Below are positions 1 to 64,000 of a DNA stretch of 64,000 nucleotides, piece by piece. A model generated the notes under the pieces. That model did no database searches. It worked only from the letters and a program-made list of their open reading frames with translations, and was not told the origin of the DNA. How positions within the stretch are numbered: position 1 is the first letter of the stretch; the number at the start of each line of letters is the position of its first letter. The translations under genes and the position numbers were made by a program. The stretch lies in assembly GCF_037076455.1 (NCBI RefSeq), contig NZ_AP028679.1, positions 1,999,501 to 2,063,500 on the forward strand, written 5' to 3'. Source of the DNA: Desulfoferula mesophila (GTDB taxonomy: Bacteria; Desulfobacterota; Desulfarculia; Desulfarculales; Desulfarculaceae).

Positions 1-1
1 T

Positions 2-319
2 GAAAACCGACTAAGCCAAAGCGAAGAGCGTTATCGCCGCCTCATAGAGACTATGCCGGACGCGATCTTCACTCTTTTGCCTGATGTTTCCGCCAGCTGT
101 GCGCCTGAATTCGAACCGTCCTCAGATCTCCTTCAAGAGTTCCCGGGCAATGATCATTTTCTGTATTTCAGAGGTACCGCCGCCTATCTCCACCAGCTTG
201 GCGTCTCGCATGTAGCGTTCAACGGGGTACTCGCGCATGTAACCGTAGCCTCCGTGTATCTGGATGGCGTCCAGGGCCGCCTGGGTGGCCATGGACGAAG
301 CGTAATACTTGGCGATTGA
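2..319 (+). pseudogene. Fragment of a PAS-domain sensor protein, running in from the left edge
   Basis: The frame is open from base 2 and encodes SEERYRRLIETMPDAIF near residues 7-23. This is the helical linker plus start of a PAS domain, as found between PAS repeats of bacterial sensor kinases. PAS-like sequence ends at about base 120, where the frame runs antisense into the 3' end of the acyl-CoA dehydrogenase gene and stops at 319. No kinase or output domain follows, so the gene has lost its 3' part, probably by a rearrangement at about 115-122. The beginning lies outside the window. The PAS assignment rests on a short motif. Confidence 0.55.
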
Positions 320-1279
320 GGCTTCCTTGGAAATGCGGCGCCCATCGTCGATCAGGGGGCACAGCGAGTATGCGTAGTGCCTGGCCAACTCCAGGCGGGT
401 GGCCATTTCGGCCAGCATGTTTTTGACCAGTTGGAAGTCGCAGATGGGCTGGCTGAACTGCTTGCGCTCCTTTGCGTACTTTACCGATTCTTCCAGGCAG
501 GCCTGCATGATGCCGATGCTGGTGACTGCCCCCAGCACACGCTCCTCGTCCAGGGTCTCGAACAGGATTGGGTAGCCGTGCCCTTCGGCGCCCATAATTT
601 GCTCGCCGGACACCTCCACGTGGTCCAGGAACACCTCGCCGGTGGGCGAGCAGCGCATGCCCATTTTCTCGAAGGGCTGGCCTGTGGAAACCCCCGGCAT
701 TTCCCGATCTAGAATGAACAGGGTGCCGCCGCCCGCGCCCCTGGTGCCGTGCTCTCTAGCCATTACCAGGAAGTACTGGGCCAGGGGGGCGTTGGTGATA
801 AAGGTTTTGGATCCGTTCAGCACATAGGCCGCGCCCTTTTTGGCGTAGGTGGTCTTGATGGCCAGTGCGTCAGAGCCCGCCTCGGGTTCGGTGAGGCAAA
901 AGGCTGCCAGCTTTTCCCCGTTTAGCACCGGCGGTATGTAGGTGGTCTTTTGCTTTTCGCTGCCGTACTTGGAGATGAAGTAACAGAAGTTGGTGGTGCA
1001 CATGTTCACCGACATGCCGAAACCGGCGGCCACCCGGCAAAACTCTTCCTTGATCAGGGCGTTGGTCAGCAGGTCCGCCCCGCCGCCGCCATACTCTACC
1101 GGGGAGGTGGAGCCGATCAACCCGTTGCGCCCCGCTTCCCGGTAGGCTTCCATTGGGAATCTCTCTTGCTCGTCGAGCTCCCGGGCGATGGGGGCCAATT
1201 CTTTTTCCGCCAGCCTGCGCGCCGTCTCGCGCACCATGCGGTGTTCCTCGGAAAGCAGCGCGTCCCAGATGTTTTTCAC
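122..1279 (-). CDS. Acyl-CoA dehydrogenase, isovaleryl/long-chain type active site
   Basis: FAD enzyme of 385 aa, full length for the family. It introduces a 2,3 double bond into an acyl-CoA and passes electrons to ETF. The FAD/substrate motif [10 protein letters not shown] is near residue 128 and the C-terminal [15 protein letters not shown] block is present. At the position of the usual catalytic Glu the sequence reads GGGTSE, so that Glu is Gly. Instead DEERVL supplies Glu246, matching the alternative catalytic base of isovaleryl- and long-chain acyl-CoA dehydrogenases. This suggests a branched or long acyl substrate. It is the last gene of the minus-strand operon, 15 bases after the MaoC gene, and overlaps the truncated PAS gene tail to tail. 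Confidence 0.9.
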
Positions 1280-1294
1280 AACAGCTCCTCCTGA

Positions 1295-1750
1295 CTAGTC
1301 GTCGCCGGATTTCTTGCGCAGCATGAGCACGGTGGTGGTCCCGCTTTGCACCACCTGGTGGCGCTGGTTGAGCACTTCTTTTTCAAAGGTCAAAACCCCG
1401 CGATTGCCCTGGGAGGTTTCGCGCAGTTCCTTGACCCTCTGCACCACGTGGATGGTATCGCCGATCTTGATGGGATGGTGGAATTGCCAGTTCATGCCCA
1501 GGAAAGCCACCAGGGTGCCTTCCAGGTTGCCCAACTGCTGGGAAAGACCGGCGTGGATCACCAGGCCCAGCATGCCGTGGGCGATGCGCTCGCCAAAATG
1601 GCTCCCGGCGGCGAACTCGGCGTCGGTGTGCAGCGGGTTGGTGTCCCAAGACAGGGCCGCGAAGTTCACGATGTCGGCCTCGGTCACCGTCCTGGCCTTG
1701 GTCACGAACTCCTGGCCCAGCTCAAAGTCGTCGAAGTACATTGGATTCAT
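1295..1750 (-). CDS. MaoC-family (R)-specific enoyl-CoA hydratase
   Basis: A 151-aa single hot-dog-fold protein. The hydratase-2 signature is visible as SWDTNPLHTD, giving the catalytic pair Asp36/His41, followed by HGMLGLVIHAG. Family role: adds water across a trans-2-enoyl-CoA, giving the 3(R)-hydroxyacyl-CoA. It is placed between the acyl-CoA ligase and the acyl-CoA dehydrogenase, so it would act on the dehydrogenase product. In steroid side-chain degradation the hydratase is of this same fold and its product is cleaved by a DUF35-associated aldolase; both partner types are present upstream in this operon. An AGAGG ribosome site precedes the ATG. Confidence 0.85.
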   Translation of the reverse strand: MNPMYFDDFELGQEFVTKARTVTEADIVNFAALSWDTNPLHTDAEFAAGSHFGERIAHGMLGLVIHAGLSQQLGNLEGTLVAFLGMNWQFHHPIKIGDTIHVVQRVKELRETSQGNRGVLTFEKEVLNQRHQVVQSGTTTVLMLRKKSGDD

Positions 1751-1801
1751 TTCAGGCCTCTTTTAAAAATGCCGTTTCTCGGGCTGCGGCGGGCTACAAC
1801 C

Positions 1802-3337
1802 CTAGCTGTCTTTGAACATCTCGCGCAGCTCCCGTTTCAGGACCTTGCCCCCGAAGGTGGTTTTGGGGAGCGCGTCCACGAAGCGGATCATGGCGGGCTT
1901 CTTGTACCCGGCCAGGCGCTCTTGGCAGTGGGCCTGGATGATCCCCTCGTCCAGAAGGGCGCCGGGCTGGGCCATCACCACCGCGCACACCGCTTCACCC
2001 CAGCGGGGATGGGGCAATCCGATCACCGCCACGTCGCGTACCAGGGGGTGTTGCAGCAGGACCTCCTCCACCTCCCGGGAGTAGACGTTCAGCCCGCCGG
2101 TCTTGATCATGTCCTTGAGCCGGTCCACCACGTACAGGTAGCCCTTGGCATCGAAGCGCCCAAGGTCGCCGGTGTGCAGCCAGCCGCCTCGCAGGGTGGC
2201 CTCGGTCTCTTGGGGGGCGTTGTAGTAGCCCTTGAACACGCTGGGCCCCCGCACGATGATCTCGCCGGGCTCTCCGGGGGGCGGCTCCTGGTCAAGGGCG
2301 TCCACCACCCGCACCTCGGTGCACATGTAGCCGCGCCCCACGCTGCCGGGCTCCTCGGGCTGGTCCCAGGGCTTGAGCACAGTCACCGCTGGGGATGCCT
2401 CGGTGAGGGCGTAGGAGCTGTAACAGGCCCCGTTGGGCCAAAGCCTGGTCTCAATCTCTTTCCTCTCGGCCGGGTCCAAGATTCCATGGGTGTTCAGCCA
2501 GCGGCGCATGGAGCTGGTGTCGCGTGGCTTGCGTTTGATGGCCTCCAGGAGCATCCGGTAGATGGTGGGGTTGCCTACCACGAAGGTGGTGCGCTCGCGC
2601 TCCACCACGTCCAGAAAGTGGTCCGGTTCGAAGGTCTTGCTTCCGATGAAGGTGCCCCCAGCGTACATGAAGGCCAAGAAGCGGCTCAGGGAGGCCACGT
2701 GATACATCTGCATGGGATAGAAGATGCGCTCCTCCGGGGCTGGGCTGTGGTTCTCGGTGGTCACCGAAATTATGTTCCACAGGATGCTCTTGTGGGTCAA
2801 CACCGCCCCCTTGGGGCGGCCGGTGGTGCCTCCGGTGAACAAGATGAACGACTCGTCGTCCTCGCTCACCACCTGGGGCGACTCCCCCTCGGATGCGTTT
2901 TTTTTCAGAGCCTCATAGTCCCGGGCGAACGCCGGTGCCGCCCCGCCGAAGGCTACCAGGGTTTTCAGGGCGGGCAGGCGGTCGCGCATCTCCTCAGCCA
3001 GGCCCTGGTAATGGACATCGAAGACCAAGGCGGTGCAGTCGGTGATCTTGGCCATGCGGCAAACGTCGTCCACCGTGCCGCGAGAGTCAAGGGGTACCGA
3101 CACCAGGCCCCGCTTCAGGTTGCCCAGGATCACCTGCATCAGGCTCAGGCAGTTGTCCGAAAGGGTGGCCACGTGGGAGCCCTTGCCCAGGCCCAGACCA
3201 TCCAGGGCGTTGCTCCAGCGGTTGACCGCCGCGCTCATCTGGGCATAGGTGGCCCTGGCCTGGTCGTCGATGCAGGCCACCTTGCCAGGAAACTTGCGGG
3301 CCGAGCGCTCAAAGGCCTCGCCTAGGGTCATTTCCAT
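1802..3337 (-). CDS. AMP-forming acyl-CoA ligase
   Basis: An ANL-superfamily ligase of 511 aa that activates a carboxylic acid to its CoA thioester using ATP. Visible motifs are the phosphate loop FTGGTTGRPKG, YALTEASP (A5), TGDLGRFDAKGYLYVVDR (A7/A8 hinge) and the C-terminal catalytic lysine region FGGKVLKREL. I chose the ATG at 3337 because a GAGGAG ribosome site lies just upstream and homology begins there; the open frame extends to 3556 but that part overlaps the BKACE gene. Substrate cannot be read from the sequence. It is presumably the entry step for the acid brought in by the TRAP transporter of the same operon. Confidence 0.88.
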   Translation of the reverse strand: MEMTLGEAFERSARKFPGKVACIDDQARATYAQMSAAVNRWSNALDGLGLGKGSHVATLSDNCLSLMQVILGNLKRGLVSVPLDSRGTVDDVCRMAKITDCTALVFDVHYQGLAEEMRDRLPALKTLVAFGGAAPAFARDYEALKKNASEGESPQVVSEDDESFILFTGGTTGRPKGAVLTHKSILWNIISVTTENHSPAPEERIFYPMQMYHVASLSRFLAFMYAGGTFIGSKTFEPDHFLDVVERERTTFVVGNPTIYRMLLEAIKRKPRDTSSMRRWLNTHGILDPAERKEIETRLWPNGACYSSYALTEASPAVTVLKPWDQPEEPGSVGRGYMCTEVRVVDALDQEPPPGEPGEIIVRGPSVFKGYYNAPQETEATLRGGWLHTGDLGRFDAKGYLYVVDRLKDMIKTGGLNVYSREVEEVLLQHPLVRDVAVIGLPHPRWGEAVCAVVMAQPGALLDEGIIQAHCQERLAGYKKPAMIRFVDALPKTTFGGKVLKRELREMFKDS

Positions 3338-3398
3338 GGGGTCGCTCCTCCAATGCGCCTGGGGGTCGATCCGGTGACCAGCCGCCAACTGATCGCGG

Positions 3399-4241
3399 CT
3401 ATCCCCGGTTGAGCAGGGGCAACATACGCCGGGCATCTTCCACGCCGGCAGGTTCCAGACCCAGCTCCCTGGCGATGCGCACCGCTTTGGCCACCAGCTC
3501 TGCGTTGCTCTTGGCGGGCACACCCTTAGAGAGGTAAACGTTGTCCTCGAAGCCAACCCTCATGCCCCCGCCCAGGATCAGGGCGCCGGTCCCCAGGGGA
3601 AACTGGTGGCGGCCGATGCCGATGGCCTGCCAGGAGTAGCCGGGGTCGAGGGCGTCTTTCAAGAGCACCAGGTTCTTGAGGCTGGCCGGGATGCCGCCCA
3701 TGACCCCCAGCACGAAGCTGACCCTGAAGGGAGGCTCCAGCAGGCCAGGCCTGCGGATCCAGTGTTCCATGTTCTGGATCATGGACAGGTCATATACCTC
3801 GAACTCGGGCATGACCCCCCATTCGCGCATGCGCTTGGCGTAAAGCTCCATGGTGTCCGGGGTGTTGGGGAATAGGCCCCGCCCGAAGTTCATGGACCCT
3901 GCGTTTAGCGAAGCCGAATCGGGGCGCAGCTCCTCTACCGGCTTAAGCCGGTCCTCCACGCTGAGGCCCAGGGTGGTGGCCCCGCCTCCGGTGGTTATCT
4001 GGGTGATAATGGGGCATGCGTCGCGCACTGCGGCCAGGTAGTCCCGAAACACCGCCAAGTCCGGGGTGGGCTTTCCGGTATCGGGGTGGCGGGCGTGCAG
4101 ATGCACCACCGAGGCGCCCGCTTCGTAGGAGCGTCGAGTCTCGGCGGCCACCTCCTCGGCGGTGTAGGGGATGTTGGGGTTGTCCTCGCGGGTGGGGATG
4201 CTACCCGTGGGGGCTACGGTGATGATCACTTGATTGCTCAT
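3399..4241 (-). CDS. BKACE-family beta-keto acid cleavage enzyme (DUF849)
   Basis: A 280-aa TIM-barrel Zn enzyme. Known members condense a beta-keto acid with acetyl-CoA to give acetoacetate and a shorter acyl-CoA; the founding member is the lysine-fermentation Kce. The Zn-binding pair is seen in VVHLHARHPDTG (His47, His49) and the glutamate motif in VGFEDNVYL near residue 230. Specificity varies widely among BKACE enzymes and cannot be called here. In the operon it lies between the DUF35 gene and the acyl-CoA ligase, suggesting that a beta-keto acid or keto-acyl intermediate is formed by the neighbouring enzymes. Confidence 0.88.
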   Translation of the reverse strand: MSNQVIITVAPTGSIPTREDNPNIPYTAEEVAAETRRSYEAGASVVHLHARHPDTGKPTPDLAVFRDYLAAVRDACPIITQITTGGGATTLGLSVEDRLKPVEELRPDSASLNAGSMNFGRGLFPNTPDTMELYAKRMREWGVMPEFEVYDLSMIQNMEHWIRRPGLLEPPFRVSFVLGVMGGIPASLKNLVLLKDALDPGYSWQAIGIGRHQFPLGTGALILGGGMRVGFEDNVYLSKGVPAKSNAELVAKAVRIARELGLEPAGVEDARRMLPLLNRG

Positions 4242-4283
4242 GAAAAGGGCTCTCCCTCAAAAGCCACAGACCTGGCGGGCGCA

Positions 4284-4829
4284 TTAATCCAGGGGCTTGA
4301 AATAAACGTCGGTGATGGCCCCCAGCCTTAGCTCGCGGTAGACCGCCTTCACCTTGGTGCCCACCTTGACCCCCGCCACGTCGTCCACCTCCATGTTGGT
4401 CATTAGCAACGAGTCAGTGCCGTCCAGCTTTACGTAGGCGCAGACAAAGGGCACCTTTTTGATGAAGCTGCTGGTGGTGTAGTGCTGCACGGTGCAGGCC
4501 TCGATAGTGCCGGTGCCGGCCAGCTTCTTCCACTGGGTGGGTTGGTAGCAGGTGTGGCAGTTGCTGCGCGGCGGGCAAAAGACCTTGCCGCACTCCGGGC
4601 ACTCAGCCCCATACAGGGTTTTGTTTTCCCTTAACTCCCGGAAGAATCGCGACTGGCCGCCGTAGGAGTACTTGAAGACGACCTCCATCTTGTCCGGGAT
4701 CTCCAGGGGCGCGTCCATGGGGTTCTTACCGCTAAGCTCCTCCTCGAATTCCCGCCGCAAGTGCTCCACGGGGATGCCGTATTTTTCGTGCTGGTAGCGA
4801 TACCAGGCTTCTCTTTCAGCGCTGTTCAT
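4284..4829 (-). CDS. DUF35 Zn-ribbon/OB-fold protein, partner of the adjacent thiolase-like protein
   Basis: A 181-aa protein with a four-cysteine rubredoxin-like Zn ribbon (CPECGKVFCPPRSNCHTC, about residues 75-92) followed by an OB-fold. Family members bind thiolase-superfamily enzymes and help position CoA substrates: archaeal thiolase/HMG-CoA synthase complexes, BbsA of benzylsuccinate degradation, and the DUF35 domain of ChsH2 that activates the aldolase Ltp2. The gene starts 7 bases after the thiolase-like gene ends, so the two are probably co-translated subunits. About 70 residues precede the ribbon and are not recognised. Confidence 0.85.
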   Translation of the reverse strand: MNSAEREAWYRYQHEKYGIPVEHLRREFEEELSGKNPMDAPLEIPDKMEVVFKYSYGGQSRFFRELRENKTLYGAECPECGKVFCPPRSNCHTCYQPTQWKKLAGTGTIEACTVQHYTTSSFIKKVPFVCAYVKLDGTDSLLMTNMEVDDVAGVKVGTKVKAVYRELRLGAITDVYFKPLD

Positions 4830-4836
4830 TTGCTGC

Positions 4837-6027
4837 CTACCTTTCTAAAACCAGGCAAATACTCCAGGTGCACAAGGTCCCCCCGATGCTCTGCACCAGA
4901 CCCTTGCGCGCGCCTTGGCGCTGGCGCTCCCCGGCCTCGCCGCGCAGGTGTTTGCACACTTCGTAGGTTTGCATTATCCCCGTGGCCCCCACCGCATGGC
5001 CGCAGCCGATCAGTCCGCCGCTGAGGTTTACCGGCAGGCGGCCATCGGGCAGTACCGTGCCGTCGTCGATGAGTTCGCCGCCACGCCCCTCCTCGCAGAA
5101 GAAGCAGTCCTCATAGGCCATGATCTCGGTGCCGGTGAAGGCGTCGTGCAACTCGGCCAGGTCCAGTTCCTCCACGGGGTTGGTGATGCCCGCCATCTCA
5201 TAGGCCTTCTTGGCCGCCAGGCGCGACGACTCGAAAGTGTGGATGCTGGGGCGGTTGCCAGGCATCACGTAGTCCACCGATGCCCCCAGGCCGCTGATCC
5301 AGACGGGATTGTCCGAGATGCTCTCAGCCACTTTCTTGGAGGCCAGGATCACCGCCGAGGCCCCCTCGGTGTAGAGGCAATTGTCGTAGAACTTGAAGGG
5401 CTCCACGATCATGCGCGAGTCCAGCACATCCTGAACGGTCAAGACCTTGGGAGACTGGGCCACGGGGTTTTTGGTGGCGTTGAAGTGGTTCTTCACCGAG
5501 ACCTTGGCCATCTGCTCCTCGGTGGGGTTGCCGTACTTGTCGCGATGGGCCACCACGGCCAGGGCGAAGCCCGATGCGGCGGTGCGCCCGGCCGGGTTGT
5601 CGTAGGTCATGTCCGCCGTGTAGAGAATGGCTCGAAGCACCTCCGGAGTGGCCATTTGCAACTCGTAGTTGTAGGTGTCGGCGCACTTTTCCACGCCCAG
5701 CACCAGGCATACGTCCTGCAGGCCGCTGGCCACCTCCTGGTAGCCGATGCGCAGGGCGGCCCCGCCGGTGGCCCCGCCGGAGTTGACCCGGACCATGGGT
5801 TTGAGGCCCAGGCCCAGGTAGTCGTGCACAAAGGCGTCGGGCTGGTACTGGCGCTGGAAGAAATCGTTGTAGATTCCGTACACCGCACTGTCCACCCGGT
5901 CCTTGTCAATGCCGGCGTCCTCGAAGGCCATCTTGGCCGCATCGAAAGCCAACTCATAGTAGGTCTTTTCCAGCCATCTCGACTTGAATTTCGTGGTTCC
6001 GATACCCACGATGGCAACGTCTCTCAT
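4837..6027 (-). CDS. SCP2-type thiolase-like protein lacking the nucleophilic cysteine; candidate acyl-CoA aldolase
   Basis: A 396-aa thiolase-fold protein. The N-terminal VAIVGIGTTKF and C-terminal CGHAVGATG blocks are typical of SCP2-type thiolases. The motif that normally reads NCATGSTAL is here VNSGGATGGAAL, so Gly85 occupies the position of the acyl-accepting Cys and normal thiolysis is unlikely. Ltp2, a steroid side-chain aldolase of the same superfamily, also lacks that Cys and needs a DUF35 partner; here the DUF35 gene follows 7 bases downstream. I infer a retro-aldol activity on a 3-hydroxyacyl-CoA. A degenerate, non-catalytic thiolase is the alternative. Confidence 0.8.
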   Translation of the reverse strand: MRDVAIVGIGTTKFKSRWLEKTYYELAFDAAKMAFEDAGIDKDRVDSAVYGIYNDFFQRQYQPDAFVHDYLGLGLKPMVRVNSGGATGGAALRIGYQEVASGLQDVCLVLGVEKCADTYNYELQMATPEVLRAILYTADMTYDNPAGRTAASGFALAVVAHRDKYGNPTEEQMAKVSVKNHFNATKNPVAQSPKVLTVQDVLDSRMIVEPFKFYDNCLYTEGASAVILASKKVAESISDNPVWISGLGASVDYVMPGNRPSIHTFESSRLAAKKAYEMAGITNPVEELDLAELHDAFTGTEIMAYEDCFFCEEGRGGELIDDGTVLPDGRLPVNLSGGLIGCGHAVGATGIMQTYEVCKHLRGEAGERQRQGARKGLVQSIGGTLCTWSICLVLER

Positions 6028-6099
6028 GTTCCTCTCCTAGAACCTTTGCCGCGATTGATCTTGCAAGCTCGTCAATTCCGCCCGCTTCCATGACGACGT

Positions 6100-7404
6100 C
6101 TATTCCATGAAGTTCGGCAGGAAAAGCGCCAGATCGGGGAAAATGGTCACGATCAGCAGGCACACGGCCTGCAGGATCACGAAGGGAATGATCGAGCGGT
6201 AGATGTCGTTTAAGGTCACGTCCTTTGGCACCACCGCCTTCATGATGAACAGGTTGAAGCCAAAGGGCGGGGTGATGTAGGCCATCTCCATGTTGATTGT
6301 GAAGATGATCCCGAACCAGACCGGGTCGAAGCCCAACTCCATTATCAGGGGCACGAATATGGGCGTGGTGAGCATGATGATGCCCGCCGGGTCCAGAAAC
6401 ATGCCCAACACAAAAAAGCAGATTTGGATGCCGATGAAGATCCACCACTTGGAAAGGTGGAGCCCCAGGATGGTGTCCTTGATTAGATCCGAAACCCCGG
6501 CGTAGGCGAGGACGTGGGTGAAGGCCACTGCCCCGATCACGATCCAAAGCACCATAGCGGTGAGGCTGAATGTGGAGGACAGAGCACCCTTGAGGTTGGC
6601 CCAGCTAAGCCTGCGCTGGATCGCCGCGCAGAGTAGGGAGCCGACGGCTCCGATGCCTGCGGCCTCGGTGGGGGTGGCCGCCCCGGTGTAGATGACCCCC
6701 AGCACCACGATGATAAGGGCGGCGGGCAGGAAGATGCCCTTGAGGGCCAATATTTTCTCCCTGAAGGAGAACACCTCGTCCACCGGCGGACCCAAGCTGG
6801 GCTTGAGGGCGCTGCGAACCAGGATGAACACGCAAAAGATTAGGGCCAGCAATATGCCAGGCACTAGGCCGCCCATGAACAGCTTGCCCACCGAGACCTC
6901 GGCCATGGTCCCGTAGATGATCATGATGATGCTGGGCGGGATAAGGATACCCAATGCCCCGCCCGCGGAGATGCAGCCTGTAGCTAGGTGCTTGTCATAG
7001 CCCCGTTTGAGCATTGCCGGCAGGGCGATGAGTCCCATGCTCACCGTGGCCACTGAGCTAATGCCCGCCATGGCCGCGAAAATGGCGCAGATGACTACGG
7101 TTCCGGCGGCCAGGCCTCCAGGCAGCCGCCCCATCCACACCTGGATCATGTGGTACAACTCGTCAGCCAGGTTCGAGGTTCGCAACACGTTGGCCATCAA
7201 TATGAATAGGGGCACGGCAGTTAGAATGGAGTTGGTGCCTTCGGAATAGGCGGTCTGGGCCACCATGTACATGCCCTTGGCGCCCCAGATGTAGACCACC
7301 CCCAACACAGCGATGCCGCCCAGGGAAAAGGCCACGGGAAGGCCCAGGACCAGAAACAGCAGCAGCAGGCCGGTGATAATGGCGGTAAAAAGCGCGGTGT
7401 CCAT
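6100..7404 (-). CDS. dctM: TRAP transporter large permease (DctM)
   Basis: A 434-aa very hydrophobic protein with about twelve membrane segments, the expected size for DctM. It is the Na+-coupled translocating subunit of a tripartite ATP-independent periplasmic transporter in the inner membrane. Typical family stretches include AAMAGISSVATVSMG and ISAGGALGILIPPSI. It lies 8 bases downstream of dctQ and is followed by the thiolase-like gene, so uptake and breakdown genes are one transcription unit. The substrate is likely an organic acid, but cannot be read from sequence. Confidence 0.93.
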   Translation of the reverse strand: MDTALFTAIITGLLLLFLVLGLPVAFSLGGIAVLGVVYIWGAKGMYMVAQTAYSEGTNSILTAVPLFILMANVLRTSNLADELYHMIQVWMGRLPGGLAAGTVVICAIFAAMAGISSVATVSMGLIALPAMLKRGYDKHLATGCISAGGALGILIPPSIIMIIYGTMAEVSVGKLFMGGLVPGILLALIFCVFILVRSALKPSLGPPVDEVFSFREKILALKGIFLPAALIIVVLGVIYTGAATPTEAAGIGAVGSLLCAAIQRRLSWANLKGALSSTFSLTAMVLWIVIGAVAFTHVLAYAGVSDLIKDTILGLHLSKWWIFIGIQICFFVLGMFLDPAGIIMLTTPIFVPLIMELGFDPVWFGIIFTINMEMAYITPPFGFNLFIMKAVVPKDVTLNDIYRSIIPFVILQAVCLLIVTIFPDLALFLPNFME

Positions 7405-7412
7405 GGATTAGG

Positions 7413-7988
7413 CTATTCGAAAAAGGATTTGTCCAACCGCAGCTCGGCCAGGAGTCCGGGCAATTCTTCGGTTGGGTGAATGAGGATGAGCAGGTTCTTC
7501 AGGCTGCGCGCGATTATCTGCAACATCAGCAGCAGCGCCCCCAGGGGCACCATGAACAGCGAAGGCCATAGGGGCATTTCTAGGATGGTGTCGCTGAGCT
7601 TGTTCTTGACCAGCGCCTCTATGGCCATCTCGCCGCCCCACCAGATGATAACCAGGCAGAACAGGGCGGCCAGCCACCAGGTGGCCAGCTCCATCGCCGC
7701 CTTTTGCTTTTCGCCGCGCAAGCGGAAGAAAAAGTCCACACGCACGTGTTGGTCCATCAAAAGGCAGTAGCTACCCCCGAGCATGCTCATAAGGCACAGC
7801 AGGTACTGGTTGGTCTCATTGACCCAATCAGTGGGGGAGTTGAGTAGGTAGCGGCAAAAGACCTCCCAGCAAATGCTGATGGCCATCACCACCACGGTGA
7901 GGGAAAAAATCTTCTCCACCCACAGAATCAGGGCGTTGATGCTTTTGATGATCCTGGCGGCAGGACGCTGTTGCACTAATTCGCTCAT
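7413..7988 (-). CDS. dctQ: TRAP transporter small permease (DctQ)
   Basis: A 191-aa membrane protein with four predicted helices, the usual DctQ architecture. It joins DctM and the binding protein in the TRAP complex. The stretch CRYLLNSPTDWVNETNQYLL is typical of the DctQ family (conserved W, E and Y pattern). It sits between dctP and dctM. The 53-base gap to dctP contains a strong GC-rich hairpin that may separate the expression levels of binding protein and permease. Confidence 0.9.
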   Translation of the reverse strand: MSELVQQRPAARIIKSINALILWVEKIFSLTVVVMAISICWEVFCRYLLNSPTDWVNETNQYLLCLMSMLGGSYCLLMDQHVRVDFFFRLRGEKQKAAMELATWWLAALFCLVIIWWGGEMAIEALVKNKLSDTILEMPLWPSLFMVPLGALLLMLQIIARSLKNLLILIHPTEELPGLLAELRLDKSFFE

Positions 7989-8002
7989 GGTCCCCGCTCA
8001 AG

Positions 8003-8032
8003 AGCGGGGCGACCGTCGTGGGCCGCCCCGCT
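8003..8032 (-). terminator. GC-rich hairpin between dctP and dctQ
   Basis: Perfect 9-bp inverted repeat, AGCGGGGCG at 8003-8011 and CGCCCCGCT at 8024-8032, with a 12-base loop. On the operon (minus) strand it lies just after the dctP stop with an A-run before it and no T-run after it, so it resembles an mRNA-stabilising or attenuating intercistronic hairpin. On the plus strand it is followed by seven T's (8037-8043) and has the form of an intrinsic terminator facing the other way. Confidence 0.5.
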
Positions 8033-8041
8033 TGGGTTTTT

Positions 8042-9061
8042 TTACAAAGCGCCTTTTTTCTGCAGATAGGACTTCAGCAGATCCACCAATTCTTTGCTCA
8101 GGGGGGTGGCCCCTCCAACCTCTTCCCAAAGAGGCATGCACATCTTGCGCACCTTGGCCACGTCCGCTTGGGAAAGCTCCATGACCTTGACTCCCTTGCC
8201 CTCGGCCGCCTTCAGGGCGCTCTGGTCCCACTCGGGGCTCTTGAGGGAGGAAGCGTAGAAGGTCTCGATGCCTGCCTTGTTCAGCGCCGCCTGAAGCTCA
8301 GGCGTAAGGGACTTCCAGAAGTCCAGGTTGAGGTACAGGCCGGTCATGGCCGGGGTGTGGAAACCGGGCAGGATGGCGTACTTGATCACCTCGTAGAGCT
8401 TGTAGGTGCTCAGGGTGTAGTAGGGGTAGACCACCCCGTCTACGGTGCCCCGTTGCAGGGACATGTAGATTTCCTTGGCGCTCAGGGAAACCGGAGACGC
8501 ACCCAGCAGCTTTACGATGGGGCCGTCCAATCCAGGAGCCCGCATCTTCTTGCCCTTGAAGTCGTCAAGGTTGTTAACCGGGAAGTTGGTCATGCAGCCC
8601 ATGGTGCCGGCCATGACCGGGAACAGGTATTGCACGTTCTGCTTCTGCGTGGCCTTACGCATCAGGTCCAGGAAGCCCCCGTTCACGTAGAGGTCGTAGG
8701 CCTCCTTGGGGTCGCGCCAGGTGAAGGGCAACCACTCCACCTTACCCTCCTTCAAGGTGCCGCCGTAATAGATTAGGGCGGAGACCAGCCCCTCCACCGT
8801 GCCCTTACTCACGGAGTCGAAACCCTTTTTGGCGGAGACGAGTTGCCCCGGCCAAAAGAGCTTAATATCAACCCGGCCCTTGGTGTACTCCTCGGCCTTG
8901 GCCACGAACTGCTTTATCATCTGCGGGACGTAGCTGGTCTCAGGATAGATGCATTGGATACGCAAAGTATATTTCTTGCCTTCGGCAAACCCTGGCGTGG
9001 CGGCCACGACAAAAGCCATTACCACGGCCAACAAGCAAATGACCTTACCCCATCTGGTCAT
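8042..9061 (-). CDS. dctP: TRAP transporter periplasmic substrate-binding protein (DctP)
   Basis: A 339-aa exported solute receptor. The chosen start (9061) has an AAGGGAGGAGG ribosome site and gives a classical signal peptide, MTRWGKVICLLAVVMAFVVA followed by an Ala-x-Ala-like cleavage site before EGKKYTL. DctP-family features are the FWPGQLVSAKKGFDSVSKG segment and the RAPGLDGPIVKLLGASPVSL region, which carries the conserved ligand-binding Arg. The longer frame to 9151 lacks a ribosome site and would bury the signal peptide. It is the first gene of the operon and presumably sets which acid is captured. Confidence 0.9.
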   Translation of the reverse strand: MTRWGKVICLLAVVMAFVVAATPGFAEGKKYTLRIQCIYPETSYVPQMIKQFVAKAEEYTKGRVDIKLFWPGQLVSAKKGFDSVSKGTVEGLVSALIYYGGTLKEGKVEWLPFTWRDPKEAYDLYVNGGFLDLMRKATQKQNVQYLFPVMAGTMGCMTNFPVNNLDDFKGKKMRAPGLDGPIVKLLGASPVSLSAKEIYMSLQRGTVDGVVYPYYTLSTYKLYEVIKYAILPGFHTPAMTGLYLNLDFWKSLTPELQAALNKAGIETFYASSLKSPEWDQSALKAAEGKGVKVMELSQADVAKVRKMCMPLWEEVGGATPLSKELVDLLKSYLQKKGAL

Positions 9062-9644
9062 GTCTCCCTCCTCCCTTAGGATTGACAGGTCAAACTTTAC
9101 AGCCACTTGAAACGATTCATCGTTTTTTGGCCTCTCCTTTTGAAACGACAAAAACCCCCACCCTGACCCCGCTCCCGGGTCAAGTTCGCATGTGCTGTAT
9201 GATCGGTGGGTGTGCCGAGAGGGAAACTTATAAAATAAAATTAATTTAAATTAAAATTATAATATATCGCGTGTCAAGCCAAATTATTCTCATTTTTTGG
9301 GTTTTTCGTGGAGGCTACTCCTAGGAAACAAAATGCAAACAGACTAATTTTAATTTAATTACAAAGTATTAATAATATCAACTGCGATACGCCCCACTTA
9401 GCAACTGCTGGAGCGCTCTTGCCCACGCGGCCGCCGTGTATGGTGAATAATGGTGCGGACACACTTGATAGTAGGTTTTTAAGCTTGATCAAAGACGATT
9501 TTCTATATAAATATAATTATATTTTGGCAGGCGCTCCCCCAAGATTGCTTTGGCGTTTGTGTGTTCGCCCAAATAGCGTAGCAAGGCATGAAAGCCCGCC
9601 CGAGCCCAGGGGCGGCCATAGTTTGCCGAGGATAACCAAGCAAG
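9062..9644. other. Divergent control region between dctP operon and GntR regulator
   Basis: 583 bases with no credible gene. The stretch 9228-9265 and 9340-9380 is extremely A+T-rich (repeats of taattt/aaatta) in an otherwise G+C-rich window. Similar A+T blocks lie upstream of the liv operon (about 25850-25880), the second GntR paralogue (32150-32220) and the third (53805-53850). This is where promoters in both directions and the operator of the neighbouring regulator are expected; I cannot place exact -35/-10 boxes with confidence. Confidence 0.5.
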
Positions 9645-10319
9645 ATGCCAATCAAGCGAGGCGTGGTCATAGAAGAGGCCTACAACAAGATCAAGGAAAT
9701 GATCTATTCCAACCAACTGGCACCTGGTCAGAAAATCATTTACACCGACCTCGCCAAGAAGCTACAAATGAGCGTCACTCCCCTGATCCACGCCTTGAAC
9801 CGGCTGGAGGCTTCAGGCTTTGTCAGTTACGTCCCCAATAAGGGGTACTTTTTAAATGAGATCACCATTGAGGAAGCTTCTCAACTCTACGAGGTGCGCG
9901 AAGCTCTGGAGCTGCACGCCCTGCCCAAGGTGATCGAAAAAATCGAGCAATCCCACCTGGACCAAATAAAAAAGGCCTCCAAGAAATACCGCCACCTGGG
10001 CCAGGTGCCCGCGGACCGCGACCTGTTCCTGGCCGACGCCCGATTCCACCTACAACTGGTGAAGATTTCTGGCAACGACATCTTGCACCGAATGCTCAAG
10101 GAAATATTCGAAAAGCTTTATTTGAAATACCCGCCCCAATACATGGACACGGCCAGGCTCAAGGAGATCGCCTCCGAGCATCGCAGCCTGCTGCAAGCCC
10201 TGGCTCGCCGGGACGCCGTGGCCGCCACGGCCATCACCAAGCTGCACATCGCCCAAGGCCGTGAGCGCATCCTGGAGTCCCTTCGCATACGCCAGCAGGA
10301 GATACTTTCCCTGCCCTGA
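9645..10319 (+). CDS. GntR-family (FCD) transcriptional regulator, paralogue 1
   Basis: A 224-aa regulator. It has an N-terminal winged helix (residues about 5-70, including LAPGQKIIYTDLAKKLQMS and ALNRLEASGFVSYVPNKGYF) and a C-terminal all-helical FCD ligand domain with the metal-ligand pattern D-x3-H (ADARFHLQLVKISGN) and later histidines. FCD regulators usually bind an acid or acyl-CoA metabolite and repress adjacent catabolic genes. Transcribed away from the dctP operon, it is its likely regulator. The DNA-binding part is nearly the same as in the regulators at 32273 and 53850. Confidence 0.9.
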   Translation: MPIKRGVVIEEAYNKIKEMIYSNQLAPGQKIIYTDLAKKLQMSVTPLIHALNRLEASGFVSYVPNKGYFLNEITIEEASQLYEVREALELHALPKVIEKIEQSHLDQIKKASKKYRHLGQVPADRDLFLADARFHLQLVKISGNDILHRMLKEIFEKLYLKYPPQYMDTARLKEIASEHRSLLQALARRDAVAATAITKLHIAQGRERILESLRIRQQEILSLP

Positions 10320-10387
10320 TCCTCGCTTAGCGCAAGCCGCCGCCCCGATCCCCTCCGCCCTTTGCCTAGGCCGGCCTTTTTGGCTCC

Positions 10388-11028
10388 ATGGGGCCTACGT
10401 CAAACCGGCCGCCGAGCAAGCGAAGGGTCATTTACAAGACCGACAAGCTGAACCTTTTCTATCTGCTTAGCTCCCTGGCCCTGCTGCTGTGGTCGAGGAT
10501 CAGGCCATACGACCGCTTCATTTAATTTTGGGAGGTGCTACCGGCGCTCATGGGCCTGGCCGCCCTAGCTCTTACCTATCCGTCGCTTCCGCCTCACCCG
10601 TCTGGTCTATCTGTTCATCTGGGTCCACGCCATCATCCTGCTGGTAGGCGGGCACTACACCTACGCTCGCGTGCCCCTGTTCGGCTGGCTGAGCTAGGCC
10701 CTGGACCTGGCGCGCAACAACTACTACAAGCTGGGGCACCTGGTCCAGGGCTTCATCCCGACCATGGTGACTTGGTAGGTTCCGGTGCGCAATCGGATGG
10801 TGACCCGGCGGGCTGGCTGGCTTTTCTGGTGGTGTGCGTGTGCCTTGTTATCAGCGCCTTTTACGAGCTCATAGAATGGTGGACCGCAGTGCTTACCGGC
10901 ACGGCGGCCGAGGACTTCCTGGGCACTCAGGGCCACGTGTGGGACACCCAGAGCGACATGGCCGGGTGCCTGCTGGGCTCCCTGATGAACCTGGCCTTCC
11001 TGTCGCGCCTGCACGACCGGCAAATGGC
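10388..11028 (+). pseudogene. Decayed DUF2238 (YjdF-like) membrane protein gene
   Basis: Three reading frames together give a DUF2238 protein: LLWSRIRPYDRF, then VHAIILLVGGHYTYARVPLF and LGHLVQGFIP, then ISAFYELIEWW and WDTQSDMAGCLLG. The ATG at 10388 opens the first part. In-frame stops occur at 10523 (TAA), 10695 (TAG) and 10776 (TAG), and the frame shifts near 10584 and again between about 10778 and 10815. The 3' end is cut by the IS element at 11029. So many lesions mean this is an old pseudogene rather than a sequencing error. Function of the intact family is unknown. Confidence 0.8.
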
Positions 11029-11091
11029 TGATCCAGCCCAGATTTGTCGGACACCGAGTTAAGCGAGTAAATTGCTTGACGGAGTTGATTC

Positions 11092-11391
11092 ATGACTGAT
11101 CAGAAGAGTGGGCGGCAGGTAAGCCGGCGGCGGTACTCAGCCGAGTTCAAGTCAGAGGCCCTTGGGCTTGCGGAGCAGGTGGGAGTGGCCGGTGCGGCCA
11201 AGCAGCTTGGCTTGCATGAATCTCAGCTCTATGCCTGGCGCAAGAAGGCTCGGTACGAGGCCAGCCGTAGCGAGACTGAAAAGGAACTGGCCATAGAAAA
11301 TGCCAGGCTGAAGCGGCAGCTTGCCAAGCAGGCCGAGGAGCTTGAAATATTAAAAAAGGCAAGCGCGTACTTTGCGAAAAGCCTGAAGTGA
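11092..11391 (+). CDS. IS3-family transposase OrfA (HTH subunit)
   Basis: A 99-aa protein with a helix-turn-helix (YSAEFKSEALGLAEQVGVAGAAKQLGLHESQLYAW, residues about 14-48, seen as consecutive helices) and a C-terminal leucine-zipper-like segment. In this family it recognises the terminal repeats and is also the N-terminal half of the OrfAB transposase made by -1 frameshifting. The slippery sequence A-AAA-AAG is at 11352-11358, in the right phase, with no stop in the -1 frame before orfB. Confidence 0.88.
   Translation: MTDQKSGRQVSRRRYSAEFKSEALGLAEQVGVAGAAKQLGLHESQLYAWRKKARYEASRSETEKELAIENARLKRQLAKQAEELEILKKASAYFAKSLK
11352..11358 (+). promoter_or_regulatory. Programmed -1 frameshift site of the IS3 element
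   Basis: AAAAAAG read as A-AAA-AAG in the orfA frame. This is the standard slippery heptamer of IS3-family elements. The -1 frame is open from here through orfB. The same heptamer recurs at 41012-41018 in the second copy. Confidence 0.65.
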
Positions 11392-12254
11392 AGTACGCGT
11401 TAATGCATGACAATATAGGCAAATACAGCATTAGCGTCCAGTGTGAGGCTTTCGGGGTGTCGCGTAGCGGGTATTATGCTTGGCGGCTTAGGCGGCGGCA
11501 TCCCAGCAGAAGGCAGGTGGAGCGTGAGAAGCGGGACAATCTGGTGGTCCAGGCTTTCGAGGCCCGCAAGGGCCGCAGTGGAGCCGTGGGTATAACCCTT
11601 GACCTTGATGATCAGGGCCACGCATATAATCGGAAGACCGTGGCAGCCAGCATGACAAGGCAGGGTCTGGTGGCCAAGGCGGCCAAGAAATACAAGGCCA
11701 CCACGGATTCGGATCATAACTTGCCCGTGGCTCCAAATCGATTGGAGCAAGATTTCACGGCAGAGGCCCCCAACCAGAAGTGGGTCTGCGACATTACATA
11801 TTTATGGACCGGGGAGGGCTGGCTGTATTTGGCGGTGGTGCTGGATCTTTTCTCTCGCATGGTGGTGGGGTGGGCCATGGATAAGCGCATGAAGGCGGGG
11901 CTGGTATGCGATGCCTTGCAGATGGCCTTGTGGCGGCGGAAAATGCCTAAAGACGTGCTGGTCCACTCAGACCGGGGCAGTCAGTACTGCTCGCGCATGT
12001 ATCAGGCCCTCTTGGCCAAACACGATCTGATTTGCTCAATGAGCGGCAAGGGCAACTGCTATGATAATGCGGTGGCCGAGAGCTTTTTCCACACGCTGAA
12101 GGTGGAGGCGGTCCATGGCGAAAGTTTCGCCACCCGGGAAGCCATGCGCCGGGCCATCTTCGAGTATATTGAAGTGGACTACAACCGATCTAGAAGGCAC
12201 AGTGCCAACGGACACATCAGCCCCTTGGCCTATGAACACAAAATGATCGCTTAA
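11388..12254 (+). CDS. IS3-family transposase OrfB (DDE integrase domain)
   Basis: A 288-aa protein with HTH_21 followed by the rve integrase core. The catalytic triad is visible: Asp in WVCDITYLWT, Asp in VHSDRGSQY and Glu in NAVAESFFHTLK. It overlaps orfA by four bases with a GTG start; the fusion OrfAB is expected to be the active transposase. The frame is intact, so the element may still be mobile. Confidence 0.9.
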   Translation: MKYALMHDNIGKYSISVQCEAFGVSRSGYYAWRLRRRHPSRRQVEREKRDNLVVQAFEARKGRSGAVGITLDLDDQGHAYNRKTVAASMTRQGLVAKAAKKYKATTDSDHNLPVAPNRLEQDFTAEAPNQKWVCDITYLWTGEGWLYLAVVLDLFSRMVVGWAMDKRMKAGLVCDALQMALWRRKMPKDVLVHSDRGSQYCSRMYQALLAKHDLICSMSGKGNCYDNAVAESFFHTLKVEAVHGESFATREAMRRAIFEYIEVDYNRSRRHSANGHISPLAYEHKMIA

Positions 12255-12378
12255 TAAAGTGTCCGCTGTTACTGGGCAAGATCATGTTGGCACTTTTTTC
12301 GAGCGTTGGGTTCCGAGTTGCCCATCGCCTGGCAATGCCTGGGTTGGCAGTAGGCTTAACTATCGCTAAGAGGCAAAG

Positions 12379-13563
12379 ATGCGACTTCTCGAACATGAAG
12401 CAAAGCAAATAATAAAAAAGTGCGGCATTCCGGTGCCTCGGGGTGAGGTGGTAAAGACAGTAGATGAGATAACCTTCCCACCGCCGGCAATGCTCAAGAC
12501 CCAGGTGCCCGTGGGCGGGCGGGGTATAGTCGGGGGCATTCTTGCCGCCGCGACCCAACAGGAAATTCGCCACCACTTTGAGCGTCTTTTGGCTACGCCG
12601 GTGCGAGACTACCTGCCCACTAGCATCCTGGTTGAGGAGATGGTTGAACTGGAGCGAGAGTTCTTTTTGGCTATCACCCACGATACGGTCACCAAGATGC
12701 CAGTGGCCGTCTTTTCTTCTCAGGGAGGGGTGGACATAGAGGCTTTGGCCAGAGAGAAGCCCGAAAAAGTGGTAAGCATGCACCTGTCTCCGCTTAGGCG
12801 CTTTCCATCCTTCCAAGCACGGGAGTTGGTGGCCCGAGCTGGTGTGAGCGGCAGGCTACTTATTCAGTTGGGCGCGGTCTTCGCCCGTCTGGCCGATGTG
12901 TTCTTCGAATACGACGCCACCCTTGCAGAAATCAACCCCCTAGGTCTTAGCAAGGACGGTCACCTGCTTGCCCTCGACTGTCATCTGGAAGTAGACGACG
13001 ACGCCCAGCCCAGGCAGCCAGAAATAGCCGCCATTGAGAAACAGGAGGCACGCTTTGCTGGCGGTCGCGAGACCAGTGAATTCGAGCGCCGGGCCCAGGA
13101 GATCGACAGCATGGACCATCGGGGGGTGGCTGGTCGGGTGATTGAGTTTCCGGGCAGTTTGGGGCTGATCATCGGTGGTGGAGGGGCCTCGCTGACCGCC
13201 TTCGACGCTGTTCGCCAGCACGGCGGTGAGCCGGCCAACTACTGCGAGATTGGGGGTAACCCTTCAGTGTTCAAGGTCACGGAGCTGACCAAGCATATTC
13301 TCTCCAAGCCGGGAGTGAGCAAGATTGCGGTGATCATGAATGTTGTCTCCAACACCCGTGTGGATCTAGTGGCACGCGGAGTGATCAAGGGCATTTTGGA
13401 AAAGGGGCAGGACCCTTCCCAAATCGTGGCCGTGTTTCGGGTGCCAGGTGCCTGGGAGGCCGAGGGATTCAAACTCTTAGACAAATATGGTGTGCCCTAC
13501 TGCGACCGTACTGTATCGATCGACGAGGCGGCTAGGCGAGCGGTGGTCTCGACTATGCCTTGA
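12379..13563 (+). CDS. Succinyl-CoA synthetase-like CoA ligase, beta subunit
   Basis: A 394-aa ATP-grasp protein of the SucC/MtkA family. It binds nucleotide and, with the alpha subunit encoded 22 bases downstream, makes a dicarboxyl-CoA from acid, CoA and ATP. Visible family features are the N-terminal [17 protein letters not shown], the Mg-binding [11 protein letters not shown], and the C-terminal GPxG-type loop region with YCEIGGNPS. As the next gene is an HpcH/HpaI lyase, the natural substrate may be malate or citramalate (as malate-CoA ligase MtkAB) rather than succinate. That choice is inference. Confidence 0.85.
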
Positions 13564-13585
13564 GCGAGTATATGAGGTGATGTAG

Positions 13586-14485
13586 ATGGCAATATTAGCT
13601 GATGAGCAAACCAAGGTCCTGGTGCAGGGCATCACCGGCCGCGAGGCCGCCTCCTTCACTAAGGACATGATGGAATATGGCACCCAAGTGGTGGCTGGGG
13701 TCACTCCAGGCAAAAAGGGCCAGAGCGTTTATGGGGTGCCGGTGTTCGACACCGTGGCCCAAGCCATGGCCTACCAACCAGCAGACGCAGCTATAATCTC
13801 AGTACCTCCCTTGATGGTCAAGGAGGCAGCTCTTGAATCGCTGCTGAACGGCATTAAGCTATTGGTCATCGTTACCGAGAGAGTGCCGCGCAAAGACACG
13901 GTGGAACTGCTGGAGTTGGCACGGCAAACGGGGGCCACAGTGATCGGGCCCAACACCCTGGGCTTAATCTCGCCGGGGGTAGTCAAGTTGGGTATGGCCG
14001 GGGGGCCGGTGGCTGATGTTAAAAAAGCCTACATGCCAGGCAAGGTGGGCATAGCCTCCCGTTCTGGCGGTATGACCACCGAAATCGCCAATTTACTAAC
14101 CACCAACGGCATTGGCCAGAGCACCTGCATCAGTGTGGGCGGCGATCCGGTAGTGGGCTCTAACTTCCTGGACTTGGTGGAGCGCTTTTATAAGGACCCG
14201 GATACCGAGGCGGTAGTATTGTTCAGTGAGCCGGGCGGGGTGATTGAGGAGAAGTTGGCCGAATGGGTTCAAGCCGAACAAGTGAGCATGCCAATCGTCA
14301 CCTTCATTGCCGGGCGCTTCGTGGATGAGATGCCAGGCATGCGCTTCGGCCACGCCGCCACCATCGTTGAGGGTGAAAAAGGCAGCACCAAATCCAAAAT
14401 TAAGGTACTGGAGCGGGCCGGGGTCAAGGTGGCACATGCTTTTTCTGACATTGTCACCATCCTGCGCCGGGAATACGAGGTGTAA
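13586..14485 (+). CDS. Succinyl-CoA synthetase-like CoA ligase, alpha subunit
   Basis: A 299-aa SucD/MtkB-type subunit. It has an N-terminal CoA-binding Rossmann domain ([18 protein letters not shown]) and a flavodoxin-like ligase domain. The phosphorylated histidine is seen as His256 in RFGHAATI. The usual SRSGTLTYE motif reads SRSGGMTTE here, a deviation near the CoA/phosphate site that is also compatible with a non-succinate ligase. It pairs with the beta subunit upstream and is 4 bases from the lyase gene downstream, so ligase and lyase are almost certainly co-expressed. Confidence 0.85.
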
Positions 14486-14489
14486 GGAC

Positions 14490-15395
14490 ATGTCCATTCC
14501 CTTGTTGAGGACTGCTCTTTTCGTGCCAGGCACACGTCCCGACCGGGTGGATAAAGCGCTTGCCACCCAGACCGACATGGTGATTATTGACTTGGAGGAC
14601 GCTGTGCCTCCAGAGCAAAAAGCCGAAGCCCGCCAGACAGCACGCGTTAAGCTGGCAGAGCATAACGGGGCGCGACTAATGGTGCGCTGCAACTCCCTGG
14701 ACTCGGGCCACTGCGAGGAAGATTTAGGCGCCCTGACTGGAGCCCCCCTTGGCCACCTATTCGTGCCCAAAGTGCAGAGCGGTGTTGAGGTGGAGCGTTT
14801 GGACCAAGCCCTGCGCAAGTTGGAGCGAGGTGGTGGCCTAGCTACCTCCTCGGTGACCCTGCTGTGCCTGATTGAAACGCCACTGGGCGTTGAGCGCTGT
14901 TTCGAGGTGGCTGACCGCCTAGCAGGATTTGAGCGGGCGGGCATGCTGGCCTTCGGAGCGGCCGACTACTCCACCGACATGGGTCAGGAGTTAACCGCCG
15001 GCGGCGAGAACCTTGATTTCCCTCGCCACCGTCTGAGTAACGCCAGCCACGCAGCGGGTCTATTAGGTCCCATTGACAGCCCGTATATGTACGATCTAAA
15101 GGATCAGGCCCTTTTGCATGCCGACGCCCGGCGGGCGCGTGGGTTAGGCTACATGGGCAAGCTCTGCCTCCACCCCAACCAAGTTGATGTTTGCAACAAA
15201 GTATTCTCGCCCACCAGCGAGGAGTTGGCCTTTGCCCGCGAAGTCATAGACTCCTTCGAGGCCGTGCGGGCCAAGGGGCAGGGGGTACTCATGGTGCGGG
15301 GTAAGTTCGTGGACAAGCCGGTGGTGGAGCGCTGCCAACGCATCTTGGCTATGGGAGGTGCAATCGAGGCCAAAGCGGCACAAAAAAGAGCTTGA
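14490..15395 (+). CDS. HpcH/HpaI-family lyase (malyl-/citramalyl-CoA lyase type)
   Basis: A 301-aa TIM-barrel lyase of the CitE/Mcl group. Conserved motifs are LFVPGTRPDRVDKAL, DLEDAVPPEQK (metal/substrate Asp-Glu), LIETPLGVE (metal-binding Glu) and LGYMGKLCLHPNQV. Family members cleave malyl-CoA to glyoxylate and acetyl-CoA, or citramalyl-CoA to pyruvate and acetyl-CoA. The ATG at 14490 follows a GTAAGGA site; the longer frame from 14307 overlaps the ligase gene and is rejected. Directly after the two-subunit ligase, it fits an activation-then-cleavage module. Confidence 0.85.
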   Translation: MSIPLLRTALFVPGTRPDRVDKALATQTDMVIIDLEDAVPPEQKAEARQTARVKLAEHNGARLMVRCNSLDSGHCEEDLGALTGAPLGHLFVPKVQSGVEVERLDQALRKLERGGGLATSSVTLLCLIETPLGVERCFEVADRLAGFERAGMLAFGAADYSTDMGQELTAGGENLDFPRHRLSNASHAAGLLGPIDSPYMYDLKDQALLHADARRARGLGYMGKLCLHPNQVDVCNKVFSPTSEELAFAREVIDSFEAVRAKGQGVLMVRGKFVDKPVVERCQRILAMGGAIEAKAAQKRA

Positions 15396-15418
15396 AGCGA
15401 GGAAGGGTTAAACGCGAC

Positions 15419-15631
15419 ATGGGCTACTTCGTGGAAGTCGGCATATCAGAAGAAAAATGCATAGGCCTCTCAGCCTGCGGCGCCTGCGTTAAGGTATGCC
15501 CCGTGAGCATTTTTGAAAAGCAGGGCGACCGTCCCCAGGTGGCGGATAAAAACGTGGATGAGTGCATCCTGTGCGACCAGTGCTTGGAGCGGTGCGAACC
15601 CGACGCTATAAGCATTGACAAGAAATATTGA
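15419..15631 (+). CDS. Small 2[4Fe-4S] ferredoxin
   Basis: A 70-aa protein with eight cysteines. The second cluster motif is canonical (CILCDQCLERCEP). The first is C-x5-C-x2-C-x3-CP (CIGLSACGACVKVCP), with a longer first spacing than the usual C-x2-C. It lies 20 bases before the flavoprotein gene and after the lyase. The order ferredoxin then FAD subunit resembles AprB-AprA of adenylylsulfate reductase more than the Frd/Sdh operons. It probably exchanges electrons with the flavoprotein. Confidence 0.85.
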   Translation: MGYFVEVGISEEKCIGLSACGACVKVCPVSIFEKQGDRPQVADKNVDECILCDQCLERCEPDAISIDKKY

Positions 15632-15651
15632 GGAAGCTCCAGCGGAATTAT

Positions 15652-17496
15652 ATGCATTACGAGACCTACAGCACCGACTTACTGTGCATCGGAGCCGGCT
15701 TGGCCGGCGAGCGGGTTGCCATAGAGGTGGCTTCCCAAGGGTTTGAAGCCGTCCTGCTCAGTCTGGTGCCTCCACGCCGCTCACACTCCTGCGCGGCCGA
15801 GGGCGGCATGCAGGCCTCTCTGGGAAACATGTCCATGAGCCAGGGTGACAGCCCGAAACTGCACTTCGAAGACACGGTCAAGGGTTCTGACTGGGGATGC
15901 GACCAGGAGGTGGCCCGTATCTTCTGTCAGACCGCGCCCGTTGCCGCCCGTGAGGCCGCTTTCTGGGGGGTTCCCTGGAACCGCGTCGTGGCCGGCCCAA
16001 ACACTTATTTCCAGGGGGGCGAATCCTTTGAAATGGTGGAGACCCCCGAGTCTAACGGTCTGATCACCGCGCGCAATTTCGGGGGCACCAGCAAGTGGCG
16101 GGCCTGTTACACCGCAGATGGAACCGGTCACACCCTCTTATACGCTATGGACAGTAAGGTTCTCGAACTGGGCATCAAGGTGCATGACCGGGTAGAGGCC
16201 ACCAGCCTCATCCACGATGGCCAGCGTTGCATGGGCTGCGTGGGGCGCGATCTGCGCACCGGCAAGCTCCGAATCTACCTGGCCAAGGCCACCCTCATCG
16301 CCACCGGCGGCTACGGCCGACTTTACCCCGAGACCACCAGCAACATCATCAACGAGGGCGGTGGGCACATCATCGCCCTGGACACCGGCCTAGTGCCTTT
16401 CGGCAATCCAGAGGCGGTGCAGTTCCACCCCACCGGCATTGTGCCAACCAACATTTTGGTCACCGAGGGCTGTCGAGGCGAAGGCGGCACTCTGCTGGAC
16501 GTTGATAAGCACCGCTTCATGCCCGATTATGAGCCTGGCAAAGCTGAACTTGCTTCCCGCGACGTGGTGGCACGTTGGATGACCCACCACATTGCAGAAG
16601 GTAAAGGGGTGAACAGCCCCTACGGCGATCATCTGTGGCTTGATATTCGCCACTTGGGCGCAAAGAACATTCGCACCAAGCTTCGCGAGGTCTACGAGCT
16701 ATGTCACAATTTCCTGGGGATCGACTGCACCAAACAGCTCATCCCGGTGCGACCCGCCCAGCACTATTCCATGGGCGGAATGCGCATTAACAAGAACGGC
16801 GCGGCCTACGGTCTTGAAAATCTCTTCCTAGCTGGAGAGTCGGCCTGCTGGGACCTGCATGGCTTCAACCGCCTGGCGGGAAACTCCTTGGCAGAGACGA
16901 TCGTGGCTGGTCGCCATGTGGGGGGCAAAGTGGCCCAGTTCCTAGCCGGCCATGAAAACCGCTTTTCCACCGTGAGGGTTCAACAAGTGGTCATGCGCGA
17001 CGCCGAGCGCATCCATCGGCTGGTGAGTGGGAACGGCGGCAAAGAGAATGTCTACGCAATCCGTAGCGCCCTTCAGCGTGAAATGATGGACCGAGTGGGC
17101 ATTTTCCGTGACGGAAAGGGGTTGGCGCAGGCTGTAGACAACCTCTGCGAACTCTATGCGCGCTCGCTCAAGATCGGCTTGCGTTCCAGCGGCATTGGGG
17201 CCAACCCCGAGCTGGCCCTGGCTCTGAAGGTGCCTGGCATGATACGCTTGGCACTCTGCGTGGCTTACGCCGCCCTGATGCGCACTGAGAGCCGGGGTTC
17301 CCACTCCCGGGCCGATTACCCGGCGCGCAACGACCGCGATTGGCTTACCCGCACCCTGGCCTATTGGCCCGATCCAGGGGCCGATCTGCCTGAGCTGAAA
17401 TATGAGACGGCCAGTAAGATTCTTGATCTACCACCCGGCGACCGGGGCTATGGTAAAACCGAAATCATTTCCATGGACGCGCCGCCCGAAGTCTAG
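15652..17496 (+). CDS. FrdA/SdhA-family flavoprotein (fumarate reductase-like), without FrdB/FrdC
   Basis: A 614-aa FAD enzyme. FAD-binding LCIGAGLAGE is near residue 11, the covalent-FAD motif RSHSCAAEGGMQ (His45) is intact, and active-site blocks FHPTGI, ELASRDVVARW (catalytic Arg) and RPAQHYSMGG are present. This is the signature of fumarate reductases/succinate dehydrogenases. However, no iron-sulfur FrdB and no membrane anchor follow; only the 70-aa ferredoxin precedes it. It may therefore be a soluble reductase or dehydrogenase acting on fumarate or a substituted dicarboxylate such as mesaconate or methylsuccinate. I take ATG 15652 rather than the upstream TTG 15628. Confidence 0.85.
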   Translation: MHYETYSTDLLCIGAGLAGERVAIEVASQGFEAVLLSLVPPRRSHSCAAEGGMQASLGNMSMSQGDSPKLHFEDTVKGSDWGCDQEVARIFCQTAPVAAREAAFWGVPWNRVVAGPNTYFQGGESFEMVETPESNGLITARNFGGTSKWRACYTADGTGHTLLYAMDSKVLELGIKVHDRVEATSLIHDGQRCMGCVGRDLRTGKLRIYLAKATLIATGGYGRLYPETTSNIINEGGGHIIALDTGLVPFGNPEAVQFHPTGIVPTNILVTEGCRGEGGTLLDVDKHRFMPDYEPGKAELASRDVVARWMTHHIAEGKGVNSPYGDHLWLDIRHLGAKNIRTKLREVYELCHNFLGIDCTKQLIPVRPAQHYSMGGMRINKNGAAYGLENLFLAGESACWDLHGFNRLAGNSLAETIVAGRHVGGKVAQFLAGHENRFSTVRVQQVVMRDAERIHRLVSGNGGKENVYAIRSALQREMMDRVGIFRDGKGLAQAVDNLCELYARSLKIGLRSSGIGANPELALALKVPGMIRLALCVAYAALMRTESRGSHSRADYPARNDRDWLTRTLAYWPDPGADLPELKYETASKILDLPPGDRGYGKTEIISMDAPPEV

Positions 17497-17558
17497 GCCT
17501 ATGTCCATTGTGGTGACCATGCCTCTCTCTTTTTAAATTACACAACTCTTACATTTTA

Positions 17559-17587
17559 GGCCCGGCGTACAACCATGCGTCCGGGCC
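17559..17587 (+). terminator. Possible terminator hairpin after the flavoprotein gene
   Basis: GGCCCGG at 17559-17565 pairs with CCGGGCC at 17581-17587 across a 15-base loop, 63 bases after the flavoprotein stop. No T-run follows, so it is a weak intrinsic terminator at best. It separates the ligase-lyase-flavoprotein operon from the next regulator. Confidence 0.35.
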
Positions 17588-17613
17588 CTCAATATTACAT
17601 GAATAAATTATAA

Positions 17614-17643
17614 TTGACTAATTGTCGACAAGACTACTATATT
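17614..17643 (+). promoter_or_regulatory. Predicted promoter with operator palindrome inside the spacer
   Basis: TTGACT (17614-17619) and TATATT (17638-17643) are spaced by 18 bases, a sigma-70-like promoter. Within the spacer is a perfect palindrome TTGTCGACAA (17622-17631), which matches the TNGT-(N0-3)-ACNA pattern bound by many FCD-type GntR regulators. The next gene encodes such a regulator, so autorepression by occlusion of the promoter is likely. Transcription from here would start near 17650 and favours the ATG at 17666. Confidence 0.55.
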
Positions 17644-17665
17644 GGGCAAAACCTACAACGTTGTT

Positions 17666-18403
17666 ATGGATTCAAAGCGAGGAAAGTGGGTGCCAGAGTT
17701 CAGCAAACCCAAGTCTATGGTCGATCAGATCTATGACAGCATCGCCCGTGCCATCACTACTGGGGATCTGGAACCCGGTACGCGGCTGGTGGAGCAGGTT
17801 CTGCAAAATGACTTCGGGGTCAGCAGAGCGCCCATCCGTGAGGCCATCCGCCTGCTGGAGGCCGATGGTTTGGTGGTGGTGGATGCATACAAAAAAAAGT
17901 ACGTGCGCAACCTGACTCGGGAGGACCTGACTGACAACATTCCTGTGCTAGCCGCCCTGGAAAGTTTGGCCGGTCGCCTAGCCGCGGCCAACATCACCTC
18001 CAAAGACATCCAGCAACTCGAGAGAATTAACCTGGAGATCGAGCGAGAGTACGAGGCCGGCAACTATCAAAAGTGCGCAGAATTGAACTTCTCCTTTCAT
18101 CGATCCTTCCTGTACCTGGCCAACAACAAGGCTCTTAAGCGGGCCGTTGGTTCCATAGTCAAATCTCTTCTCTGGCTGTGGTTGACCACCCAGTACTACA
18201 AGAACAGCAGCATCATTCCATCGTCAATCGAGGAGCACCAACTCATCCTGAAGGCTTTTCGCGAACGGAATCCTCAGGAGGTGGAAAAGCGAGTGCGCGA
18301 TCACATTGAGGCCGTGTTGGCTCGTTTTGTGCGACAGTCACAGTTCGACGAGGATGGTATCTACAAGTTCACATCTTCCAAAAAGGCAGTCGTCGGTTCC
18401 TAA
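17666..18403 (+). CDS. GntR-family (FCD) transcriptional regulator, distinct from the three paralogues
   Basis: A 245-aa regulator from the ATG at 17666 (a TTG at 17642 would add eight residues but overlaps the predicted -10 box). The winged helix covers about residues 15-80 (GTRLVEQVLQNDFGVSRAPIREAIRLLE) and the FCD domain has the D/N-x3-H type FSFHRSFLYLANN. The PIREAIRLLE recognition helix is the common FadR-subfamily form, unlike the TPVIQALNRLE form of the other GntR proteins here. It is flanked upstream by the flavoprotein operon and downstream by the CoA-transferase gene 44 bases away. Confidence 0.88.
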   Translation: MDSKRGKWVPEFSKPKSMVDQIYDSIARAITTGDLEPGTRLVEQVLQNDFGVSRAPIREAIRLLEADGLVVVDAYKKKYVRNLTREDLTDNIPVLAALESLAGRLAAANITSKDIQQLERINLEIEREYEAGNYQKCAELNFSFHRSFLYLANNKALKRAVGSIVKSLLWLWLTTQYYKNSSIIPSSIEEHQLILKAFRERNPQEVEKRVRDHIEAVLARFVRQSQFDEDGIYKFTSSKKAVVGS

Positions 18404-19348
18404 GCCATTCAGGCCGTTGCTCCGGGCCAGTTCAGGTAGGTAATGTCATGGAAGGTTACGCACCACTTAGCGACATCAAAATACTGGACCTCAGCGCTCT
18501 ACTACCAGGACCATACTGCACCATGCTTCTAGCCGCCATGGGGGCCCAAGTACTAAAGGTGGAGAACCCCAGGGGAGGCGACTTAATGCGCCGCATGTCG
18601 CCGGGCTCCTTCGAGTACTTGAACTGTCAGAAAGAGCTGATCAGCTTGGATTTGAAGAGTTCGCGGGGCAGGGATCTGTTCTTGAGCCTGGCCTCGGAGT
18701 GCCAAGTGTTGGTAGAGGGTTTTCGACCTGGGGTGGCTGATCGCCTGGGAGTGGATTTCGATTCCGTGGCCGCGGCCGTTCCCGGGATCATCTATTGCTC
18801 AATTTCGGGCTACGGCCAGGATGGACCCTACAAGGACCTGCCCGGGCATGACCTCAATTACATGGGGCTTACCGGGGTGCTTAGCATATCCGGCGATCCA
18901 AACTCCGGACGGCCGGAATTTCCTTCGGGTCCGCAGTATTCCGACCTGGCTGGATCACTGTTCGCCGTAAACGCCATTTTGGCGGCCTTGATCGGCCAGG
19001 GTAAAAGTCGCGAGGCCCGTTGGCTTGACGTGTCCATTGCTGAAGCCACCGGCATGCTGATCATGCCGCGCTATCTTGAGTATCTGGAACGTGGGAAGCC
19101 ATCCAAAGAGGCGTTCATGGCTCGAGGGCCTTATGGGGTGTTTCAGACTCTTGATGGCAAGTACCTGACCCTGGGTATCGTGGAGGACCACTTTTGGGTC
19201 AACTTCTGCCGGGCAGCCGGCCTGGAAGAGCTGGCCGTGGACCCTGAACTGCAAGGCTGGCAGGCGCGAAACCGTCATGCGGCACGTGTTAAACCCATCT
19301 TGGAACGGGTATTCCAGACGCGCAGCCGCGAGGATTGGCTTAAAACAC

Positions 19349-20431
19349 TTATCGCGGCAGACGTGCCTGTGGCTCCATTGCACGATCTAGATCAATGGGC
19401 CCAAGACCCGCAGCTTTTGGCCAGGGGCTTTTTCGGTCCGGGTCAGGAAGAGAAACTCTTCGCCAGCTTGCCCCATTTTCCGGTGCCGGCCATGGAGAAA
19501 CGCGGGAAGGGACTGAGGTGCTACCCGTTTCGGGTCCAGGTGAGATGAGAGATTCCCAGGTTTGCTTCTTTGGAGATGGAGCCCTGGGGGAGGCCACGCA
19601 GGGGGCAGGTCCCACCTGCTTGGCATAGGCCTCCGGGGTCATGTTACCCAGGGAGCTGTGTGGCCGATGTTGGTTGTAATCCAGCCGCCAGGTGTCCAGC
19701 TTGTCCTGGGCGTCCACCACCGACACAAACCAGTTTTCGTTTAAGCACTCCTCCCGAAGACGTCCGTTGAATGACTCGATAAATGGGTTGTCCGTGGGCT
19801 TGCCTGGGCGGCTGAAATCAAGCTCCACCTTGTTCCAGTACGCCCACTGATCAAGGACTTTAGAGGTGAATTCGCTCCCGTTGTCCACTTTGATGGATTT
19901 GGGGGCTCCACGTTCAGCGACCAGCTGGTTGAGCACTGCCACTACATCATCGCCCCGTAGGCTCTGACCAGCCTTCAAAGCAAGGCTCTCACGACTAAAG
20001 TTGTCCACTATCGTCAGCACCCGGAGCTGATGCCCAGAATAAAGCTGATCGGACACAAAGTCCATAGACCAGCTCTCGTTGCTCCTCTTGGGCTTTGGCT
20101 GGCTGACCACCCGGCGGGTCGCGCTCACCCGGCGCCGGGGGCGCTTGCGGCGCATGGTCAGCCCCTCCTCGGTATAAAGGCGATAAACCCGCTTGGCGTT
20201 GACCAGCCAGCCCTCCCGCCTCAGGAGCACATGCAGGCGCCGGTAGCCATAGCTGACCCGGACCGCGGCCAGGTCCCTCAGCCGCATGCGCAATTCGTCC
20301 TGCCTGTCCGCAATACTCTGGTAGCGATGGCTGGAGCGGGCAAACTTGAGCACCTGGCAGGCCCGCCGCTCACTGACCTTGAATACCTTCTCCAAATAGC
20401 CGGCCAGAGCACGCTTGCGGACAGGCTTCAT
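19349..20431 (-). CDS. IS3-family transposase OrfB, reading out of the element
   Basis: A 360-codon frame with a complete rve integrase core: Asp in SMDFVSDQLY, Asp in IKVDNGSEF and Glu in PFIESFNGRLREE, with the family end RPHSSLGNMTPEAYA near residue 265. The part after about residue 295 is encoded by antisense CoA-transferase DNA, because the element itself supplies no stop before its end. In its donor site the protein presumably ended at or near the IS border. It overlaps orfA by four bases (ATGA). Confidence 0.82.
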   Translation of the reverse strand: MKPVRKRALAGYLEKVFKVSERRACQVLKFARSSHRYQSIADRQDELRMRLRDLAAVRVSYGYRRLHVLLRREGWLVNAKRVYRLYTEEGLTMRRKRPRRRVSATRRVVSQPKPKRSNESWSMDFVSDQLYSGHQLRVLTIVDNFSRESLALKAGQSLRGDDVVAVLNQLVAERGAPKSIKVDNGSEFTSKVLDQWAYWNKVELDFSRPGKPTDNPFIESFNGRLREECLNENWFVSVVDAQDKLDTWRLDYNQHRPHSSLGNMTPEAYAKQVGPAPCVASPRAPSPKKQTWESLISPGPETGSTSVPSRVSPWPAPENGASWRRVSLPDPDRKSPWPKAAGLGPIDLDRAMEPQARLPR

Positions 20432-20735
20432 AGTTTTCTTTTTATGACGTCCTGCAGCATGGCCTTGTCCAGGCTCAAGTCAGCCACCAGCTGCTTGAGC
20501 TTACGGTTTTCTTCCTCAAGCTGCTTCAGGCGCCTGATCTCCGCCACGCCCATGCCCGCGAATTTTTTCTTCCAGCGGTAAAAGGTGGCCTCGCTCACCC
20601 CCATCTTGCGCACGATCTCCGCCACCGGGGTGCCGCTGTCAGCCTGCTGCAGGGCAAAAACGATCTGGGGCTCGGTGTACCTCCTGCGCTTCATCCAGTC
20701 CTCCTGGTCAAATGAGAATTATGACGATTTTCTCA
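19546..20735 (-). mobile_element. IS3-family insertion sequence (type c), inside the CoA-transferase gene
   Basis: About 1,190 bases. Ends are inferred from the short imperfect inverted repeat TGAGAGATTC (from 19546) and, on the other strand, TGAGAAAATC (ending at 20735). It carries orfA (20428-20694) and orfB (19349-20431). The orfB frame has no stop inside the element. No clear target duplication is seen, and exact ends are uncertain by a few bases. Confidence 0.7.
20428..20694 (-). CDS. IS3-family transposase OrfA
   Basis: An 88-aa HTH protein. The recognition part reads VAEIVRKMGVSEATFYRWKK, followed by a coiled-coil/leucine-rich tail (LKQLEEENRKLKQLVADLSL). It is typical of IS407-group elements of the IS3 family. 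It overlaps the start of orfB, with OrfAB fusion expected. Confidence 0.85.
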   Translation of the reverse strand: MKRRRYTEPQIVFALQQADSGTPVAEIVRKMGVSEATFYRWKKKFAGMGVAEIRRLKQLEEENRKLKQLVADLSLDKAMLQDVIKRKL

Positions 20736-20921
20736 TCCGATATGGACCAGAATTCGGGAAGCAGGTCAGGACAAGGTGTGGATCTGAGAGTGGGACGCGA
20801 CACTGACAAGTGGCTCTCGTCCTTGGGCATGGGGCAGGAGCAAATATCTGATTTCCGGGAGCGCAAGATTATCTGATCGTTACACGAAGCAAGTATTCAT
20901 GATGATTGAGGTGTCTTTACA

Positions 20922-22040
20922 ATGAATATCGAGCTAACCGAAGACCAGCGCATCATCACCGAAAGCATTCGCAAGTTCCTGAAGAATGAAATCGCTCCTC
21001 TAGTGGAGGAGCACGAGAGCCAGCGCAAGACCATCACCAAGGACATCATCAAAATGCTGGAACCCTACGGCTACGCCAGCGGCTTGGTGGCCGAGGAGTA
21101 CGGCGGCCTGGAGTTGGATTGTCTCACCTACGCCCTGATGGTGGAGGAGTTGAGCCGTACTTGGGCCTCTCTGCGCACCATGGTCACCTCCTCGGCTTTG
21201 GTTACCAAACTCCTGGGGCGCAAGGGTTCCCCGGAACAGCGCGAAAAGTTTCTCCCCCGACTCATGGCTATGGACGATCTGGCCTGCTTCGCCCTGACAG
21301 AACCCAACGTAGGCTCGGATACCCGCTCCATAGATACCAAGGCTGAACGCGACGGCTACCATTACATCATCAACGGCACCAAGACCCTGATCACCGGCGG
21401 CAGCTTGGCTGATGTGGTGCTGGTATACGCCCAGGTGAAACAGCCCAATGGTGGCAAGGGCATCACCGCCTTTTTGGTGCATCGAGACGAATCGCCATTC
21501 GAGGCGCAGGATATACCCAAGATGGGTATGCACTGCTCACCCCTGTCCGAACTGGCCTTTGTTGACTGCCGGGTACCGGCGGCCAACCGGCTGGGCGAGG
21601 AGGGCGCAGGGCAGCGCATCGCCTTAACCGGGCTCAATGAGGGCAGGGTGAACGTGACCTTTGCGGTGGTGGGCCTTGGACAAGCCGCCCTGGACGCCTC
21701 CATTCGCTACGCCAAAGAGCGGGTGCAGTTTGGCAAGCCCATCGCAAGCTTCCAATTGGTCCAGGATCTTATAGTGCAGATGGCCCTAAAAGTTGACACC
21801 GCCCGTTTACTTGGGTCACATGCGGCAAGGCTGCTTGACCAAAAAAAGGACTGCCGCCGCGAGGCATCCTTTGCAAAGCTATTTGGCACCGAAGCCATGG
21901 TGGATGTTTGCAACATGGCCATCCAAGTGCACGGCGGCTACGGTTACACCTCGGAGTTTCCGGTGGAGCGCTACTTCCGTGATGTGCGTCATTTGACCAT
22001 GGCCGAGGGCACCACCCAGTGTAACCCTCCCTTAAAATAG
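20922..22040 (+). pseudogene. Acyl-CoA dehydrogenase, 3' end cut off by an IS
   Basis: 372 codons are open. The acyl-CoA dehydrogenase fold is complete up to HGGYGYTSEFPVERYFRDVR and the catalytic base Glu362 in MAEGTTQ. The IS at 22020 then replaces the last helix (usually IQKLIIGR... and about 15 more residues) with CNPPLK and a stop. The substrate motif is CFALTEPNVGSD. Loss of the final helix normally harms folding and FAD binding, so activity is doubtful. It starts 45 bases after the CoA-transferase tail, so both belonged to one operon. Confidence 0.8.
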
Positions 22041-22098
22041 GGCCAGTTTGAGGTAGAGACTTCTGGCAGACTGAGGTCTGCAAGGAGGACTCTTCACG

Positions 22099-22365
22099 AT
22101 GCGCAGGACCAGATTCAGCGAAACTCAGATCGTCAAAATTCTGAAAGAGGTGGAAGGGGGCAGGACCGCCAAGGAGGTCTGCCGGGAATACGGTGTCAGC
22201 AGCGCCACCTACTACAAATGGAAGTCCAAGTACGGGGGCATGGAGGCCTCGGACATCGTCCGGCTCAAGGAGCTTGAAGAAGAAAACAGGCGTCTAAAGC
22301 AGATGTACGCCGACTTGAGCCTTGAGAATCGGGCTCTGAAGGACGTCATCGAAAGAAAAATATAA
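22099..22365 (+). CDS. IS3-family (IS407-type) transposase OrfA
   Basis: An 88-aa HTH protein: FSETQIVKILKEVEGG and VCREYGVSSATYYKWKSKYG are diagnostic for IS407-group OrfA, followed by the coiled-coil LKELEEENRRLKQMYADL. The orfB reading frame lies at -1 and is open back to the A-rich end of orfA (about 22350), so an OrfAB fusion is possible. Identical to the copy at 38360-38626. Confidence 0.88.
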   Translation: MRRTRFSETQIVKILKEVEGGRTAKEVCREYGVSSATYYKWKSKYGGMEASDIVRLKELEEENRRLKQMYADLSLENRALKDVIERKI

Positions 22366-22397
22366 GGCCAGCGGGTCGGCGCGATCTGGCTAAGTTC

Positions 22398-23207
22398 ATG
22401 TGCAAAGAGCACGGTCTGAGCATTCGCCGGGCCTGCCGCGCCCTGAGGCTGAGCCGGTCGGTTTATGCCTACCGACCCAAGCCCCGCGACGATGGTCCGA
22501 TCATCGAGGCGCTGACTTCGCTGGCAGACAAATATCCCAGATACGGCTTTGCCAAACTGTTTCAAGTAATTCGGCGGGATGGACATGGCTGGAATCACAA
22601 GCGGGTGTACCGAGTGTACTGCGCCCTGAAGCTAAACCTTCGCAGGAAGGGTAAGAAGCGCCTGCCTACTCGTGATCCCCAGCCGCTTGCAGTGCCGGAT
22701 CTGGCCAATATCTGCTGGTCGGTGGACTTCATGAGCGATGCCCTGTATGGCGGCCAGCGATTCAGGACCTTTAATGTGGTGGATGATTTCAATCGAGAGG
22801 CCCTGGCCATAGAGGTGGACGTCAATCTCCCCGCCCAAAGGATAATCCGAGTGCTGGAGCGTATCGCTGCCTGGCGGGGCTACCCGTCCAGGCTGAGGCT
22901 GGACAACGGCCCGGAGCTGGTCAGTGTAGCTATGGCCCAATGGGCCGAGGAGCATAGTATCGATTTGGGTTTCACTCAGCCCGGCAAGCCCACCCAGAAT
23001 TCATACATTGAACGCTTCAACCGGACCTATCGGGAAGAGGTGCTGGACCTTTACATATTTTCCCGTCTAAGCGAGGTGCGGGAAATCACGGATCGCTGGC
23101 TCAAGGAGTACAACGAGGAACGCCCTCATGAGTCCCTCGGCAACCTGACACCAGCCGAATACCTCGCTATAAATTCACCTGAAGTTTCTACTGTTGACTG
23201 GCACTAA
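22398..23207 (+). CDS. IS3-family (IS407-type) transposase OrfB
   Basis: A 269-aa DDE integrase. Catalytic residues are visible in CWSVDFMSDALY (Asp), LRLDNGPELV (Asp) and QNSYIERFNRTYREE (Glu); the family end RPHESLGNLTPAEYL is present. Identical in sequence to the minus-strand copy at 37518-38327, so transposition or recombination between the two sites was recent. Confidence 0.9.
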   Translation: MCKEHGLSIRRACRALRLSRSVYAYRPKPRDDGPIIEALTSLADKYPRYGFAKLFQVIRRDGHGWNHKRVYRVYCALKLNLRRKGKKRLPTRDPQPLAVPDLANICWSVDFMSDALYGGQRFRTFNVVDDFNREALAIEVDVNLPAQRIIRVLERIAAWRGYPSRLRLDNGPELVSVAMAQWAEEHSIDLGFTQPGKPTQNSYIERFNRTYREEVLDLYIFSRLSEVREITDRWLKEYNEERPHESLGNLTPAEYLAINSPEVSTVDWH

Positions 23208-23223
23208 TCGGGGGAGGTTTACA

Positions 23224-24097
23224 CACCCATCCCGTGATACAAGGAGCCATGGGAGTCATCTGCAACCCGGAGATGGTGGCAGCGGTCTCCCAGGCAGGCG
23301 GCTTCGGGGTGCTGGGCTCGGCCTTCCAAAACGATCCTGAGGCTCTACGCCGCCAGATCGAACAGGTGCAGGCCCTGACCGAGAGGCCCTTTGGGGCTAA
23401 CCTAACGGTGCTCAATCCAATCTCTGCCCAACTAGCTCAGGTGATTCTGGAGATGGGCATCAAGGCGGTGACAACTAGCGCGGGCGATCCGACCCCCCTG
23501 GTGGATCAGCTTAAAACCCACGGGGTCATGGTACTACACGTCTGCCCCACCGTGGACAAAGCAGTCAAGGCCCGTGCTGCAGGGGTGGACGCGGTGATTG
23601 CCGAGGGCGGCGAGTCTGGCGGCATTCAGGGGGTGGATGCGGTGGGTACTATGGTGCTGGTGCCTGCGGTCTGCGATGCTGTGGACATTCCCGTGGTGGC
23701 TGCGGGCGGCATTGGCGATGCGCGGGGATATCGCGCCGCGTTGGCCCTTGGCGCGTCCGGGGTGCAGGTAGGCACTCGCTTTATCGCCTCAGTCGAGTGT
23801 GTTGCCCATCCCACCTATAAAGAGATGATCTGCCAGGCATCCGATACAAGTACCTTTCTGATCAAACGGGGAGGGCGTATCAGGGTGCGTGTGTTGCCCA
23901 CTAATTTGGCCAAGAGTCTGCGCACTGATGACAGCGGACAGGTAGGCACAGCCCTGGGCGGGGACGCCATTGGCAAGGCCTGGATCGGGGGAGACGTAGA
24001 AGCCTATACCCTGCCCGCTGGTCAGGTTTCAGGCCTGGTGCAGCAGGTCAGAACGGTGGCCCAAATCATCGAGGAGATGGTTAAGACCTCTGCCTAA
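23224..24097 (+). pseudogene. Nitronate monooxygenase/FabK-like FMN protein, N-terminus cut off by an IS
   Basis: TIM-barrel FMN protein. The frame enters directly from the IS border as HPVIQGAMGVI, where family members normally have about 15-20 more residues first. A GTG at 23234 could restart translation to give 287 aa. FMN-binding motifs AAGGIGDARG and GASGVQVGTRF are intact. The motif usually read as EAGGH is ESGGI here, so the catalytic His of nitronate monooxygenases and FabK is missing. True nitronate oxidation is therefore unlikely even for an intact gene; the natural reaction is unknown. Confidence 0.7.
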
Positions 24098-24140
24098 GGA
24101 TTATAAGGGCGCAGGTGCAAACACAAAGAAGGAAGCGCAC

Positions 24141-25721
24141 ATGCTGATAAACGTGGCTAGGCTGATGAGGCAGACCACCCTACGCTACTGGGACGAGCCC
24201 GCCTTGTAAAATGTTGAGCGCGACCGCGGTTTCACCTTTGGCCAACTCCATGAGTTAACCAACCGTGTTTGTCATGTGTTAGAAGGCAAGTTCGGCCTGA
24301 AGCAGGGCGACTGCTACGCCATTCTGCTGGAGAACGATAACATGGGTATCTTCCACCTATGGATGGCCAAGGCCCAAGCCACTGCCTTATGGCTGGGCAT
24401 CATGGACTCCGTAAAGGAGCATCTGCACCAGATCGACTGGGTGGGCGCCCGGGTTATGTTCATGGAAGAGCGCCTGGTAGACGAGTATTATGATCAAATG
24501 CGGGCTCGCCAAATCAGGATGGTGGTTATGGACAAGCCCAGCATCCCAAGAGAACATCTATATTATTTTTGGGACCTACTTCAAGAGGCTTCTGGCGAGG
24601 ACCCCCATTGCCAGCAGTCCTACGAAGACTCCAGTCAGCACGTAGCCATCCTACGTTTCACTGGTGGCACCACCGGCCAAGCTAAATGCACGATGTACAG
24701 CATAGCCAATATGTACAGCGCGGGATTAAATCCCATCCACTACATAGAATTGTTCCCCTTTGCCAAACCCAGGGGCTTACTGTCCACTCCCATCACCCAT
24801 GCGGCTGGGGCAATGGTGCTGCCTATCCATTTCAAGGGTGGAGAAATCATTACTCTAAACCAATCGGACATTAATCTCATGTGTCGGGTAGTCGAAAAGC
24901 GCCGCGCCCATATGATTTACACAGTACCCACTGTGCTCTATCGGATGCTGGACATGGGATTGCCCGAAAAATACGACCTAAGCAGCCTGCGCACAATCCG
25001 CTACGGCTCCTCGCCGATCTCCCCGGCCAAGCTGGAGGGACTGTTAAACCAGTTCGGCCGAATATTCGTGCAGGGCTATGCTTCCACAGAGTGCTGGCCT
25101 CCGGCCACGATTCTGGGCCGAGATGAGCATGCTTTTGATACCGAACAGAAGCGCCGGGTACTCAAATCCGTGGGTTCCCCGGTGCCAGGGGTGGAGGTGC
25201 TGATTTGTGACGAGGACGGCCACGAGATGCCCGTCGCCAAAGAGGGCGAGATTTGGATTAGGGGCGGCAACACCATCGTCGGCTACTACAAGGACCCTGA
25301 GCAGACCGCGTCCAATTTTACACCCAATGGATACTGGAAATCAGGCGACATCGGCTATTGCGACGAAATGGGCCGAGTGTACCTTGTGGACCGCAAAAAA
25401 GACATGATTATCACCGGTGGGTTCAACGTCTATGCCCAGGAGGTTGAGAACGTGCTCAACTCTCACCCGGCCGTCCAGAATTCAGCCGTTGTTGGGGTAC
25501 CCCACGAATACTGGGGCGAGGCGGTATGTGGCGTTGTGACTACCAAGCAGGGTACCGAGGCTTCGTCAGAACAGATCATAGCTTTTTGCAAAGAGCACCT
25601 GACCCGCTATAAGGTCCCCAAAAGCATCGAGTTCGTGGACCAACTCCCCTTGAGCGCGGTAGGTAAGGTGCTGCGTCGGGAAGTGCGCAAACAATTCAGG
25701 ACTAGGGAAAGCGGGGCATAA
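24141..25721 (+). pseudogene. AMP-forming acyl-CoA ligase gene with an early nonsense codon
   Basis: The ATG at 24141 follows a GAAGGA ribosome site and reads MLINVARLMRQTTLRYWDEPAL, then TAA at 24207-24209. The same frame continues with the ANL N-terminal sequence FTFGQLHELTNRV and all later motifs: RFTGGTTGQAK, YASTE, GDIGYCDEMGRVYLVDRKKD and the C-terminal SAVGKVLRREV. Without the stop it would be 526 aa, normal length. Translation from the GTG at 24276 would give 481 aa lacking about 45 residues. Either the gene is dead or a sequencing error created the stop; it sits in an operon with three other broken genes. Confidence 0.75.
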
Positions 25722-25842
25722 ACCAGCTCCCATCATGCCTACCCCACTTGACGATTTTATCATTCCAAAACCCAAGTTTTTTCGCTTTTGTAACGCATCG
25801 CGGAATGTTGTCGCATTTTTACGCCAAATGGTTAGTTAGTGC

Positions 25843-25871
25843 TTGACTTGGAAAAATTAAATTAATTATAA
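25843..25871 (+). promoter_or_regulatory. Predicted promoter of livKHMGF
   Basis: TTGACT (25843-25848), a 17-base spacer, then TTATAA (25866-25871). Spacing is ideal and the region is strongly A+T-rich compared with its surroundings. It lies 238 bases before the livK start, leaving a long untranslated leader. Confidence 0.5.
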
Positions 25872-26036
25872 AATATAAAAATAAATCAACAGATGAAAAT
25901 ACGAAATTTTTTCAAATCATCAATGATGTATACACCTCCTGAGAGATTAGGGTCACAAGTTATACATGTGATGTTCCGAATCCATTGAAGAGTAAGGTTT
26001 CTGCACAATATAGGCCGATACCAACTACAAGGTGAA

Positions 26037-26075
26037 CCTGCAACTTGTCTGGTCTCAGCATAGACAAGTTACAGG
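26037..26075 (+). promoter_or_regulatory. Long hairpin in the livK leader
   Basis: CCTGCAACTTGTCT (26037-26050) pairs with AGACAAGTTACAGG (26062-26075) at 13 of 14 positions, with an 11-base loop. It ends 33 bases before the livK ATG. It may act as an operator or as an RNA control element; no T-run follows directly, so it is not a classical terminator. Confidence 0.5.
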
Positions 26076-26108
26076 TAAGAGTTTGTTTCTCACTTAGGAG
26101 GAGAATTT

Positions 26109-27353
26109 ATGATTAAAGCAACCAAGGTATTAGGAATCATTGCGGTGGTGATTGCATTGGTGGCCGCGATAGGTTTGACCCCCACCGCGGTCATGGCCGA
26201 GAAAAAACCCATTAAAATCGGCTTCATCCACACCATGAGTGGCCCAATTTCGATGTATGGGATCACCTCAGCCGCAGGTGCCAAAATTGCGGTGGAGGAG
26301 ATCAACGCGGCTGGCGGTGTGTTAGGCAGGAAGTTGGAGTTGATCGTTCGCGACGATAAGGTAAACCCGGAGGCGGGGTTGCGCGAGGCCAAGGACTTGG
26401 TGCTCAAGGAGAAAGTAGACTTCCTAGCAGGCACCATTAGCTCGGGCGTGGGTATGGCCATCTCTGGTTATGCAAAGCGGGCCAAAAAAATCTATATGAT
26501 CAACATCGCCCAGAGCACCCGCATTACCGAAGAGAAATTCAACAAATACACCTTCCGGTTCACTACCAACGGCACGCCTTATTTTGGCAAAGGTCCGGCC
26601 ATCGCTTTGGCCAAGACCTACAAGTCCAAAAAGATCATATCCTTGGGTTACGACTATGAGGCAGGTAAAAATGCACTGAAGGAGTTCAAGGATACCTATC
26701 TCAAAATGGTTCCGGATGCCAAGATCATAGATGAGCTCTGGGTTCCTCTGGGCTCCACCGACTTCACCGCCCACATCGCCAAAATAGCCAACTCCGGTGC
26801 TGATGCCTTCTACCTGGCATCCATCTACGGTGGCGGCGAGCTTGCCTTCACCAAGCAGGCCTGGTCATTTGGCCTCTACGACAAGATGAAGGCGGTGCAG
26901 CCCTGCGCTGGCGACGTGGAGACCTGGGGCAAGGTTAAGCAGGGCGACCCTTACCCCAAGAACGCCCTGGCCACTTGCCGTTACCCCTTCTGGGCCATTA
27001 AAGGCGAGCAAAACGCCAAGTTCGTGAAGCAACTTCGCGAGATGACCGGTCTATGGCCTTCCTACGGATCCATGGACGCCTACGTGATTGTTTATGCTAT
27101 CAAGGCAGCGGTAACCAAGGCCGGCACCACTGATACCGAAAAAGTCATCAAGGCCATGGAGACCTTGAAGATGGATACCTTCGTGGGACCAGTTGAGATG
27201 CGTGCCTATGACCACCAGGCTATGATGCCTACCTGGTATGGCATCATGCGCTTTACCCCCGATCTGCCTTTCCCCCACATCACCGATGTGGGCAAGCTAG
27301 GGGCGGAGAGCTATCACACTATAGACGAGATCAAAAAAATCCGCGGCGAGTAG
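26109..27353 (+). CDS. livK: Branched-chain amino acid-type ABC transporter substrate-binding protein
   Basis: A 414-aa periplasmic binding protein of the LivK/HAAT family. The signal peptide is clear (basic start MIKATK, hydrophobic core, AVMAEKKP cleavage region near residue 31). KIGFIHTMSGPISMYG and AAGGVLGRKLELIVRDDKVNP are the classic lobe-1 motifs. An AGGAGG ribosome site precedes the ATG. The Liv family also carries aromatic acids, amides and fatty-acid-like ligands in degraders, so leucine-type substrates are not assured. First gene of the complete five-gene transporter. Confidence 0.92.
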   Translation: MIKATKVLGIIAVVIALVAAIGLTPTAVMAEKKPIKIGFIHTMSGPISMYGITSAAGAKIAVEEINAAGGVLGRKLELIVRDDKVNPEAGLREAKDLVLKEKVDFLAGTISSGVGMAISGYAKRAKKIYMINIAQSTRITEEKFNKYTFRFTTNGTPYFGKGPAIALAKTYKSKKIISLGYDYEAGKNALKEFKDTYLKMVPDAKIIDELWVPLGSTDFTAHIAKIANSGADAFYLASIYGGGELAFTKQAWSFGLYDKMKAVQPCAGDVETWGKVKQGDPYPKNALATCRYPFWAIKGEQNAKFVKQLREMTGLWPSYGSMDAYVIVYAIKAAVTKAGTTDTEKVIKAMETLKMDTFVGPVEMRAYDHQAMMPTWYGIMRFTPDLPFPHITDVGKLGAESYHTIDEIKKIRGE

Positions 27354-27422
27354 AGCCTCAATGCTAAAGGTCGGCGGGCGGGGTCCTTGCTCCGCTCGCC
27401 GATCACACACGATAGGTGTCAC

Positions 27423-28301
27423 GTGACTTTAGAAGCATTCGCAGGTCAAGCTCTGGCCGGGATCAGCCTGGGCATGGTCTGGTTTCTAATCGCCGCGGGG
27501 TTGTCGATCATCTTTGGCACCCTCAAGGTCCTCAACTTGGCCCACGGCAGCCTGTACATGCTGGGCAGTTTCTGTTGCTACCAGGTGACAGTGAGCTTGG
27601 CTGGTGTACCTGGCAACTTCTGGCTCGCGGTGCTGATCGCCCCCCTAGTTGTGGCTTTAGTGGGCGGCATCATCGAGGTCTTTTTGCTACGTCCTATCTA
27701 CAAGGCCGAGATGATATATCAATACATCCTGACCTTCGCCCTAGTGCTGATCATTGCCGAGGTCTGCAAGATGATCTGGGGTACTGGCTACCATAGCGTC
27801 AAGGTTCCTTGGCCCTTTCAGGGATCGGTTGGTATTTTCGGGCTATCTTTCCCCATCTACAACTTGTTCCTCATCGCCATGGGGCCCTTGGTTTTCATCG
27901 GCCTTAGAACCCTGATAAACAAAACCGATTTGGGACGCAACATACGAGCGGTAACTGAAAACCGGGAAATGGCCAACGCCTTAGGCACCAACGTGCCGCG
28001 GGTCTACACCGGCGTTTTCATGTTGGGCGCCTGGCTGGCCGGATTGGCCGGTTCGTTGTGGCCGCCGGTTTCAGTTGTGATGCTGGGCTCGGACATGGCT
28101 GTGGTGATCGACTGCTTCATCATAGTGGTCATCGGCGGGCTGGGCAGCTTGGCCGGGGCCTTTGTGGGCGCCCTTATCCTGGGGCTTACAACCGCCTTCG
28201 GTCTCTATTTGATACCCAAGTTGGCCGTAGCCTTCGGATTCATCCTGATGATTATTATTCTGATAATTCGCCCCTACGGCTTGATGGGGGAACCAGAATG
28301 A
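27423..28301 (+). CDS. livH: ABC transporter inner-membrane permease LivH
   Basis: A 292-aa membrane protein with eight or so helices. Family motifs are GLSIIFGTLKVLNLAHGSLYMLG near the N-terminus and GLGSLAGAFVGALILG near the C-terminus. I prefer the GTG at 27423, where homology starts, over the open frame from 27387. Its stop overlaps the livM start (ATGA), indicating translational coupling. Confidence 0.9.
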   Translation: MTLEAFAGQALAGISLGMVWFLIAAGLSIIFGTLKVLNLAHGSLYMLGSFCCYQVTVSLAGVPGNFWLAVLIAPLVVALVGGIIEVFLLRPIYKAEMIYQYILTFALVLIIAEVCKMIWGTGYHSVKVPWPFQGSVGIFGLSFPIYNLFLIAMGPLVFIGLRTLINKTDLGRNIRAVTENREMANALGTNVPRVYTGVFMLGAWLAGLAGSLWPPVSVVMLGSDMAVVIDCFIIVVIGGLGSLAGAFVGALILGLTTAFGLYLIPKLAVAFGFILMIIILIIRPYGLMGEPE

Positions 28302-29269
28302 CAACGGTGGGCATGAATCGAATTTCTTTGCTGGGTACCAGCCCCCGCAACGCCGTGATGCTGACTGGCGCGATGATCGTAATGGTAGCGCTTCCATATT
28401 TCTTGGGTCAGAGCTGGCTGAGCATCACCACTGAGATGCTTATTCTGGCCCTGGCCGCCAGCGCCCTGAACATCATGCTGGGCTACACCGGCATGGTTTC
28501 CTTCGGTCCGGCGGGCCTGTATGCGGTGGGTGCCTATACCACCGGCGTATTGATGGAAAAGCTTGGCTGGGGCATGCTGCCAGCCACCTTGGCCGCTCCG
28601 GTCATGGCCGGTCTGGTCGGCGCGTTGGTCGGCTGGTTCTGCGTGCGGCGTTCGGCAGTGTACTTTGCTCTTCTGACGTTGGCCTTTTCCCAGGTCATCT
28701 GGACCGTGATTTTCCAGTGGTATTCGGTAACCGGAGGCGACGACGGCTTGGTTTCAGTGCCCGTACCCGATTTTTTCTTCGAGGTCACCAACTGCTACTA
28801 CTTCATGCTGGCCGTGGTGAGTGTGTGCCTGTTTGCCATCTGGAAAATCGTCAACTCCCCCTTCGGCATGACCCTGCAGGCCATCCGGGAAAATTCCAAC
28901 CGGGTTGAGTTCATCGGGGTAAACGTCAAGCTTTACCAATTGGCTTCCTTCGTCATCTCAAGCATGTTTTTGGGTATTGCGGGAAGCATGTACTGTGTTT
29001 TCAGCGGTAGTGCCTTCCCGGACTACGCCTATTGGGTCAAGTCGGCCGACATGCTGGTGATTTGCCTATTGGGCGGTATCTACAACTTCTTCGGTCCCCT
29101 GGTGGGCACCGTGGTTTACACCGTGCTGACCAAGATCATTTCCGAGTACACCATGCACTGGCATCTGATCCTGGGAGGCATCATAGTGCTCATCATCCTG
29201 GCCATGCGAAAGGGCGTTGTAGGCACCTTGTCCGCATATTGGGCCGGCCGCAAGAGCGAGGCTGCCTAG
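28298..29269 (+). CDS. livM: ABC transporter inner-membrane permease LivM
   Basis: A 323-aa membrane protein. LAASALNIMLGYTGMVSFG is the LivM hallmark and the coupling-helix region RENSNRVEFIGVNVKLYQL (usually RENE.RA...G) is present. It starts with an ATG overlapping the livH stop; the longer open frame from 28058 lies within livH and is rejected. Forms the transport channel with LivH. Confidence 0.9.
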   Translation: MTTVGMNRISLLGTSPRNAVMLTGAMIVMVALPYFLGQSWLSITTEMLILALAASALNIMLGYTGMVSFGPAGLYAVGAYTTGVLMEKLGWGMLPATLAAPVMAGLVGALVGWFCVRRSAVYFALLTLAFSQVIWTVIFQWYSVTGGDDGLVSVPVPDFFFEVTNCYYFMLAVVSVCLFAIWKIVNSPFGMTLQAIRENSNRVEFIGVNVKLYQLASFVISSMFLGIAGSMYCVFSGSAFPDYAYWVKSADMLVICLLGGIYNFFGPLVGTVVYTVLTKIISEYTMHWHLILGGIIVLIILAMRKGVVGTLSAYWAGRKSEAA

Positions 29270-29285
29270 GGAGGGGTTTAAAACC

Positions 29286-30029
29286 ATGCTGTTGGAGGTA
29301 AAAGGGCTCAGCAAATCCTTTGGGGGGCTCAGCGCTGTTTCCGAAGTAGATATAACCATCGGCCAGGAAGAGCTGGTTTCCATAATCGGGCCTAATGGAG
29401 CGGGTAAATCCACTCTGTTCAATCTGATCACCGGCCACATCCGCCCGGACAAGGGCATCATCACCTACAAGGGCGAGGATATCACTGGCCGCAAGCCGTA
29501 TGATATTTCTCGTAAGGGTATAGGGCGTTCTTTCCAAAAACTTAATATTTTTCCACGCTTAACAGCGTTTCAAAACGTTCAGTCTTCACTGTTCTCGGCA
29601 AAAAAGATGAACCGCAACCTTTTCTCCGATTCCTACCAAATGTTGGGCGACGAGGTAGAGAAGATACTGCAGAGCGTGGGGCTGGGGGGACAGTCGGACA
29701 CCCTTGGCGGCTTGCTAGCCCATGGAGACCAGAAGAGGCTGGAGTTGGGCATAGCTTTGGCACTAGACCCTGATCTTTTGCTGCTGGACGAGCCCACTCA
29801 GGGAATGAGCCCTGGAGAAACCGTGGAAACCACTGAGTTGATCCGGGACCTGGTGCGGGCCAGGCACATCAGCCTCGCTTTTGTGGAGCACGACATGAGC
29901 GTGGTGTTCGGCATTTCCGACCGAATCAATGTTTTGCACCAAGGCATGCTTATCTTCAGCGGCAAGCCTGAAGAGGTCAAGGCCAACGAAGAGGTTCAGC
30001 GGATCTATCTGGGTAAGGGTGAGAAGTAG
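29286..30029 (+). CDS. livG: ABC transporter ATPase LivG
   Basis: A 247-aa cytoplasmic ATPase. Walker A GPNGAGKS is at residues 35-42 and Walker B LLLLDEPTQGMSP near residue 165. The signature motif is LLAHGDQKRLEL, a variant of the LivG form LSxGxQRRLE. H-loop EHDMSVVF follows. Ends with a one-base overlap (TAGTG) with livF, so the two ATPases are co-translated. Confidence 0.92.
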   Translation: MLLEVKGLSKSFGGLSAVSEVDITIGQEELVSIIGPNGAGKSTLFNLITGHIRPDKGIITYKGEDITGRKPYDISRKGIGRSFQKLNIFPRLTAFQNVQSSLFSAKKMNRNLFSDSYQMLGDEVEKILQSVGLGGQSDTLGGLLAHGDQKRLELGIALALDPDLLLLDEPTQGMSPGETVETTELIRDLVRARHISLAFVEHDMSVVFGISDRINVLHQGMLIFSGKPEEVKANEEVQRIYLGKGEK

Positions 30030-30730
30030 TGTTTCTCAAAATAGAAAACATAGACACCTATTACGACGCCACGCACATCCTCTTTGGGGTGAGCCTGGAA
30101 GTGGCCCAGGGAGAAACGGTGAGCGTGTTAGGCCGCAACGGTGTGGGCAAGACCACTTTGCTCAGGAGCATCATTGGCCTGACTCCGCCCCGCAGGGGAA
30201 AAATCTATTTTCAGGATTGCAGGATAAATGGCCGCCAGCCGTTCCAGATCGCCCGTCAGGGCGTGGGCTTCGTACCCGAGGACCGAGACATCTTCCCCAA
30301 TCTCACGGTGAAGGAAAACCTGGAGATGGGGGTGCAGAAGAACAGCCAGCGCAGCGGCTGGGACCTAGACAAGATTTTCAGGCTGTTCCCAATCCTCAAG
30401 GAACGGCGCAATCAGTGGGGGGGCACCCTTTCCGGGGGCGAGCAGCAGATGCTCACCATTGCTAGAACTCTGATGGGCAACCCAAGCCTGCTGTTATTGG
30501 ACGAATTGTCAGAAGGTTTGGCTCCCCTGGTGGTGAGGGCCATTAAGGAACAGATCCTGCTAATACAAAAGGAGGGCGTTACCATTCTTATTTCCGAGCA
30601 GGATTCCTCCTTTGTCTTGGACGTATCCAGTCGGTCATATATTTTGGAAAAAGGCCAGATATGCTGGCATGGTCAATCCCAGGAACTGCGGGATGACCCT
30701 ACAGTTCTGGACCGTTACCTGGGGGTGTGA
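30029..30730 (+). CDS. livF: ABC transporter ATPase LivF
   Basis: A 233-aa ATPase with Walker A GRNGVGKT (residues 35-42), signature TLSGGEQQML, Walker B LLLLDELSEGLAP and a switch region with Gln-Asp (SEQDSSF) where many ABC proteins have His; this is usual in LivF. GTG start overlapping the livG stop. Last transporter gene; the alcohol dehydrogenase follows after 78 bases. Confidence 0.92.
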   Translation: MFLKIENIDTYYDATHILFGVSLEVAQGETVSVLGRNGVGKTTLLRSIIGLTPPRRGKIYFQDCRINGRQPFQIARQGVGFVPEDRDIFPNLTVKENLEMGVQKNSQRSGWDLDKIFRLFPILKERRNQWGGTLSGGEQQMLTIARTLMGNPSLLLLDELSEGLAPLVVRAIKEQILLIQKEGVTILISEQDSSFVLDVSSRSYILEKGQICWHGQSQELRDDPTVLDRYLGV

Positions 30731-30808
30731 GGGACGGTGGAAAGCATTTGGCACAAGCGATGATCTAAAAGGGGTCAATTAAGACCCCCACAAAGGGGAG
30801 CAGCTATC

Positions 30809-31912
30809 ATGAAGACTACTGGCGCAGTTTTGTACAAGCACAATAGTCCCCTAGTAATAGAAGAACTGGAGTTGGATCCGCCTCAAAAAGGCGAAGTGCT
30901 GGTAGAGATGAAGGCAGCCGGGATATGCCATAGTGATTTGTCGGTGCTCACTGGCGTATTTCAGATGCCTCCCTTGCCCTGCATACCCGGGCACGAGGGT
31001 GCGGGCATCGTGCGAGAAGTGGGGCCCGGAGTGGATAAGGTCAAACCAGGTGATCACGTGATGATTCTCTGGGCGCCCTCTTGCGGCCATTGCTTCTTTT
31101 GCCAGCATGAGCAGCCCTACATGTGCGATTTCCGCCAGTTCACTCGCGGCGGCATGATGCCCGACGGCACCCACCGCCTAAGGAAGGGTGACATCAACAT
31201 CTTCAACATGACCGGCGTGGGGACCTTCAACCGTTTCAACGTGATGACCCAAAACTGCGTGTTACCCATCGACAAGGATATACCCTTCGAGATCGCCGCC
31301 CTCACCGGGTGCGGGGTGATCACCGGGGTTGGCGCTGTGCTCAACACTGCCAAGGTCAAACCCGGAAGCAGCGTGGTGATTATCGGCAGCGGCGGCGTGG
31401 GCATCAACGTGATACAGGGCTCCGTTTTGGCCGCGGCCACCAAGATCATTGCGGTGGACCTGCTGGACAACAAGCTGGAGATGGCCAAGAAGTTTGGCGC
31501 CACCCACACCATCAATCCCAATAAGGAGAATGTGGTCGAAAGGGTCATGCAACTCACAGGCGGCAGGGGCGCAGACTATGCCTTTGACGTGGTGGGCAGC
31601 CCGCAGTTGGTGGCGCTGGGCGTGGACGTGATCCGCCGCGGTGGCAAGGTAATCATGGTGGGAATGGGTCCGGCGGACCAGAAGCTGGACCTCCCCTTGA
31701 CCCCATTGCTGGTCATGGAAAAGTCGCTGATTTCCTGCTACTACGGCTCCAGTGACATGTGCACCGATCTAACCATGCTGCTGGATCTATACAAGATCGG
31801 TCGTTTGGACCTAGATTCCTTGATCAGCAATCGCTACAGCCTGGAGGACATTAACCAGGGCTTTGCCGACCTGGTGGCTGGCAAGAACTTGCGAGGTGTG
31901 GTGGAAATGTAA
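30809..31912 (+). CDS. Zn-dependent medium-chain alcohol dehydrogenase
   Basis: A 367-aa MDR-family NAD(P)-dependent dehydrogenase. Catalytic zinc ligands are Cys40 (GICHSD) and His62 (PGHEGAG); the structural zinc site has four cysteines, Cys92, 95, 98 and 106 (CGHCFFC...C). The coenzyme motif is IIGSGGVGINVIQG with an acidic residue at AVDLLD, which favours NAD. An AAAGGGGAG ribosome site precedes the ATG. The position after the liv operon suggests a role in the same pathway, oxidising an alcohol or reducing an aldehyde released by chain cleavage. Confidence 0.88.
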   Translation: MKTTGAVLYKHNSPLVIEELELDPPQKGEVLVEMKAAGICHSDLSVLTGVFQMPPLPCIPGHEGAGIVREVGPGVDKVKPGDHVMILWAPSCGHCFFCQHEQPYMCDFRQFTRGGMMPDGTHRLRKGDINIFNMTGVGTFNRFNVMTQNCVLPIDKDIPFEIAALTGCGVITGVGAVLNTAKVKPGSSVVIIGSGGVGINVIQGSVLAAATKIIAVDLLDNKLEMAKKFGATHTINPNKENVVERVMQLTGGRGADYAFDVVGSPQLVALGVDVIRRGGKVIMVGMGPADQKLDLPLTPLLVMEKSLISCYYGSSDMCTDLTMLLDLYKIGRLDLDSLISNRYSLEDINQGFADLVAGKNLRGVVEM

Positions 31913-32272
31913 GGCGCTCGGCCGGAGTAGTCGGGTCGATGTTTTGACGCAAAAAATATACTTGGAGGGAGGTGCGCTCCCAAGACGTCAGACTATGTAA
32001 GCTGCACTTGCGATGATTTAATAGGTAGTCGAGAAAATGCGACTAATTCGGGTAGCACCTTTCGCATAAAAGGACGGGGCTAATTTCGATGGGTGTCTAA
32101 CACCAGAGTTTAGAACCGCACAGTGATAGACAGAACCTTAAAGGTAAGATAAAAATTAATTGTAAAAATTATTATATAAACAACTCAATAATTTTATGGA
32201 GTTGTTTAATATGTTTAATTTTTACGGGGCCGTTGATGATACTTATTATTCCGGGGAGTGAAAGCGTAGAAA
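31913..32272. other. Intergenic region before GntR paralogue 2
   Basis: 360 bases without a gene. It holds a GC-rich stem (GGGAG/CTCCC near 31965-31982) after the dehydrogenase gene, a very A+T-rich block (32148-32225), and a 9-bp palindrome listed separately. It probably contains the promoter and operator of the following regulator. Confidence 0.5.
32178..32207 (+). promoter_or_regulatory. Palindrome upstream of GntR paralogue 2, possible operator
   Basis: AAACAACTC (32178-32186) and GAGTTGTTT (32199-32207) form a perfect 9-bp inverted repeat with a 12-base A+T-rich centre, 66 bases before the regulator gene. Symmetry and position suit a dimeric regulator or a hairpin in the leader. Confidence 0.45.
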
Positions 32273-32983
32273 ATGCCCAATACTGGCAAAAGCAAAAAGG
32301 CTGGCTCCCGCAAAGGCGTAGCCATCGAAGAAGCCTACCAGCGGATCAAGGAGATGCTCTATCTCAACCAACTCGCACCGGGTCAGAAGATCCATGGCGA
32401 GGACATGTCACGCAGGCTTAACATCTCTGTGACCCCGGTCATCCAGGCCCTGAACCGCTTGGAGGCTTCCGGCTTGGTTGAATATGTGCCCAACAAAGGC
32501 TACTTCTTGGGCGAAATAAACGAGCAGGAAGCTAAAGAACTCTATGAGGCCCGGGAGGCCTTGGAACTCTACATTATCCCGAAGGTGGTGGAGAACATCA
32601 CCAACAAGAAATTGGATGAGGTGCGCCGGACCTTCGCCCGCCAGAGGGGAGAAAAAAGTGACCAGGCCCGCAGGCAGTTTATCCTGGTAGATGCTGAGTT
32701 CCACCTGCGCATCGCCAAGATATCAGGCAATGAAGTTATCTACCGCCTGCTCAAGGACGTCTTTGAGAAGATTTTCCTGAAGTATCGTCCGGAGTATTTA
32801 CACAGCGACACCTTCAAAGGCATCTATAAGGAGCACAAGGAGCTTTTGGAGGCACTGCGCCAAAAAGACGTGGAGCGGGTCCGCGAAATGACCCGGGATC
32901 ACTTGGCCGCAGGCGCTGAAAGGATCATCCAGAGCTTGCGCAACCAATCCGGCGGCGAGGATATACTTAACATGGACTTGTAG
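32273..32983 (+). CDS. GntR-family (FCD) transcriptional regulator, paralogue 2
   Basis: A 236-aa regulator. The winged helix (AYQRIKEMLYLNQLAPGQKI, then LNISVTPVIQALNRLEASGL and YVPNKGYFLGE) is nearly identical to those at 9645 and 53850. The FCD domain has the D-x3-H motif VDAEFHLRIAKISGN. It lies between the liv/alcohol dehydrogenase operon and a PaaK-type ligase and may control either. Confidence 0.9.
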   Translation: MPNTGKSKKAGSRKGVAIEEAYQRIKEMLYLNQLAPGQKIHGEDMSRRLNISVTPVIQALNRLEASGLVEYVPNKGYFLGEINEQEAKELYEAREALELYIIPKVVENITNKKLDEVRRTFARQRGEKSDQARRQFILVDAEFHLRIAKISGNEVIYRLLKDVFEKIFLKYRPEYLHSDTFKGIYKEHKELLEALRQKDVERVREMTRDHLAAGAERIIQSLRNQSGGEDILNMDL

Positions 32984-33358
32984 AAATCGCTGAGGTTGCC
33001 CCTACCAAGCAGGTCGCCATTCCAAACCACTTTTGAATAGTGGGCCGGACCGCGACCTTACGGCTAGGCCCGCTTGGTCTACCCCTGGATGGCCGCAGCC
33101 CTTAGCAAGTTGTGACATCCCACCCGAGAGGCTAAGAAAAGTACGGCCGATACGCCTACCCAAGCTAGGTCGCTGGGTAGCTGGGGTACGATAACAGGAA
33201 GACAGTGCGGAAAATAAGCCACCGGCGAACCAAGGGAAGCCGTCAGGAGCCATACAGATCATTTTTTAGATCACCAGCTTCCTGCTGCTTCCGTGGCCTT
33301 CCTGCCAAAGTGTGGCAAGGAGGCACTGAATGATTTGAAGCGAGAAAGGCAAGTTTTA
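32984..33358. other. Gene-free region before the PaaK-type ligase gene
   Basis: 375 bases in which I see no convincing gene. There is a 7-bp inverted repeat CTACCCA (33156-33162)/TGGGTAG (33174-33180), and the sequence is rich in short G+C stems, as in a structured RNA or decayed mobile DNA. An 86-codon minus frame (33002-33262) has no recognisable motif. I cannot identify it. Confidence 0.3.
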
Positions 33359-34720
33359 ATGAGCAAATATTTCGCGAACCTGGATCTAAATTCATTGTCG
33401 CCCGAGGAAATTTGCCACTACATGGAGGAACGCCTTCGCGCCCAGCTGCCATATTGCTATACGAACTCGGAATTTTACCGGCGCAAGTTCCAGGAGTGCG
33501 GAGCCGACCCCCGCGATATCAAGACCTTGGAAGACCTTCGAGCCTTGCCCATATTCATGAACAAGGACCAGGAGCGCCTGAATGCGGTTGAATCCCTTGA
33601 GCGCGACGGCCACCCCTTCGGCACCCACTTGTGCATCGATCCTCGTGATATCTATGTGACCGCCACCACCTCGGGCACCACCGGAGTACCTACATTCACC
33701 TATTCCCTGACACGCGAAGACGTGGACAACTTCGCTCCGGCACTAGGCCACCGTTTCGTCATGAACGGTTTGCAGTATGGCGATCGCGTGCTGTTCATCT
33801 TCGCTCTAGGCATCTATGCCACTACCATCTCTCTGTTCGGATTGCGTAGTGTTGGGGGAGTGCCCATCGACGTGGATGCACGGGCGGGGTCAGAACTAAT
33901 GCTGCGCTTCGCTGCCCAGACGCGGCCCAGGTTCATGGCCACCACTGTGTCACTCGCTGAATATTTAATCGGCAAGTCCAAAGGCATCATAGGTAGGGAG
34001 GTGGGAGACCTGAAGTTTGCGGGCGTGTTCGTTACCGGTGAGGTAGGGGTAGCCATACCTGAGGTGCGTCAGCGCCTAGAAGAAGCCTACGGCTGCCCGG
34101 TGTACGACTACTGGGCTCCGGCAGGCCACGCCATCGCTATTACCTGCGGCTCGCGCGAGTATCTGGGCCTGCATGCCGTGGCCCCAGACCTGTGCACAGC
34201 CTTCCATGATTTGGTAGATCCGGACACTAAAAAACCGGTAGCCATTGAGGACGGCGCGGTGGGGGAGATGGTGGTCACCTCACTCAAGCGTCAAGCCGCT
34301 CCTCTTGTCAAGTTCGCTACCGGCGATGTGGTACAGCTTTCCAACCAACCTTGCCCCCACTGCGGCTTCCCGGGCCACAGGGCCCGGATCATTGGTCGGG
34401 CCGACGACATGCTGGTGGTAAAAGGGGTGAACATTTACCCCGCAGCCTTGAAAAAGGTTGTGGAATCCTTCACTCCGCAAGTGACCGGAGAGATGCGGGT
34501 AGTGCTGGAAACTAAACCCCCACGGGTGGTGCCCCCTCTCAAGTTGCGGCTGGAGCGTTCGTCCCAAGTGAGCGACGAGGATCTGGCAGGCCTCGCGAAC
34601 CATATTATTAAGGCCATGCACGATCAGCTAAAGATTCGGCCAGTAATCGAGTGGGCCGCACCGGGCAGTCTGGAAAAGTCTACTCGCAAAACTCCCCTGT
34701 TTGAAAAACGCTACATATAG
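33359..34720 (+). CDS. Phenylacetate-CoA ligase (PaaK)-family ligase
   Basis: A 453-aa ANL ligase of the PaaK branch. The phosphate loop TTSGTTGVPT is near residue 103; FATGDVVQL and IGRADDMLVVKGVNIYPAAL mark the A7/A8 and C-terminal regions. A CPHCGF cysteine pair occurs before the hinge, as in many PaaK relatives. The usual A5 motif YGxTE is replaced by YDYWAPAG, so adenylation specificity differs from true phenylacetate ligases. I take the ATG at 33359. It likely activates an aromatic or other acid linked to the liv system. Confidence 0.82.
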   Translation: MSKYFANLDLNSLSPEEICHYMEERLRAQLPYCYTNSEFYRRKFQECGADPRDIKTLEDLRALPIFMNKDQERLNAVESLERDGHPFGTHLCIDPRDIYVTATTSGTTGVPTFTYSLTREDVDNFAPALGHRFVMNGLQYGDRVLFIFALGIYATTISLFGLRSVGGVPIDVDARAGSELMLRFAAQTRPRFMATTVSLAEYLIGKSKGIIGREVGDLKFAGVFVTGEVGVAIPEVRQRLEEAYGCPVYDYWAPAGHAIAITCGSREYLGLHAVAPDLCTAFHDLVDPDTKKPVAIEDGAVGEMVVTSLKRQAAPLVKFATGDVVQLSNQPCPHCGFPGHRARIIGRADDMLVVKGVNIYPAALKKVVESFTPQVTGEMRVVLETKPPRVVPPLKLRLERSSQVSDEDLAGLANHIIKAMHDQLKIRPVIEWAAPGSLEKSTRKTPLFEKRYI

Positions 34721-35165
34721 GGAATTGCATGGAGGCCTCGGCTCTGTACTGATCCACCCCATTTTTGGCGGACACCCAGTTAAGCGAGTAAATTGCTTAA
34801 CGGAGGTGATCCATGACCGATGAGAAGAGTCGGAGGCAGGTAAGCCGTCGGCGGTACTCGGACGAGTTCAAGACAGAAGCCCTTGGCCTTGCCGAGCAGG
34901 TGGGGGTGTCTAGTGCGGCGAAGCAGCTTGGCCTGCATGAATCTCAGCTTTATGCCTGGGGCAAGAAAGCCCGGTATGAGGCGATGTAAATGGCGGTCCA
35001 AAAGCGAGACGATTTTAGTGGCGGTTGAAAACCGTGACACATTGATTCAGTTTTCTTCAGGTGTTTTGGTGCGATGGAGGCCATGGTGGCTTCCAGGCCA
35101 GGACTCTCTGGAGGAGCGGAAGGGGTGTACACGGACATGGATCAATGGGCCCGGATCAGACTTGA

Positions 35166-36635
35166 GTGCGCGATGGCCAGGCGAGCAAGCGCGAGTTAAT
35201 GCGTAGAGAGGGCATCCATTGGGATACCCTGCAAAAGATTCAGAATTTTCCCGAGCCTCCCGGATACCGGCTCAGCACCCCCCGAGCCAAGCCCAAGCTT
35301 GGCCCCTACCTTGAGTTGATCGCCCGGATCATAAAAGAGGACAAAAAGGTTCCCAAGAAGCAAAGGCACACGGCCACGCGCATATATCACCGCATCAAGG
35401 AGGCGGGTTATCAGGGCAAGTACACCCAGGTAAAGGAGGCGGTGCGCGCAATCAAGCGCGTGAGCCAGGAGGTGTACATGCCCCTGGTCCATCGTCCCGG
35501 CGAGGCGCAGGTGGACTTTGGCTATGCCCTGGCCAAGGTTTCCGGGGAGCTTCGCAAGATAGCGCTTTTTATCATGGCCTTGCCGTACTCCGATGCCTTT
35601 TTCGTGGCGGCCTTCGACAAGGAGTGCAGCGAGAGCTACTGGGAAGGGCATGCCAGGGCGTTCGAGTTTTTCGGTGGGGTGCCCCACCGGATCAGTTACG
35701 ACAATAGCAAGGTCCTGGTTTCCAAGATCATAGGGCCTCATGAGCGCAAGCTGACCGATGGTTTTCTCAAGCTGCAGAGCCATTACCTTTTTCGGGAGCA
35801 TTTTTGTCGGGTGCGGCGTCCAAACGAGAAGGGCGTGGTGGAAGGGGTGGTCAAGTACGCCCGGCAGAATTTTTTGGTGCCAGTGCCCCAGGTGAAGGAC
35901 CTGGCCGAGCTCAATGCCATGCTTTTAAGGCAGTGCCGCGACGACATGAAGCGCCGTTTGCGTGGCAAGGGCGGTAGCAAGGCCGAGGTTTTGCAGGAAG
36001 ACCAGACAGCCTTTGTCCCCCTGCCTCCCTCCCGCTTCGATGCCTGCCGCAAACAGCCTACCCGGGCCAATTCATTGTCCCTGGTCCGCTTCGACGACAA
36101 TGACTACTCGGTGCCGGTGGCTTGTGCCCACCATGAAATTGTGGCCAAGGGCTATGTGGATCGGGTGGTGCTCTGCCACCATGACGTGGTGGTGGCCCGC
36201 CACTCCCGATCCTGGGGCAAGGAAGGGGTGTTTTTCGACTACCGGCATTATCTGCCCTTGCTGGAGCGCAAGCCTGGCTCCCTGGACCACGCCCGCCCCC
36301 TGGCTGACCTAGATCTGTCTGAGTGCTTTGAGGTCTTGAGGCGGCGGCTGGTGGCCGGGGAAGACATGCCTGGCCAGGGCACCCGTAAATACATAAAGGT
36401 CCTACGTTTGCTGGAGGACCACTCCATGGCCAGACTGAAGCGGGCGGTGGAGCAGGCATTGTACGCGGGAGCCTATGCCCCGGAGGCCATTGTCCACCTG
36501 CTGGAGCCGCCATCATCAGGGCCCGCGGCCACCTTCCTGCTGGACGGTCGTGAGCACCTGGGCCGAGTGAGCGTGGCCGGGCCCGATATCACAGTCTATG
36601 ACTCCCTCCTCGCGCAGGGAGGGGCGCTGTCATGA
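35166..36635 (+). CDS. istA: IS21-family transposase IstA (possible 1-base deletion near its start)
   Basis: A 489-codon frame from a GTG. The DDE core is seen in AQVDFGYALAKV, RISYDNSKVLV and EKGVVEGVVKYAR. Immediately before the GTG is an in-frame TGA, while in the next frame ATGGATCAATGGGCCCGG encodes MDQWARIRLE, the normal IstA beginning. Adding one G near 35165 would join them (RLE-VRDGQ). So this copy either has a single-base deletion that removes the first residues or truly starts at the GTG. The HTH region (KRELMRREGIHWDTLQKI) is intact. Confidence 0.85.
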   Translation: MRDGQASKRELMRREGIHWDTLQKIQNFPEPPGYRLSTPRAKPKLGPYLELIARIIKEDKKVPKKQRHTATRIYHRIKEAGYQGKYTQVKEAVRAIKRVSQEVYMPLVHRPGEAQVDFGYALAKVSGELRKIALFIMALPYSDAFFVAAFDKECSESYWEGHARAFEFFGGVPHRISYDNSKVLVSKIIGPHERKLTDGFLKLQSHYLFREHFCRVRRPNEKGVVEGVVKYARQNFLVPVPQVKDLAELNAMLLRQCRDDMKRRLRGKGGSKAEVLQEDQTAFVPLPPSRFDACRKQPTRANSLSLVRFDDNDYSVPVACAHHEIVAKGYVDRVVLCHHDVVVARHSRSWGKEGVFFDYRHYLPLLERKPGSLDHARPLADLDLSECFEVLRRRLVAGEDMPGQGTRKYIKVLRLLEDHSMARLKRAVEQALYAGAYAPEAIVHLLEPPSSGPAATFLLDGREHLGRVSVAGPDITVYDSLLAQGGALS

Positions 36636-37408
36636 AGGACCAGGACAAACCCACCGTGCTCTTGGAGTACCACCTCAAAAAGCTGAAGCTGCCCACCATT
36701 CTCCGGGAATACGCGGCCATGGCCAAGGTCTGCAGCCAAGACCGCTCCGATTACATGACCTACCTGCTGCGCCTGACCGAGCGGGAGCTTCTGGACCGCG
36801 AGAAGCGGGCAGCCGAAAGGCGCATCAAGCAAGCCGCCTTTCCGGTGATCAAGACCATGGACACCTTTGATTTCAAGGCACAGCCCTCCATCAATCAGCA
36901 GCTGGTCAGGGAGCTGATGAGGGGCGAGTACATCGCCAAAAAGGAAAACGTGCTCCTGATCGGAAACTCCGGCACCGGCAAGACCCACCTGGCCAGCGCC
37001 ATGGCCTTTGCGGCCTGCGCCCAGGGAAGCAAGGTGAAATTCTACAGCGCCACCGCCCTGGTCACAGAGCTCATGGAATGCCGCGAGGAAAGACGTCTGC
37101 AACGCCTGCAGAAACAGCTCCAGCGCCTACACCTGCTGGTCATCGATGAACTGGGCTATGTGCCCTTCTCCAAGATAGGCGCTCAAATGCTATTCGAGGT
37201 GGTGGGTAGGGCATATGAACAACAAAGCCTCATGATCACCACCAATCTCCCTTTCCAGCAATGGACGGAGGTCTTCGGCTCCGAAAGACTCACCGGTGCA
37301 CTGCTGGACAGACTGACCCATAGGTGCCACATCATCGAGGCCAATGGAGAAAGCTACCGGCTCCGCCAAGCCAAAAGACGATCCCAGGCAAAGCCCAAAA
37401 CCAACTAA
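36632..37408 (+). CDS. istB: IS21-family helper ATPase IstB
   Basis: A 258-aa AAA+ protein with Walker A GNSGTGKT (about residues 107-114) and Walker B LLVIDELGYVPFS. It selects target DNA and activates IstA. ATG overlaps the istA stop by four bases. Differs from the second copy (40040-40816) by one base, C at 36988 against G at 40396, giving His instead of Gln directly after Walker A; His is the common residue in the family. Confidence 0.92.
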   Translation: MKDQDKPTVLLEYHLKKLKLPTILREYAAMAKVCSQDRSDYMTYLLRLTERELLDREKRAAERRIKQAAFPVIKTMDTFDFKAQPSINQQLVRELMRGEYIAKKENVLLIGNSGTGKTHLASAMAFAACAQGSKVKFYSATALVTELMECREERRLQRLQKQLQRLHLLVIDELGYVPFSKIGAQMLFEVVGRAYEQQSLMITTNLPFQQWTEVFGSERLTGALLDRLTHRCHIIEANGESYRLRQAKRRSQAKPKTN

Positions 37409-37517
37409 GGCAAGATCATGATTGACAGCATGAACAACAGGACTATATCTCTAAAACAAGTGTCACGGTTTTAGACCGCCAACTGTCCCGCACTTACTCC
37501 GCCATTCACACCCCCGA

Positions 37518-38327
37518 TTAGTGCCAGTCAACAGTAGAAACTTCAGGTGAATTTATAGCGAGGTATTCGGCTGGTGTCAGGTTGCCGAGGGACTCATGAG
37601 GGCGTTCCTCGTTGTACTCCTTGAGCCAGCGATCCGTGATTTCCCGCACCTCGCTTAGACGGGAAAATATGTAAAGGTCCAGCACCTCTTCCCGATAGGT
37701 CCGGTTGAAGCGTTCAATGTATGAATTCTGGGTGGGCTTGCCGGGCTGAGTGAAACCCAAATCGATACTATGCTCCTCGGCCCATTGGGCCATAGCTACA
37801 CTGACCAGCTCCGGGCCGTTGTCCAGCCTCAGCCTGGACGGGTAGCCCCGCCAGGCAGCGATACGCTCCAGCACTCGGATTATCCTTTGGGCGGGGAGAT
37901 TGACGTCCACCTCTATGGCCAGGGCCTCTCGATTGAAATCATCCACCACATTAAAGGTCCTGAATCGCTGGCCGCCATACAGGGCATCGCTCATGAAGTC
38001 CACCGACCAGCAGATATTGGCCAGATCCGGCACTGCAAGCGGCTGGGGATCACGAGTAGGCAGGCGCTTCTTACCCTTCCTGCGAAGGTTTAGCTTCAGG
38101 GCGCAGTACACTCGGTACACCCGCTTGTGATTCCAGCCATGTCCATCCCGCCGAATTACTTGAAACAGTTTGGCAAAGCCGTATCTGGGATATTTGTCTG
38201 CCAGCGAAGTCAGCGCCTCGATGATCGGACCATCGTCGCGGGGCTTGGGTCGGTAGGCATAAACCGACCGGCTCAGCCTCAGGGCGCGGCAGGCCCGGCG
38301 AATGCTCAGACCGTGCTCTTTGCACAT
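37518..38327 (-). CDS. IS3-family (IS407-type) transposase OrfB, second copy
   Basis: 269 aa, identical to the protein at 22398-23207, with the same DDE residues (WSVDFMSD, LRLDNGPE, YIERFNRTY). The gene is intact although the element lacks nine bases at the end just past its stop codon. Confidence 0.9.
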   Translation of the reverse strand: MCKEHGLSIRRACRALRLSRSVYAYRPKPRDDGPIIEALTSLADKYPRYGFAKLFQVIRRDGHGWNHKRVYRVYCALKLNLRRKGKKRLPTRDPQPLAVPDLANICWSVDFMSDALYGGQRFRTFNVVDDFNREALAIEVDVNLPAQRIIRVLERIAAWRGYPSRLRLDNGPELVSVAMAQWAEEHSIDLGFTQPGKPTQNSYIERFNRTYREEVLDLYIFSRLSEVREITDRWLKEYNEERPHESLGNLTPAEYLAINSPEVSTVDWH

Positions 38328-38359
38328 GAACTTAGCCAGATCGCGCCGACCCGCTGGCC

Positions 38360-38626
38360 TTATATTTTTCTTTCGATGACGTCCTTCAGAGCCCGATTCT
38401 CAAGGCTCAAGTCGGCGTACATCTGCTTTAGACGCCTGTTTTCTTCTTCAAGCTCCTTGAGCCGGACGATGTCCGAGGCCTCCATGCCCCCGTACTTGGA
38501 CTTCCATTTGTAGTAGGTGGCGCTGCTGACACCGTATTCCCGGCAGACCTCCTTGGCGGTCCTGCCCCCTTCCACCTCTTTCAGAATTTTGACGATCTGA
38601 GTTTCGCTGAATCTGGTCCTGCGCAT
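38360..38626 (-). CDS. IS3-family (IS407-type) transposase OrfA, second copy
   Basis: 88 aa, identical to 22099-22365, with the HTH (VCREYGVSSATYYKWKSKYG) and coiled-coil tail. It could supply OrfA in trans for the complete copy at 22020. Confidence 0.9.
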   Translation of the reverse strand: MRRTRFSETQIVKILKEVEGGRTAKEVCREYGVSSATYYKWKSKYGGMEASDIVRLKELEEENRRLKQMYADLSLENRALKDVIERKI

Positions 38627-38705
38627 CGTGAAGAGTCCTCCTTGCAGACCTCAGTCTGCCAGAAGTCTCTACCTCAAACTGGCCCTATTTTAAGGGAGGG
38701 TTACA

Positions 38706-40043
38706 CTTGGCCCCTACCTTGAGTTGATCGCCCGGATCATAAAAGAGGACAAAAAGGTTCCCAAGAAGCAAAGGCACACGGCCACGCGCATATATCACCG
38801 CATCAAGGAGGCGGGTTATCAGGGCAAGTACACCCAGGTAAAGGAGGCGGTGCGCGCAATCAAGCGCGTGAGCCAGGAGGTGTACATGCCCCTGGTCCAT
38901 CGTCCCGGCGAGGCGCAGGTGGACTTTGGCTATGCCCTGGCCAAGGTTTCCGGGGAGCTTCGCAAGATAGCGCTTTTTATCATGGCCTTGCCGTACTCCG
39001 ATGCCTTTTTCGTGGCGGCCTTCGACAAGGAGTGCAGCGAGAGCTACTGGGAAGGGCATGCCAGGGCGTTCGAGTTTTTCGGTGGGGTGCCCCACCGGAT
39101 CAGTTACGACAATAGCAAGGTCCTGGTTTCCAAGATCATAGGGCCTCATGAGCGCAAGCTGACCGATGGTTTTCTCAAGCTGCAGAGCCATTACCTTTTT
39201 CGGGAGCATTTTTGTCGGGTGCGGCGTCCAAACGAGAAGGGCGTGGTGGAAGGGGTGGTCAAGTACGCCCGGCAGAATTTTTTGGTGCCAGTGCCCCAGG
39301 TGAAGGACCTGGCCGAGCTCAATGCCATGCTTTTAAGGCAGTGCCGCGACGACATGAAGCGCCGTTTGCGTGGCAAGGGCGGTAGCAAGGCCGAGGTTTT
39401 GCAGGAAGACCAGACAGCCTTTGTCCCCCTGCCTCCCTCCCGCTTCGATGCCTGCCGCAAACAGCCTACCCGGGCCAATTCATTGTCCCTGGTCCGCTTC
39501 GACGACAATGACTACTCGGTGCCGGTGGCTTGTGCCCACCATGAAATTGTGGCCAAGGGCTATGTGGATCGGGTGGTGCTCTGCCACCATGACGTGGTGG
39601 TGGCCCGCCACTCCCGATCCTGGGGCAAGGAAGGGGTGTTTTTCGACTACCGGCATTATCTGCCCTTGCTGGAGCGCAAGCCTGGCTCCCTGGACCACGC
39701 CCGCCCCCTGGCTGACCTAGATCTGTCTGAGTGCTTTGAGGTCTTGAGGCGGCGGCTGGTGGCCGGGGAAGACATGCCTGGCCAGGGCACCCGTAAATAC
39801 ATAAAGGTCCTACGTTTGCTGGAGGACCACTCCATGGCCAGACTGAAGCGGGCGGTGGAGCAGGCATTGTACGCGGGAGCCTATGCCCCGGAGGCCATTG
39901 TCCACCTGCTGGAGCCGCCATCATCAGGGCCCGCGGCCACCTTCCTGCTGGACGGTCGTGAGCACCTGGGCCGAGTGAGCGTGGCCGGGCCCGATATCAC
40001 AGTCTATGACTCCCTCCTCGCGCAGGGAGGGGCGCTGTCATGA
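38706..40043 (+). pseudogene. istA: IstA, 5'-truncated second copy
   Basis: Begins inside istA at the codons for GPYLELIARII and lacks the first 44 or more residues, including the N-terminal HTH. The DDE core and C-terminus match the first copy. No start codon with a ribosome site is evident. Overlaps istB as in the first copy. Confidence 0.88.
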
Positions 40044-40816
40044 AGGACCAGGACAAACCCACCGTGCTCTTGGAGTACCACCTCAAAAAGCTGAAGCTGC
40101 CCACCATTCTCCGGGAATACGCGGCCATGGCCAAGGTCTGCAGCCAAGACCGCTCCGATTACATGACCTACCTGCTGCGCCTGACCGAGCGGGAGCTTCT
40201 GGACCGCGAGAAGCGGGCAGCCGAAAGGCGCATCAAGCAAGCCGCCTTTCCGGTGATCAAGACCATGGACACCTTTGATTTCAAGGCACAGCCCTCCATC
40301 AATCAGCAGCTGGTCAGGGAGCTGATGAGGGGCGAGTACATCGCCAAAAAGGAAAACGTGCTCCTGATCGGAAACTCCGGCACCGGCAAGACCCAGCTGG
40401 CCAGCGCCATGGCCTTTGCGGCCTGCGCCCAGGGAAGCAAGGTGAAATTCTACAGCGCCACCGCCCTGGTCACAGAGCTCATGGAATGCCGCGAGGAAAG
40501 ACGTCTGCAACGCCTGCAGAAACAGCTCCAGCGCCTACACCTGCTGGTCATCGATGAACTGGGCTATGTGCCCTTCTCCAAGATAGGCGCTCAAATGCTA
40601 TTCGAGGTGGTGGGTAGGGCATATGAACAACAAAGCCTCATGATCACCACCAATCTCCCTTTCCAGCAATGGACGGAGGTCTTCGGCTCCGAAAGACTCA
40701 CCGGTGCACTGCTGGACAGACTGACCCATAGGTGCCACATCATCGAGGCCAATGGAGAAAGCTACCGGCTCCGCCAAGCCAAAAGACGATCCCAGGCAAA
40801 GCCCAAAACCAACTAA
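40040..40816 (+). CDS. istB: IS21-family helper ATPase IstB, second copy
   Basis: 258 aa with Walker A GNSGTGKT and Walker B LLVIDELGYV. The only difference I see from the first copy is Gln instead of His after Walker A (C-to-G at 40396). Intact frame, but its istA partner is truncated. Confidence 0.9.
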   Translation: MKDQDKPTVLLEYHLKKLKLPTILREYAAMAKVCSQDRSDYMTYLLRLTERELLDREKRAAERRIKQAAFPVIKTMDTFDFKAQPSINQQLVRELMRGEYIAKKENVLLIGNSGTGKTQLASAMAFAACAQGSKVKFYSATALVTELMECREERRLQRLQKQLQRLHLLVIDELGYVPFSKIGAQMLFEVVGRAYEQQSLMITTNLPFQQWTEVFGSERLTGALLDRLTHRCHIIEANGESYRLRQAKRRSQAKPKTN

Positions 40817-41047
40817 GGCAAGATCATGATTGACAGCATGAACAACAGGACTATATCTCTAAAACAAGTGTCACGGTTTTAGACCGCCAACTGTCCCGCA
40901 CTTACTCCGCCATTCACAGGCGAGCCGTAGCGAGACCGAAAAGGCACTGGCCATCGATAATGCCAGGCTCAAGCGCCAATTGGCCAAGCAGGAAGAGGAT
41001 CTGGCCCTGTTAAAAAAGGCGGCCGCGTACTTCGCGAAAGGCCTGAA

Positions 41048-41914
41048 GTGAAGTACGCATTTATACACAAGCATGTAGGCCAAGCCAGCATCCGAGTTCA
41101 GTGTGAGGTTTATGGCGTGTCGCGTAGCGGCTATTACGCTTGGCGGCGCAGGCAAGATCACCCCCGCCGAAGACAGTTTGCCCGTTATCAGCTGGACCAG
41201 TTGGTGGCAGAGGCCTTTGCCGCTCGTAAGGGCCGTAGCGGCTCGGTGGGGCTTACACTTGACCTTGATGAGTTGGGCCACAAATATAACCGCAAGACCG
41301 TAGCAGCCAGCATGAAAAGGCAGGGGCTGGTTGCCAAGGCGGCTAAGAAGTACAAAGCCACCACCGACTCGGATCAAAACTTGCCGGTGGCCCCGAACCA
41401 CCTGGAGCAGGATTTCAGCGCCCATGCCCCGAATCAGAAGTGGGTCTACGATATCACCTACCTTTGGACCGGCGAGGTCTGGCTGTACTTGGCCGTGGTG
41501 CTTGATCTTTTCTCACGCATGGTGGTTGGCTGGGCAATGGATAAGCGCATGAAGGCCAAGATAGTCTGCGATGCCCTGCAAATGGCCCTTTGGCGGCGAA
41601 AAATGCCCAGAGGCATGATGGTCCACTCGGATCGAGGCAGCCAGTATTGCTCAAAGCAGTATCAGGCCCTTGTGGCCAATCACGACTTGACCCCCAGCAT
41701 GAGCGGCAAGGGCAATTGCTATGACAATGCCTGCGCCGAGAGTTTCTTTCACACTCTCAAGGTGGAGATGGTCCACGGCGAGAGCTTCGCCACACGTGAA
41801 AACATGCGTCGGGCCATATTCGAGTATATTGAAGTGGACTACAACCGATCCAGAAGGCACAGCGCCAATGGCTACATCAGCCCTCTGGCCTTTGAACATA
41901 AAATGGTCGCTTAA
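41048..41914 (+). CDS. IS3-family transposase OrfB (type a, copy 2)
   Basis: A 288-aa DDE integrase with Asp in WVYDITYLWT, Asp in VHSDRGSQY and Glu in NACAESFFHTLK. GTG start overlapping the orfA end. The N-terminal third differs noticeably from the copy at 11388 while the catalytic core is nearly the same. Intact, but its OrfA is split. Confidence 0.9.
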   Translation: MKYAFIHKHVGQASIRVQCEVYGVSRSGYYAWRRRQDHPRRRQFARYQLDQLVAEAFAARKGRSGSVGLTLDLDELGHKYNRKTVAASMKRQGLVAKAAKKYKATTDSDQNLPVAPNHLEQDFSAHAPNQKWVYDITYLWTGEVWLYLAVVLDLFSRMVVGWAMDKRMKAKIVCDALQMALWRRKMPRGMMVHSDRGSQYCSKQYQALVANHDLTPSMSGKGNCYDNACAESFFHTLKVEMVHGESFATRENMRRAIFEYIEVDYNRSRRHSANGYISPLAFEHKMVA

Positions 41915-41945
41915 CGAATTGTCCGCTGGTACTGGGTAAGATCAC

Positions 41946-42178
41946 ATCATCCGGGAGACACGAAGGCGCACCAGGGTGGTCGGGGCCTTCCCGGATGGAG
42001 AAAGCGCCCTCATGCTGGTGGCGGCAAGACTAAGACACGTGGCCTCTTCCAAGTGGGGCACCAGGAAGTGCCTGAACATTGAACTACTCAACCACGGGGA
42101 TTACCGCGAAGCTCTCGCGGGCTGACCACGACGGAGGCCGCTTCCAAAAATAAAAGCGAAAGATCGTTGACACTACCC
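41946..42178 (+). pseudogene. Remnant of an IS256 (mutator)-type transposase and its right end
   Basis: The frame 41949-42125 reads ETRRRTRVVGAFPDGESALM and continues to RHVASSKWGTRK, the typical C-terminus of IS256-type transposases, ending at TGA 42123. About 50 bases later the sequence AAGATCGTTGACACTACCCT (to 42178) resembles the terminal repeat of such elements. The 5' part is absent, cut by the IS3 element. Confidence 0.75.
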
Positions 42179-42309
42179 TCAAGGTGGTATGGGCCCGCCT
42201 ACTTGCTCCGACCCGCAAGGGCCCCGGGCCGCCTCTTAGCTCGCCAAGATCTTTGGGCTGCGCTATCCGAGGGCCGAAGCCACTGGCTGTCAAGACCTTG
42301 GGCCGTGCA

Positions 42310-44259
42310 TCAGGCCCGGTTCATGCCTTGCTTGCCGGCAAGGTTCCTCTTCAGCTTAAGTGGGCCAAAGCGAGAGATGAAGTACAGCCCCACCAATATG
42401 CCCACTCCAACCAAATCTGTGGGCAAGTGGGGCCACAGGAACAAGAAAGCCGTGAAGAAAATTAGACCCCTATACAGCCAAGGCAGCTTGCCGAACCCAT
42501 AAAAATGCCCCTCCAGACTTCCGGCCAGTAGCATGCAGCCGATCAGGGCAGAGATCACTGCGATGGTAACGTCTCCGGTAGTGCCGTCTAGGATCATGGC
42601 GGGATTCAGCACGAATAGGAAGGGCACAATGTACTTGGCCGAGCCCAGGCGCATGGATAAAAAGCCGGTCTTCATGGGGTCCGAGCCAGCTATGGCCGCG
42701 GCGGTAATGGAACCCAGGGCAACTGGCGGGGTTATGTAGGAAAGGCAACCCCAGTAGAGCACGAAAAGATGAGCTCCCATTTCGTTGAGCCCCACGCCGA
42801 CCAGCGCTGGAACCAGCACGATGGCCAGGAACACATAGCATGCAGTCACGGTCATGCCGATGCCCAGCACGAAGCTGGTAAGCGCGCCGAAGATCAGCAG
42901 CAACGCCACGTTGCCCCCGGCGTATAGCACCAGCTCACGGCTAAAGGAGTTTGCAACACCGGTGCAGGATAGGGCCCCGATGATCAGGCCCACGCCTGCC
43001 AGAATGCCGGTGATCTGGGCCAGTAGGCGGCCAGAGTCCACCAAAAAGGCGATAAAGCCGCTCAAGGTCAGACGTGTTTCACGGCGCAGCATGGAGCAGC
43101 CGAACAGGAAGATCATTACGAAGAAGGGCGCCCAAGCCTCCGTGCGCATATAAAAAAGTATGACCACCAGCATGATGATGGTGCCCAGGAAGAACCACCC
43201 TTTGCGCAGTGTCTCGCCTATGCGGGGGAGTTGGTCCCGGGGTATGCCGCCCATGTTGTGACCCAAGGCGTGCAGGTCCACCTGCAACAGCAGGGTGAAG
43301 TAATACAAGAGGGCCGGGAAAAAGGCCGCCAGCATTACCGCAGCGTAGGGCACGTTCAAGAATGAGGCGATCAAGAATCCCGCTGCGCCCATTACTGGGG
43401 GCATGATGGAACCGCCGGTGGATGAGCAGGCCTCAACCGAGGCTGCCCAAACGGGGCTGTATCCAGTCTTCTTCATGGCCGGTATGGTCATGGAGCCTGT
43501 GGTGACCACGTTGGAAATGACGCTGCCACTGAGGCTGGCCATGAAGGCGCTGGAAATGACCGACACCTTGGCTGCGCCACCCCGGCTATGACCCATCAGG
43601 GACATGGCGAAGTCCATGAAGAACTTGCCGCCGCCGGTGGCGACCAAGGCCACGCCGAAGATGATGAAACCGATGAGCAGGTTGCCCACGACCCGGGTGG
43701 GGATGCCGATGATACTTTCCACGCCCATGGCATGGTAGCGCACGGTCTCCAAAAGGCTCAATTCGTTGCCCCACAGGAAGCCGGGCATGTAACCTGCGAA
43801 CAGGGGATATACGGAGAAACCCAAGCATATCCAGAACAGGGAGCCGCCTCCTGCGCGACGTACTCCTTCCAGGGCCAAAAGGCAAAGCACGCCGCTGGCG
43901 AGGGTGGGCAGGTTGGGGGCCGCGTATTCCCATCCTTTAGTTAGGATGTTGTAGGCATTCGCCCCAAGGTACAGGTTGATGGCAACGCTTAAAAAGAACA
44001 GGCCCCAGTCGTACCACATGACCTTTGCGTTTCCCGCCTTACTGCCAGGAAAAAGCAAAAAGACCAGGGATAGGTAGGTGGCCAGGATGTAATAATAATA
44101 GGCGCTGCCAATGGGCATGAAGCCACCTAATTTTAGGTGGAAAATCTGGTTGATGCACAGCAAGGTGCCCAGCACGGATAGGACGGTGGCCAAAAAGTAA
44201 ACGACCTTTGAAGACCTGACCCGCATCGGTTTAATGCTTTCGCGCAGCACATCGGACAT
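42310..44259 (-). CDS. TAXI-type TRAP transporter fused permease (4TM/12TM)
   Basis: A 649-aa membrane protein joining a DctQ-like 4-helix N-terminus and a DctM-like 12-helix C-terminus, the form used with TAXI binding proteins. Family stretches include SGSVISNVVTTGSMTIPAMKK and EACSSTGGSIMPPVMGAAGF. It follows the binding-protein gene and a strong hairpin on the minus strand. Imports an unidentified small acid. Confidence 0.92.
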   Translation of the reverse strand: MSDVLRESIKPMRVRSSKVVYFLATVLSVLGTLLCINQIFHLKLGGFMPIGSAYYYYILATYLSLVFLLFPGSKAGNAKVMWYDWGLFFLSVAINLYLGANAYNILTKGWEYAAPNLPTLASGVLCLLALEGVRRAGGGSLFWICLGFSVYPLFAGYMPGFLWGNELSLLETVRYHAMGVESIIGIPTRVVGNLLIGFIIFGVALVATGGGKFFMDFAMSLMGHSRGGAAKVSVISSAFMASLSGSVISNVVTTGSMTIPAMKKTGYSPVWAASVEACSSTGGSIMPPVMGAAGFLIASFLNVPYAAVMLAAFFPALLYYFTLLLQVDLHALGHNMGGIPRDQLPRIGETLRKGWFFLGTIIMLVVILFYMRTEAWAPFFVMIFLFGCSMLRRETRLTLSGFIAFLVDSGRLLAQITGILAGVGLIIGALSCTGVANSFSRELVLYAGGNVALLLIFGALTSFVLGIGMTVTACYVFLAIVLVPALVGVGLNEMGAHLFVLYWGCLSYITPPVALGSITAAAIAGSDPMKTGFLSMRLGSAKYIVPFLFVLNPAMILDGTTGDVTIAVISALIGCMLLAGSLEGHFYGFGKLPWLYRGLIFFTAFLFLWPHLPTDLVGVGILVGLYFISRFGPLKLKRNLAGKQGMNRA

Positions 44260-44322
44260 GATTTTTTCCTAATTGTTTTTCTTGCAGCTTTGCCCGTAAT
44301 TACACTGAATAAAATAAAACCT

Positions 44323-44357
44323 GTTTGGCCGGCGCTGATGCCCGGCGCCGGCCAAAC
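44323..44357 (-). terminator. Attenuator hairpin between TAXI binding protein and permease genes
   Basis: Perfect 13-bp inverted repeat GTTTGGCCGGCGC (44323-44335)/GCGCCGGCCAAAC (44345-44357) with a 9-base loop, followed on the minus strand by a T-rich stretch (AGGTTTTATTTTATT). It should partly stop transcription so that the binding protein is made in excess of the permease. Confidence 0.75.
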
Positions 44358-44369
44358 TTCCCTTATGCC

Positions 44370-45524
44370 TTAGTCAGCCAGAGCTTCAGCCCTAACTTTG
44401 AGCCAAAACTCCTCAAACTGCTTTTCCTTGATCTTTTTGGCAGTTTTTTCCTCCAGGGCCTTTTCCCAAGCGGCCTGGAGCTTCTTCATGTGAGCGATGC
44501 GCGCATCGTTCCAGGCTTGGGCTTCGGCGGTCCACACGCCCTTTTCCTTGAGGTAGCGAATGGCACCCTCGTGGAAGGGGGCGTCTGCGGGAGGCTTGCC
44601 AGACTTTTTGATGTTCCACAAGGGCATGACCTTATGAGCGCCCTTGTAAAGGTCGAAAGCCTCATCCATAGCCTTGGTCATGTTGTAGACCCAATTAGCA
44701 TCCTTGTTGGCGTATACGGTAATCATGGGGTAGCGGTACTCGGCCAGCCACACAGGTTTTTCCGGGGAGATGCCTGCGCCGATGGTTTCCTGGGCCGGGG
44801 CCAGGAAGGGAGCGACCTTGTTCATGCGCTTCCAGGCGGCCTTGTCGTCGGGGGGGAAGGGAATCCAGTAAAGGCCGCGAGCAGAAGTCTCCAACTCGTA
44901 CATGATAGAAGCCGAGGCGACGGTCACCGAAGCGTCGGTCTTGCCCTCGATGAGCGCCTTCAGGGAAGCAGCGTAGCCGGAGAATTCTACCTTTTTCACG
45001 TCCTTCCAGGTCAGGCCCGCGAAAGCCAGGAAGGCATCCATTTTAACGTTGAGGGTGGGGGCTCCGGGTATGTATGATACCCGCTTGCCTTTGAGATCCT
45101 TAAAAGTCTTGATGCCCGAGTCCTTGGTGGTGGCCAAGGCGATGGTGGCCGGGTGGGCTAGGATCACACGAAGGTCTTGGGGGCCCCACTCCACGGTAGC
45201 AAAGTCGTAAAGACCCTCGGATGCGAAATACACCTCATTGGCTAAGAAGCCGCAGGCCACCCGGTTGGCGGTCAACGGCATAAGGCGACCGATGGAGGTG
45301 CCAGAAGGCAGCAGGCGGATACGCATGCCGAACTTCTTGCTGAAGGCATCGGCGATTGCCGATGCCTGCATGTAGCCCGAAGAACCGATATCGTAGCAAC
45401 TCCAGACCATGGTTTTAGGCAAATCCACCTTGCTACCCGCCAAGGCGGCAGGTGCGAGGGTCAGGGTTAGCGCCAAAAACGCGCCCAAGAAAAATAAAAT
45501 CTTATTTTTGACTGAGTTTCTCAT
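44370..45524 (-). CDS. TAXI-family TRAP transporter solute-binding protein
   Basis: A 384-aa exported protein. ATG at 45524 has an AGGAGGAAAA ribosome site and yields a good signal peptide (MRNSVKNKILFFLGAF, then ALAGSK). TAXI features are the N-terminal WSCYDIGSSGYMQASAIADA and later DLKGKRVSYIPGAPT. The open frame to 45545 only adds the upstream MNQEEKI. It is the first gene of the TAXI operon. Confidence 0.9.
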   Translation of the reverse strand: MRNSVKNKILFFLGAFLALTLTLAPAALAGSKVDLPKTMVWSCYDIGSSGYMQASAIADAFSKKFGMRIRLLPSGTSIGRLMPLTANRVACGFLANEVYFASEGLYDFATVEWGPQDLRVILAHPATIALATTKDSGIKTFKDLKGKRVSYIPGAPTLNVKMDAFLAFAGLTWKDVKKVEFSGYAASLKALIEGKTDASVTVASASIMYELETSARGLYWIPFPPDDKAAWKRMNKVAPFLAPAQETIGAGISPEKPVWLAEYRYPMITVYANKDANWVYNMTKAMDEAFDLYKGAHKVMPLWNIKKSGKPPADAPFHEGAIRYLKEKGVWTAEAQAWNDARIAHMKKLQAAWEKALEEKTAKKIKEKQFEEFWLKVRAEALAD

Positions 45525-45858
45525 GATCTTTTCCTCCTGATTCATGAAAACAAATTAACGACCTACTCCCCTCTGGGGGTCAGTCTAGCCCGGGGGTGAT
45601 AACCGAATTGAAGATGTTGATGAGCAGATAATTAGTGAGTTGAAAAATCTGACAGGCGCATTGGCGATAAGCGTCGCCAGGGACAGCATGGGCGGGGCAG
45701 TTTTATCTCCTGGGCGGGCGTAGAAGAAGTGAACCATGCTCAGCGAAAGGCTGACTAACGCATGACTAGACTTTTGAAAACTGGCCCTCAAAATTTTCCC
45801 TCTATTCATATAGGGTAAAAAGGGAAGAAAGGCCAATCAGGCTCTCAATGTTGTGTCT
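45525..45858. other. Intergenic region upstream of the TAXI operon
   Basis: 334 bases with no gene I can support; an 83-codon minus frame at 45585-45836 has no recognisable features. It should contain the promoter of the TAXI operon and, as IclR is transcribed towards it, the end of that transcript. Confidence 0.4.
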
Positions 45859-46635
45859 CTAAGCAGGAATTACCGGATAGGATCCTTCGTACCCCAGTCC
45901 CTGAGAAATTATTTTTCCCGTTTTCAGTAGTTTGTCCAACGCATTATCAACGGTCTTTTGCAACCCTTTGTCGCTGATGTTAAGCGACAACGCCACCGAA
46001 GCTACCACTTGGCCCTCATGGTTGAGCAGGGGGACTCCGATAGAATACAAATCCAGAGAAAATTCTCCGTCGGATATCGCGTAGCCACGTTCCCTGGTGA
46101 CCTTTAGATCCTTTAGGATTCCGTTCTTGTTAATCACTGTGTTGGGGGTCACTTTGAACAGGTTCATCTTGTGCAGTAGTTCTTTGGCTTTCTCGATGGG
46201 CAGGGCCGCCAAGAGTACCTTGCCCATGGTGGTGCAATGGGCGGGTACTCGTGAGCCCACATACACGGCGAATGGATAAAAACGGGTACGCTCCTTGCGG
46301 AAGATCACCAATACCTCATCCCCATCCAAAACACCCATGCTCACGCTGCGTTCTAGATTGCTGGATAAATCCTCAAGGTAGGGGCGGGCGATGCTGAATA
46401 CACCCTCGCTGTTTAGAAACTGGAAGGCTAGGCTGAGCACCTTGTTGCCTAGCATATAGCGTTTGCCTGCGAGAATGCGCACGTATCCCAGTTCCATCAG
46501 GGTGTAGAGAAAACGCTGTACGGTAGTCTTGTTAGTTTCCAGACGTTCGGCCATCTGAGTTAGGGAAAGAGGCTCGGTAGAACTGCCCAGAAGTTCCAAA
46601 ATGGCAATTCCCTTACCCACTGACTTGACGAACAT
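45859..46635 (-). CDS. IclR-family transcriptional regulator
   Basis: A 258-aa regulator (262 aa from the GTG at 46647). The N-terminal winged helix (KSVGKGIAILELLG, LTQMAERLETNKTTVQRFLYTLMELGY) is followed by the IclR effector domain (CTTMGKVLLAALP and GEFSLDLYSIGVPLLN). IclR proteins sense small organic acids. It is divergent from the acyl-CoA dehydrogenase at 46799 and upstream of the TAXI genes on its own strand, so it may control both. The 150-base gap to 46799 is A+T-rich and contains AACTTG/CAAGTT flanking the A+T block. Confidence 0.9.
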   Translation of the reverse strand: MFVKSVGKGIAILELLGSSTEPLSLTQMAERLETNKTTVQRFLYTLMELGYVRILAGKRYMLGNKVLSLAFQFLNSEGVFSIARPYLEDLSSNLERSVSMGVLDGDEVLVIFRKERTRFYPFAVYVGSRVPAHCTTMGKVLLAALPIEKAKELLHKMNLFKVTPNTVINKNGILKDLKVTRERGYAISDGEFSLDLYSIGVPLLNHEGQVVASVALSLNISDKGLQKTVDNALDKLLKTGKIISQGLGYEGSYPVIPA

Positions 46636-46798
46636 TCTGTCACGCAATGCGATACCTCGTATTAACTTGCGTTATTTTAAAATTTAATCTAATTTAAAGT
46701 CAAGTTCCTTTTTGGCCACAGACAAACCTCGTTTAATTGGTGGCCGATGTGGGTGGCTGTAGGAATGCATTTCGAAAAAAGTAGGAGGAGGTATTTCA

Positions 46799-47974
46799 AT
46801 GGAATCCATTTTCCTGACAGAAAAGGAGCAGGCCTACGCTCTCGAGGCCAGAGAGTTTTTTAAGCTTGAAGCCCGCTCTCATGTTTTGGCTATGGACCGC
46901 GATAATAAGTATCCCTTTGAATTGCTAAAGAAAATGGGCGAAAAGGGCTATATTGGCGTACGTTTTCCTGCCAAGTACGGCGGTGGCGGATTGGACATGA
47001 TGCATGAGGCCCTGGTCAACGAGGAGACCGCGGCCCAATCTTACGCACTGGCCTGCGCCCGCAGCGTGCCCCACCACTGCGCCTTTATCATCGCCAACTA
47101 CGGTAGCGAAGAGCAGAAGCGCAAGTATCTACCCGGCATCTTTACTGCCGACATCCTCACCGCGGAGTGCATAACAGAGCCCACCGGCGGTTCGGACGCG
47201 GTCCGCATGAAAACTAAGGCTGAGCTCAAGGGCGACAAGTGGGTCATCAATGGCGAGAAGCGCTTCCAAGCTTCTGGCGCGGTGGCTGACCTGTTTGTGG
47301 TGTTCGCCATGACCGAGCATGACGTACACCCCAGCAAGGGCATGAGTGTCTTCGCGGTGGAGAAGGATGCGCCGGGCATCGTGGCCATGGAGGAGTTCGA
47401 CACGTTGGGCTGGAGAGGCCTGCGCATCGTCTCGGAACTGATCTTCGATGGCACCGAGATTCCCAAGGAAAATCTCATCGGCGAACGGGGGCAAGGCTTC
47501 CCCATCCTCATGGACATGCTCAACAGTGAGCGTATTCTGGTAGCTAGCGGTCTGCTTGGCACCGCTCGCACATGCCTGGAGATAGCCACCGCTTACACCA
47601 TGGAGCGCGAGGCCTTCCACCGGCCCATACGCAATTTTGAGGGTGTAAGCTTCAAGGTGGCGGAGATGGCCACCCGCCTGGAGGCGGCCAGCCTGCTTCG
47701 CTTCAAGGCAGCGCGCATGCTGGACATGGGACAGGATGTGACCAAGGTAGCGGCCATGGCCAAGGGTTTTGCGGCTGAAAATTCCTATTGGGTGGCCAAT
47801 GAAGCCCTGCAGGTCATGGGTGGTATCGGATACACTACTAAGCACGACATAGAGCGGCACTTCCGCGACATTCGGGGTGGCATGGTAGCGGTGGGCACCA
47901 ATGAGATTATGAAGCTGGTGGTGCAGCGGGAACACTACCTAGATTTCGCCAAGGACAAGGAAAAGGTTGGCTAG
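46799..47974 (+). CDS. Acyl-CoA dehydrogenase, isovaleryl/long-chain type active site
   Basis: A 391-aa FAD enzyme. ECITEPTGGSD and MGGIGYTTKHDIERHFRD are the standard blocks. The canonical catalytic Glu position reads VAVGTNE (Val), but LNSERILVA gives Glu244 in the helix-G position used by isovaleryl- and long-chain dehydrogenases. GGAGGAGG ribosome site before the ATG. Overlap with or close spacing to the lipoate-ligase-like gene suggests co-expression. Confidence 0.9.
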   Translation: MESIFLTEKEQAYALEAREFFKLEARSHVLAMDRDNKYPFELLKKMGEKGYIGVRFPAKYGGGGLDMMHEALVNEETAAQSYALACARSVPHHCAFIIANYGSEEQKRKYLPGIFTADILTAECITEPTGGSDAVRMKTKAELKGDKWVINGEKRFQASGAVADLFVVFAMTEHDVHPSKGMSVFAVEKDAPGIVAMEEFDTLGWRGLRIVSELIFDGTEIPKENLIGERGQGFPILMDMLNSERILVASGLLGTARTCLEIATAYTMEREAFHRPIRNFEGVSFKVAEMATRLEAASLLRFKAARMLDMGQDVTKVAAMAKGFAAENSYWVANEALQVMGGIGYTTKHDIERHFRDIRGGMVAVGTNEIMKLVVQREHYLDFAKDKEKVG

Positions 47975-47984
47975 GGGACGGGAT

Positions 47985-49079
47985 ATGGCCCATCTGCGCC
48001 TTTTGACCACCGAATACACCTATGCCGAGTTGTCCACCAGCATTTCGCCGGCCATCGAGAAATACTTGGAGGAGCAACGGTCCCCCAACACCCTGGTGGT
48101 AAACTTTTTCCGGGCCAACAGCATAACCATCGGGGTGCTGGAGGACCCCGAAAAATCCCTGAACCTGGATTTCTGCCGAGAGCACGGCATAGAAGTGCGC
48201 CGCCGGCAGAATCCGGGCGGTGCGGTGTTCGGCACCCAGGGCTCGGTGATGACCTGCCTCTATCTTGACCTGGGCCAGGACTGGGTGCCGTTTAAGAGCA
48301 TCCGAGAGGCATTCCCTTATTTTATCGAGCGCATGGCCGCGGTGATCAGCGAGCAGTTTGGCCTAAAGGCAAGCTACCGGCCTGTGAACGACATAGAGGT
48401 CGGTGGACGCAAGCTGGTGGCCACTTCGGCCCGCCTGGAAGCTGAAATCTTGACCCTCCGTAGCGTGATCAATGTGTTCCCGGTGGACCGCGAACTGATC
48501 GCCGGAGCCATCATAGCGCGGCCCGAGAAGTTCGCTGACAAGGTCCACAAGGATGGCGGCGCCCGCTTCACCTGTTTTCAGGACGAGCTGGGCCGGGCTT
48601 TACAACGGTCGGAGATGCACGAGCTGGCGGTAGCCACCATGCAGAAAGTTTTCGGCCAGGAGGTCATCTTGGAGCGAGGCGCGCTGACCACCGAGGAGCA
48701 GCGTTTTTCTCATGACTATCAGGACCTCTACTGCTCGGATGAATGGTACTTCGCCAACAGCGAACGAATTCGCTTCGCCGGTGCCGATCCAAGCGCCAGC
48801 CGGGCCGAGGCCTATCACAAGGCACCAGCCGGGCTTATGGGGCTGGCCCTGCTGGGGCTGCAGGGTAAGGTGCACGACGTGATCCTGCTAGCCGACTTCC
48901 ATCCCAGTCCCTACTCTGTGATGGGCCGCCTGGAAGACGCCCTGCGCGGTCAGCCCCTGAAGCTGGAGGCCCTGATGGCCCAGGTGGAAACAGTGTACAA
49001 TGCCCCGGGAGTGGAGATACCCGGTACCGAGCTTAGCGACTTCGCTACCTTGCTGGACAAGGGGCTGAAGCAGCTTTGA
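47985..49079 (+). CDS. Lipoate-protein ligase A-like protein (1)
   Basis: A 364-aa two-domain LplA-type protein. The lipoyl-AMP loop RRRQNPGGAVF near residue 69 and NDIEVGGRKLVATSARLE near 132 (with the catalytic Lys) correspond to RRxxGGGxV and GxKISGxAxR of LplA, with substitutions. The C-terminal accessory domain is present (GKVHDVILLADFHPSPYS). LplA attaches lipoate or octanoate to E2 or GcvH domains, but no such target is in the window. ATG 47985 preferred over TTG 47967. A homologue is at 50034. Confidence 0.82.
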   Translation: MAHLRLLTTEYTYAELSTSISPAIEKYLEEQRSPNTLVVNFFRANSITIGVLEDPEKSLNLDFCREHGIEVRRRQNPGGAVFGTQGSVMTCLYLDLGQDWVPFKSIREAFPYFIERMAAVISEQFGLKASYRPVNDIEVGGRKLVATSARLEAEILTLRSVINVFPVDRELIAGAIIARPEKFADKVHKDGGARFTCFQDELGRALQRSEMHELAVATMQKVFGQEVILERGALTTEEQRFSHDYQDLYCSDEWYFANSERIRFAGADPSASRAEAYHKAPAGLMGLALLGLQGKVHDVILLADFHPSPYSVMGRLEDALRGQPLKLEALMAQVETVYNAPGVEIPGTELSDFATLLDKGLKQL

Positions 49080-49110
49080 CAAGGCCGGCTATAACCGGTG
49101 GCTTTAAGGC

Positions 49111-49509
49111 ATGCTTTCCGATGAGATCAAATCGCATATCGTCTCCCCCCGCAACCAGGGAGTGATGCCCGGGGCCCACGGGGTGGGTGAGGTGCTAGGC
49201 CCGGTCTGCGGGGACCAACTAGTTGTTTATTTGCACTTCAATGGTGGGCGCATCAAACGGGCCAGCTTCACTACCCACGGCTGTTGGGCCGCAGTGGCCA
49301 TGGCATCTTGGATAACCGAGATAGTCAAAGGGCTTGCTCCCCCCGAGGCCCTTGAAGTGGACGCCGAGGCACTGGCTCGTGAGCAGGCGGGACTGCCCGA
49401 AGATAAATGGCCCTGCGCCCGCCTTGTGTCCTTGGCCTTGCACAGGGCGGTGCGTGATTGGCAACGTAGACAACAAGTAGGCGATCCGAAAGAAAACGGT
49501 GTTGCTTGA
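49111..49509 (+). CDS. IscU/NifU-like iron-sulfur scaffold protein
   Basis: A 132-aa protein with all three scaffold cysteines: Cys33 in the motif CGD, Cys58 in THGCWA and Cys102 in WPCARL, plus Asp35. IscU proteins build [2Fe-2S]/[4Fe-4S] clusters and hand them to acceptors. No iscS or hscA is nearby. It follows the lipoate-ligase-like gene by 31 bases. Since lipoyl synthases consume an iron-sulfur cluster, a link to lipoylation is plausible but unproven. Confidence 0.8.
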   Translation: MLSDEIKSHIVSPRNQGVMPGAHGVGEVLGPVCGDQLVVYLHFNGGRIKRASFTTHGCWAAVAMASWITEIVKGLAPPEALEVDAEALAREQAGLPEDKWPCARLVSLALHRAVRDWQRRQQVGDPKENGVA

Positions 49510-49526
49510 GTTAAAAATAATAAAAA

Positions 49527-49556
49527 GGCTCTCGCCAGCGGGGAGTGGCAGGAGCC
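49527..49556 (-). terminator. Terminator after the cupin gene, between converging genes
   Basis: GGCTCTCGCCA (49527-49537) pairs with TGGCAGGAGCC (49546-49556) apart from two central mismatches. On the minus strand it is followed by TTTTTATTATTTTT, a good intrinsic terminator for the cupin operon. It may also end plus-strand transcripts from iscU. Confidence 0.75.
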
Positions 49557-49574
49557 CAAACCGCAATCAATCTA

Positions 49575-49970
49575 TCAAACGATAGGTACGTATTCCCCAC
49601 TCTGCACTATTGCCACCACAGTGAGAGGTCCGTCAATACGCCTGTAACGGTAAGTATGTTTCACACCCGCAGGGATGAACACGGAGCAGGGCGTAGTAGC
49701 AGTGTAGGTCTCGTCTTCGATCTCTATTTCGATTTCTGCATCGTCCTTTTTGCTTATAAACAGGTAGGCCTCGCTCTGGTCGTGGTGATGTTTCATTATG
49801 ATGGGCTCAGACTGATGAATTTTGTTGTGGATGCCTCCAGCGATGAAGAAGTTCGCACCGGGAACCAACTCGCCGTCCATCAAAATCTGATATTTGCCCT
49901 TGGCGTGTGCCGCAAACTCATCGATGATCTTGGGTTCAGTCACTATGTACTTGGAATATTTGCCTGCCAT
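49575..49970 (-). CDS. Cupin-domain protein
   Basis: A 131-aa single-cupin protein. Motif 1 is KHHHDQSEAYLF (H-x-H-x3-E type metal ligands) and motif 2 is PAGVKHTYRY. Small cupins of this kind act as isomerases, dioxygenases or binding proteins; nothing here fixes the activity. Last gene of the minus-strand run PaaK-like, crotonase, LplA-like, cupin. AAGGAGG ribosome site before the ATG. Confidence 0.8.
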   Translation of the reverse strand: MAGKYSKYIVTEPKIIDEFAAHAKGKYQILMDGELVPGANFFIAGGIHNKIHQSEPIIMKHHHDQSEAYLFISKKDDAEIEIEIEDETYTATTPCSVFIPAGVKHTYRYRRIDGPLTVVAIVQSGEYVPIV

Positions 49971-50033
49971 GTTTGTTAACCTCCTTTTCCCCGTAATTGG
50001 GTGCCGACTGTGGCCACCCTGCGGCCCAGTGAA

Positions 50034-51140
50034 TTACTGTGGGCCAAATTCCTTGCCAAAGGCCTTGGCAAATGCGGTCATGAAGTCATCTATTTCAATG
50101 CCAGCCATCTCCACATCCTCGCGGGCGTATATGCGCTCCAGTTCCTGCCGTACAACCGCCAAGTCACATGGCTTACCCCGCAGTGCATGCTCAATATCCC
50201 GGGTCACTCGGTAAGGCGAGGGATGGAAGTCACCGGTTACGATCAGGTCATCCATTCGGCCCTCCCGGCTCAGCAGGGTCACCCGGATCAGGCCGGCCAC
50301 CGCTTTTTGGTTGCCTTCGCTTTTGATTGCATAGGGGTGGGCACCCTTAAAACGGATGCGCTCGGAGTTGGCAAAGAACCACTCAGGCGAATTGTAGGTC
50401 TTTTGATATTCTTTGAGGTATTGCTCCTCTTCAGGGGTAAGTTGACCAGGGACAAGCTCTAGGTCGTCTCCGAACATCTTGGCTATGGTAAGCCGGGAGA
50501 GTTGCTCCATATCCTCTCCCGTGATCTCGCGGTTCAGCTCATTCTCAAGGCTGGTATAACGGGCTCCAACATCCTTAATGGCTTTGTCCTTCACTTTCTC
50601 CGGGTTGGTGATAATGGCTTTGCTGAGCACTGCGCGATCGGTGTTGACCACATTGATTAGTAACCGTAAGGTCAGAATCCCATTTTCAAGGCGAGCCGAA
50701 CTGGGTACAAGCTTGCGTCCTTCGACCTCTATGTCGTTAAGGGGGCGGTAACGGGCTGGTATGTGCCACAATTCCTCCACAGCCTCGGCCATGGCGGTAA
50801 GTGACACCTGGAAGGCGTCCTTGATGTTGGTCATGGGCACGCCTAGGGCGCGTGGATTCAAGTAGAGGCAGAGGAAAGCGCCGCCCTTAGGCCCAAAAAC
50901 AGCCCCGCCGGTGTTCTGGCGGCGGCGCACCACGATGCCCGCCTGTTCACAGAACGCCAGGTCAATGGCCTTTTCCGGGTCGTCTAAATAACCCGATGTG
51001 ATGCTGTCGGTACTAAAAACATTTAGTAGCACTGTGTTCGATGCCACTCCATACTCCAGCCCTTTTTCCACGGCGGGCGAAATACTGGTGGAAAAGTCGG
51101 CATAGGAATCATTACATTTGATGAACCGCAACTTCTTCAC
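50034..51140 (-). CDS. Lipoate-protein ligase A-like protein (2)
   Basis: A 368-aa paralogue of the protein at 47985, with RRRQNTGGAVF and NDIEVEGRKLVPSSARLE and the same C-terminal domain (DDLIVTGDFHPSPYRVT). Both proteins keep an N-terminal CNDSYADFSTSISPAVEKGL-like segment not usual in E. coli LplA. It lies in a different operon from paralogue 1, on the other strand, between a crotonase and a cupin. Confidence 0.82.
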   Translation of the reverse strand: MKKLRFIKCNDSYADFSTSISPAVEKGLEYGVASNTVLLNVFSTDSITSGYLDDPEKAIDLAFCEQAGIVVRRRQNTGGAVFGPKGGAFLCLYLNPRALGVPMTNIKDAFQVSLTAMAEAVEELWHIPARYRPLNDIEVEGRKLVPSSARLENGILTLRLLINVVNTDRAVLSKAIITNPEKVKDKAIKDVGARYTSLENELNREITGEDMEQLSRLTIAKMFGDDLELVPGQLTPEEEQYLKEYQKTYNSPEWFFANSERIRFKGAHPYAIKSEGNQKAVAGLIRVTLLSREGRMDDLIVTGDFHPSPYRVTRDIEHALRGKPCDLAVVRQELERIYAREDVEMAGIEIDDFMTAFAKAFGKEFGPQ

Positions 51141-51214
51141 ATCACGCTCCAGTCTAAATGTTTCAATCAGTCAGGGTCGGCCGACTTGCTAGTAGCCGGG
51201 CCGCCAAATAGGTT

Positions 51215-52015
51215 TTATTCGCCTTTGAACTCAGGTTTGCGTTTTTCCAAAAATGCTTCACGGCCTTCCTTGTGATCGCCGCTGGTCAGGGCAATCGCCT
51301 GTAACCCAGCCTCCAGGTCTAGATAGCTGCTGAGGTTCATAGGCCAGCAATTCATGGCCGCCTTGACCATGGACATGGCTTTGGTGGCTCCCTTTGACAG
51401 CTTTTGTGCCCAGGCCCAAGCCTGCTCGTCCAACTCAGCGTCTGGGGCAATGCGGTTGATCATGCCCATATCAAACGCTTCTTTTGCCGAAATCATGCCG
51501 CCTTCCATCATGAATTGTTTGCTGCGGGCCATGCCCACCCTGAGGGGCAGGAAGAAATATTGTCCCCAATCGGGGGTCAGCCCAACCTTTATGAAAGCGA
51601 AAACGAACTTAGCCTGTTCGGCAGCAATGACCAGGTCTGAAGCCAGAACCAAGCTGACCGCCGCACCGGCAGCCACGCCCTGTACCGAAGCGATGATCGG
51701 CTTGGGTAGATCCACCATGGCCTTGATAAGGCGCTGACCGTATTTCATGCGGTCGTATGCGGCCATGGAGCCCGGAATGCCTTCCATGGAACGAAGGTCA
51801 CCGCCAAAGCTGAAGTTATTCCCCGCGCCAGTAAGGATTACCGTTTTTACCGAACTGTCGTCCTGCAACTTGTCGAACACATCGATCAGTTCAGGCCGGA
51901 CCTCCAAGTTAATGGCGTTATTCTTTTCAGGCAGGTTGATGATAACCTTTAGCACGGCGTCCCTTTGCTCGAACAGGAGCCGATCGTAACCGCGAGCTTC
52001 CAACTTGTCGGACAT
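51215..52015 (-). CDS. Crotonase-family protein, PaaG-like (isomerase-type active site)
   Basis: A 266-aa crotonase. The oxyanion segments FSFGGDLRSM and QGVAAGAAVSLVLASDL are present. Both hydratase glutamates are absent (AAVSL and FAFIKVG where hydratases have E), but Asp149 in VGLTPDWGQ matches the catalytic acid of PaaG-type enoyl-CoA isomerases. I therefore expect double-bond isomerisation rather than hydration. ATG at 52015 has a GGAAGGAG site; the open frame up to 52165 is not supported by homology. Confidence 0.82.
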   Translation of the reverse strand: MSDKLEARGYDRLLFEQRDAVLKVIINLPEKNNAINLEVRPELIDVFDKLQDDSSVKTVILTGAGNNFSFGGDLRSMEGIPGSMAAYDRMKYGQRLIKAMVDLPKPIIASVQGVAAGAAVSLVLASDLVIAAEQAKFVFAFIKVGLTPDWGQYFFLPLRVGMARSKQFMMEGGMISAKEAFDMGMINRIAPDAELDEQAWAWAQKLSKGATKAMSMVKAAMNCWPMNLSSYLDLEAGLQAIALTSGDHKEGREAFLEKRKPEFKGE

Positions 52016-52273
52016 TAACTGATCTACTCCTTCCAGCGGGAAGTACCGTTCGACATAGTTGTCCCGCGGTGTTGGCTTCGTTTGCGGGGGGAGCGCCGCC
52101 GGGGCGGTTAAAATTTCACTTGATGCCCCGGCAGCAGCACCCGCTATACAGAATCTTAAATACAACTATATATAAAATTATATTTTGCAAGGTAAAAGTC
52201 ACTTATTTAAGCCATGCGACGTCTGCGCCTGAAAGCACATCAATTTGCTCTGCTGCGCTCGCCAGGCATGTTG
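52016..52273. promoter_or_regulatory. A+T-rich gap upstream of the crotonase gene
   Basis: 258 bases between the PaaK-like and crotonase genes, both on the minus strand. Bases 52145-52195 are very A+T-rich, resembling the blocks in front of the GntR genes, and could contain a promoter for the crotonase-LplA-cupin group. Confidence 0.4.
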
Positions 52274-53476
52274 TCAGAAGGAGCGCCCCTTGCGCTTGTC
52301 CACTACACCAGGGCCCTGTTCCAGTTTATCCACTGTCTCGATTGTGTTGAATTTAAGCAGCGTTTCGCTTTTGAGGTGATTTGCGAGCCGCTCAAGTTCT
52401 CCATCGTCGGCCAGAGAACCCTCCACGGTCAGGCGCAGTTGATCCACCCCTTGCACCGAATCTACTTCTACCCTGTAGTTAAGCGATAGTGAAGGGTAGC
52501 TGCGAAGGATCGTGGCCACCTGGCTGGGCCAGAATTTTATACCCTTGATCTTAAGCATCTCATCGGTGCGGCCAATCACGCTTTGGGGCATGGTCAGCTC
52601 GCGGCCACATGCGCATTGGCGCCGCTCCAGTACCGTAAGGTCGCCAGTTCGGTAGCGCAGCAGGGGCGCGGCCTGTTTGTGAAGGTGAGTGAGTACGAGC
52701 TCGCCCTTGTCGCCTATGGGTAAAGGCTCTCCGCTGTCCGGGTCAACCACCTCAGCATAGACAAAGTCGTCCATCAAGTGCAGGCCATTGTTGTGACGGC
52801 AGGAACGGGCGATGGGCATGCACAGGGCCATGCTGTAGGAGTCGATTATGGTGATTTCCCGGTCAAATGCAGCCCGCACCTTTTCTGGGTAGCCCTGCAC
52901 CGAAGTGAAGGGCTCTCCACCCACAAAAAGGGTGTGAACAGAAGGGATACCCTGTTCGGCCAGCTTCATGGCAAATGTTGGGTTGGAGGCCAATACGCTT
53001 ATTTGGAGATCGTTGATTATCTTAACCGCTCGCTCCGATTCGCCGGGACCTAGGGGAATAACCTTGGCGCCGTAATATTCAAGCTGCCCCTGATAGAATA
53101 GGCCGGCGATGAACAGGTGGTATCCGAAGGTCACCGCCACCGAGTCCTGGGGGGACAAGCCGGCCGCTTCCAGGGAACGGGCGCAGACCCGGTGCATAGT
53201 CTCCAAATCCTGGTTGGTGTGATACACCGGGTAAAGCTCCTGACCTGAGGGAGAGAAGTTTACCCGGGTTACCTCGGGGGTGAAAAGGGAGCACTGGGCG
53301 GGTGGCTTTTTGAGCTCTGACTGGAAGTCTTTGGCCGTGGTAAAGGGCAGGCGGGCAAAGTCCTCCAGGGAATTAACAGCACACGGATCCACCGATGCAT
53401 CAGCAAAACGCTTGCGGTAATAATCTATCTTTTCGAGATGATTGAGTTGAGCCTGCAGTTGCTCCAAGATCTTCAT
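52274..53476 (-). CDS. PaaK-related protein with a degenerate adenylation site
   Basis: A 400-aa protein of the phenylacetate-CoA ligase family by overall pattern: LLRYRTGDLTVLE, the cysteine pair CACG and IGRTDEMLKIKGIKFWPSQV at the C-terminus. The phosphate loop SSGTTGKP is replaced by SPSGQELYP, and the YGxSE motif by YSMAL. These changes remove residues that bind ATP, so it may be an inactive partner, a CoA-binding protein or a ligase with an unusual site. ATG 53476 has an AAGGAG ribosome site. First gene of the minus-strand group, divergent from GntR paralogue 3. Confidence 0.75.
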   Translation of the reverse strand: MKILEQLQAQLNHLEKIDYYRKRFADASVDPCAVNSLEDFARLPFTTAKDFQSELKKPPAQCSLFTPEVTRVNFSPSGQELYPVYHTNQDLETMHRVCARSLEAAGLSPQDSVAVTFGYHLFIAGLFYQGQLEYYGAKVIPLGPGESERAVKIINDLQISVLASNPTFAMKLAEQGIPSVHTLFVGGEPFTSVQGYPEKVRAAFDREITIIDSYSMALCMPIARSCRHNNGLHLMDDFVYAEVVDPDSGEPLPIGDKGELVLTHLHKQAAPLLRYRTGDLTVLERRQCACGRELTMPQSVIGRTDEMLKIKGIKFWPSQVATILRSYPSLSLNYRVEVDSVQGVDQLRLTVEGSLADDGELERLANHLKSETLLKFNTIETVDKLEQGPGVVDKRKGRSF

Positions 53477-53849
53477 GGAGACTCCTTTTTCCACCATACT
53501 CAAACGCGGACAGTTTTCATATCGCCTTCACGCTGCCGGGTTCCCATAGCCGAGGCTGAGTCGAATGCATCCGCACGACACAATCAATAAAGTTACGCAT
53601 AGTGTTACATAAATGTGCAATGCGTGATCAATAATCCCCTTATTGGGAACTAAAAGTCAATCCTTTTCTGAAGAATCAGGGTGCGCCAGCTATGCCAACT
53701 GGTGTGGTGCACATAACCGGATAATATTCATAACCTATTGATTGACAATACCTTTGCTTGGTTTTCGAGCAAATCGCTGAGCTTAATTTCCCGAACAAAT
53801 TCAAAAAAAAATTAAAATTAAGATCATAATTGTGATACTAAAAATATAG
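53477..53849. other. Divergent control region between the PaaK-like gene and GntR paralogue 3
   Basis: 373 bases with no gene. Bases 53800-53845 are A+T-rich (runs of aattaaaatta), like the sequences in front of the other two paralogues. Expected to hold promoters in both directions and the regulator's operator. Confidence 0.45.
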
Positions 53850-54611
53850 ATGGTAAGGACGGGAACAGTGGCAATTCAGCAGAGAAAAACCAAAAGCGGG
53901 GTCTCCAACAGACGGGGAGTGGCCATCGAAAATGCCTATACCCTGATCAAACACTTGATCTATTACAACCTCCTAGCCCCCGGACAAAAAATTATCTATG
54001 GGGACATCAGCCGTCGCCTGAATACCAGTACCACGCCAGTAATGCAGGCGCTCAACCGGCTGGAGGCCAGCGGCTTCGTGACCTACGTGCCTAACCAAGG
54101 CTACTTCGTGGGAGAGATCACCATGGACGAGACTTTGGAGTTGTTCGAAGCTCGCGAGGCAATGGAAACCTGCTTGATCCCGCGTATCATCGAAAAAATA
54201 ACCCGACATGACATTGAACAGATCAAGCAGGTATTTCGCCAGTACGGTGGTGACGCCGTAGGCGGCCTTAACCGAAAGTTGATTATGGTGGACGCAAAGT
54301 TTCACTTGAGGCTGGCCAAGTATGCCGACAACCGGGTCATTTTTAACATTCTGCAGGACGTCTTTGAAAAGCTGTACCTGAAGTACCGCCCCGAATACCT
54401 CAATCCCATGGAAGTGCGCGAGGTGACCTCAGAACGCCGCCGCATTCTTGGCGCTTTGGGTAGAGGAGACGCCCAGACGGTCGTTGAAACTAACCATAAG
54501 CATATCGCCGCCAGTCTGGAGCGCATAACCTCCGCTCTGCGCCAACGTGAAGAAATTGGCCTTTATCCCTTTTCTGGTGCCCCGAGGACCGGCAGGAATA
54601 AAGCGATTTAA
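53850..54611 (+). CDS. GntR-family (FCD) transcriptional regulator, paralogue 3
   Basis: A 253-aa regulator. The winged helix (LAPGQKIIYGDISRRLN, then TPVMQALNRLEASGFVTYVP) matches paralogues 1 and 2, and the FCD motif is VDAKFHLRLAKYADN. A GTG at 53868 is an alternative start. It separates the minus-strand PaaK-like group from the plus-strand beta-oxidation and methylmalonyl-CoA block and may regulate both. Confidence 0.9.
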   Translation: MVRTGTVAIQQRKTKSGVSNRRGVAIENAYTLIKHLIYYNLLAPGQKIIYGDISRRLNTSTTPVMQALNRLEASGFVTYVPNQGYFVGEITMDETLELFEAREAMETCLIPRIIEKITRHDIEQIKQVFRQYGGDAVGGLNRKLIMVDAKFHLRLAKYADNRVIFNILQDVFEKLYLKYRPEYLNPMEVREVTSERRRILGALGRGDAQTVVETNHKHIAASLERITSALRQREEIGLYPFSGAPRTGRNKAI

Positions 54612-54799
54612 GGGGTCAGATTAACGAGAATAAGGAAAGGGGCCTATTTTTCACTTGCCTCAAACAAATAATAATGTAATTTAAAAGAAAATCATATTTA
54701 TGATAATAAATGAGGCGGGCTGGGAAAATGGATTTTAGGTAACTGGGGGCCGTCCGCCACAGTAACATCCATAAAACTTAAGCAGCGGGGAAACTGAGC

Positions 54800-55585
54800 A
54801 TGGATTACCAAAACATCATTTTCAAAGTGGAAGACAATATCGGCCAGCTGATCGTAAACCGGCCGGAAGCACGCAACGCGCTCAACCGGGCTGCCCGCTT
54901 GGAAATGGCAGACGTGTTGGCCAAGGTGCAGGCTGACCCTTCTATAAAGGTATTGGTGGTGTCCGGGGCCGGGGAAAAGGCTTTCGTGGCCGGCTCGGAT
55001 GTTAAGGAGTTGGCTCAGTACAGCCCGCTGGACATGGAGCACTTCATGGACACACTGGCTCAGGGTTTCTATTCGCGGTTTGAGCGTCTAGACCGCCCGG
55101 TGATCGCCATGATTGACGGGCTATGCCTGGGGGGAGGGCTTGAGTTTGCCCTGGCCTGCGACCTGCGCTTTGCCTCGGATCGCTCCCTGCTGGGTCTACC
55201 CGAGATACGTCTCGGCATCATGCCGGGGGGAGGAGGGACCCAGCGCCTACCGCGCTTAGTGGGCGTGGCTAAGACCAAGGAGCTTATCTTCACCGGCGAG
55301 TTTATCAAGGCCGATGAGGCTGAGCGCCTCGGCATCGTCAACCGCGTCTTTCCGGCCGAGGAACTGGAGGAGCAGGTTATGGCCGTGGCCAAGAAGATCA
55401 CGGCCAAAAGCAGCCTGGCTCTCAAGTGGGCCAAAAAAGCTATCAACGCCTCACAGGAGACCGGTCTGAGGGCTGGGCTGGACTACGAGGCCATGGTGGA
55501 ATGTCTTTTGTTCACCAGCGAAGACCGGCATGAGGGCATTAAGGCCCTATTCGAAAAACGCGAACCCAAGTTCCAGGGCAAGTGA
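54800..55585 (+). CDS. Enoyl-CoA hydratase (crotonase family)
   Basis: A 261-aa hydratase. Both catalytic glutamates are present: Glu115 in GGGLEFALACDL and Glu135 in LGLPEIRLGIMPG, so it should hydrate trans-2-enoyl-CoA to the 3(S)-hydroxyacyl-CoA. This contrasts with the crotonase at 51215. First gene of the long plus-strand operon; the acyl-CoA dehydrogenase follows after 60 bases. Confidence 0.9.
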   Translation: MDYQNIIFKVEDNIGQLIVNRPEARNALNRAARLEMADVLAKVQADPSIKVLVVSGAGEKAFVAGSDVKELAQYSPLDMEHFMDTLAQGFYSRFERLDRPVIAMIDGLCLGGGLEFALACDLRFASDRSLLGLPEIRLGIMPGGGGTQRLPRLVGVAKTKELIFTGEFIKADEAERLGIVNRVFPAEELEEQVMAVAKKITAKSSLALKWAKKAINASQETGLRAGLDYEAMVECLLFTSEDRHEGIKALFEKREPKFQGK

Positions 55586-55645
55586 CCTACTCTGGGCCTC
55601 TGGAATACTTTACATAGGTCTATTTAGCCAATAAGTGAGGTTGTG

Positions 55646-56797
55646 ATGCAGTACAACACTTCTGAGCTCACCGAGGAGCAAAGAATATTCCAGGATATGA
55701 TGACTGACTTCGCCGATGAGGTCCTTGCCCCCATGGTCGACGAGGCGGAAGAGACTGGCAATACCCCCCTGGAACTTTTCACCAAGATGGCCGAGATGGG
55801 CTTTTTGTGTCCCCGCTATCCGGAAGACCTGGGCGGCGGTGGTGCGGACAAGCTCACCGAGTGCATCATGATCGAGCAGGTCTGTCGGGTGGACGCGGGC
55901 TTCTGTGGGGCCATCGTGGCCCATAGCGGCCTGGGCACCATGCCCATCTTTCTGCATGGTTCCGACGAGCAGAAAGAGAAATACCTGATACCGGCAATCC
56001 AGGGCAAAAAAATCGCCGCTTTCGGTCTCACCGAACCCAACGTGGGCTCCGATGCCGCATCCATCCAAACCCGGGCGGTGCGAGACGGCGACGAGTACGT
56101 GATCAACGGCACCAAGATGTTTATCACCAACGCGACCATCTGCGATTACGTCATTGTGGCCGCCTACACCCAGCCTGACAAGCGGGGCTTGGGCATCAAC
56201 CTTTTCCTGGTGGATAAGGGCACCCCCGGCTTCACGGTCAGCAAAAAGCTGGACAAGGTGGGCAACCACGCCGCGGAGACCGGCGAGTTGGTGTTCGAGG
56301 ACTGCCGCGTCCCAGCCGAAAATCTCATCGGCGGCAAGGAGTGCGGCGGCTTCCAGCAGTTGGAATCCACCCTCATATCAGGGCGCATCACCTATGGCGC
56401 GCGCTGTCTGGGCACGGCGCAGTCCGCCTACGACCTGACCGTGGAGTACGCCAAGCAGCGGGTTCAGTTCGGCAAGCCCATCATTAAATTTCAGAACACC
56501 TCCTTTAAACTGGCCGAGATGGCTACCTACATTGATGTGATGCGCACCTACGTTTGGCGTGTGGCTCGTTTGTACGAGGCCGGGGCCAACGTAAAGAAGG
56601 AGTCTTCCATGGTCAAGCTGTTTTGCGCCGAACTGCTTCAGAATATCACCAACGCCGGCATGCAGATTCACGGCGGCTACGGCTACATGATGGAGTACCC
56701 CATACAGCGTCATTGGCGCGACGGCCGCCTGTACACGGTGACCGAGGGCACCTCCGAGGTGCAGCGCATAGTCATCTCCAAAGAGTGCGGATTCTAG
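55646..56797 (+). CDS. Acyl-CoA dehydrogenase, short/medium-chain type active site
   Basis: A 383-aa FAD enzyme. FGLTEPNVGSD and HGGYGYMMEYPIQRHWRD blocks are intact and the canonical catalytic base is Glu367 in VTEGTSEVQR. This is the butyryl-/short-chain arrangement, different from the enzymes at 122 and 46799. Lies between the hydratase and carboxyltransferase genes; nine bases separate it from the latter. Confidence 0.92.
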   Translation: MQYNTSELTEEQRIFQDMMTDFADEVLAPMVDEAEETGNTPLELFTKMAEMGFLCPRYPEDLGGGGADKLTECIMIEQVCRVDAGFCGAIVAHSGLGTMPIFLHGSDEQKEKYLIPAIQGKKIAAFGLTEPNVGSDAASIQTRAVRDGDEYVINGTKMFITNATICDYVIVAAYTQPDKRGLGINLFLVDKGTPGFTVSKKLDKVGNHAAETGELVFEDCRVPAENLIGGKECGGFQQLESTLISGRITYGARCLGTAQSAYDLTVEYAKQRVQFGKPIIKFQNTSFKLAEMATYIDVMRTYVWRVARLYEAGANVKKESSMVKLFCAELLQNITNAGMQIHGGYGYMMEYPIQRHWRDGRLYTVTEGTSEVQRIVISKECGF

Positions 56798-56806
56798 GTC
56801 ACAGCC

Positions 56807-58345
56807 ATGGATCATCTTATCGAGGAACTCGAGCAAAGGAACCAAGAGTATCGCCTGGGCGGCGGTGCCAAGCGCATTGAACGGGAGCACGCCAAGGGCA
56901 AGCTTACCGCCCGGGAACGCCTGGACTACCTGTTCGACAAGGATACCTTCATCGAAGTTGGCTTGTTGACTGATCACACCTGCCGAGACTTTGGGTTGGA
57001 AAACCAGCACATGCCCGGCGACGGCGTGGTAACCGGCTACGGACAGGTGGACGGACGCAAGGTCTTCGCCTTTGCCCAGGACGCCACGGTAATGGGCGGC
57101 AGCTTGGGGGACATGCACTCGCAAAAGATATGCACGATCATGGACCTTGCGGTGAAGGCCGGCGCCCCCATCGTGGGCATCAACGATTCGGCTGGAGCCA
57201 GGGTACAGGAAGGCGCCGGTGGCCTGGCGGGATACGGCCTCATCTTCAGGCGCAACGTCAACGCCAGCGGAGTGGTGCCCCAGATTTCGGTGATCATGGG
57301 AAACTGCGCCGGTGGGGCGGTCTATTCCCCGGCCATGACCGACTTCGTGTTCATGGTGAAAAAGACCTCCTACATGTTCATAACTGGCCCCAAGGTCATC
57401 ATGTCGGTTACCGGCGAAGACGTGACCATGGAAAAGCTGGGCGGGGCGCGCATCCACACCAAGATTTCGGGCAACTGCGATCTGGCCACCGAGGACGACA
57501 AGGAATGTCTGGACCAAGTCAAACGCCTCTTGTCCTATTTGCCCAGCAACTCCAAGAGCCAGCCCCCACGTCTAGCCATGTGGACCCCTCATTACGACAA
57601 AGAGATCCAAAATATAATCCCGGATGACCGCAAGAAGTTTTTCGACGTGCGTCAGGTAATTGAGCGTCTGGTGGACAAGGGCGATTTCATGGAGATCAAG
57701 GCCCTGTATGCCCCCAACGTGGTTGTGGGCTTCGGCCGCATCGACGGCCGGGCGGTGGGAGTCGTAGCTAACCAGTCGCGGCACCTGGGCGGGGCGCTGG
57801 ACAGCGACGCCTCGGACAAGGCCGCCCGTTTCGTGCGCACCTGCGACGCCTTCAACATACCCTTAGTCAACCTAGTGGACGTGCCCGGTTACCTGCCCGG
57901 GGTCAAGCACGAGTACAGCGGCATCATCCGCCATGGCGCCAAGATGATCTACGCCTATTCCGAGGCTACGGTCCCGAAGATTACAATCATCCTGCGCAAG
58001 GCCTACGGCGGAGCCTATCAGGCCATGTGCTCCAAGCAGCTTGGTGCCGACCAGGTTTGGGCCTGGCCCTCGGCCGAGGTGGCGGTGATGGGTGCGGAAG
58101 GCGCGGTGGATATCGTCTACGCTAAGGGAATTGCCAAGGCCGACGACCCCGAAACCGCCCGCCAGGACAAAATCGACGAGTACCGGAAAAAGTTTGCCAA
58201 CCCCTACGATGTGGCCAAAAAGCTTCACGTAGATGCGGTGATTTTACCCGGCGACACCCGGCCCTATTTGATGCGCGCCCTCGAGGCCTTGGAAGACAAG
58301 CAGGAGCCCAAGCCGTGGCGCAAGCACGGCAACGTGCCACTGTAG
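56807..58345 (+). CDS. Acyl-CoA carboxyltransferase subunit (propionyl-/methylmalonyl-CoA type)
   Basis: A 512-aa carboxyltransferase with two crotonase-like halves. GGSLGDMHSQKI and GINDSAGARVQEG are the N-half oxyanion motifs; NLVDVPGYLPGVKHEYSG and KAYGGAYQAM are the C-half ones. It moves a carboxyl group between biotin and propionyl-CoA or decarboxylates methylmalonyl-CoA as MmdA. No biotin carrier or biotin carboxylase gene is in the window. Being next to methylmalonyl-CoA mutase supports a (methyl)malonyl-CoA substrate. Confidence 0.9.
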   Translation: MDHLIEELEQRNQEYRLGGGAKRIEREHAKGKLTARERLDYLFDKDTFIEVGLLTDHTCRDFGLENQHMPGDGVVTGYGQVDGRKVFAFAQDATVMGGSLGDMHSQKICTIMDLAVKAGAPIVGINDSAGARVQEGAGGLAGYGLIFRRNVNASGVVPQISVIMGNCAGGAVYSPAMTDFVFMVKKTSYMFITGPKVIMSVTGEDVTMEKLGGARIHTKISGNCDLATEDDKECLDQVKRLLSYLPSNSKSQPPRLAMWTPHYDKEIQNIIPDDRKKFFDVRQVIERLVDKGDFMEIKALYAPNVVVGFGRIDGRAVGVVANQSRHLGGALDSDASDKAARFVRTCDAFNIPLVNLVDVPGYLPGVKHEYSGIIRHGAKMIYAYSEATVPKITIILRKAYGGAYQAMCSKQLGADQVWAWPSAEVAVMGAEGAVDIVYAKGIAKADDPETARQDKIDEYRKKFANPYDVAKKLHVDAVILPGDTRPYLMRALEALEDKQEPKPWRKHGNVPL

Positions 58346-58377
58346 GAATATGATTGCCTTTAAAGGAGCTTGAAAAA

Positions 58378-58776
58378 ATGAGTAAGCGGATTCGGGTCCT
58401 GGCGGCCAAACCCGGCCTAGACGGTCACGACCGGGGCATAAAAGTGGTTTGCACCGGCCTGAAGGACGCTGGTATGGAGGTGATCTACACCGGCCTGCGC
58501 CAGACCCCGGAGGCCATCGTGTCCGCCGCCTTGCAAGAGGACGTGGACGTGATCGCCCTGAGCACCCTGTCCGGGGCGCATAACCAGCACTTGCCCCGAG
58601 TGGCCAAATTGCTCAAGGAAAAGGGGGCCTCCCACATCCTGCTAGTTGCCGGAGGCATCGTGCCTCCCAAGGACCGCGTCGTGCTGAAAGAGCAAGGAAT
58701 CTCCGAAATATTCGGACCCGGCGCCACCATGCCCCAGATTGTCAAATTTATCGAGGACAACCAGCCCCTGAGCTAA
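58378..58776 (+). CDS. Methylmalonyl-CoA mutase, B12-binding subunit
   Basis: A 132-aa cobalamin-binding domain. The lower-ligand motif D-x-H-x2-G is present in [14 protein letters not shown], and GGIVPPKDR lines the nucleotide loop. It combines with the catalytic subunit encoded 25 bases downstream; two-gene mutases like this are common in archaea and some bacteria. ATG 58378 has an AAAGGAG site. Confidence 0.92.
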
Positions 58777-58801
58777 TGGCAGAAAGAGCGGAGCCATTTC
58801 C

Positions 58802-60451
58802 ATGGACAAGAATAAAATACAAGAGGCCAAGCAAAGCTGGGAGGGACGCCACCATGAGTTGGCCAAGTGCGCTCCTCACACCACCGACTGGGGCGACCCG
58901 GTGGAACCCCTGTACACTCCGGCCGACGGCGGCGACCAAGACTACCTGAACCAGAGCGGCTTCCCGGGCGATTTCCCCTTTGTGCGTGGTGTCTACTCCA
59001 GCATGTACCTGGGACGTCCCTGGACGGTGCGCCAGTATTCGGGTTACGACTCGCCCAAGGATACCAACGCCCGTTTCCGCTATCTGCTTGAGCAGGGCCA
59101 GACCGGGCTCAGTGTGGCCTTTGACCTGCCCACTCAAATCGGCTACGACTCGGATCACCCCATGTCTGCGGGTGAAGTGGGTAAGGTCGGCGTTCCGGTG
59201 GACACCCTGGAGGACATGGAAGTGATCTTCGAGGATCTTCCTTTGGACAAGCTTTCCACTTCCATGACCATCAATGCGCCCTCGGCGATCATGCTGGCCA
59301 TGTACGTGAGCATAGGCAAGAAGCAGGGCCTGGACCCCAGCGTGTTGCGCGGCACACTGCAGAACGATGTGCTCAAGGAGTACACGGTGCGGGGCACCTA
59401 CATTTTTCCGCCCCAGCCAAGCATCCGCCTCGTGACCGACATCTTTGCTTATTGCAGCCAGAACGTGCCCAAATTCAACACCATTAATGTGGCGGGTTAC
59501 CACCTGCGCGAGGCGGGGTGCTCGGCGGTGCAGGAGATAGCCTTCTCCTTCACCAACGCCATTGCCTATATCCAGGCGGCCCTGGACACGGGGTTGGACA
59601 TCGACGCCTTTGCCCCGCGCATCAGTTGGATTTTCAACACCAACAACAAGCTGTTCGAGGAGGTGGCCAAATACCGTGCCGCTCGGCGAATCTGGGCCGA
59701 ACTGCTCAGGGACCGCTTCGGAGCTAAGGACCCGCGCTCTTGCATGCTGCGCTTCCACACTCAGACTAGCGGCGCCGCCCTGACTGCCCAGCAACCGCTA
59801 AACAACGTGGTGCGGGTGGCTTATCAGACTCTGGCGGCCGTGTTGGCCGGGGCCCAGTCCATCGCCGCCTGCTCCTATGACGAGGCCTTGAGTCTGCCCA
59901 CGGAGGAGTCAGTGCGCACCAGCTTGCGCACTCAGCAGATTTTGCGCGAGGAGACCGGGGTGACCGACACCATTGATCCTCTGGGCGGCTCCTACTACAT
60001 GGAAGCCTTGACCGACCAGATCTACACCCGCATCAAGGAACTGATGGATCGGGTGGAGCAGATGGGCGGCGCAGTGGCGGCCATTGAAAAGGGTTTCGTG
60101 CAAAAGGAGATTGAGCGCCGTGCCTACGACATCCAAAAGAGGATCGAGGCTGGCGAAATGGTGGTGGTGGGGGTCAACAAGTACACCATTGAAGAAGAAG
60201 AGACAGAGGTGCTGGTGGAGTCCAACCCCCAGGCTGAGCAGGACCAGATTGAGAGGCTGAATGCCATGAAAAACCGGCGCAGCAACGACAAGGTGGAAAG
60301 CGCCTTGGCGGCTCTAAAGCAGAGCGCCCAGGGCGATGGCGCCCTGATGCCGGTGATCATTGAAGCGGTGGAAGCCTACGCCAGCTTGGGCGAGATTTGC
60401 GGAGTGTTGCGCGAGGTGTTCGGTGAGTACCAGCCGGTGAGAACCATCTAG
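58802..60451 (+). CDS. Methylmalonyl-CoA mutase, catalytic subunit
   Basis: A 549-aa TIM-barrel mutase. It interconverts (R)-methylmalonyl-CoA and succinyl-CoA with adenosylcobalamin. Substrate-reading residues are those of true methylmalonyl-CoA mutase: Tyr79 in PWTVRQYSGY and Arg197 in KEYTVRGTYIFPP, whereas isobutyryl-CoA mutases have Phe and Gln. GLSVAFDLPTQIGYDSDHP and TIDPLGGSYYME are also typical. It lacks its own B12 domain, which is encoded upstream. Confidence 0.92.
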   Translation: MDKNKIQEAKQSWEGRHHELAKCAPHTTDWGDPVEPLYTPADGGDQDYLNQSGFPGDFPFVRGVYSSMYLGRPWTVRQYSGYDSPKDTNARFRYLLEQGQTGLSVAFDLPTQIGYDSDHPMSAGEVGKVGVPVDTLEDMEVIFEDLPLDKLSTSMTINAPSAIMLAMYVSIGKKQGLDPSVLRGTLQNDVLKEYTVRGTYIFPPQPSIRLVTDIFAYCSQNVPKFNTINVAGYHLREAGCSAVQEIAFSFTNAIAYIQAALDTGLDIDAFAPRISWIFNTNNKLFEEVAKYRAARRIWAELLRDRFGAKDPRSCMLRFHTQTSGAALTAQQPLNNVVRVAYQTLAAVLAGAQSIAACSYDEALSLPTEESVRTSLRTQQILREETGVTDTIDPLGGSYYMEALTDQIYTRIKELMDRVEQMGGAVAAIEKGFVQKEIERRAYDIQKRIEAGEMVVVGVNKYTIEEEETEVLVESNPQAEQDQIERLNAMKNRRSNDKVESALAALKQSAQGDGALMPVIIEAVEAYASLGEICGVLREVFGEYQPVRTI

Positions 60452-60550
60452 GCCCCTTTGGGGCAAACCGGCATAAACCCTTATGCACTTTGGTGGCGAC
60501 CGAGTCCCACCGACTCTCGGCTTTGTGAGCCTATTAGATCGGGAGGGCAC

Positions 60551-60957
60551 ATGAAAATAAAACGCTTGGCCATATTGGCGTGGCAGTGAAAAGCGTGGAT
60601 AAAGCCGCAAAGATATACACCGAAATTTTGCCGTTGGAAATATCCATTACTGAAGCGGTGGGTGAACTCCGCACCAGTTTCGTACCCATGGGCCAGGCCA
60701 AGCTGGAGTTGGTCATGAGCACCGAACCTGACGGCACCATGGCCAAGTTCATAGAAAAAAAGGGAGAGGGCCTGCACCGCCTGGCCTTTGATGTCCATGA
60801 TATAGAAGCCGCGGTTGAGGAGCTGAAAGCCAAGGGGGTGCCCATGACCGCTGAACGGCCATGGAAGGGCGCTCACGACGCCAAGGTAATGTTCCTCCAT
60901 CCAAAGGCCACCCATGGAGTGTTAATAGAACTTTGTCAATATCCAGAAGATCACTAA
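60551..60957 (+). pseudogene. Methylmalonyl-CoA epimerase with an apparent one-base frameshift
   Basis: The ATG at 60551, preceded by GGGAGGG, starts MKIKRL and then runs into a stop at 60587. The rest of the epimerase is in another frame from 60571: HIGVAVKSVDKAA, then GLHRLAFDVHDIEAA and GVLIELCQYPE. One missing base between about 60566 and 60571 explains this. A GTG at 60580 could start a 125-aa protein, but this would drop the metal-ligand His of HIGVAV. The gene is either inactivated or affected by a base-calling error. It completes the methylmalonyl-CoA set (racemises the 2-carbon). Confidence 0.7.
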
Positions 60958-61053
60958 TGGAATTATTTGGGTATCACTAACAGATCCATTATGTAAGGTT
61001 TCGTATCCTTAACAGGGGTCGCCACATATGGATTCAAGCAGGAGGATCGGATA

Positions 61054-62460
61054 ATGGCGGGCATTTTTACAGCCGCTGCTCATATTCCCTATCTGAAGAT
61101 GGAGCGAAAAACCATAGGTGGGGCCTGGGAGCGTGGCGCCCATAAGGGCTTTCGCAGCGTGGCGGGAAGCGACGAGGATTCCCTGACCATGGCGGCCGAG
61201 GCCGCCGGCTTCGTTCTGGAAGCGACGGGACGCGAGGATGTGCAGGCGCTTTACTTCGCCTCTACCACGGCTCCTTACAAGGAAAAAGCCACCTCGGCGA
61301 TGCTGGCCACGGTGTTGGATTTGGACAGCAATATGGAGACACTGGACCTAGGCAACTCCCTGCGTTGCGGCTTGGGCGCCCTGAGTCTTGCCCTGGACAC
61401 CGCGGCAGAAGGCAAAAAGGTCCTGGTAACTTCAGGCGAAAATCGCCTGGGCTATCCCCGCTCCGACCAGGAGCAGCTCTTCGGCGACGCCGGGGCCGCG
61501 GTGCTGGTGGGAGGAGGTGAGGCCCCGGTGGCTTACCTCGGCGGCTTCGCGGTAACCGATGAGATCACCGACGTGTGGCGCACCCAGGAAGACACCTACG
61601 TGCAGAACTGGGAAGGGCGCTTCGTGTCCGGTGAAGGCTACCTGAGGGTGATGGCCAAGGCGGTTAAGGGCCTTATGTCCCAGATGGCTGTTAATCCCGA
61701 GGACATCGCCAAGGCCGTAATACCCGCGCCGGACTCCCGTTCGGCCATGGGCATATTGAAAAAGACCGGCCTGGGCCAAGCCGGAGAGGCTGTGGACTCG
61801 CTGCTGGATGAAGTGGGCTTCTGCGGGGCGGCTCATCCCCTAGTGATGCTGGCCTCGGTATTGGAAACGGCAAAGCCCGGCGAGAAGATTCTGATGGCTG
61901 CCTATGGCGATGGAGCTCAGGCCCTGTTGTTCGAGGTGGAAAGCACACCGGCCAAGCCGGCGGTGAGCATGGCCCAGCATATGGAAAACCGTGGGGAGCT
62001 GAAATCCTACGCTCGCTTCTTGAGCTTTAACGGTTTGGTGGAGCCCCAGCCGGGCGAACCCTTCCGCCTGGTGCCCTCGGCCACGGTTACCTGGCGAGAG
62101 CGTGACTCCCTGCTGCGCTGCCGGGGCAGCAAGTGCCAAGTTTGCGGCACCGCGGCCTTTCCCATTCAGCGCATCTGCGATAAATGCCGCAGCGTGGACA
62201 AGTTCGACACCGTGCGCCTGAGCAGCATGACGGGGGAAGTTTTCACCTTTAGCCGGGACAATCTGGCCGGCCGGCCGGACGACCCAGTGATCGTTCAGAC
62301 GGTGGTGCAGATGGAAAACGGGGCCCGTTTCTACGGCCTGATGACTGACGCCGACCCCAATCAGGTGGAACTGGGCATGCCGGTGAAGCTCACTCTGCGC
62401 CGCATGCATGATCTGGGGGGATTCCACAATTACTTCTGGAAGTGCCGGCCGGTGAGGTAG
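61054..62460 (+). CDS. HMG-CoA synthase-like protein fused to a DUF35 Zn-ribbon/OB domain
   Basis: A 468-aa fusion. Residues 1-310 are a thiolase-fold HMG-CoA synthase/KAS III-type enzyme with the nucleophilic Cys105 in SLRCGLGALSLAL. Residues about 330-465 form a DUF35 module with four cysteines (CQVCGTAAFPIQRICDKC) and an OB-fold. In archaea HMG-CoA synthase, thiolase and DUF35 are separate subunits of one complex; here two of the three are fused and the third (thiolase) is the next gene, 13 bases on. The GGAGG ribosome site supports the start. Reaction: probably joins or cleaves an acetyl unit and a ketoacyl-CoA. Confidence 0.85.
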   Translation: MAGIFTAAAHIPYLKMERKTIGGAWERGAHKGFRSVAGSDEDSLTMAAEAAGFVLEATGREDVQALYFASTTAPYKEKATSAMLATVLDLDSNMETLDLGNSLRCGLGALSLALDTAAEGKKVLVTSGENRLGYPRSDQEQLFGDAGAAVLVGGGEAPVAYLGGFAVTDEITDVWRTQEDTYVQNWEGRFVSGEGYLRVMAKAVKGLMSQMAVNPEDIAKAVIPAPDSRSAMGILKKTGLGQAGEAVDSLLDEVGFCGAAHPLVMLASVLETAKPGEKILMAAYGDGAQALLFEVESTPAKPAVSMAQHMENRGELKSYARFLSFNGLVEPQPGEPFRLVPSATVTWRERDSLLRCRGSKCQVCGTAAFPIQRICDKCRSVDKFDTVRLSSMTGEVFTFSRDNLAGRPDDPVIVQTVVQMENGARFYGLMTDADPNQVELGMPVKLTLRRMHDLGGFHNYFWKCRPVR

Positions 62461-62473
62461 CGGGGAGATAATC

Positions 62474-63661
62474 ATGGGTAGCATTAAAGATAAAGTTGCA
62501 ATCATCGGCATGGGGTGCAGCCAGTTCGGCGAGCGCTGGGACACCGGCATGAGCGACCTGGCCATAGAGGCCTCCAGCGAGGCCTTTGCAGACGCGGGCG
62601 TGGGGCCCGATGACATAGAGGCCTGCTTCTTCAGCACGGTCTACGCCCCCATGGGCGGCTTGGGGGCTTCCCCAGCGGCCGACGCCCTCAAGCTCAGGGA
62701 CATTCCCATCATCCGAAACGAGAACTGGTGTACCAGCGGGCACATCGCTCTGTTCGAGGCCTGCATGGCCGTGGCCAGCGGCATGTACGACGTGGTGATG
62801 GCCCTGGGCGTGGAAAAGCTCAAGGACACCGGCTATGCCGGTCTGGGCATGGGCCGGGGTATGAACCCGGTGCTGGAAGCCCGGCGCACCGCGCCCGGCT
62901 CCTTCGCCCTTATCGCCAAGCGCTACTTTGAGAGGTACGGCTTGAGCAACGAAGAGGGCAAGGAACTCATCGGGCGCATAGCGGTGAAGAACCACGACAA
63001 CGGCAGCCGCACTCCCAAGGCCCACTTCCACAACAAGGTGCCCTTGGAGAAGGTGCTCAAGGCCCCGGTGATCGCCTGGCCCTTGGGCCTGTTCGACTGC
63101 TGCGGCAACAGCGACGGTGCGGCCTGCGCCATCGTCACCCGGGCGGACATGGCCAAGAACTTCAGGGACGATCCCATCTACCTCAAGGGCATGGGTGTGG
63201 CCATGGACTCCACCATGCCCCATATACGACCCGAGTTCGACTGGATCCACTTCGGGGCTTTGATGAACTCCTCCAAGAAGGCGTATGAGATGGCCGGCAT
63301 CACCAATCCCCGCGAGGAGTTGGACGTGGCCGAGGTTCACGACTGCTTCACCATCACCGAGCTTGCTATCTACGAAAATTTCGGCTTTAGTGCTCCCGGT
63401 GGGGCCATCGAGGATATCCGCTCCGGCTTCTTCGAGATAGGCGGCGGCCTGCCGGTGAACATCGACGGCGGGCTCAAGTGTTTCGGCCATCCCATCGGAG
63501 CCAGCGGCCTGCGCATGACTTACGAGATTTACAAGCAATTGCAACAGAAGGTGGATAACCCCGAGCGCCAGGTAAAGAACCCGCGCAGGGGACTGTCCCA
63601 CACTTTTGGCGGCCCGCCCCAGATCAGCGCGGTGGCCATTTTGGGTAACGAAAGAGGGTAG
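62474..63661 (+). CDS. SCP2-type thiolase
   Basis: A 395-aa thiolase. The nucleophilic Cys86 is present in NWCTSGHIAL, unlike in the homologue at 4837, and the acid/base motifs VHDCFTITEL and CFGHPIGASG are intact. With the DUF35-bearing HMG-CoA synthase-like protein upstream it may form a substrate-channelling complex. Within a beta-oxidation-like operon it could release acetyl-CoA or propionyl-CoA. Confidence 0.88.
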   Translation: MGSIKDKVAIIGMGCSQFGERWDTGMSDLAIEASSEAFADAGVGPDDIEACFFSTVYAPMGGLGASPAADALKLRDIPIIRNENWCTSGHIALFEACMAVASGMYDVVMALGVEKLKDTGYAGLGMGRGMNPVLEARRTAPGSFALIAKRYFERYGLSNEEGKELIGRIAVKNHDNGSRTPKAHFHNKVPLEKVLKAPVIAWPLGLFDCCGNSDGAACAIVTRADMAKNFRDDPIYLKGMGVAMDSTMPHIRPEFDWIHFGALMNSSKKAYEMAGITNPREELDVAEVHDCFTITELAIYENFGFSAPGGAIEDIRSGFFEIGGGLPVNIDGGLKCFGHPIGASGLRMTYEIYKQLQQKVDNPERQVKNPRRGLSHTFGGPPQISAVAILGNERG

Positions 63662-63699
63662 GGCTAAACAACCAAAACAAGGCCTTCGGAGGGTCTGAA

Positions 63700-64000
63700 A
63701 TGGATATCAAGAAAGTAATGGTGGTGGGTTGCGGCACCATGGGTTCGGGAATCGTACAAGTTTGCGCCCAGTCCGGCCTGCAGGTGGTGATGACCGACGT
63801 GTCCCAGCAAATGCTGGAAAAGGCCATGGAAAAGATCGCCTGGTCGGTAGGCAAGCTGGCCGAAAAGGGCAAGATCGCCGATGATCAGGCAACGGTGATG
63901 GCACGCATCACCGCCAGCCAGGACTACGCCCCCGGGGCTGACGCCAACCTGGTGGTGGAGGCGGTGTTCGAAAGCATCGAGGTCAAGAAGGAAGTGTTCG
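63700..64000 (+). CDS. 3-hydroxyacyl-CoA dehydrogenase, partial (runs off the window)
   Basis: The first 100 residues are visible. VMVVGCGTMGSGIVQVCAQSG is the NAD-binding Rossmann start of 3-hydroxybutyryl-CoA dehydrogenases and VVEAVFE is the next conserved block. A GGAGGG ribosome site precedes the ATG. It would oxidise the product of the hydratase at 54800 and feed the thiolase. The C-terminal domain is beyond the edge. Confidence 0.88.
   Translation, partial: MDIKKVMVVGCGTMGSGIVQVCAQSGLQVVMTDVSQQMLEKAMEKIAWSVGKLAEKGKIADDQATVMARITASQDYAPGADANLVVEAVFESIEVKKEVF

Follow-up and report, generated by a model that had tools for sequence, protein, structure and literature searches.

A cysteine-less thiolase-fold protein and its DUF35 neighbour in an acyl-CoA operon of Desulfoferula mesophila, a candidate retro-aldolase outside steroid metabolism

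Thiolase-fold enzymes acting as aldolases are known, in the literature searched, from the degradation of steroid side chains, and a proposal of this kind exists for a trypanosome protein. Ltp2-ChsH2 (6OK1), the retro-aldolase of the steroid C3 side chain, carries Gly-Gly where most thiolases have Ala-Cys, is paired with a DUF35 partner containing a C4 zinc ribbon and works downstream of an acyl-CoA dehydrogenase and a MaoC hydratase (PMC12329534). In Sal-Shy (9MYR), the bile-acid C5 side-chain aldolase, which likewise combines a thiolase fold with a DUF35 partner, the Gly at the Cys position rules out thiolysis and serves to bind the hydroxyl group of the substrate (PMC12329534). Among anaerobes, the same chemical problem as considered here, a tertiary 3-hydroxyacyl-CoA that is not oxidisable, is met by the tertiary-alcohol acyl-CoA lyases ThnQS (naphthalene) and the proposed LrcC (limonene); ThnQS are AtuA-like proteins, and LrcC is described only as a member of the HMG-CoA synthase superfamily (PMC12016498, PMC12583861). 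No paper on the Cys-less clade described below was found in the literature search, and the literature on the organism and its physiology yielded nothing informative.

The window, a stretch of 64,000 nucleotides of the Desulfoferula mesophila contig NZ_AP028679.1, contains an operon on the reverse strand in which a thiolase-fold gene (4837–6027; PF22691/PF00108) is separated by 7 bases from a stand-alone DUF35 gene (4284–4829; PF01796, 51.3 bits). The DUF35 product (181 aa) combines a zinc ribbon, C-x2-C-x10-C-x2-C, with an OB fold (OB_ChsH2_C domain), has the PDB relatives 6esq_E, 5m3k_B and 9myr_B, and is predicted to be the partner of the thiolase-fold protein. A beta-keto acid cleavage enzyme (BKACE; 3399–4241) follows, a clear member of the family of Kce and its relatives (2Y7D), matching PF05853 at full length (331.8 bits against a gathering score of 24.8, positions 2–274 of 274) and aligned with 2y7d and 3lot, while staying below the cut-off of every NCBIfam equivalog model (298.6 against 382 for Kce). 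An AMP-forming acyl-CoA ligase (1802–3337; PF00501/PF13193) most likely starts at the ATG at 3337, which is preceded by GGAGGAG, the listed reading frame reaching 3556. The MaoC-type enoyl-CoA hydratase (1295–1750; PF01575; 1q6w, 6jql) shows the motif D-x-N-P-x-H. In the acyl-CoA dehydrogenase (122–1279; PF00441 and others; matches to 4o5m and 1ivh), the catalytic Glu occupies the 254-type position (LDEERV, opposite LDYERV in 4o5m), and the 376-type Glu is absent (EIGGGTSE against EIGAGTSE of 4o5m), with Gly where butyryl and MCAD types have the Glu of IYEGT.

On the other side of the thiolase-fold gene and on the same strand, a TRAP importer is encoded by dctM (large permease, 6100–7404; PF06808 and TIGR00786, above cut-off), dctQ (small permease, 7413–7988; PF04290) and dctP (solute-binding protein, 8042 to about 9061; PF03480 and NF037995, above cut-off; nearest PDB entry 4pe3), the last with a signal-peptide start near 9061 in a listed frame reaching 9151. 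A divergent GntR/FCD regulator (9645–10319, forward strand; PF00392/PF07729) probably controls the operon, and a homologue of it (87%) lies beside the operon of the closest relative (L028). Family profiles and residue alignments thus bore out the gene assignments of the first-pass annotation, including the isovaleryl-type base of the dehydrogenase, and its remark that no described pathway combines a BKACE with this gene set held for the literature searched.

The thiolase-fold protein (396 aa) reads V81-N-S-G-G85-A-T-G-G at the nucleophile region. Aligned by HMMER with thiolases of known structure, the protein has Gly85 at the position of the catalytic Cys (NNNCSTG in zebrafish SCP2 thiolase, EAACASG in the methanogen acetoacetyl-CoA thiolase), as had been read from the sequence alone. 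The Gly84-Gly85 doublet was found in 29/29 sequences of the protein's own subclade, in 55/55 across subclades A–D of the Cys-less clade and in all four aligned Ltp2/Sal-type aldolases, against Cys at the Gly85 position in 28/28 related Cys-type thiolases. Cys-based thiolysis is unlikely on these sequences, because the nucleophilic Cys is absent clade-wide. The histidines of thiolases are kept, His294 in HDAF and His344 in GCGHAVGATG, and together with Asp295 and the Gly-rich loop they are invariant in the own subclade (29/29). Ala296, equally constant (29/29), replaces the acid/base Cys of the HDCF motif of SCP2-type thiolases, so that both catalytic cysteines of thiolases are missing.

Compared with the described aldolases, the protein shares the thiolase fold and the Gly-Gly doublet with Ltp2 and the C4 zinc ribbon of the partner with ChsH2, and the operon holds genes for an acyl-CoA dehydrogenase and a MaoC hydratase as used upstream of Ltp2. 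It differs in having His294 (HDAF) and His344 where Ltp2 has Tyr294 (YDHF) and Tyr344, and in that the DUF35 protein is free and MaoC is a separate gene, whereas ChsH2 joins DUF35 and a hydratase-type domain in one chain. With Sal-Shy it has in common the fold, the Gly and the DUF35 partner, but the catalytic Tyr302/Cys304 of Sal (YDCY) correspond to His/Ala, the zinc finger is C3H1 in Sal-Shy and C4 here, and the clades are separate in the tree. The catalytic Tyr was present in 5/5 aldolase-type sequences, against His294 in 29/29 of the own subclade, and direct membership in the Ltp2/Sal group was rejected on the residues (no catalytic Tyr, no second equivalent of Tyr344/Cys304). Sister subclade B of the same Cys-less clade carries YDSF, with the aldolase-type Tyr in 8/8 members.

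By fold (Z 46–51) and sequence (32–37%), SCP2-type thiolases and the acetoacetyl-CoA thiolase/DUF35/HMG-CoA synthase complex (6ESQ, 7YVY, 6HSJ) are closest. HDxF and GHxxGATG are common to both sides, and the Cys of HDCF in 6ESQ and 6HSJ is replaced in 7YVY by HDAF, as here; the nucleophilic Cys, however, is present in this group and absent from the protein studied. BbsAB, the benzoylsuccinyl-CoA thiolase (7PXP), also unites a thiolase fold with a small subunit of the DUF35 family and acts in an anaerobic pathway; identity with it was rejected (NF053628, 137.3 bits against a cut-off of 750), and the operon gave no sign of fumarate-adduct pathway genes.

The Cys-less clade including the protein was well supported and persisted with the active-site columns removed (99/99). 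Protein and Ltp2/Sal stood in separate clades of the tree (99/99 and 100/99), while a single joint clade was not rejected by the AU test (p 0.27). Values of dN/dS of 0.037 and 0.065 indicated strong purifying selection on the thiolase-fold gene, and this, with the invariance in independent genomes, ruled out chance, sequencing error and a pseudogene. The AF2 model (pTM 0.85) adopted a thiolase fold with Z scores of 51 with 6esq, 43.7 with 6ok1 and 42.8 with 9myr; the single chain as modelled is nearer true thiolases than the Ltp2/Sal structures. Residues 339–345 had pLDDT <50 and Cys342 is not placeable in the model. Relatives were not found on viral contigs; plasmid matches all had <60% identity, and the places inspected held Cys-type thiolases or one Ltp2-like protein.

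Gly85 and the adjoining DUF35 gene were each kept in 15 of 15 loci from other named genomes (61–96% identity). The operon with ligase, MaoC, dehydrogenase and BKACE recurs in several lineages, several carriers also having the TRAP importer; elsewhere the acyl-CoA dehydrogenase, thiolase-fold and DUF35 genes are retained together with a CoA ligase or a CoA transferase, and in some of these contexts the hydratase is not adjacent. Within the operon no 3-hydroxyacyl-CoA dehydrogenase (PF00725) was found; the nearest such gene lies 24 kb off in the own genome and 9 kb and 15 kb off in two others, and these three genomes have 11–20 matches each, twenty in the own genome. A role of the operon as substitute for an absent HMG-CoA lyase was unsupported, as the own genome encodes this enzyme (364 bits, cut-off 246); other carriers have one too, and several have no match above the cut-off.

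The reading preferred here, with a probability of about one half, is that the protein belongs with the thiolase-fold CoA retro-aldolases as a new variant acting outside steroid metabolism, forming with its DUF35 partner a CoA-dependent C–C lyase. The imported acid would be activated by the ligase and dehydrogenated by the isovaleryl-type enzyme, with which a beta-branched acid is compatible; MaoC would hydrate the product to a 3-hydroxyacyl-CoA, to be cut without oxidation or thiolysis into acetyl-CoA and a ketone or aldehyde. Gly85 may offer more space and a backbone amide for the beta-hydroxyl, as Gly89 of Sal is reported to do, His294 may serve as base and His344 as acid, in the places of Tyr294 and Tyr344 of Ltp2. 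Were the substrate a 3-substituted 3-hydroxyglutaryl-CoA, the released ketone would itself be a beta-keto acid, which would account for the BKACE, converting it with acetyl-CoA to an acyl-CoA and acetoacetate. Retro-aldol cleavage is favoured by the Gly-Gly shared with Ltp2/Sal, the YDSF subclade, a ligase, dehydrogenase and hydratase without a 3-hydroxyacyl-CoA dehydrogenase, the other genomic contexts and dN/dS. Against it stand the His at the catalytic Tyr site as in true thiolases, Ala at position 296 in place of the His of Ltp2 or the Cys of Sal, the place outside the Ltp2/Sal clade in the tree, the thiolase-like model and the contexts lacking an adjacent hydratase. The interpretation given in the first-pass annotation is supported in part: the missing Cys, the Gly-Gly, the DUF35 partner and the pathway genes agree with an Ltp2-ChsH2-type aldolase, whereas the Tyr pair and the fused DUF35 are absent and the tree places the protein outside the Ltp2/Sal clade.

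Loss of the Cys is also known from KS(Q) domains, in which an enolate is stabilised after CO2 loss. A decarboxylase or other Cys-independent Claisen-type enzyme, whose His pair would stabilise the enolate formed from a beta-carboxylated or malonyl-type CoA ester, would agree with the two retained histidines and with the slow malonyl-CoA decarboxylation by TbSLP, but the rate for TbSLP is just 0.005 per second, and Sal has no such activity (PMC12329534). It would moreover leave the operon's dehydrogenase and hydratase without an obvious follow-up reaction, and is considered rather unlikely. All 29 sequences of the own subclade have Cys342, Cys217 and Cys311, and a thiolase with a relocated nucleophile, such as Cys342 next to His344, or with free CoA acting directly on the beta-keto ester, is conceivable; yet the other Cys-less subclades mostly have Gly, Phe, Ala or Ser at position 342, Cys217 and Cys311 are shared with many Cys-type thiolases as well as with Ltp2/Sal-type aldolases, and the operon lacks a 3-hydroxyacyl-CoA dehydrogenase, which makes this improbable.

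The lacking oxidation step could come from dehydrogenases encoded elsewhere, given the twenty PF00725 matches in the genome, and this speaks against retro-aldol cleavage; ordinary beta-oxidation would nevertheless demand a thiolase working without its usual Cys. We know of no such thiolase, and with the Cys loss clade-wide this is very improbable. Little credence is likewise given to an inert scaffold or acyl-CoA carrier organising other enzymes together with DUF35, a role known for DUF35 from PhlABC and the HMG-CoA synthase complex: the absence of both catalytic cysteines would suit it, but not the invariance of His294, Asp295, His344 and the Gly-rich loop or the strong purifying selection.

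In its widest form, the retro-aldolase reading takes in a large, non-steroid clade of CoA lyases that have the thiolase fold but lack the Cys, with His/His (Tyr/His in one subclade) replacing the Tyr pair of Ltp2 and acting here like an HMG-CoA lyase on 3-substituted 3-hydroxyglutaryl-CoA, the BKACE salvaging the beta-keto acid; such a pathway, by which anaerobes would get past intermediates that are beta-branched or tertiary alcohols, would be new. This proposal is tentative and, taken whole, unlikely. The results point to a wider Cys-less clade that has its own active-site signature and is found in anaerobes as well as in other uncultured bacteria. Many of the genes now labelled thiolase or acetyl-CoA acetyltransferase would thus probably encode proteins that do not carry out thiolysis. 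The degradation of hydrocarbons and terpenes poses the question how beta-branched or tertiary 3-hydroxyacyl-CoAs are cleaved anaerobically, for which this operon would provide a concrete, expressible candidate.

The operon on the minus strand (122-9061) comprises, in transcription order, the TRAP genes DctP-DctQ-DctM, the thiolase-fold gene THIO (4837-6027, 396 residues), a DUF35 gene directly after it (4284-4829, minus strand), a beta-keto acid cleavage enzyme (BKACE), an AMP-forming CoA ligase, a MaoC hydratase and, as the last gene, an isovaleryl-type acyl-CoA dehydrogenase (ACAD), with a GntR/FCD regulator (9645-10319) divergent from it. An IS3-type transposase pair is located immediately past the regulator (11092-12254), and L032 shows more transposase-like ORFs outside the window, on its left side.

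In sequence alignment, the nucleophilic Cys of solved thiolases corresponds to Gly85 of THIO (VNSGGATGG), the second thiolase cysteine (HDCF) is replaced by Ala296, and His294 (HDAF) and His344 (GHAVGATG) are kept. Gly84-Gly85 was found in 55/55 sequences of the Cys-less groups A-D and in 4/4 aligned aldolases, Cys85 in all 28 related thiolases of the same alignment, which confirms the Gly-for-Cys exchange reported in the first-pass annotation. The AF2 model (pLDDT 77.5, pTM 0.85) shows a complete thiolase fold, closest to 6ESQ (Z 51.3), 7YVY and SCP2 thiolases, followed by the steroid side-chain aldolases Ltp2 (6OK1, Z 43.7) and Sal (9MYR, Z 42.8); since loop 339-345 has pLDDT < 50, the modelled positions of Cys342 and His344 are not reliable.

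A scan of public genome contigs yielded 15 loci at 61-96% identity, among them ones labelled Desulfarculus, Desulfobacteraceae, other Deltaproteobacteria and an Actinomycetota MAG. Gly85 and the DUF35 neighbour, the latter also noted earlier for the window, recur in all 15; BKACE (8/15), a close ligase (9/15), a close ACAD (8/15), MaoC (8/15) and three upstream TRAP genes (4/15) were counted near THIO, with several contigs ending too early to judge. The full run occurs in L018, L019, L021 and L028, some with one or two additional ligases; such extra genes 3' of ACAD are absent from the window operon. L027 reads ACAD-THIO-DUF35-ACAD-ADP-forming-type CoA ligase-ACAD-BKACE-MaoC. THIO is under strong purifying selection (dN 0.019, dS 0.52 against L028; dN 0.059, dS 0.90 against L017). 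Within the window's phylum the family was present in 7/395 sampled genomes, and identity jumps from 74% to 48%; relatives on the lower side of this break are mostly Cys-type thiolases, three being Cys-less.

Profile searches in other phyla recovered sister groups, labelled after their motifs had been seen: A (the window's group; HDAF, GCGHAVG), B (VYDSF, EHAIG), C (HDAY, GFGHPVG) and D (HDAF, GHFVGGSN or GHAVGASN). In the phylum to which L029 belongs, group A occurred in 9/9 genomes searched, with two copies in 6/9. One second copy of group A is arranged ACAD-THIO-DUF35-CoA transferase; other copies adjoin an enoyl-CoA hydratase or DUF2889 gene, the latter following THIO-DUF35 at L029 (9779-10285), L030 and L031. 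Group B, in 8/296 genomes sampled from the phylum of the Actinomycetota-labelled locus, has the order ligase-THIO-DUF35-ACAD; these compact operons (L091-L098; L112, L113) combine Cys loss with the aldolase Tyr (YDSF) and are perhaps the simplest Cys-less members for an aldolase test. In group D, the thiolase-fold gene is followed by an ORF of 330-356 aa (L065 8003-8992, L116 7966-9033) that gave no Pfam match at 1e-5 and is weakly DUF35-like by BLAST.

With active-site columns removed, one branch separates all Cys-less sequences (support 99/99, 100% of 200 bootstrap trees), and a second clade (100/99) holds Ltp2, Sal and 4U4E, PDB references entering as the aligned parts printed by HMMER, with incomplete ends. 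A joint clade was not rejected (AU test, p 0.27), so Cys may have been lost once or twice. The window's genome encodes further paralogues: a second Cys-less copy beside groups A-D (G000:C1:2529760; L009, L064; GGATG/HDAF), which neighbours an acyl-CoA dehydrogenase gene as well as a DUF35-like one; L002 (G000:C1:4097241), in which Ser takes the place of the Cys (TASSTG, HDAF), grouping with Sulfolobus 4YZO; and the Ltp2/Sal-like protein L005 (G000:C1:1954036; YDCF, EAYFMG), which groups with the steroid aldolases although its host's kin are sulfate-reducer-type Desulfarculaceae.

The operon contains no 3-hydroxyacyl-CoA dehydrogenase (PF00725), the nearest being 24 kb off in the window's genome and 9 kb and 15 kb off in two other genomes, whereas L004 and L008, Cys-type paralogues in the window's genome, each have such a gene at a distance of about 2 kb or less. 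L008 (about 62.5-63.7 kb) is an SCP2-type thiolase with intact Cys (NENWCTSG, HDCF), its dehydrogenase lying just past the window end. This difference is a hint rather than proof, as dehydrogenases can act from elsewhere in the genome; short-chain-type dehydrogenases were assessed from the genes seen in THIO loci. In Sal, thiolysis is reportedly precluded by the Gly at the Cys position, whose backbone amide is reported to hold the beta-hydroxyl (PMC12329534). The base of Ltp2 is Tyr294 and its acid Tyr344, where THIO has His294 and His344; position 294 is His in groups A, C, D and thiolases, and Tyr in group B and Ltp2/Sal. Taken together, the role of the Sal Gly and the His residues at the Ltp2 Tyr positions make retro-aldol cleavage by a His/His pair the most likely candidate activity, at a probability of about 0.5. 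Judged by its residues THIO is not a member of Ltp2/Sal, as it lacks both catalytic-residue features tested. The aldolytic operon proposed in the first-pass annotation is supported in part: THIO probably works like the thiolase-fold aldolases, with His at the catalytic Tyr positions.

The route would run from ligase through ACAD and MaoC to THIO-DUF35, and BKACE would act if the ketone released were a beta-keto acid, as expected from a 3-substituted 3-hydroxyglutaryl-CoA. Such tertiary intermediates pose a known difficulty for anaerobes, met by AtuA-like lyases in naphthalene degraders and, as proposed for a limonene degrader, by an HMG-CoA-synthase-superfamily protein acting on 3-hydroxy-3-isopropenylglutaryl-CoA (PMC12016498, PMC12583861).

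What the first reader, a model, noticed from the sequence alone, without database searches (positions are those of the whole stretch)
47985..51140. Two lipoate-ligase-like proteins and an IscU-like scaffold without any visible lipoylation target
Seen: two LplA-type paralogues with altered motifs (RRRQN(P/T)GGAVF instead of RRxxGGGxV), on opposite strands, one followed by a three-cysteine IscU-like gene. Known: LplA modifies E2, GcvH or, in sulfur oxidisers, LbpA; lipoyl synthase needs iron-sulfur cluster repair. No such target occurs here, and both genes sit with acyl-CoA genes. Inference: they may attach or remove another acyl group, or serve a CoA-linked process.
Basis: partly seen in the sequence, partly recalled or inferred. 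Interest (0 to 1): 0.5.

Follow-up and report, generated by a model that had tools for sequence, protein, structure and literature searches.

The report
Lipoate-ligase relatives repurposed for acid catabolism
Two genes that look like enzymes attaching the cofactor lipoate belong to a separate branch of that enzyme family that sits beside genes importing and breaking down organic acids, so they probably activate such an acid instead, although no activity has been measured.

Summary
Observation confirmed. Window 47985-49079 (+, LPL-B) and 50034-51140 (-, LPL-A) encode two-domain LplA-fold proteins, 47% identical, with a remodelled lipoate loop; an IscU-like gene follows LPL-B. The genome has lipoylation elsewhere (LipB, two LipA, an Lpl with LipS1/LipS2, seven GCV_H matches), so "no target" holds only locally.

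The pair belongs to a clade (33 of 33 rows, support 100/100) apart from sLpl(AB)-type and solved LplAs; 18 of 394 sampled genomes of the phylum have a member. Around 41 such genes (34 loci) no lipoylation gene was found within 8 kb, and 27 of 34 loci have acyl-CoA or carboxylate-transporter genes. Around 22 sLpl-type controls (21 loci), 21 genes have lipoylation genes nearby; 2 loci have an acyl-CoA gene.

GGG of the lipoate loop is kept in 0 of 37 family rows but 26 of 26 others; the ATP-side lysine is kept in 37 of 37. In 22 of 22 A/B/D rows an Arg stands where ligases mostly have His or Gln. The PaaK-like protein beside LPL-A/C lacks the P-loop and C-terminal lysine.

Best reading: acyl-adenylate-forming enzymes recruited to activate an imported carboxylate, perhaps with that PaaK-like protein. 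Substrate and activity are untested.

The parts
47985..49079 (+). LPL-B: two-domain LplA-like protein, loop RRRQNPGGAVF, lysine in GRK
   Evidence: (pLDDT 91.3)
50034..51140 (-). LPL-A: two-domain LplA-like protein, loop RRRQNTGGAVF, K143, R159
   Evidence: (pLDDT 92.0)
49111..49509 (+). IscU/NifU_N-like protein with three Cys; follows LPL-B in 8 of 8 LPL-B loci examined
49575..49970 (-). small cupin with HxHxxxE-type residues; beside LPL-A/C in 7 of 10 loci examined
46799..47974 (+). acyl-CoA dehydrogenase ACAD1; directly before LPL-B
51215..52165 (-). enoyl-CoA hydratase/isomerase ECH1
52274..53503 (-). PaaK-like protein without P-loop and without the C-terminal (A10) lysine
42310..44259 (-). 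TRAP transporter membrane protein (DctM)
44370..45545 (-). TAXI-type solute-binding protein (NMT1_3)
   Evidence: name TAXI recalled
45859..46647 (-). IclR-type regulator
53850..54611 (+). GntR/FCD regulator
54800..55585 (+). enoyl-CoA hydratase ECH2
55643..56797 (+). acyl-CoA dehydrogenase ACAD2
   Evidence: clusters with ACAD1 by BLASTP; not run against Pfam
56807..58345 (+). acyl-CoA carboxyltransferase
58354..58776 (+). B12-binding mutase subunit
58802..60451 (+). methylmalonyl-CoA mutase-type large subunit
61054..62460 (+). HMG-CoA-synthase-like protein with ChsH2-type OB domain (both Pfam matches just under cut-off)
62474..63661 (+). thiolase

Best explanation
LPL-A and LPL-B are members of a clade of LplA-fold proteins that has left lipoylation. 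Most likely each binds ATP and the carboxylate that the neighbouring transporter brings in (or an acid made from it), forms an acyl-adenylate with the conserved lysine, and passes the acyl group on: to CoA, or to a protein not yet known. For LPL-A (and LPL-C, which stands in its place in two other operons) the neighbouring PaaK-like protein, which lacks the two motifs used for adenylation, may do the transfer to CoA. Shown: fold, lysine, changed acyl pocket, clade, gene neighbourhood. Inferred: adenylation, the acid, the acceptor, the role of the PaaK-like and IscU-like proteins.
For: Fold: confident models of both proteins; LPL-A covers 321-323 residues of E. coli LplA structures at Z about 28. 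Lysine: 37 of 37 family rows; PMC7186572 (passages) gives this lysine a role in both half-reactions. Pocket: GGG of the lipoate loop kept in 0 of 37 family rows against 26 of 26 others; in 22 of 22 A/B/D rows Thr at Mhp position 47 and Arg at 154, where the other 26 rows have Q/I/L/C/S and H/Q/V/G. Clade: 33 family rows on one side of a branch, 100/100, in 100% of 200 bootstrap trees. Context: 0 of 41 genes with a lipoylation gene within 8 kb, against 21 of 22 controls; acyl-CoA or transporter genes at 27 of 34 loci against 2 of 21 (Fisher P 6e-7, rows not independent). LPL-A/B absent from 2 of 7 same-genus genomes (G001, G006), which also lack the HMGS gene. PaaK-like of the SPSG type: 6 of 6 genomes with it, of 394, have it on the same contig one or two genes from a family LPL.
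Against: No activity, substrate or acceptor is known. The HMGS/thiolase part of the pathway usually works without LPL: of 40 stretches fetched around HMGS genes one (L084) held family LPLs. PaaK-like proteins without a P-loop also exist with no LPL beside them: L188 and L189 in this genome (nearby genes not examined, but the genome has only two family LPLs) and a 45% identical SPGP group in six genomes (one stretch only 3 kb). Six FadD-type ligases at C-, E- and other family loci (L061, L119 two, L124, L127, L132) keep a P-loop, so a split synthetase cannot be general. Seven of 34 loci show neither gene class (five are contigs under 5.6 kb). In C and some E rows the loop is so changed that binding may be lost.
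Confidence: 0.45

Rival explanations
1. They are ordinary lipoate (or octanoate) ligases dedicated to one of the GcvH-type proteins encoded elsewhere in the genome, merely placed in a catabolic cluster.
For: Same fold and lysine; seven GCV_H matches exist. The specialised ligases of sulfur oxidisers were at first inactive on foreign targets and active only on their own (PMC6067878, passages).
Against: The genome already has LipB, two LipA and an Lpl beside LipS1/LipS2. No GcvH type was confined to genomes with the pair among six compared (with: G000, G002, G004, G011; without: G001, G006). None of 41 family genes has a lipoylation gene within 8 kb. Loop and tunnel residues that contact the lipoyl group are changed.
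Confidence: 0.2
2. They have lost catalysis and act as acid-binding sensor, chaperone or structural subunits of the neighbouring enzymes or regulators.
For: GGG lost in 37 of 37 rows, the second Arg of RR lost in 6 of 37 (4 of 4 C rows, 2 of 11 E rows) and the loop shortened in 2 E rows; two diverged copies per cluster.
Against: The lysine is kept in 37 of 37 rows; N135, D136, D185 and K186 are invariant in the 21 rows of alignment A6. Binding without chemistry would not be expected to hold the ATP-side lysine so strictly.
Confidence: 0.2
3. They are acyltransferases or amidotransferases (LipM/LipL/LipB-like) that move an acyl group between CoA or protein carriers without ATP.
For: Same superfamily; acyl-CoA genes nearby.
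Against: No NCBIfam match to LipB or another octanoyl/lipoyl transferase up to E 0.1; the two-domain layout with the LplB-like part is that of ligases; no Cys is invariant apart from C64. The position of the transferase Cys is recalled, not mapped here.
Confidence: 0.1

Closest known systems
sLpl(AB) lipoate:protein ligase of the LipS1/LipS2 pathway (PMC10332631; abstract and sections 7, 9, 21 seen)
   Same: Two-domain LplA fold; the family and the sLpl-type rows fall on the same side of the tree against solved LplAs, weakly (93/74); many sLpl-type rows also lack the His of the loop.
   Different: sLpl-type rows keep RR and GGG in 22 of 22 and 21 of 22 control genes have a lipoylation gene within 8 kb; family: GGG 0 of 37, lipoylation genes 0 of 41.
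LplA/Lpl of E. coli, Mycoplasma hyopneumoniae (6JOM), Enterococcus and Listeria
   Same: Fold over both domains (Z 24.8-28.0 for 4tvy, 1x2g, 6jom, 5ij6, 8cri), lysine, ND motif.
   Different: 16-19% identity over the structure alignment with those five, 23% to E. coli LplA by BLASTP; lipoate loop and acyl tunnel changed.
Phenylacetate-CoA ligase PaaK (for the neighbour at 52274-53503)
   Same: Matches solved PaaK at E 1.7e-53; hinge region GRTDxM and the (R/K)YRTxD segment kept.
   Different: P-loop SSGTTGxP replaced by SPSGxxLxPVY and C-terminal EGK-type lysine by GP in 10 of 10 complete LPL-adjacent copies.
IscU/NifU_N scaffold (for 49111-49509)
   Same: Three Cys and CGD Asp in 8 of 8; closest NCBIfam model NifU_clost, 98.1 bits.
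   Different: Below every equivalog cut-off; the genome has a stronger NifU match elsewhere (167.5 bits) and two further NifU_N matches.

Membership tests
Lipoate-protein ligase (LplA / Lpl(AB)) | LplA catalytic fold with accessory C-terminal domain | tested here: met
   (fold search run on LPL-A only); LplB model 25.0 and 48.2 bits, under its cut-off of 65
Lipoate-protein ligase (LplA / Lpl(AB)) | Lysine that contacts the acyl carbonyl/AMP | tested here: met
   37 of 37 family rows; 25 of 26 other rows
Lipoate-protein ligase (LplA / Lpl(AB)) | Lipoate-binding loop RRxxGGG | tested here: not met
   GGG in 0 of 37 family rows against 26 of 26 others; RR in 31 of 37
Lipoate-protein ligase (LplA / Lpl(AB)) | Curated NCBIfam equivalog score (TIGR00545, 280 bits) | tested here: not met
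   65.4 and 78.5 bits; not decisive, the genome's own Lpl beside LipS1/LipS2 also misses it with 118.6
Lipoate-protein ligase (LplA / Lpl(AB)) | Lipoylation gene within 8 kb | tested here: not met
   0 of 41 family genes; 21 of 22 controls. Not a strict requirement: many true ligases stand alone (recalled)
Lipoate-protein ligase (LplA / Lpl(AB)) | Adenylation of lipoate or octanoate and transfer to a lipoyl domain | not testable with these tools
   needs enzyme assay
sLpl(AB) of the LipS1/LipS2 pathway | Groups with sLpl(AB)-type rows in a tree | tested here: not met
   family and sLpl-type rows are separate sides of a branch, family support 100/100 (55 of 63 rows used)
LipB/LipM/LipL transferases | Match to the transferase models and catalytic Cys | tested here: inconclusive
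   no such NCBIfam match up to E 0.1; Cys position not mapped
Phenylacetate-CoA ligase (neighbour) | P-loop and C-terminal (A10) lysine needed for adenylation | tested here: not met
   absent in 10 of 10 complete LPL-adjacent copies; both present in this genome's L183, L184 and L185. Roles of the motifs recalled
IscU/NifU_N | Three cluster-binding Cys | tested here: met
   8 of 8

The most novel reading that the evidence does not exclude
The LplA fold has radiated in Desulfobacterota into a family of carboxylate-activating enzymes for catabolism; with LPL-A/C the work of an acyl-CoA synthetase is split between two folds, the LplA-like protein making the acyl-adenylate from ATP and a polar or dicarboxylic acid held by Arg159, and a PaaK-like protein without P-loop and A10 lysine moving the acyl group to CoA.
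Probability: 0.15. Interest if true: 0.85.

Novelty: new variant of a known kind. Interest (0 to 1): 0.6.

Why it matters
Automatic annotation calls such proteins lipoate ligases, so a genome's lipoylation capacity is overcounted and the pathway that they really serve goes unseen. If they activate other acids, the LplA fold joins the enzymes of acid catabolism, and these anaerobes have a way of starting acid degradation that no current model covers. The consistent link to TRAP-type transporters gives a direct route to the substrates.

Tried and rejected
Is the pair bound to the HMGS/thiolase pathway? Forty stretches around HMGS genes were fetched; one (L084) held family LPLs. Rejected as an obligate link.

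A dedicated GcvH elsewhere? Counts in 15 genomes and a comparison of six genomes showed no GcvH type confined to genomes with the pair. One further GcvH stretch (L177, G005) was fetched and not used.

A split synthetase as a general rule? FadD-type ligases at six places keep a P-loop, and other P-loop-less PaaK-like proteins occur without an LPL beside them. Kept only as the novel reading for LPL-A/C. All 12 genomes of 394 with either P-loop-less group (SPSG or SPGP) are among the 18 with a family LPL, but six of them are of one family (f24).

Plasmids: two tblastn searches gave one weak match each, to records annotated lipoate-protein ligase. Range outside the phylum: the one scan of 84,980 species genomes with A/B/D-type patterns gave 15 loci, 14 of them at 44-78% identity, all MAGs titled Desulfarculus, Desulfarculaceae, Desulfobacteraceae, Deltaproteobacteria, Thermodesulfobacteriota or Proteobacteria, and one weak match (26%) in a Thermoplasmata archaeon. 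C- and E-types were not scanned outside the phylum.

BLASTP of E. coli LplA against LPL-A shifts the lysine segment by one residue, leaving the lysines unaligned; MAFFT and HMMER align them, and the Arg159 statement rests on those two.

Literature: searches of the held PMC library showed no paper on this group; only listings were seen except PMC10332631 (outline and sections 7, 9, 21), PMC6067878 and PMC7186572 (passages).

No fold search was run on the LPL-B model, and no model coordinates were available for a pocket analysis.
Full report
What is there. The window lies in a 4.48 Mb genome in one contig. Its relatives in named collections are Desulfarculus/Desulfarculaceae MAGs, so it is probably of that family (inference). 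At 47985-49079 (+) and 50034-51140 (-) are two LplA-like genes, called LPL-B and LPL-A here. Both match Pfam LplA-B_cat well, fall far under the NCBIfam lipoate ligase equivalog score and are 47% identical. An IscU-like gene follows LPL-B and a cupin gene lies between the two.

Structure. AlphaFold2 models are confident (mean pLDDT 92.0 and 91.3). LPL-A matches solved LplAs over both domains: Foldseek E 2.4e-21 to 6jom; Z 28.0, rmsd 3.0, 321 residues to 4tvy and Z 27.7, rmsd 3.2, 323 residues to 1x2g. LPL-B was not searched.

Lipoylation in this genome. Searches of the own genome gave five LplA/LipB-type matches (the two window genes, a LipB, an Lpl at 2079941 beside LipS1 and LipS2 genes, and an Lpl at 1943091 next to a GcvH gene), seven GCV_H matches, four Biotin_lipoyl matches and two LipA. 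The LipS1 and LipS2 matches (205.3 and 218.7 bits) stand far above other models but just under the NCBIfam cut-offs of 230 and 270.

A separate clade. Relatives were gathered from 98 genomes near the window, from one scan of 84,980 species and from 394 genomes of the phylum. In one search scores of 243 bits and more belong to 18 genomes; the next match has 193.6 bits. Family rows fall into A, B and D (44-78% identical to LPL-A), C (about 28-30%) and E (about 26-32%). A tree of 55 of the 63 aligned rows puts the 33 family rows on one side of a branch with support 100/100, in 100% of 200 bootstrap trees; the 18 sLpl-type and 4 solved rows are outside. Whether sLpl-type rows are the nearest outsiders is weakly supported (93/74). 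An earlier tree of 50 rows without E-types agrees (100/99).

Changed pocket. On the alignment of 63 rows the ATP-side lysine is kept in 37 of 37 family rows; GGG of the lipoate loop is kept in 0 of 37 but in 22 of 22 sLpl-type and 4 of 4 solved rows. In all 22 A/B/D rows position 47 (Mycoplasma numbering) is Thr and 154 is Arg. Among the other 26 rows position 154 is Q 18, H 4, V 3, G 1. PMC7186572 (passages) names T75, C90, A143 and Y152 as tunnel residues and 154 as the usually conserved His near the dithiolane. Arg159 of LPL-A is thus placed where the far end of the acid would be; that it binds a second carboxylate is inference. C and E rows have other residues there (G 8, A 4, R 2, T 1), so the Arg is not a family feature.

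Neighbourhood. In relatives of the genus and in L071 and L084 the order is conserved: ACAD1, LPL-B and IscU-like stand together in 8 of 8 LPL-B loci; LPL-A is near ECH1 and the PaaK-like gene; in L071 and L084 an LPL-C takes the place of LPL-A between cupin and PaaK-like. Further genes are TAXI/TRAP transporter, IclR and GntR regulators, mutase, carboxyltransferase, HMGS-like protein and thiolase. Two same-genus genomes (G001, G006) lack the pair and the HMGS gene; the other same-genus genomes with the pair in that sample (G002, G005) have both.

Controlled comparison. Within 8 kb of 41 family genes at 34 loci, BLASTP against reference proteins (E 1e-10) found lipoylation genes 0 times; of 22 sLpl-type control genes at 21 loci it found them 21 times. 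Acyl-CoA genes were found at 23 of 34 family loci and 2 of 21 control loci, transporters (references from the same locus not counted) at 18 and 0, either at 27 and 2 (Fisher P 6e-7 for either). Of the seven family loci with neither, five are contigs under 5.6 kb; the others are L128 (9 kb) and L133 (16 kb). Rows are not independent: the A/B cluster of one genus supplies six of the 34 loci (window, L051-L054 and, split over two contigs, L056/L057 make seven). C- and E-type loci give other contexts: TRAP genes (L129, L130, L134, L135, L137), aconitase X (L129), a periplasmic binding protein with ACAD and FadD (L127), PaaK-like (L126). Controls were the highest-scoring sLpl-type matches, not a random draw.

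The PaaK-like neighbour. It matches solved PaaK (E 1.7e-53), but SSGTTGxP is replaced by SPSGxxLxPVY and the C-terminal lysine by GP in 10 of 10 complete LPL-adjacent copies; PaaKs L183, L184 and L185 of this genome keep both. In 394 genomes this SPSG type occurs in six (G000, G002, G005, G107, G168, G407; G168 only a fragment that runs into a membrane protein), each time on the same contig near a family LPL. A related SPGP type (45-47%) occurs in six more, not near an LPL in the stretches read, though those genomes have family LPLs elsewhere. L188 and L189 of this genome also lack a P-loop. Family loci with FadD-type ligases have intact P-loops.

Mechanism. Kept fold and lysine, changed acid pocket, loss of link to lipoylation and gain of link to transport and acyl-CoA genes are best explained by acid activation for catabolism (0.45). 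The acid is unknown; mutase and carboxyltransferase point to propionate/succinate chemistry downstream (recalled pathway knowledge). The IscU-like protein may be LPL-B's partner, since the two are adjacent in 8 of 8 loci, but nothing shows its role.

Novelty. No paper on this group was seen in the held library. PMC10332631 annotated every detected ligase as Lpl (section 21) and does not set such a group apart in the sections seen.

Noticed in passing
own genome 2075992-2080588 (L062:12492-17088): An Lpl gene with a long C-terminal part lies beside LipS1, LipS2 and a geranylgeranyl-reductase-like gene, in a genome that also has LipB and two LipA: two lipoate assembly routes side by side.
   Followed up: partly
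own genome 1941390-1943987 (L063:13391-15988): A GcvH-type gene is followed by an iron-sulfur/CCG-like protein and a third Lpl type whose ATP-side lysine is Arg in this genome (row S_L005) but Lys in its two relatives L040 and L050.
   Followed up: no
own genome, GCV_H matches: Seven GcvH-type matches in one genome, one of them (L014) weak and inside a longer protein; relatives have 3 to 9.
   Followed up: partly
L129:1875-4250: Aconitase X gene directly beside an E-type LplA-like gene and a TRAP transporter.
   Followed up: no
L128, L134, L135: E-type LplA-like genes near a Memo-like protein, a radical SAM protein and a 425-residue protein without Pfam match (Pfam run on the L135 copies only).
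   Followed up: no
window 35166-37408 and 38724-40816: Two copies of an IS21-like gene pair (Mu-transposase-type protein and IstB) upstream of the cluster (the second pair by BLASTP clustering with the first).
   Followed up: no
own genome 2454556-2455713 and 1909566-1910747 (L188, L189): PaaK-like proteins whose P-loop is replaced by PG-type sequences.
   Followed up: no
L126:1266-2486: A PaaK-like reading frame runs into a TRAP-like membrane protein, probably an assembly or sequence joint.
   Followed up: no
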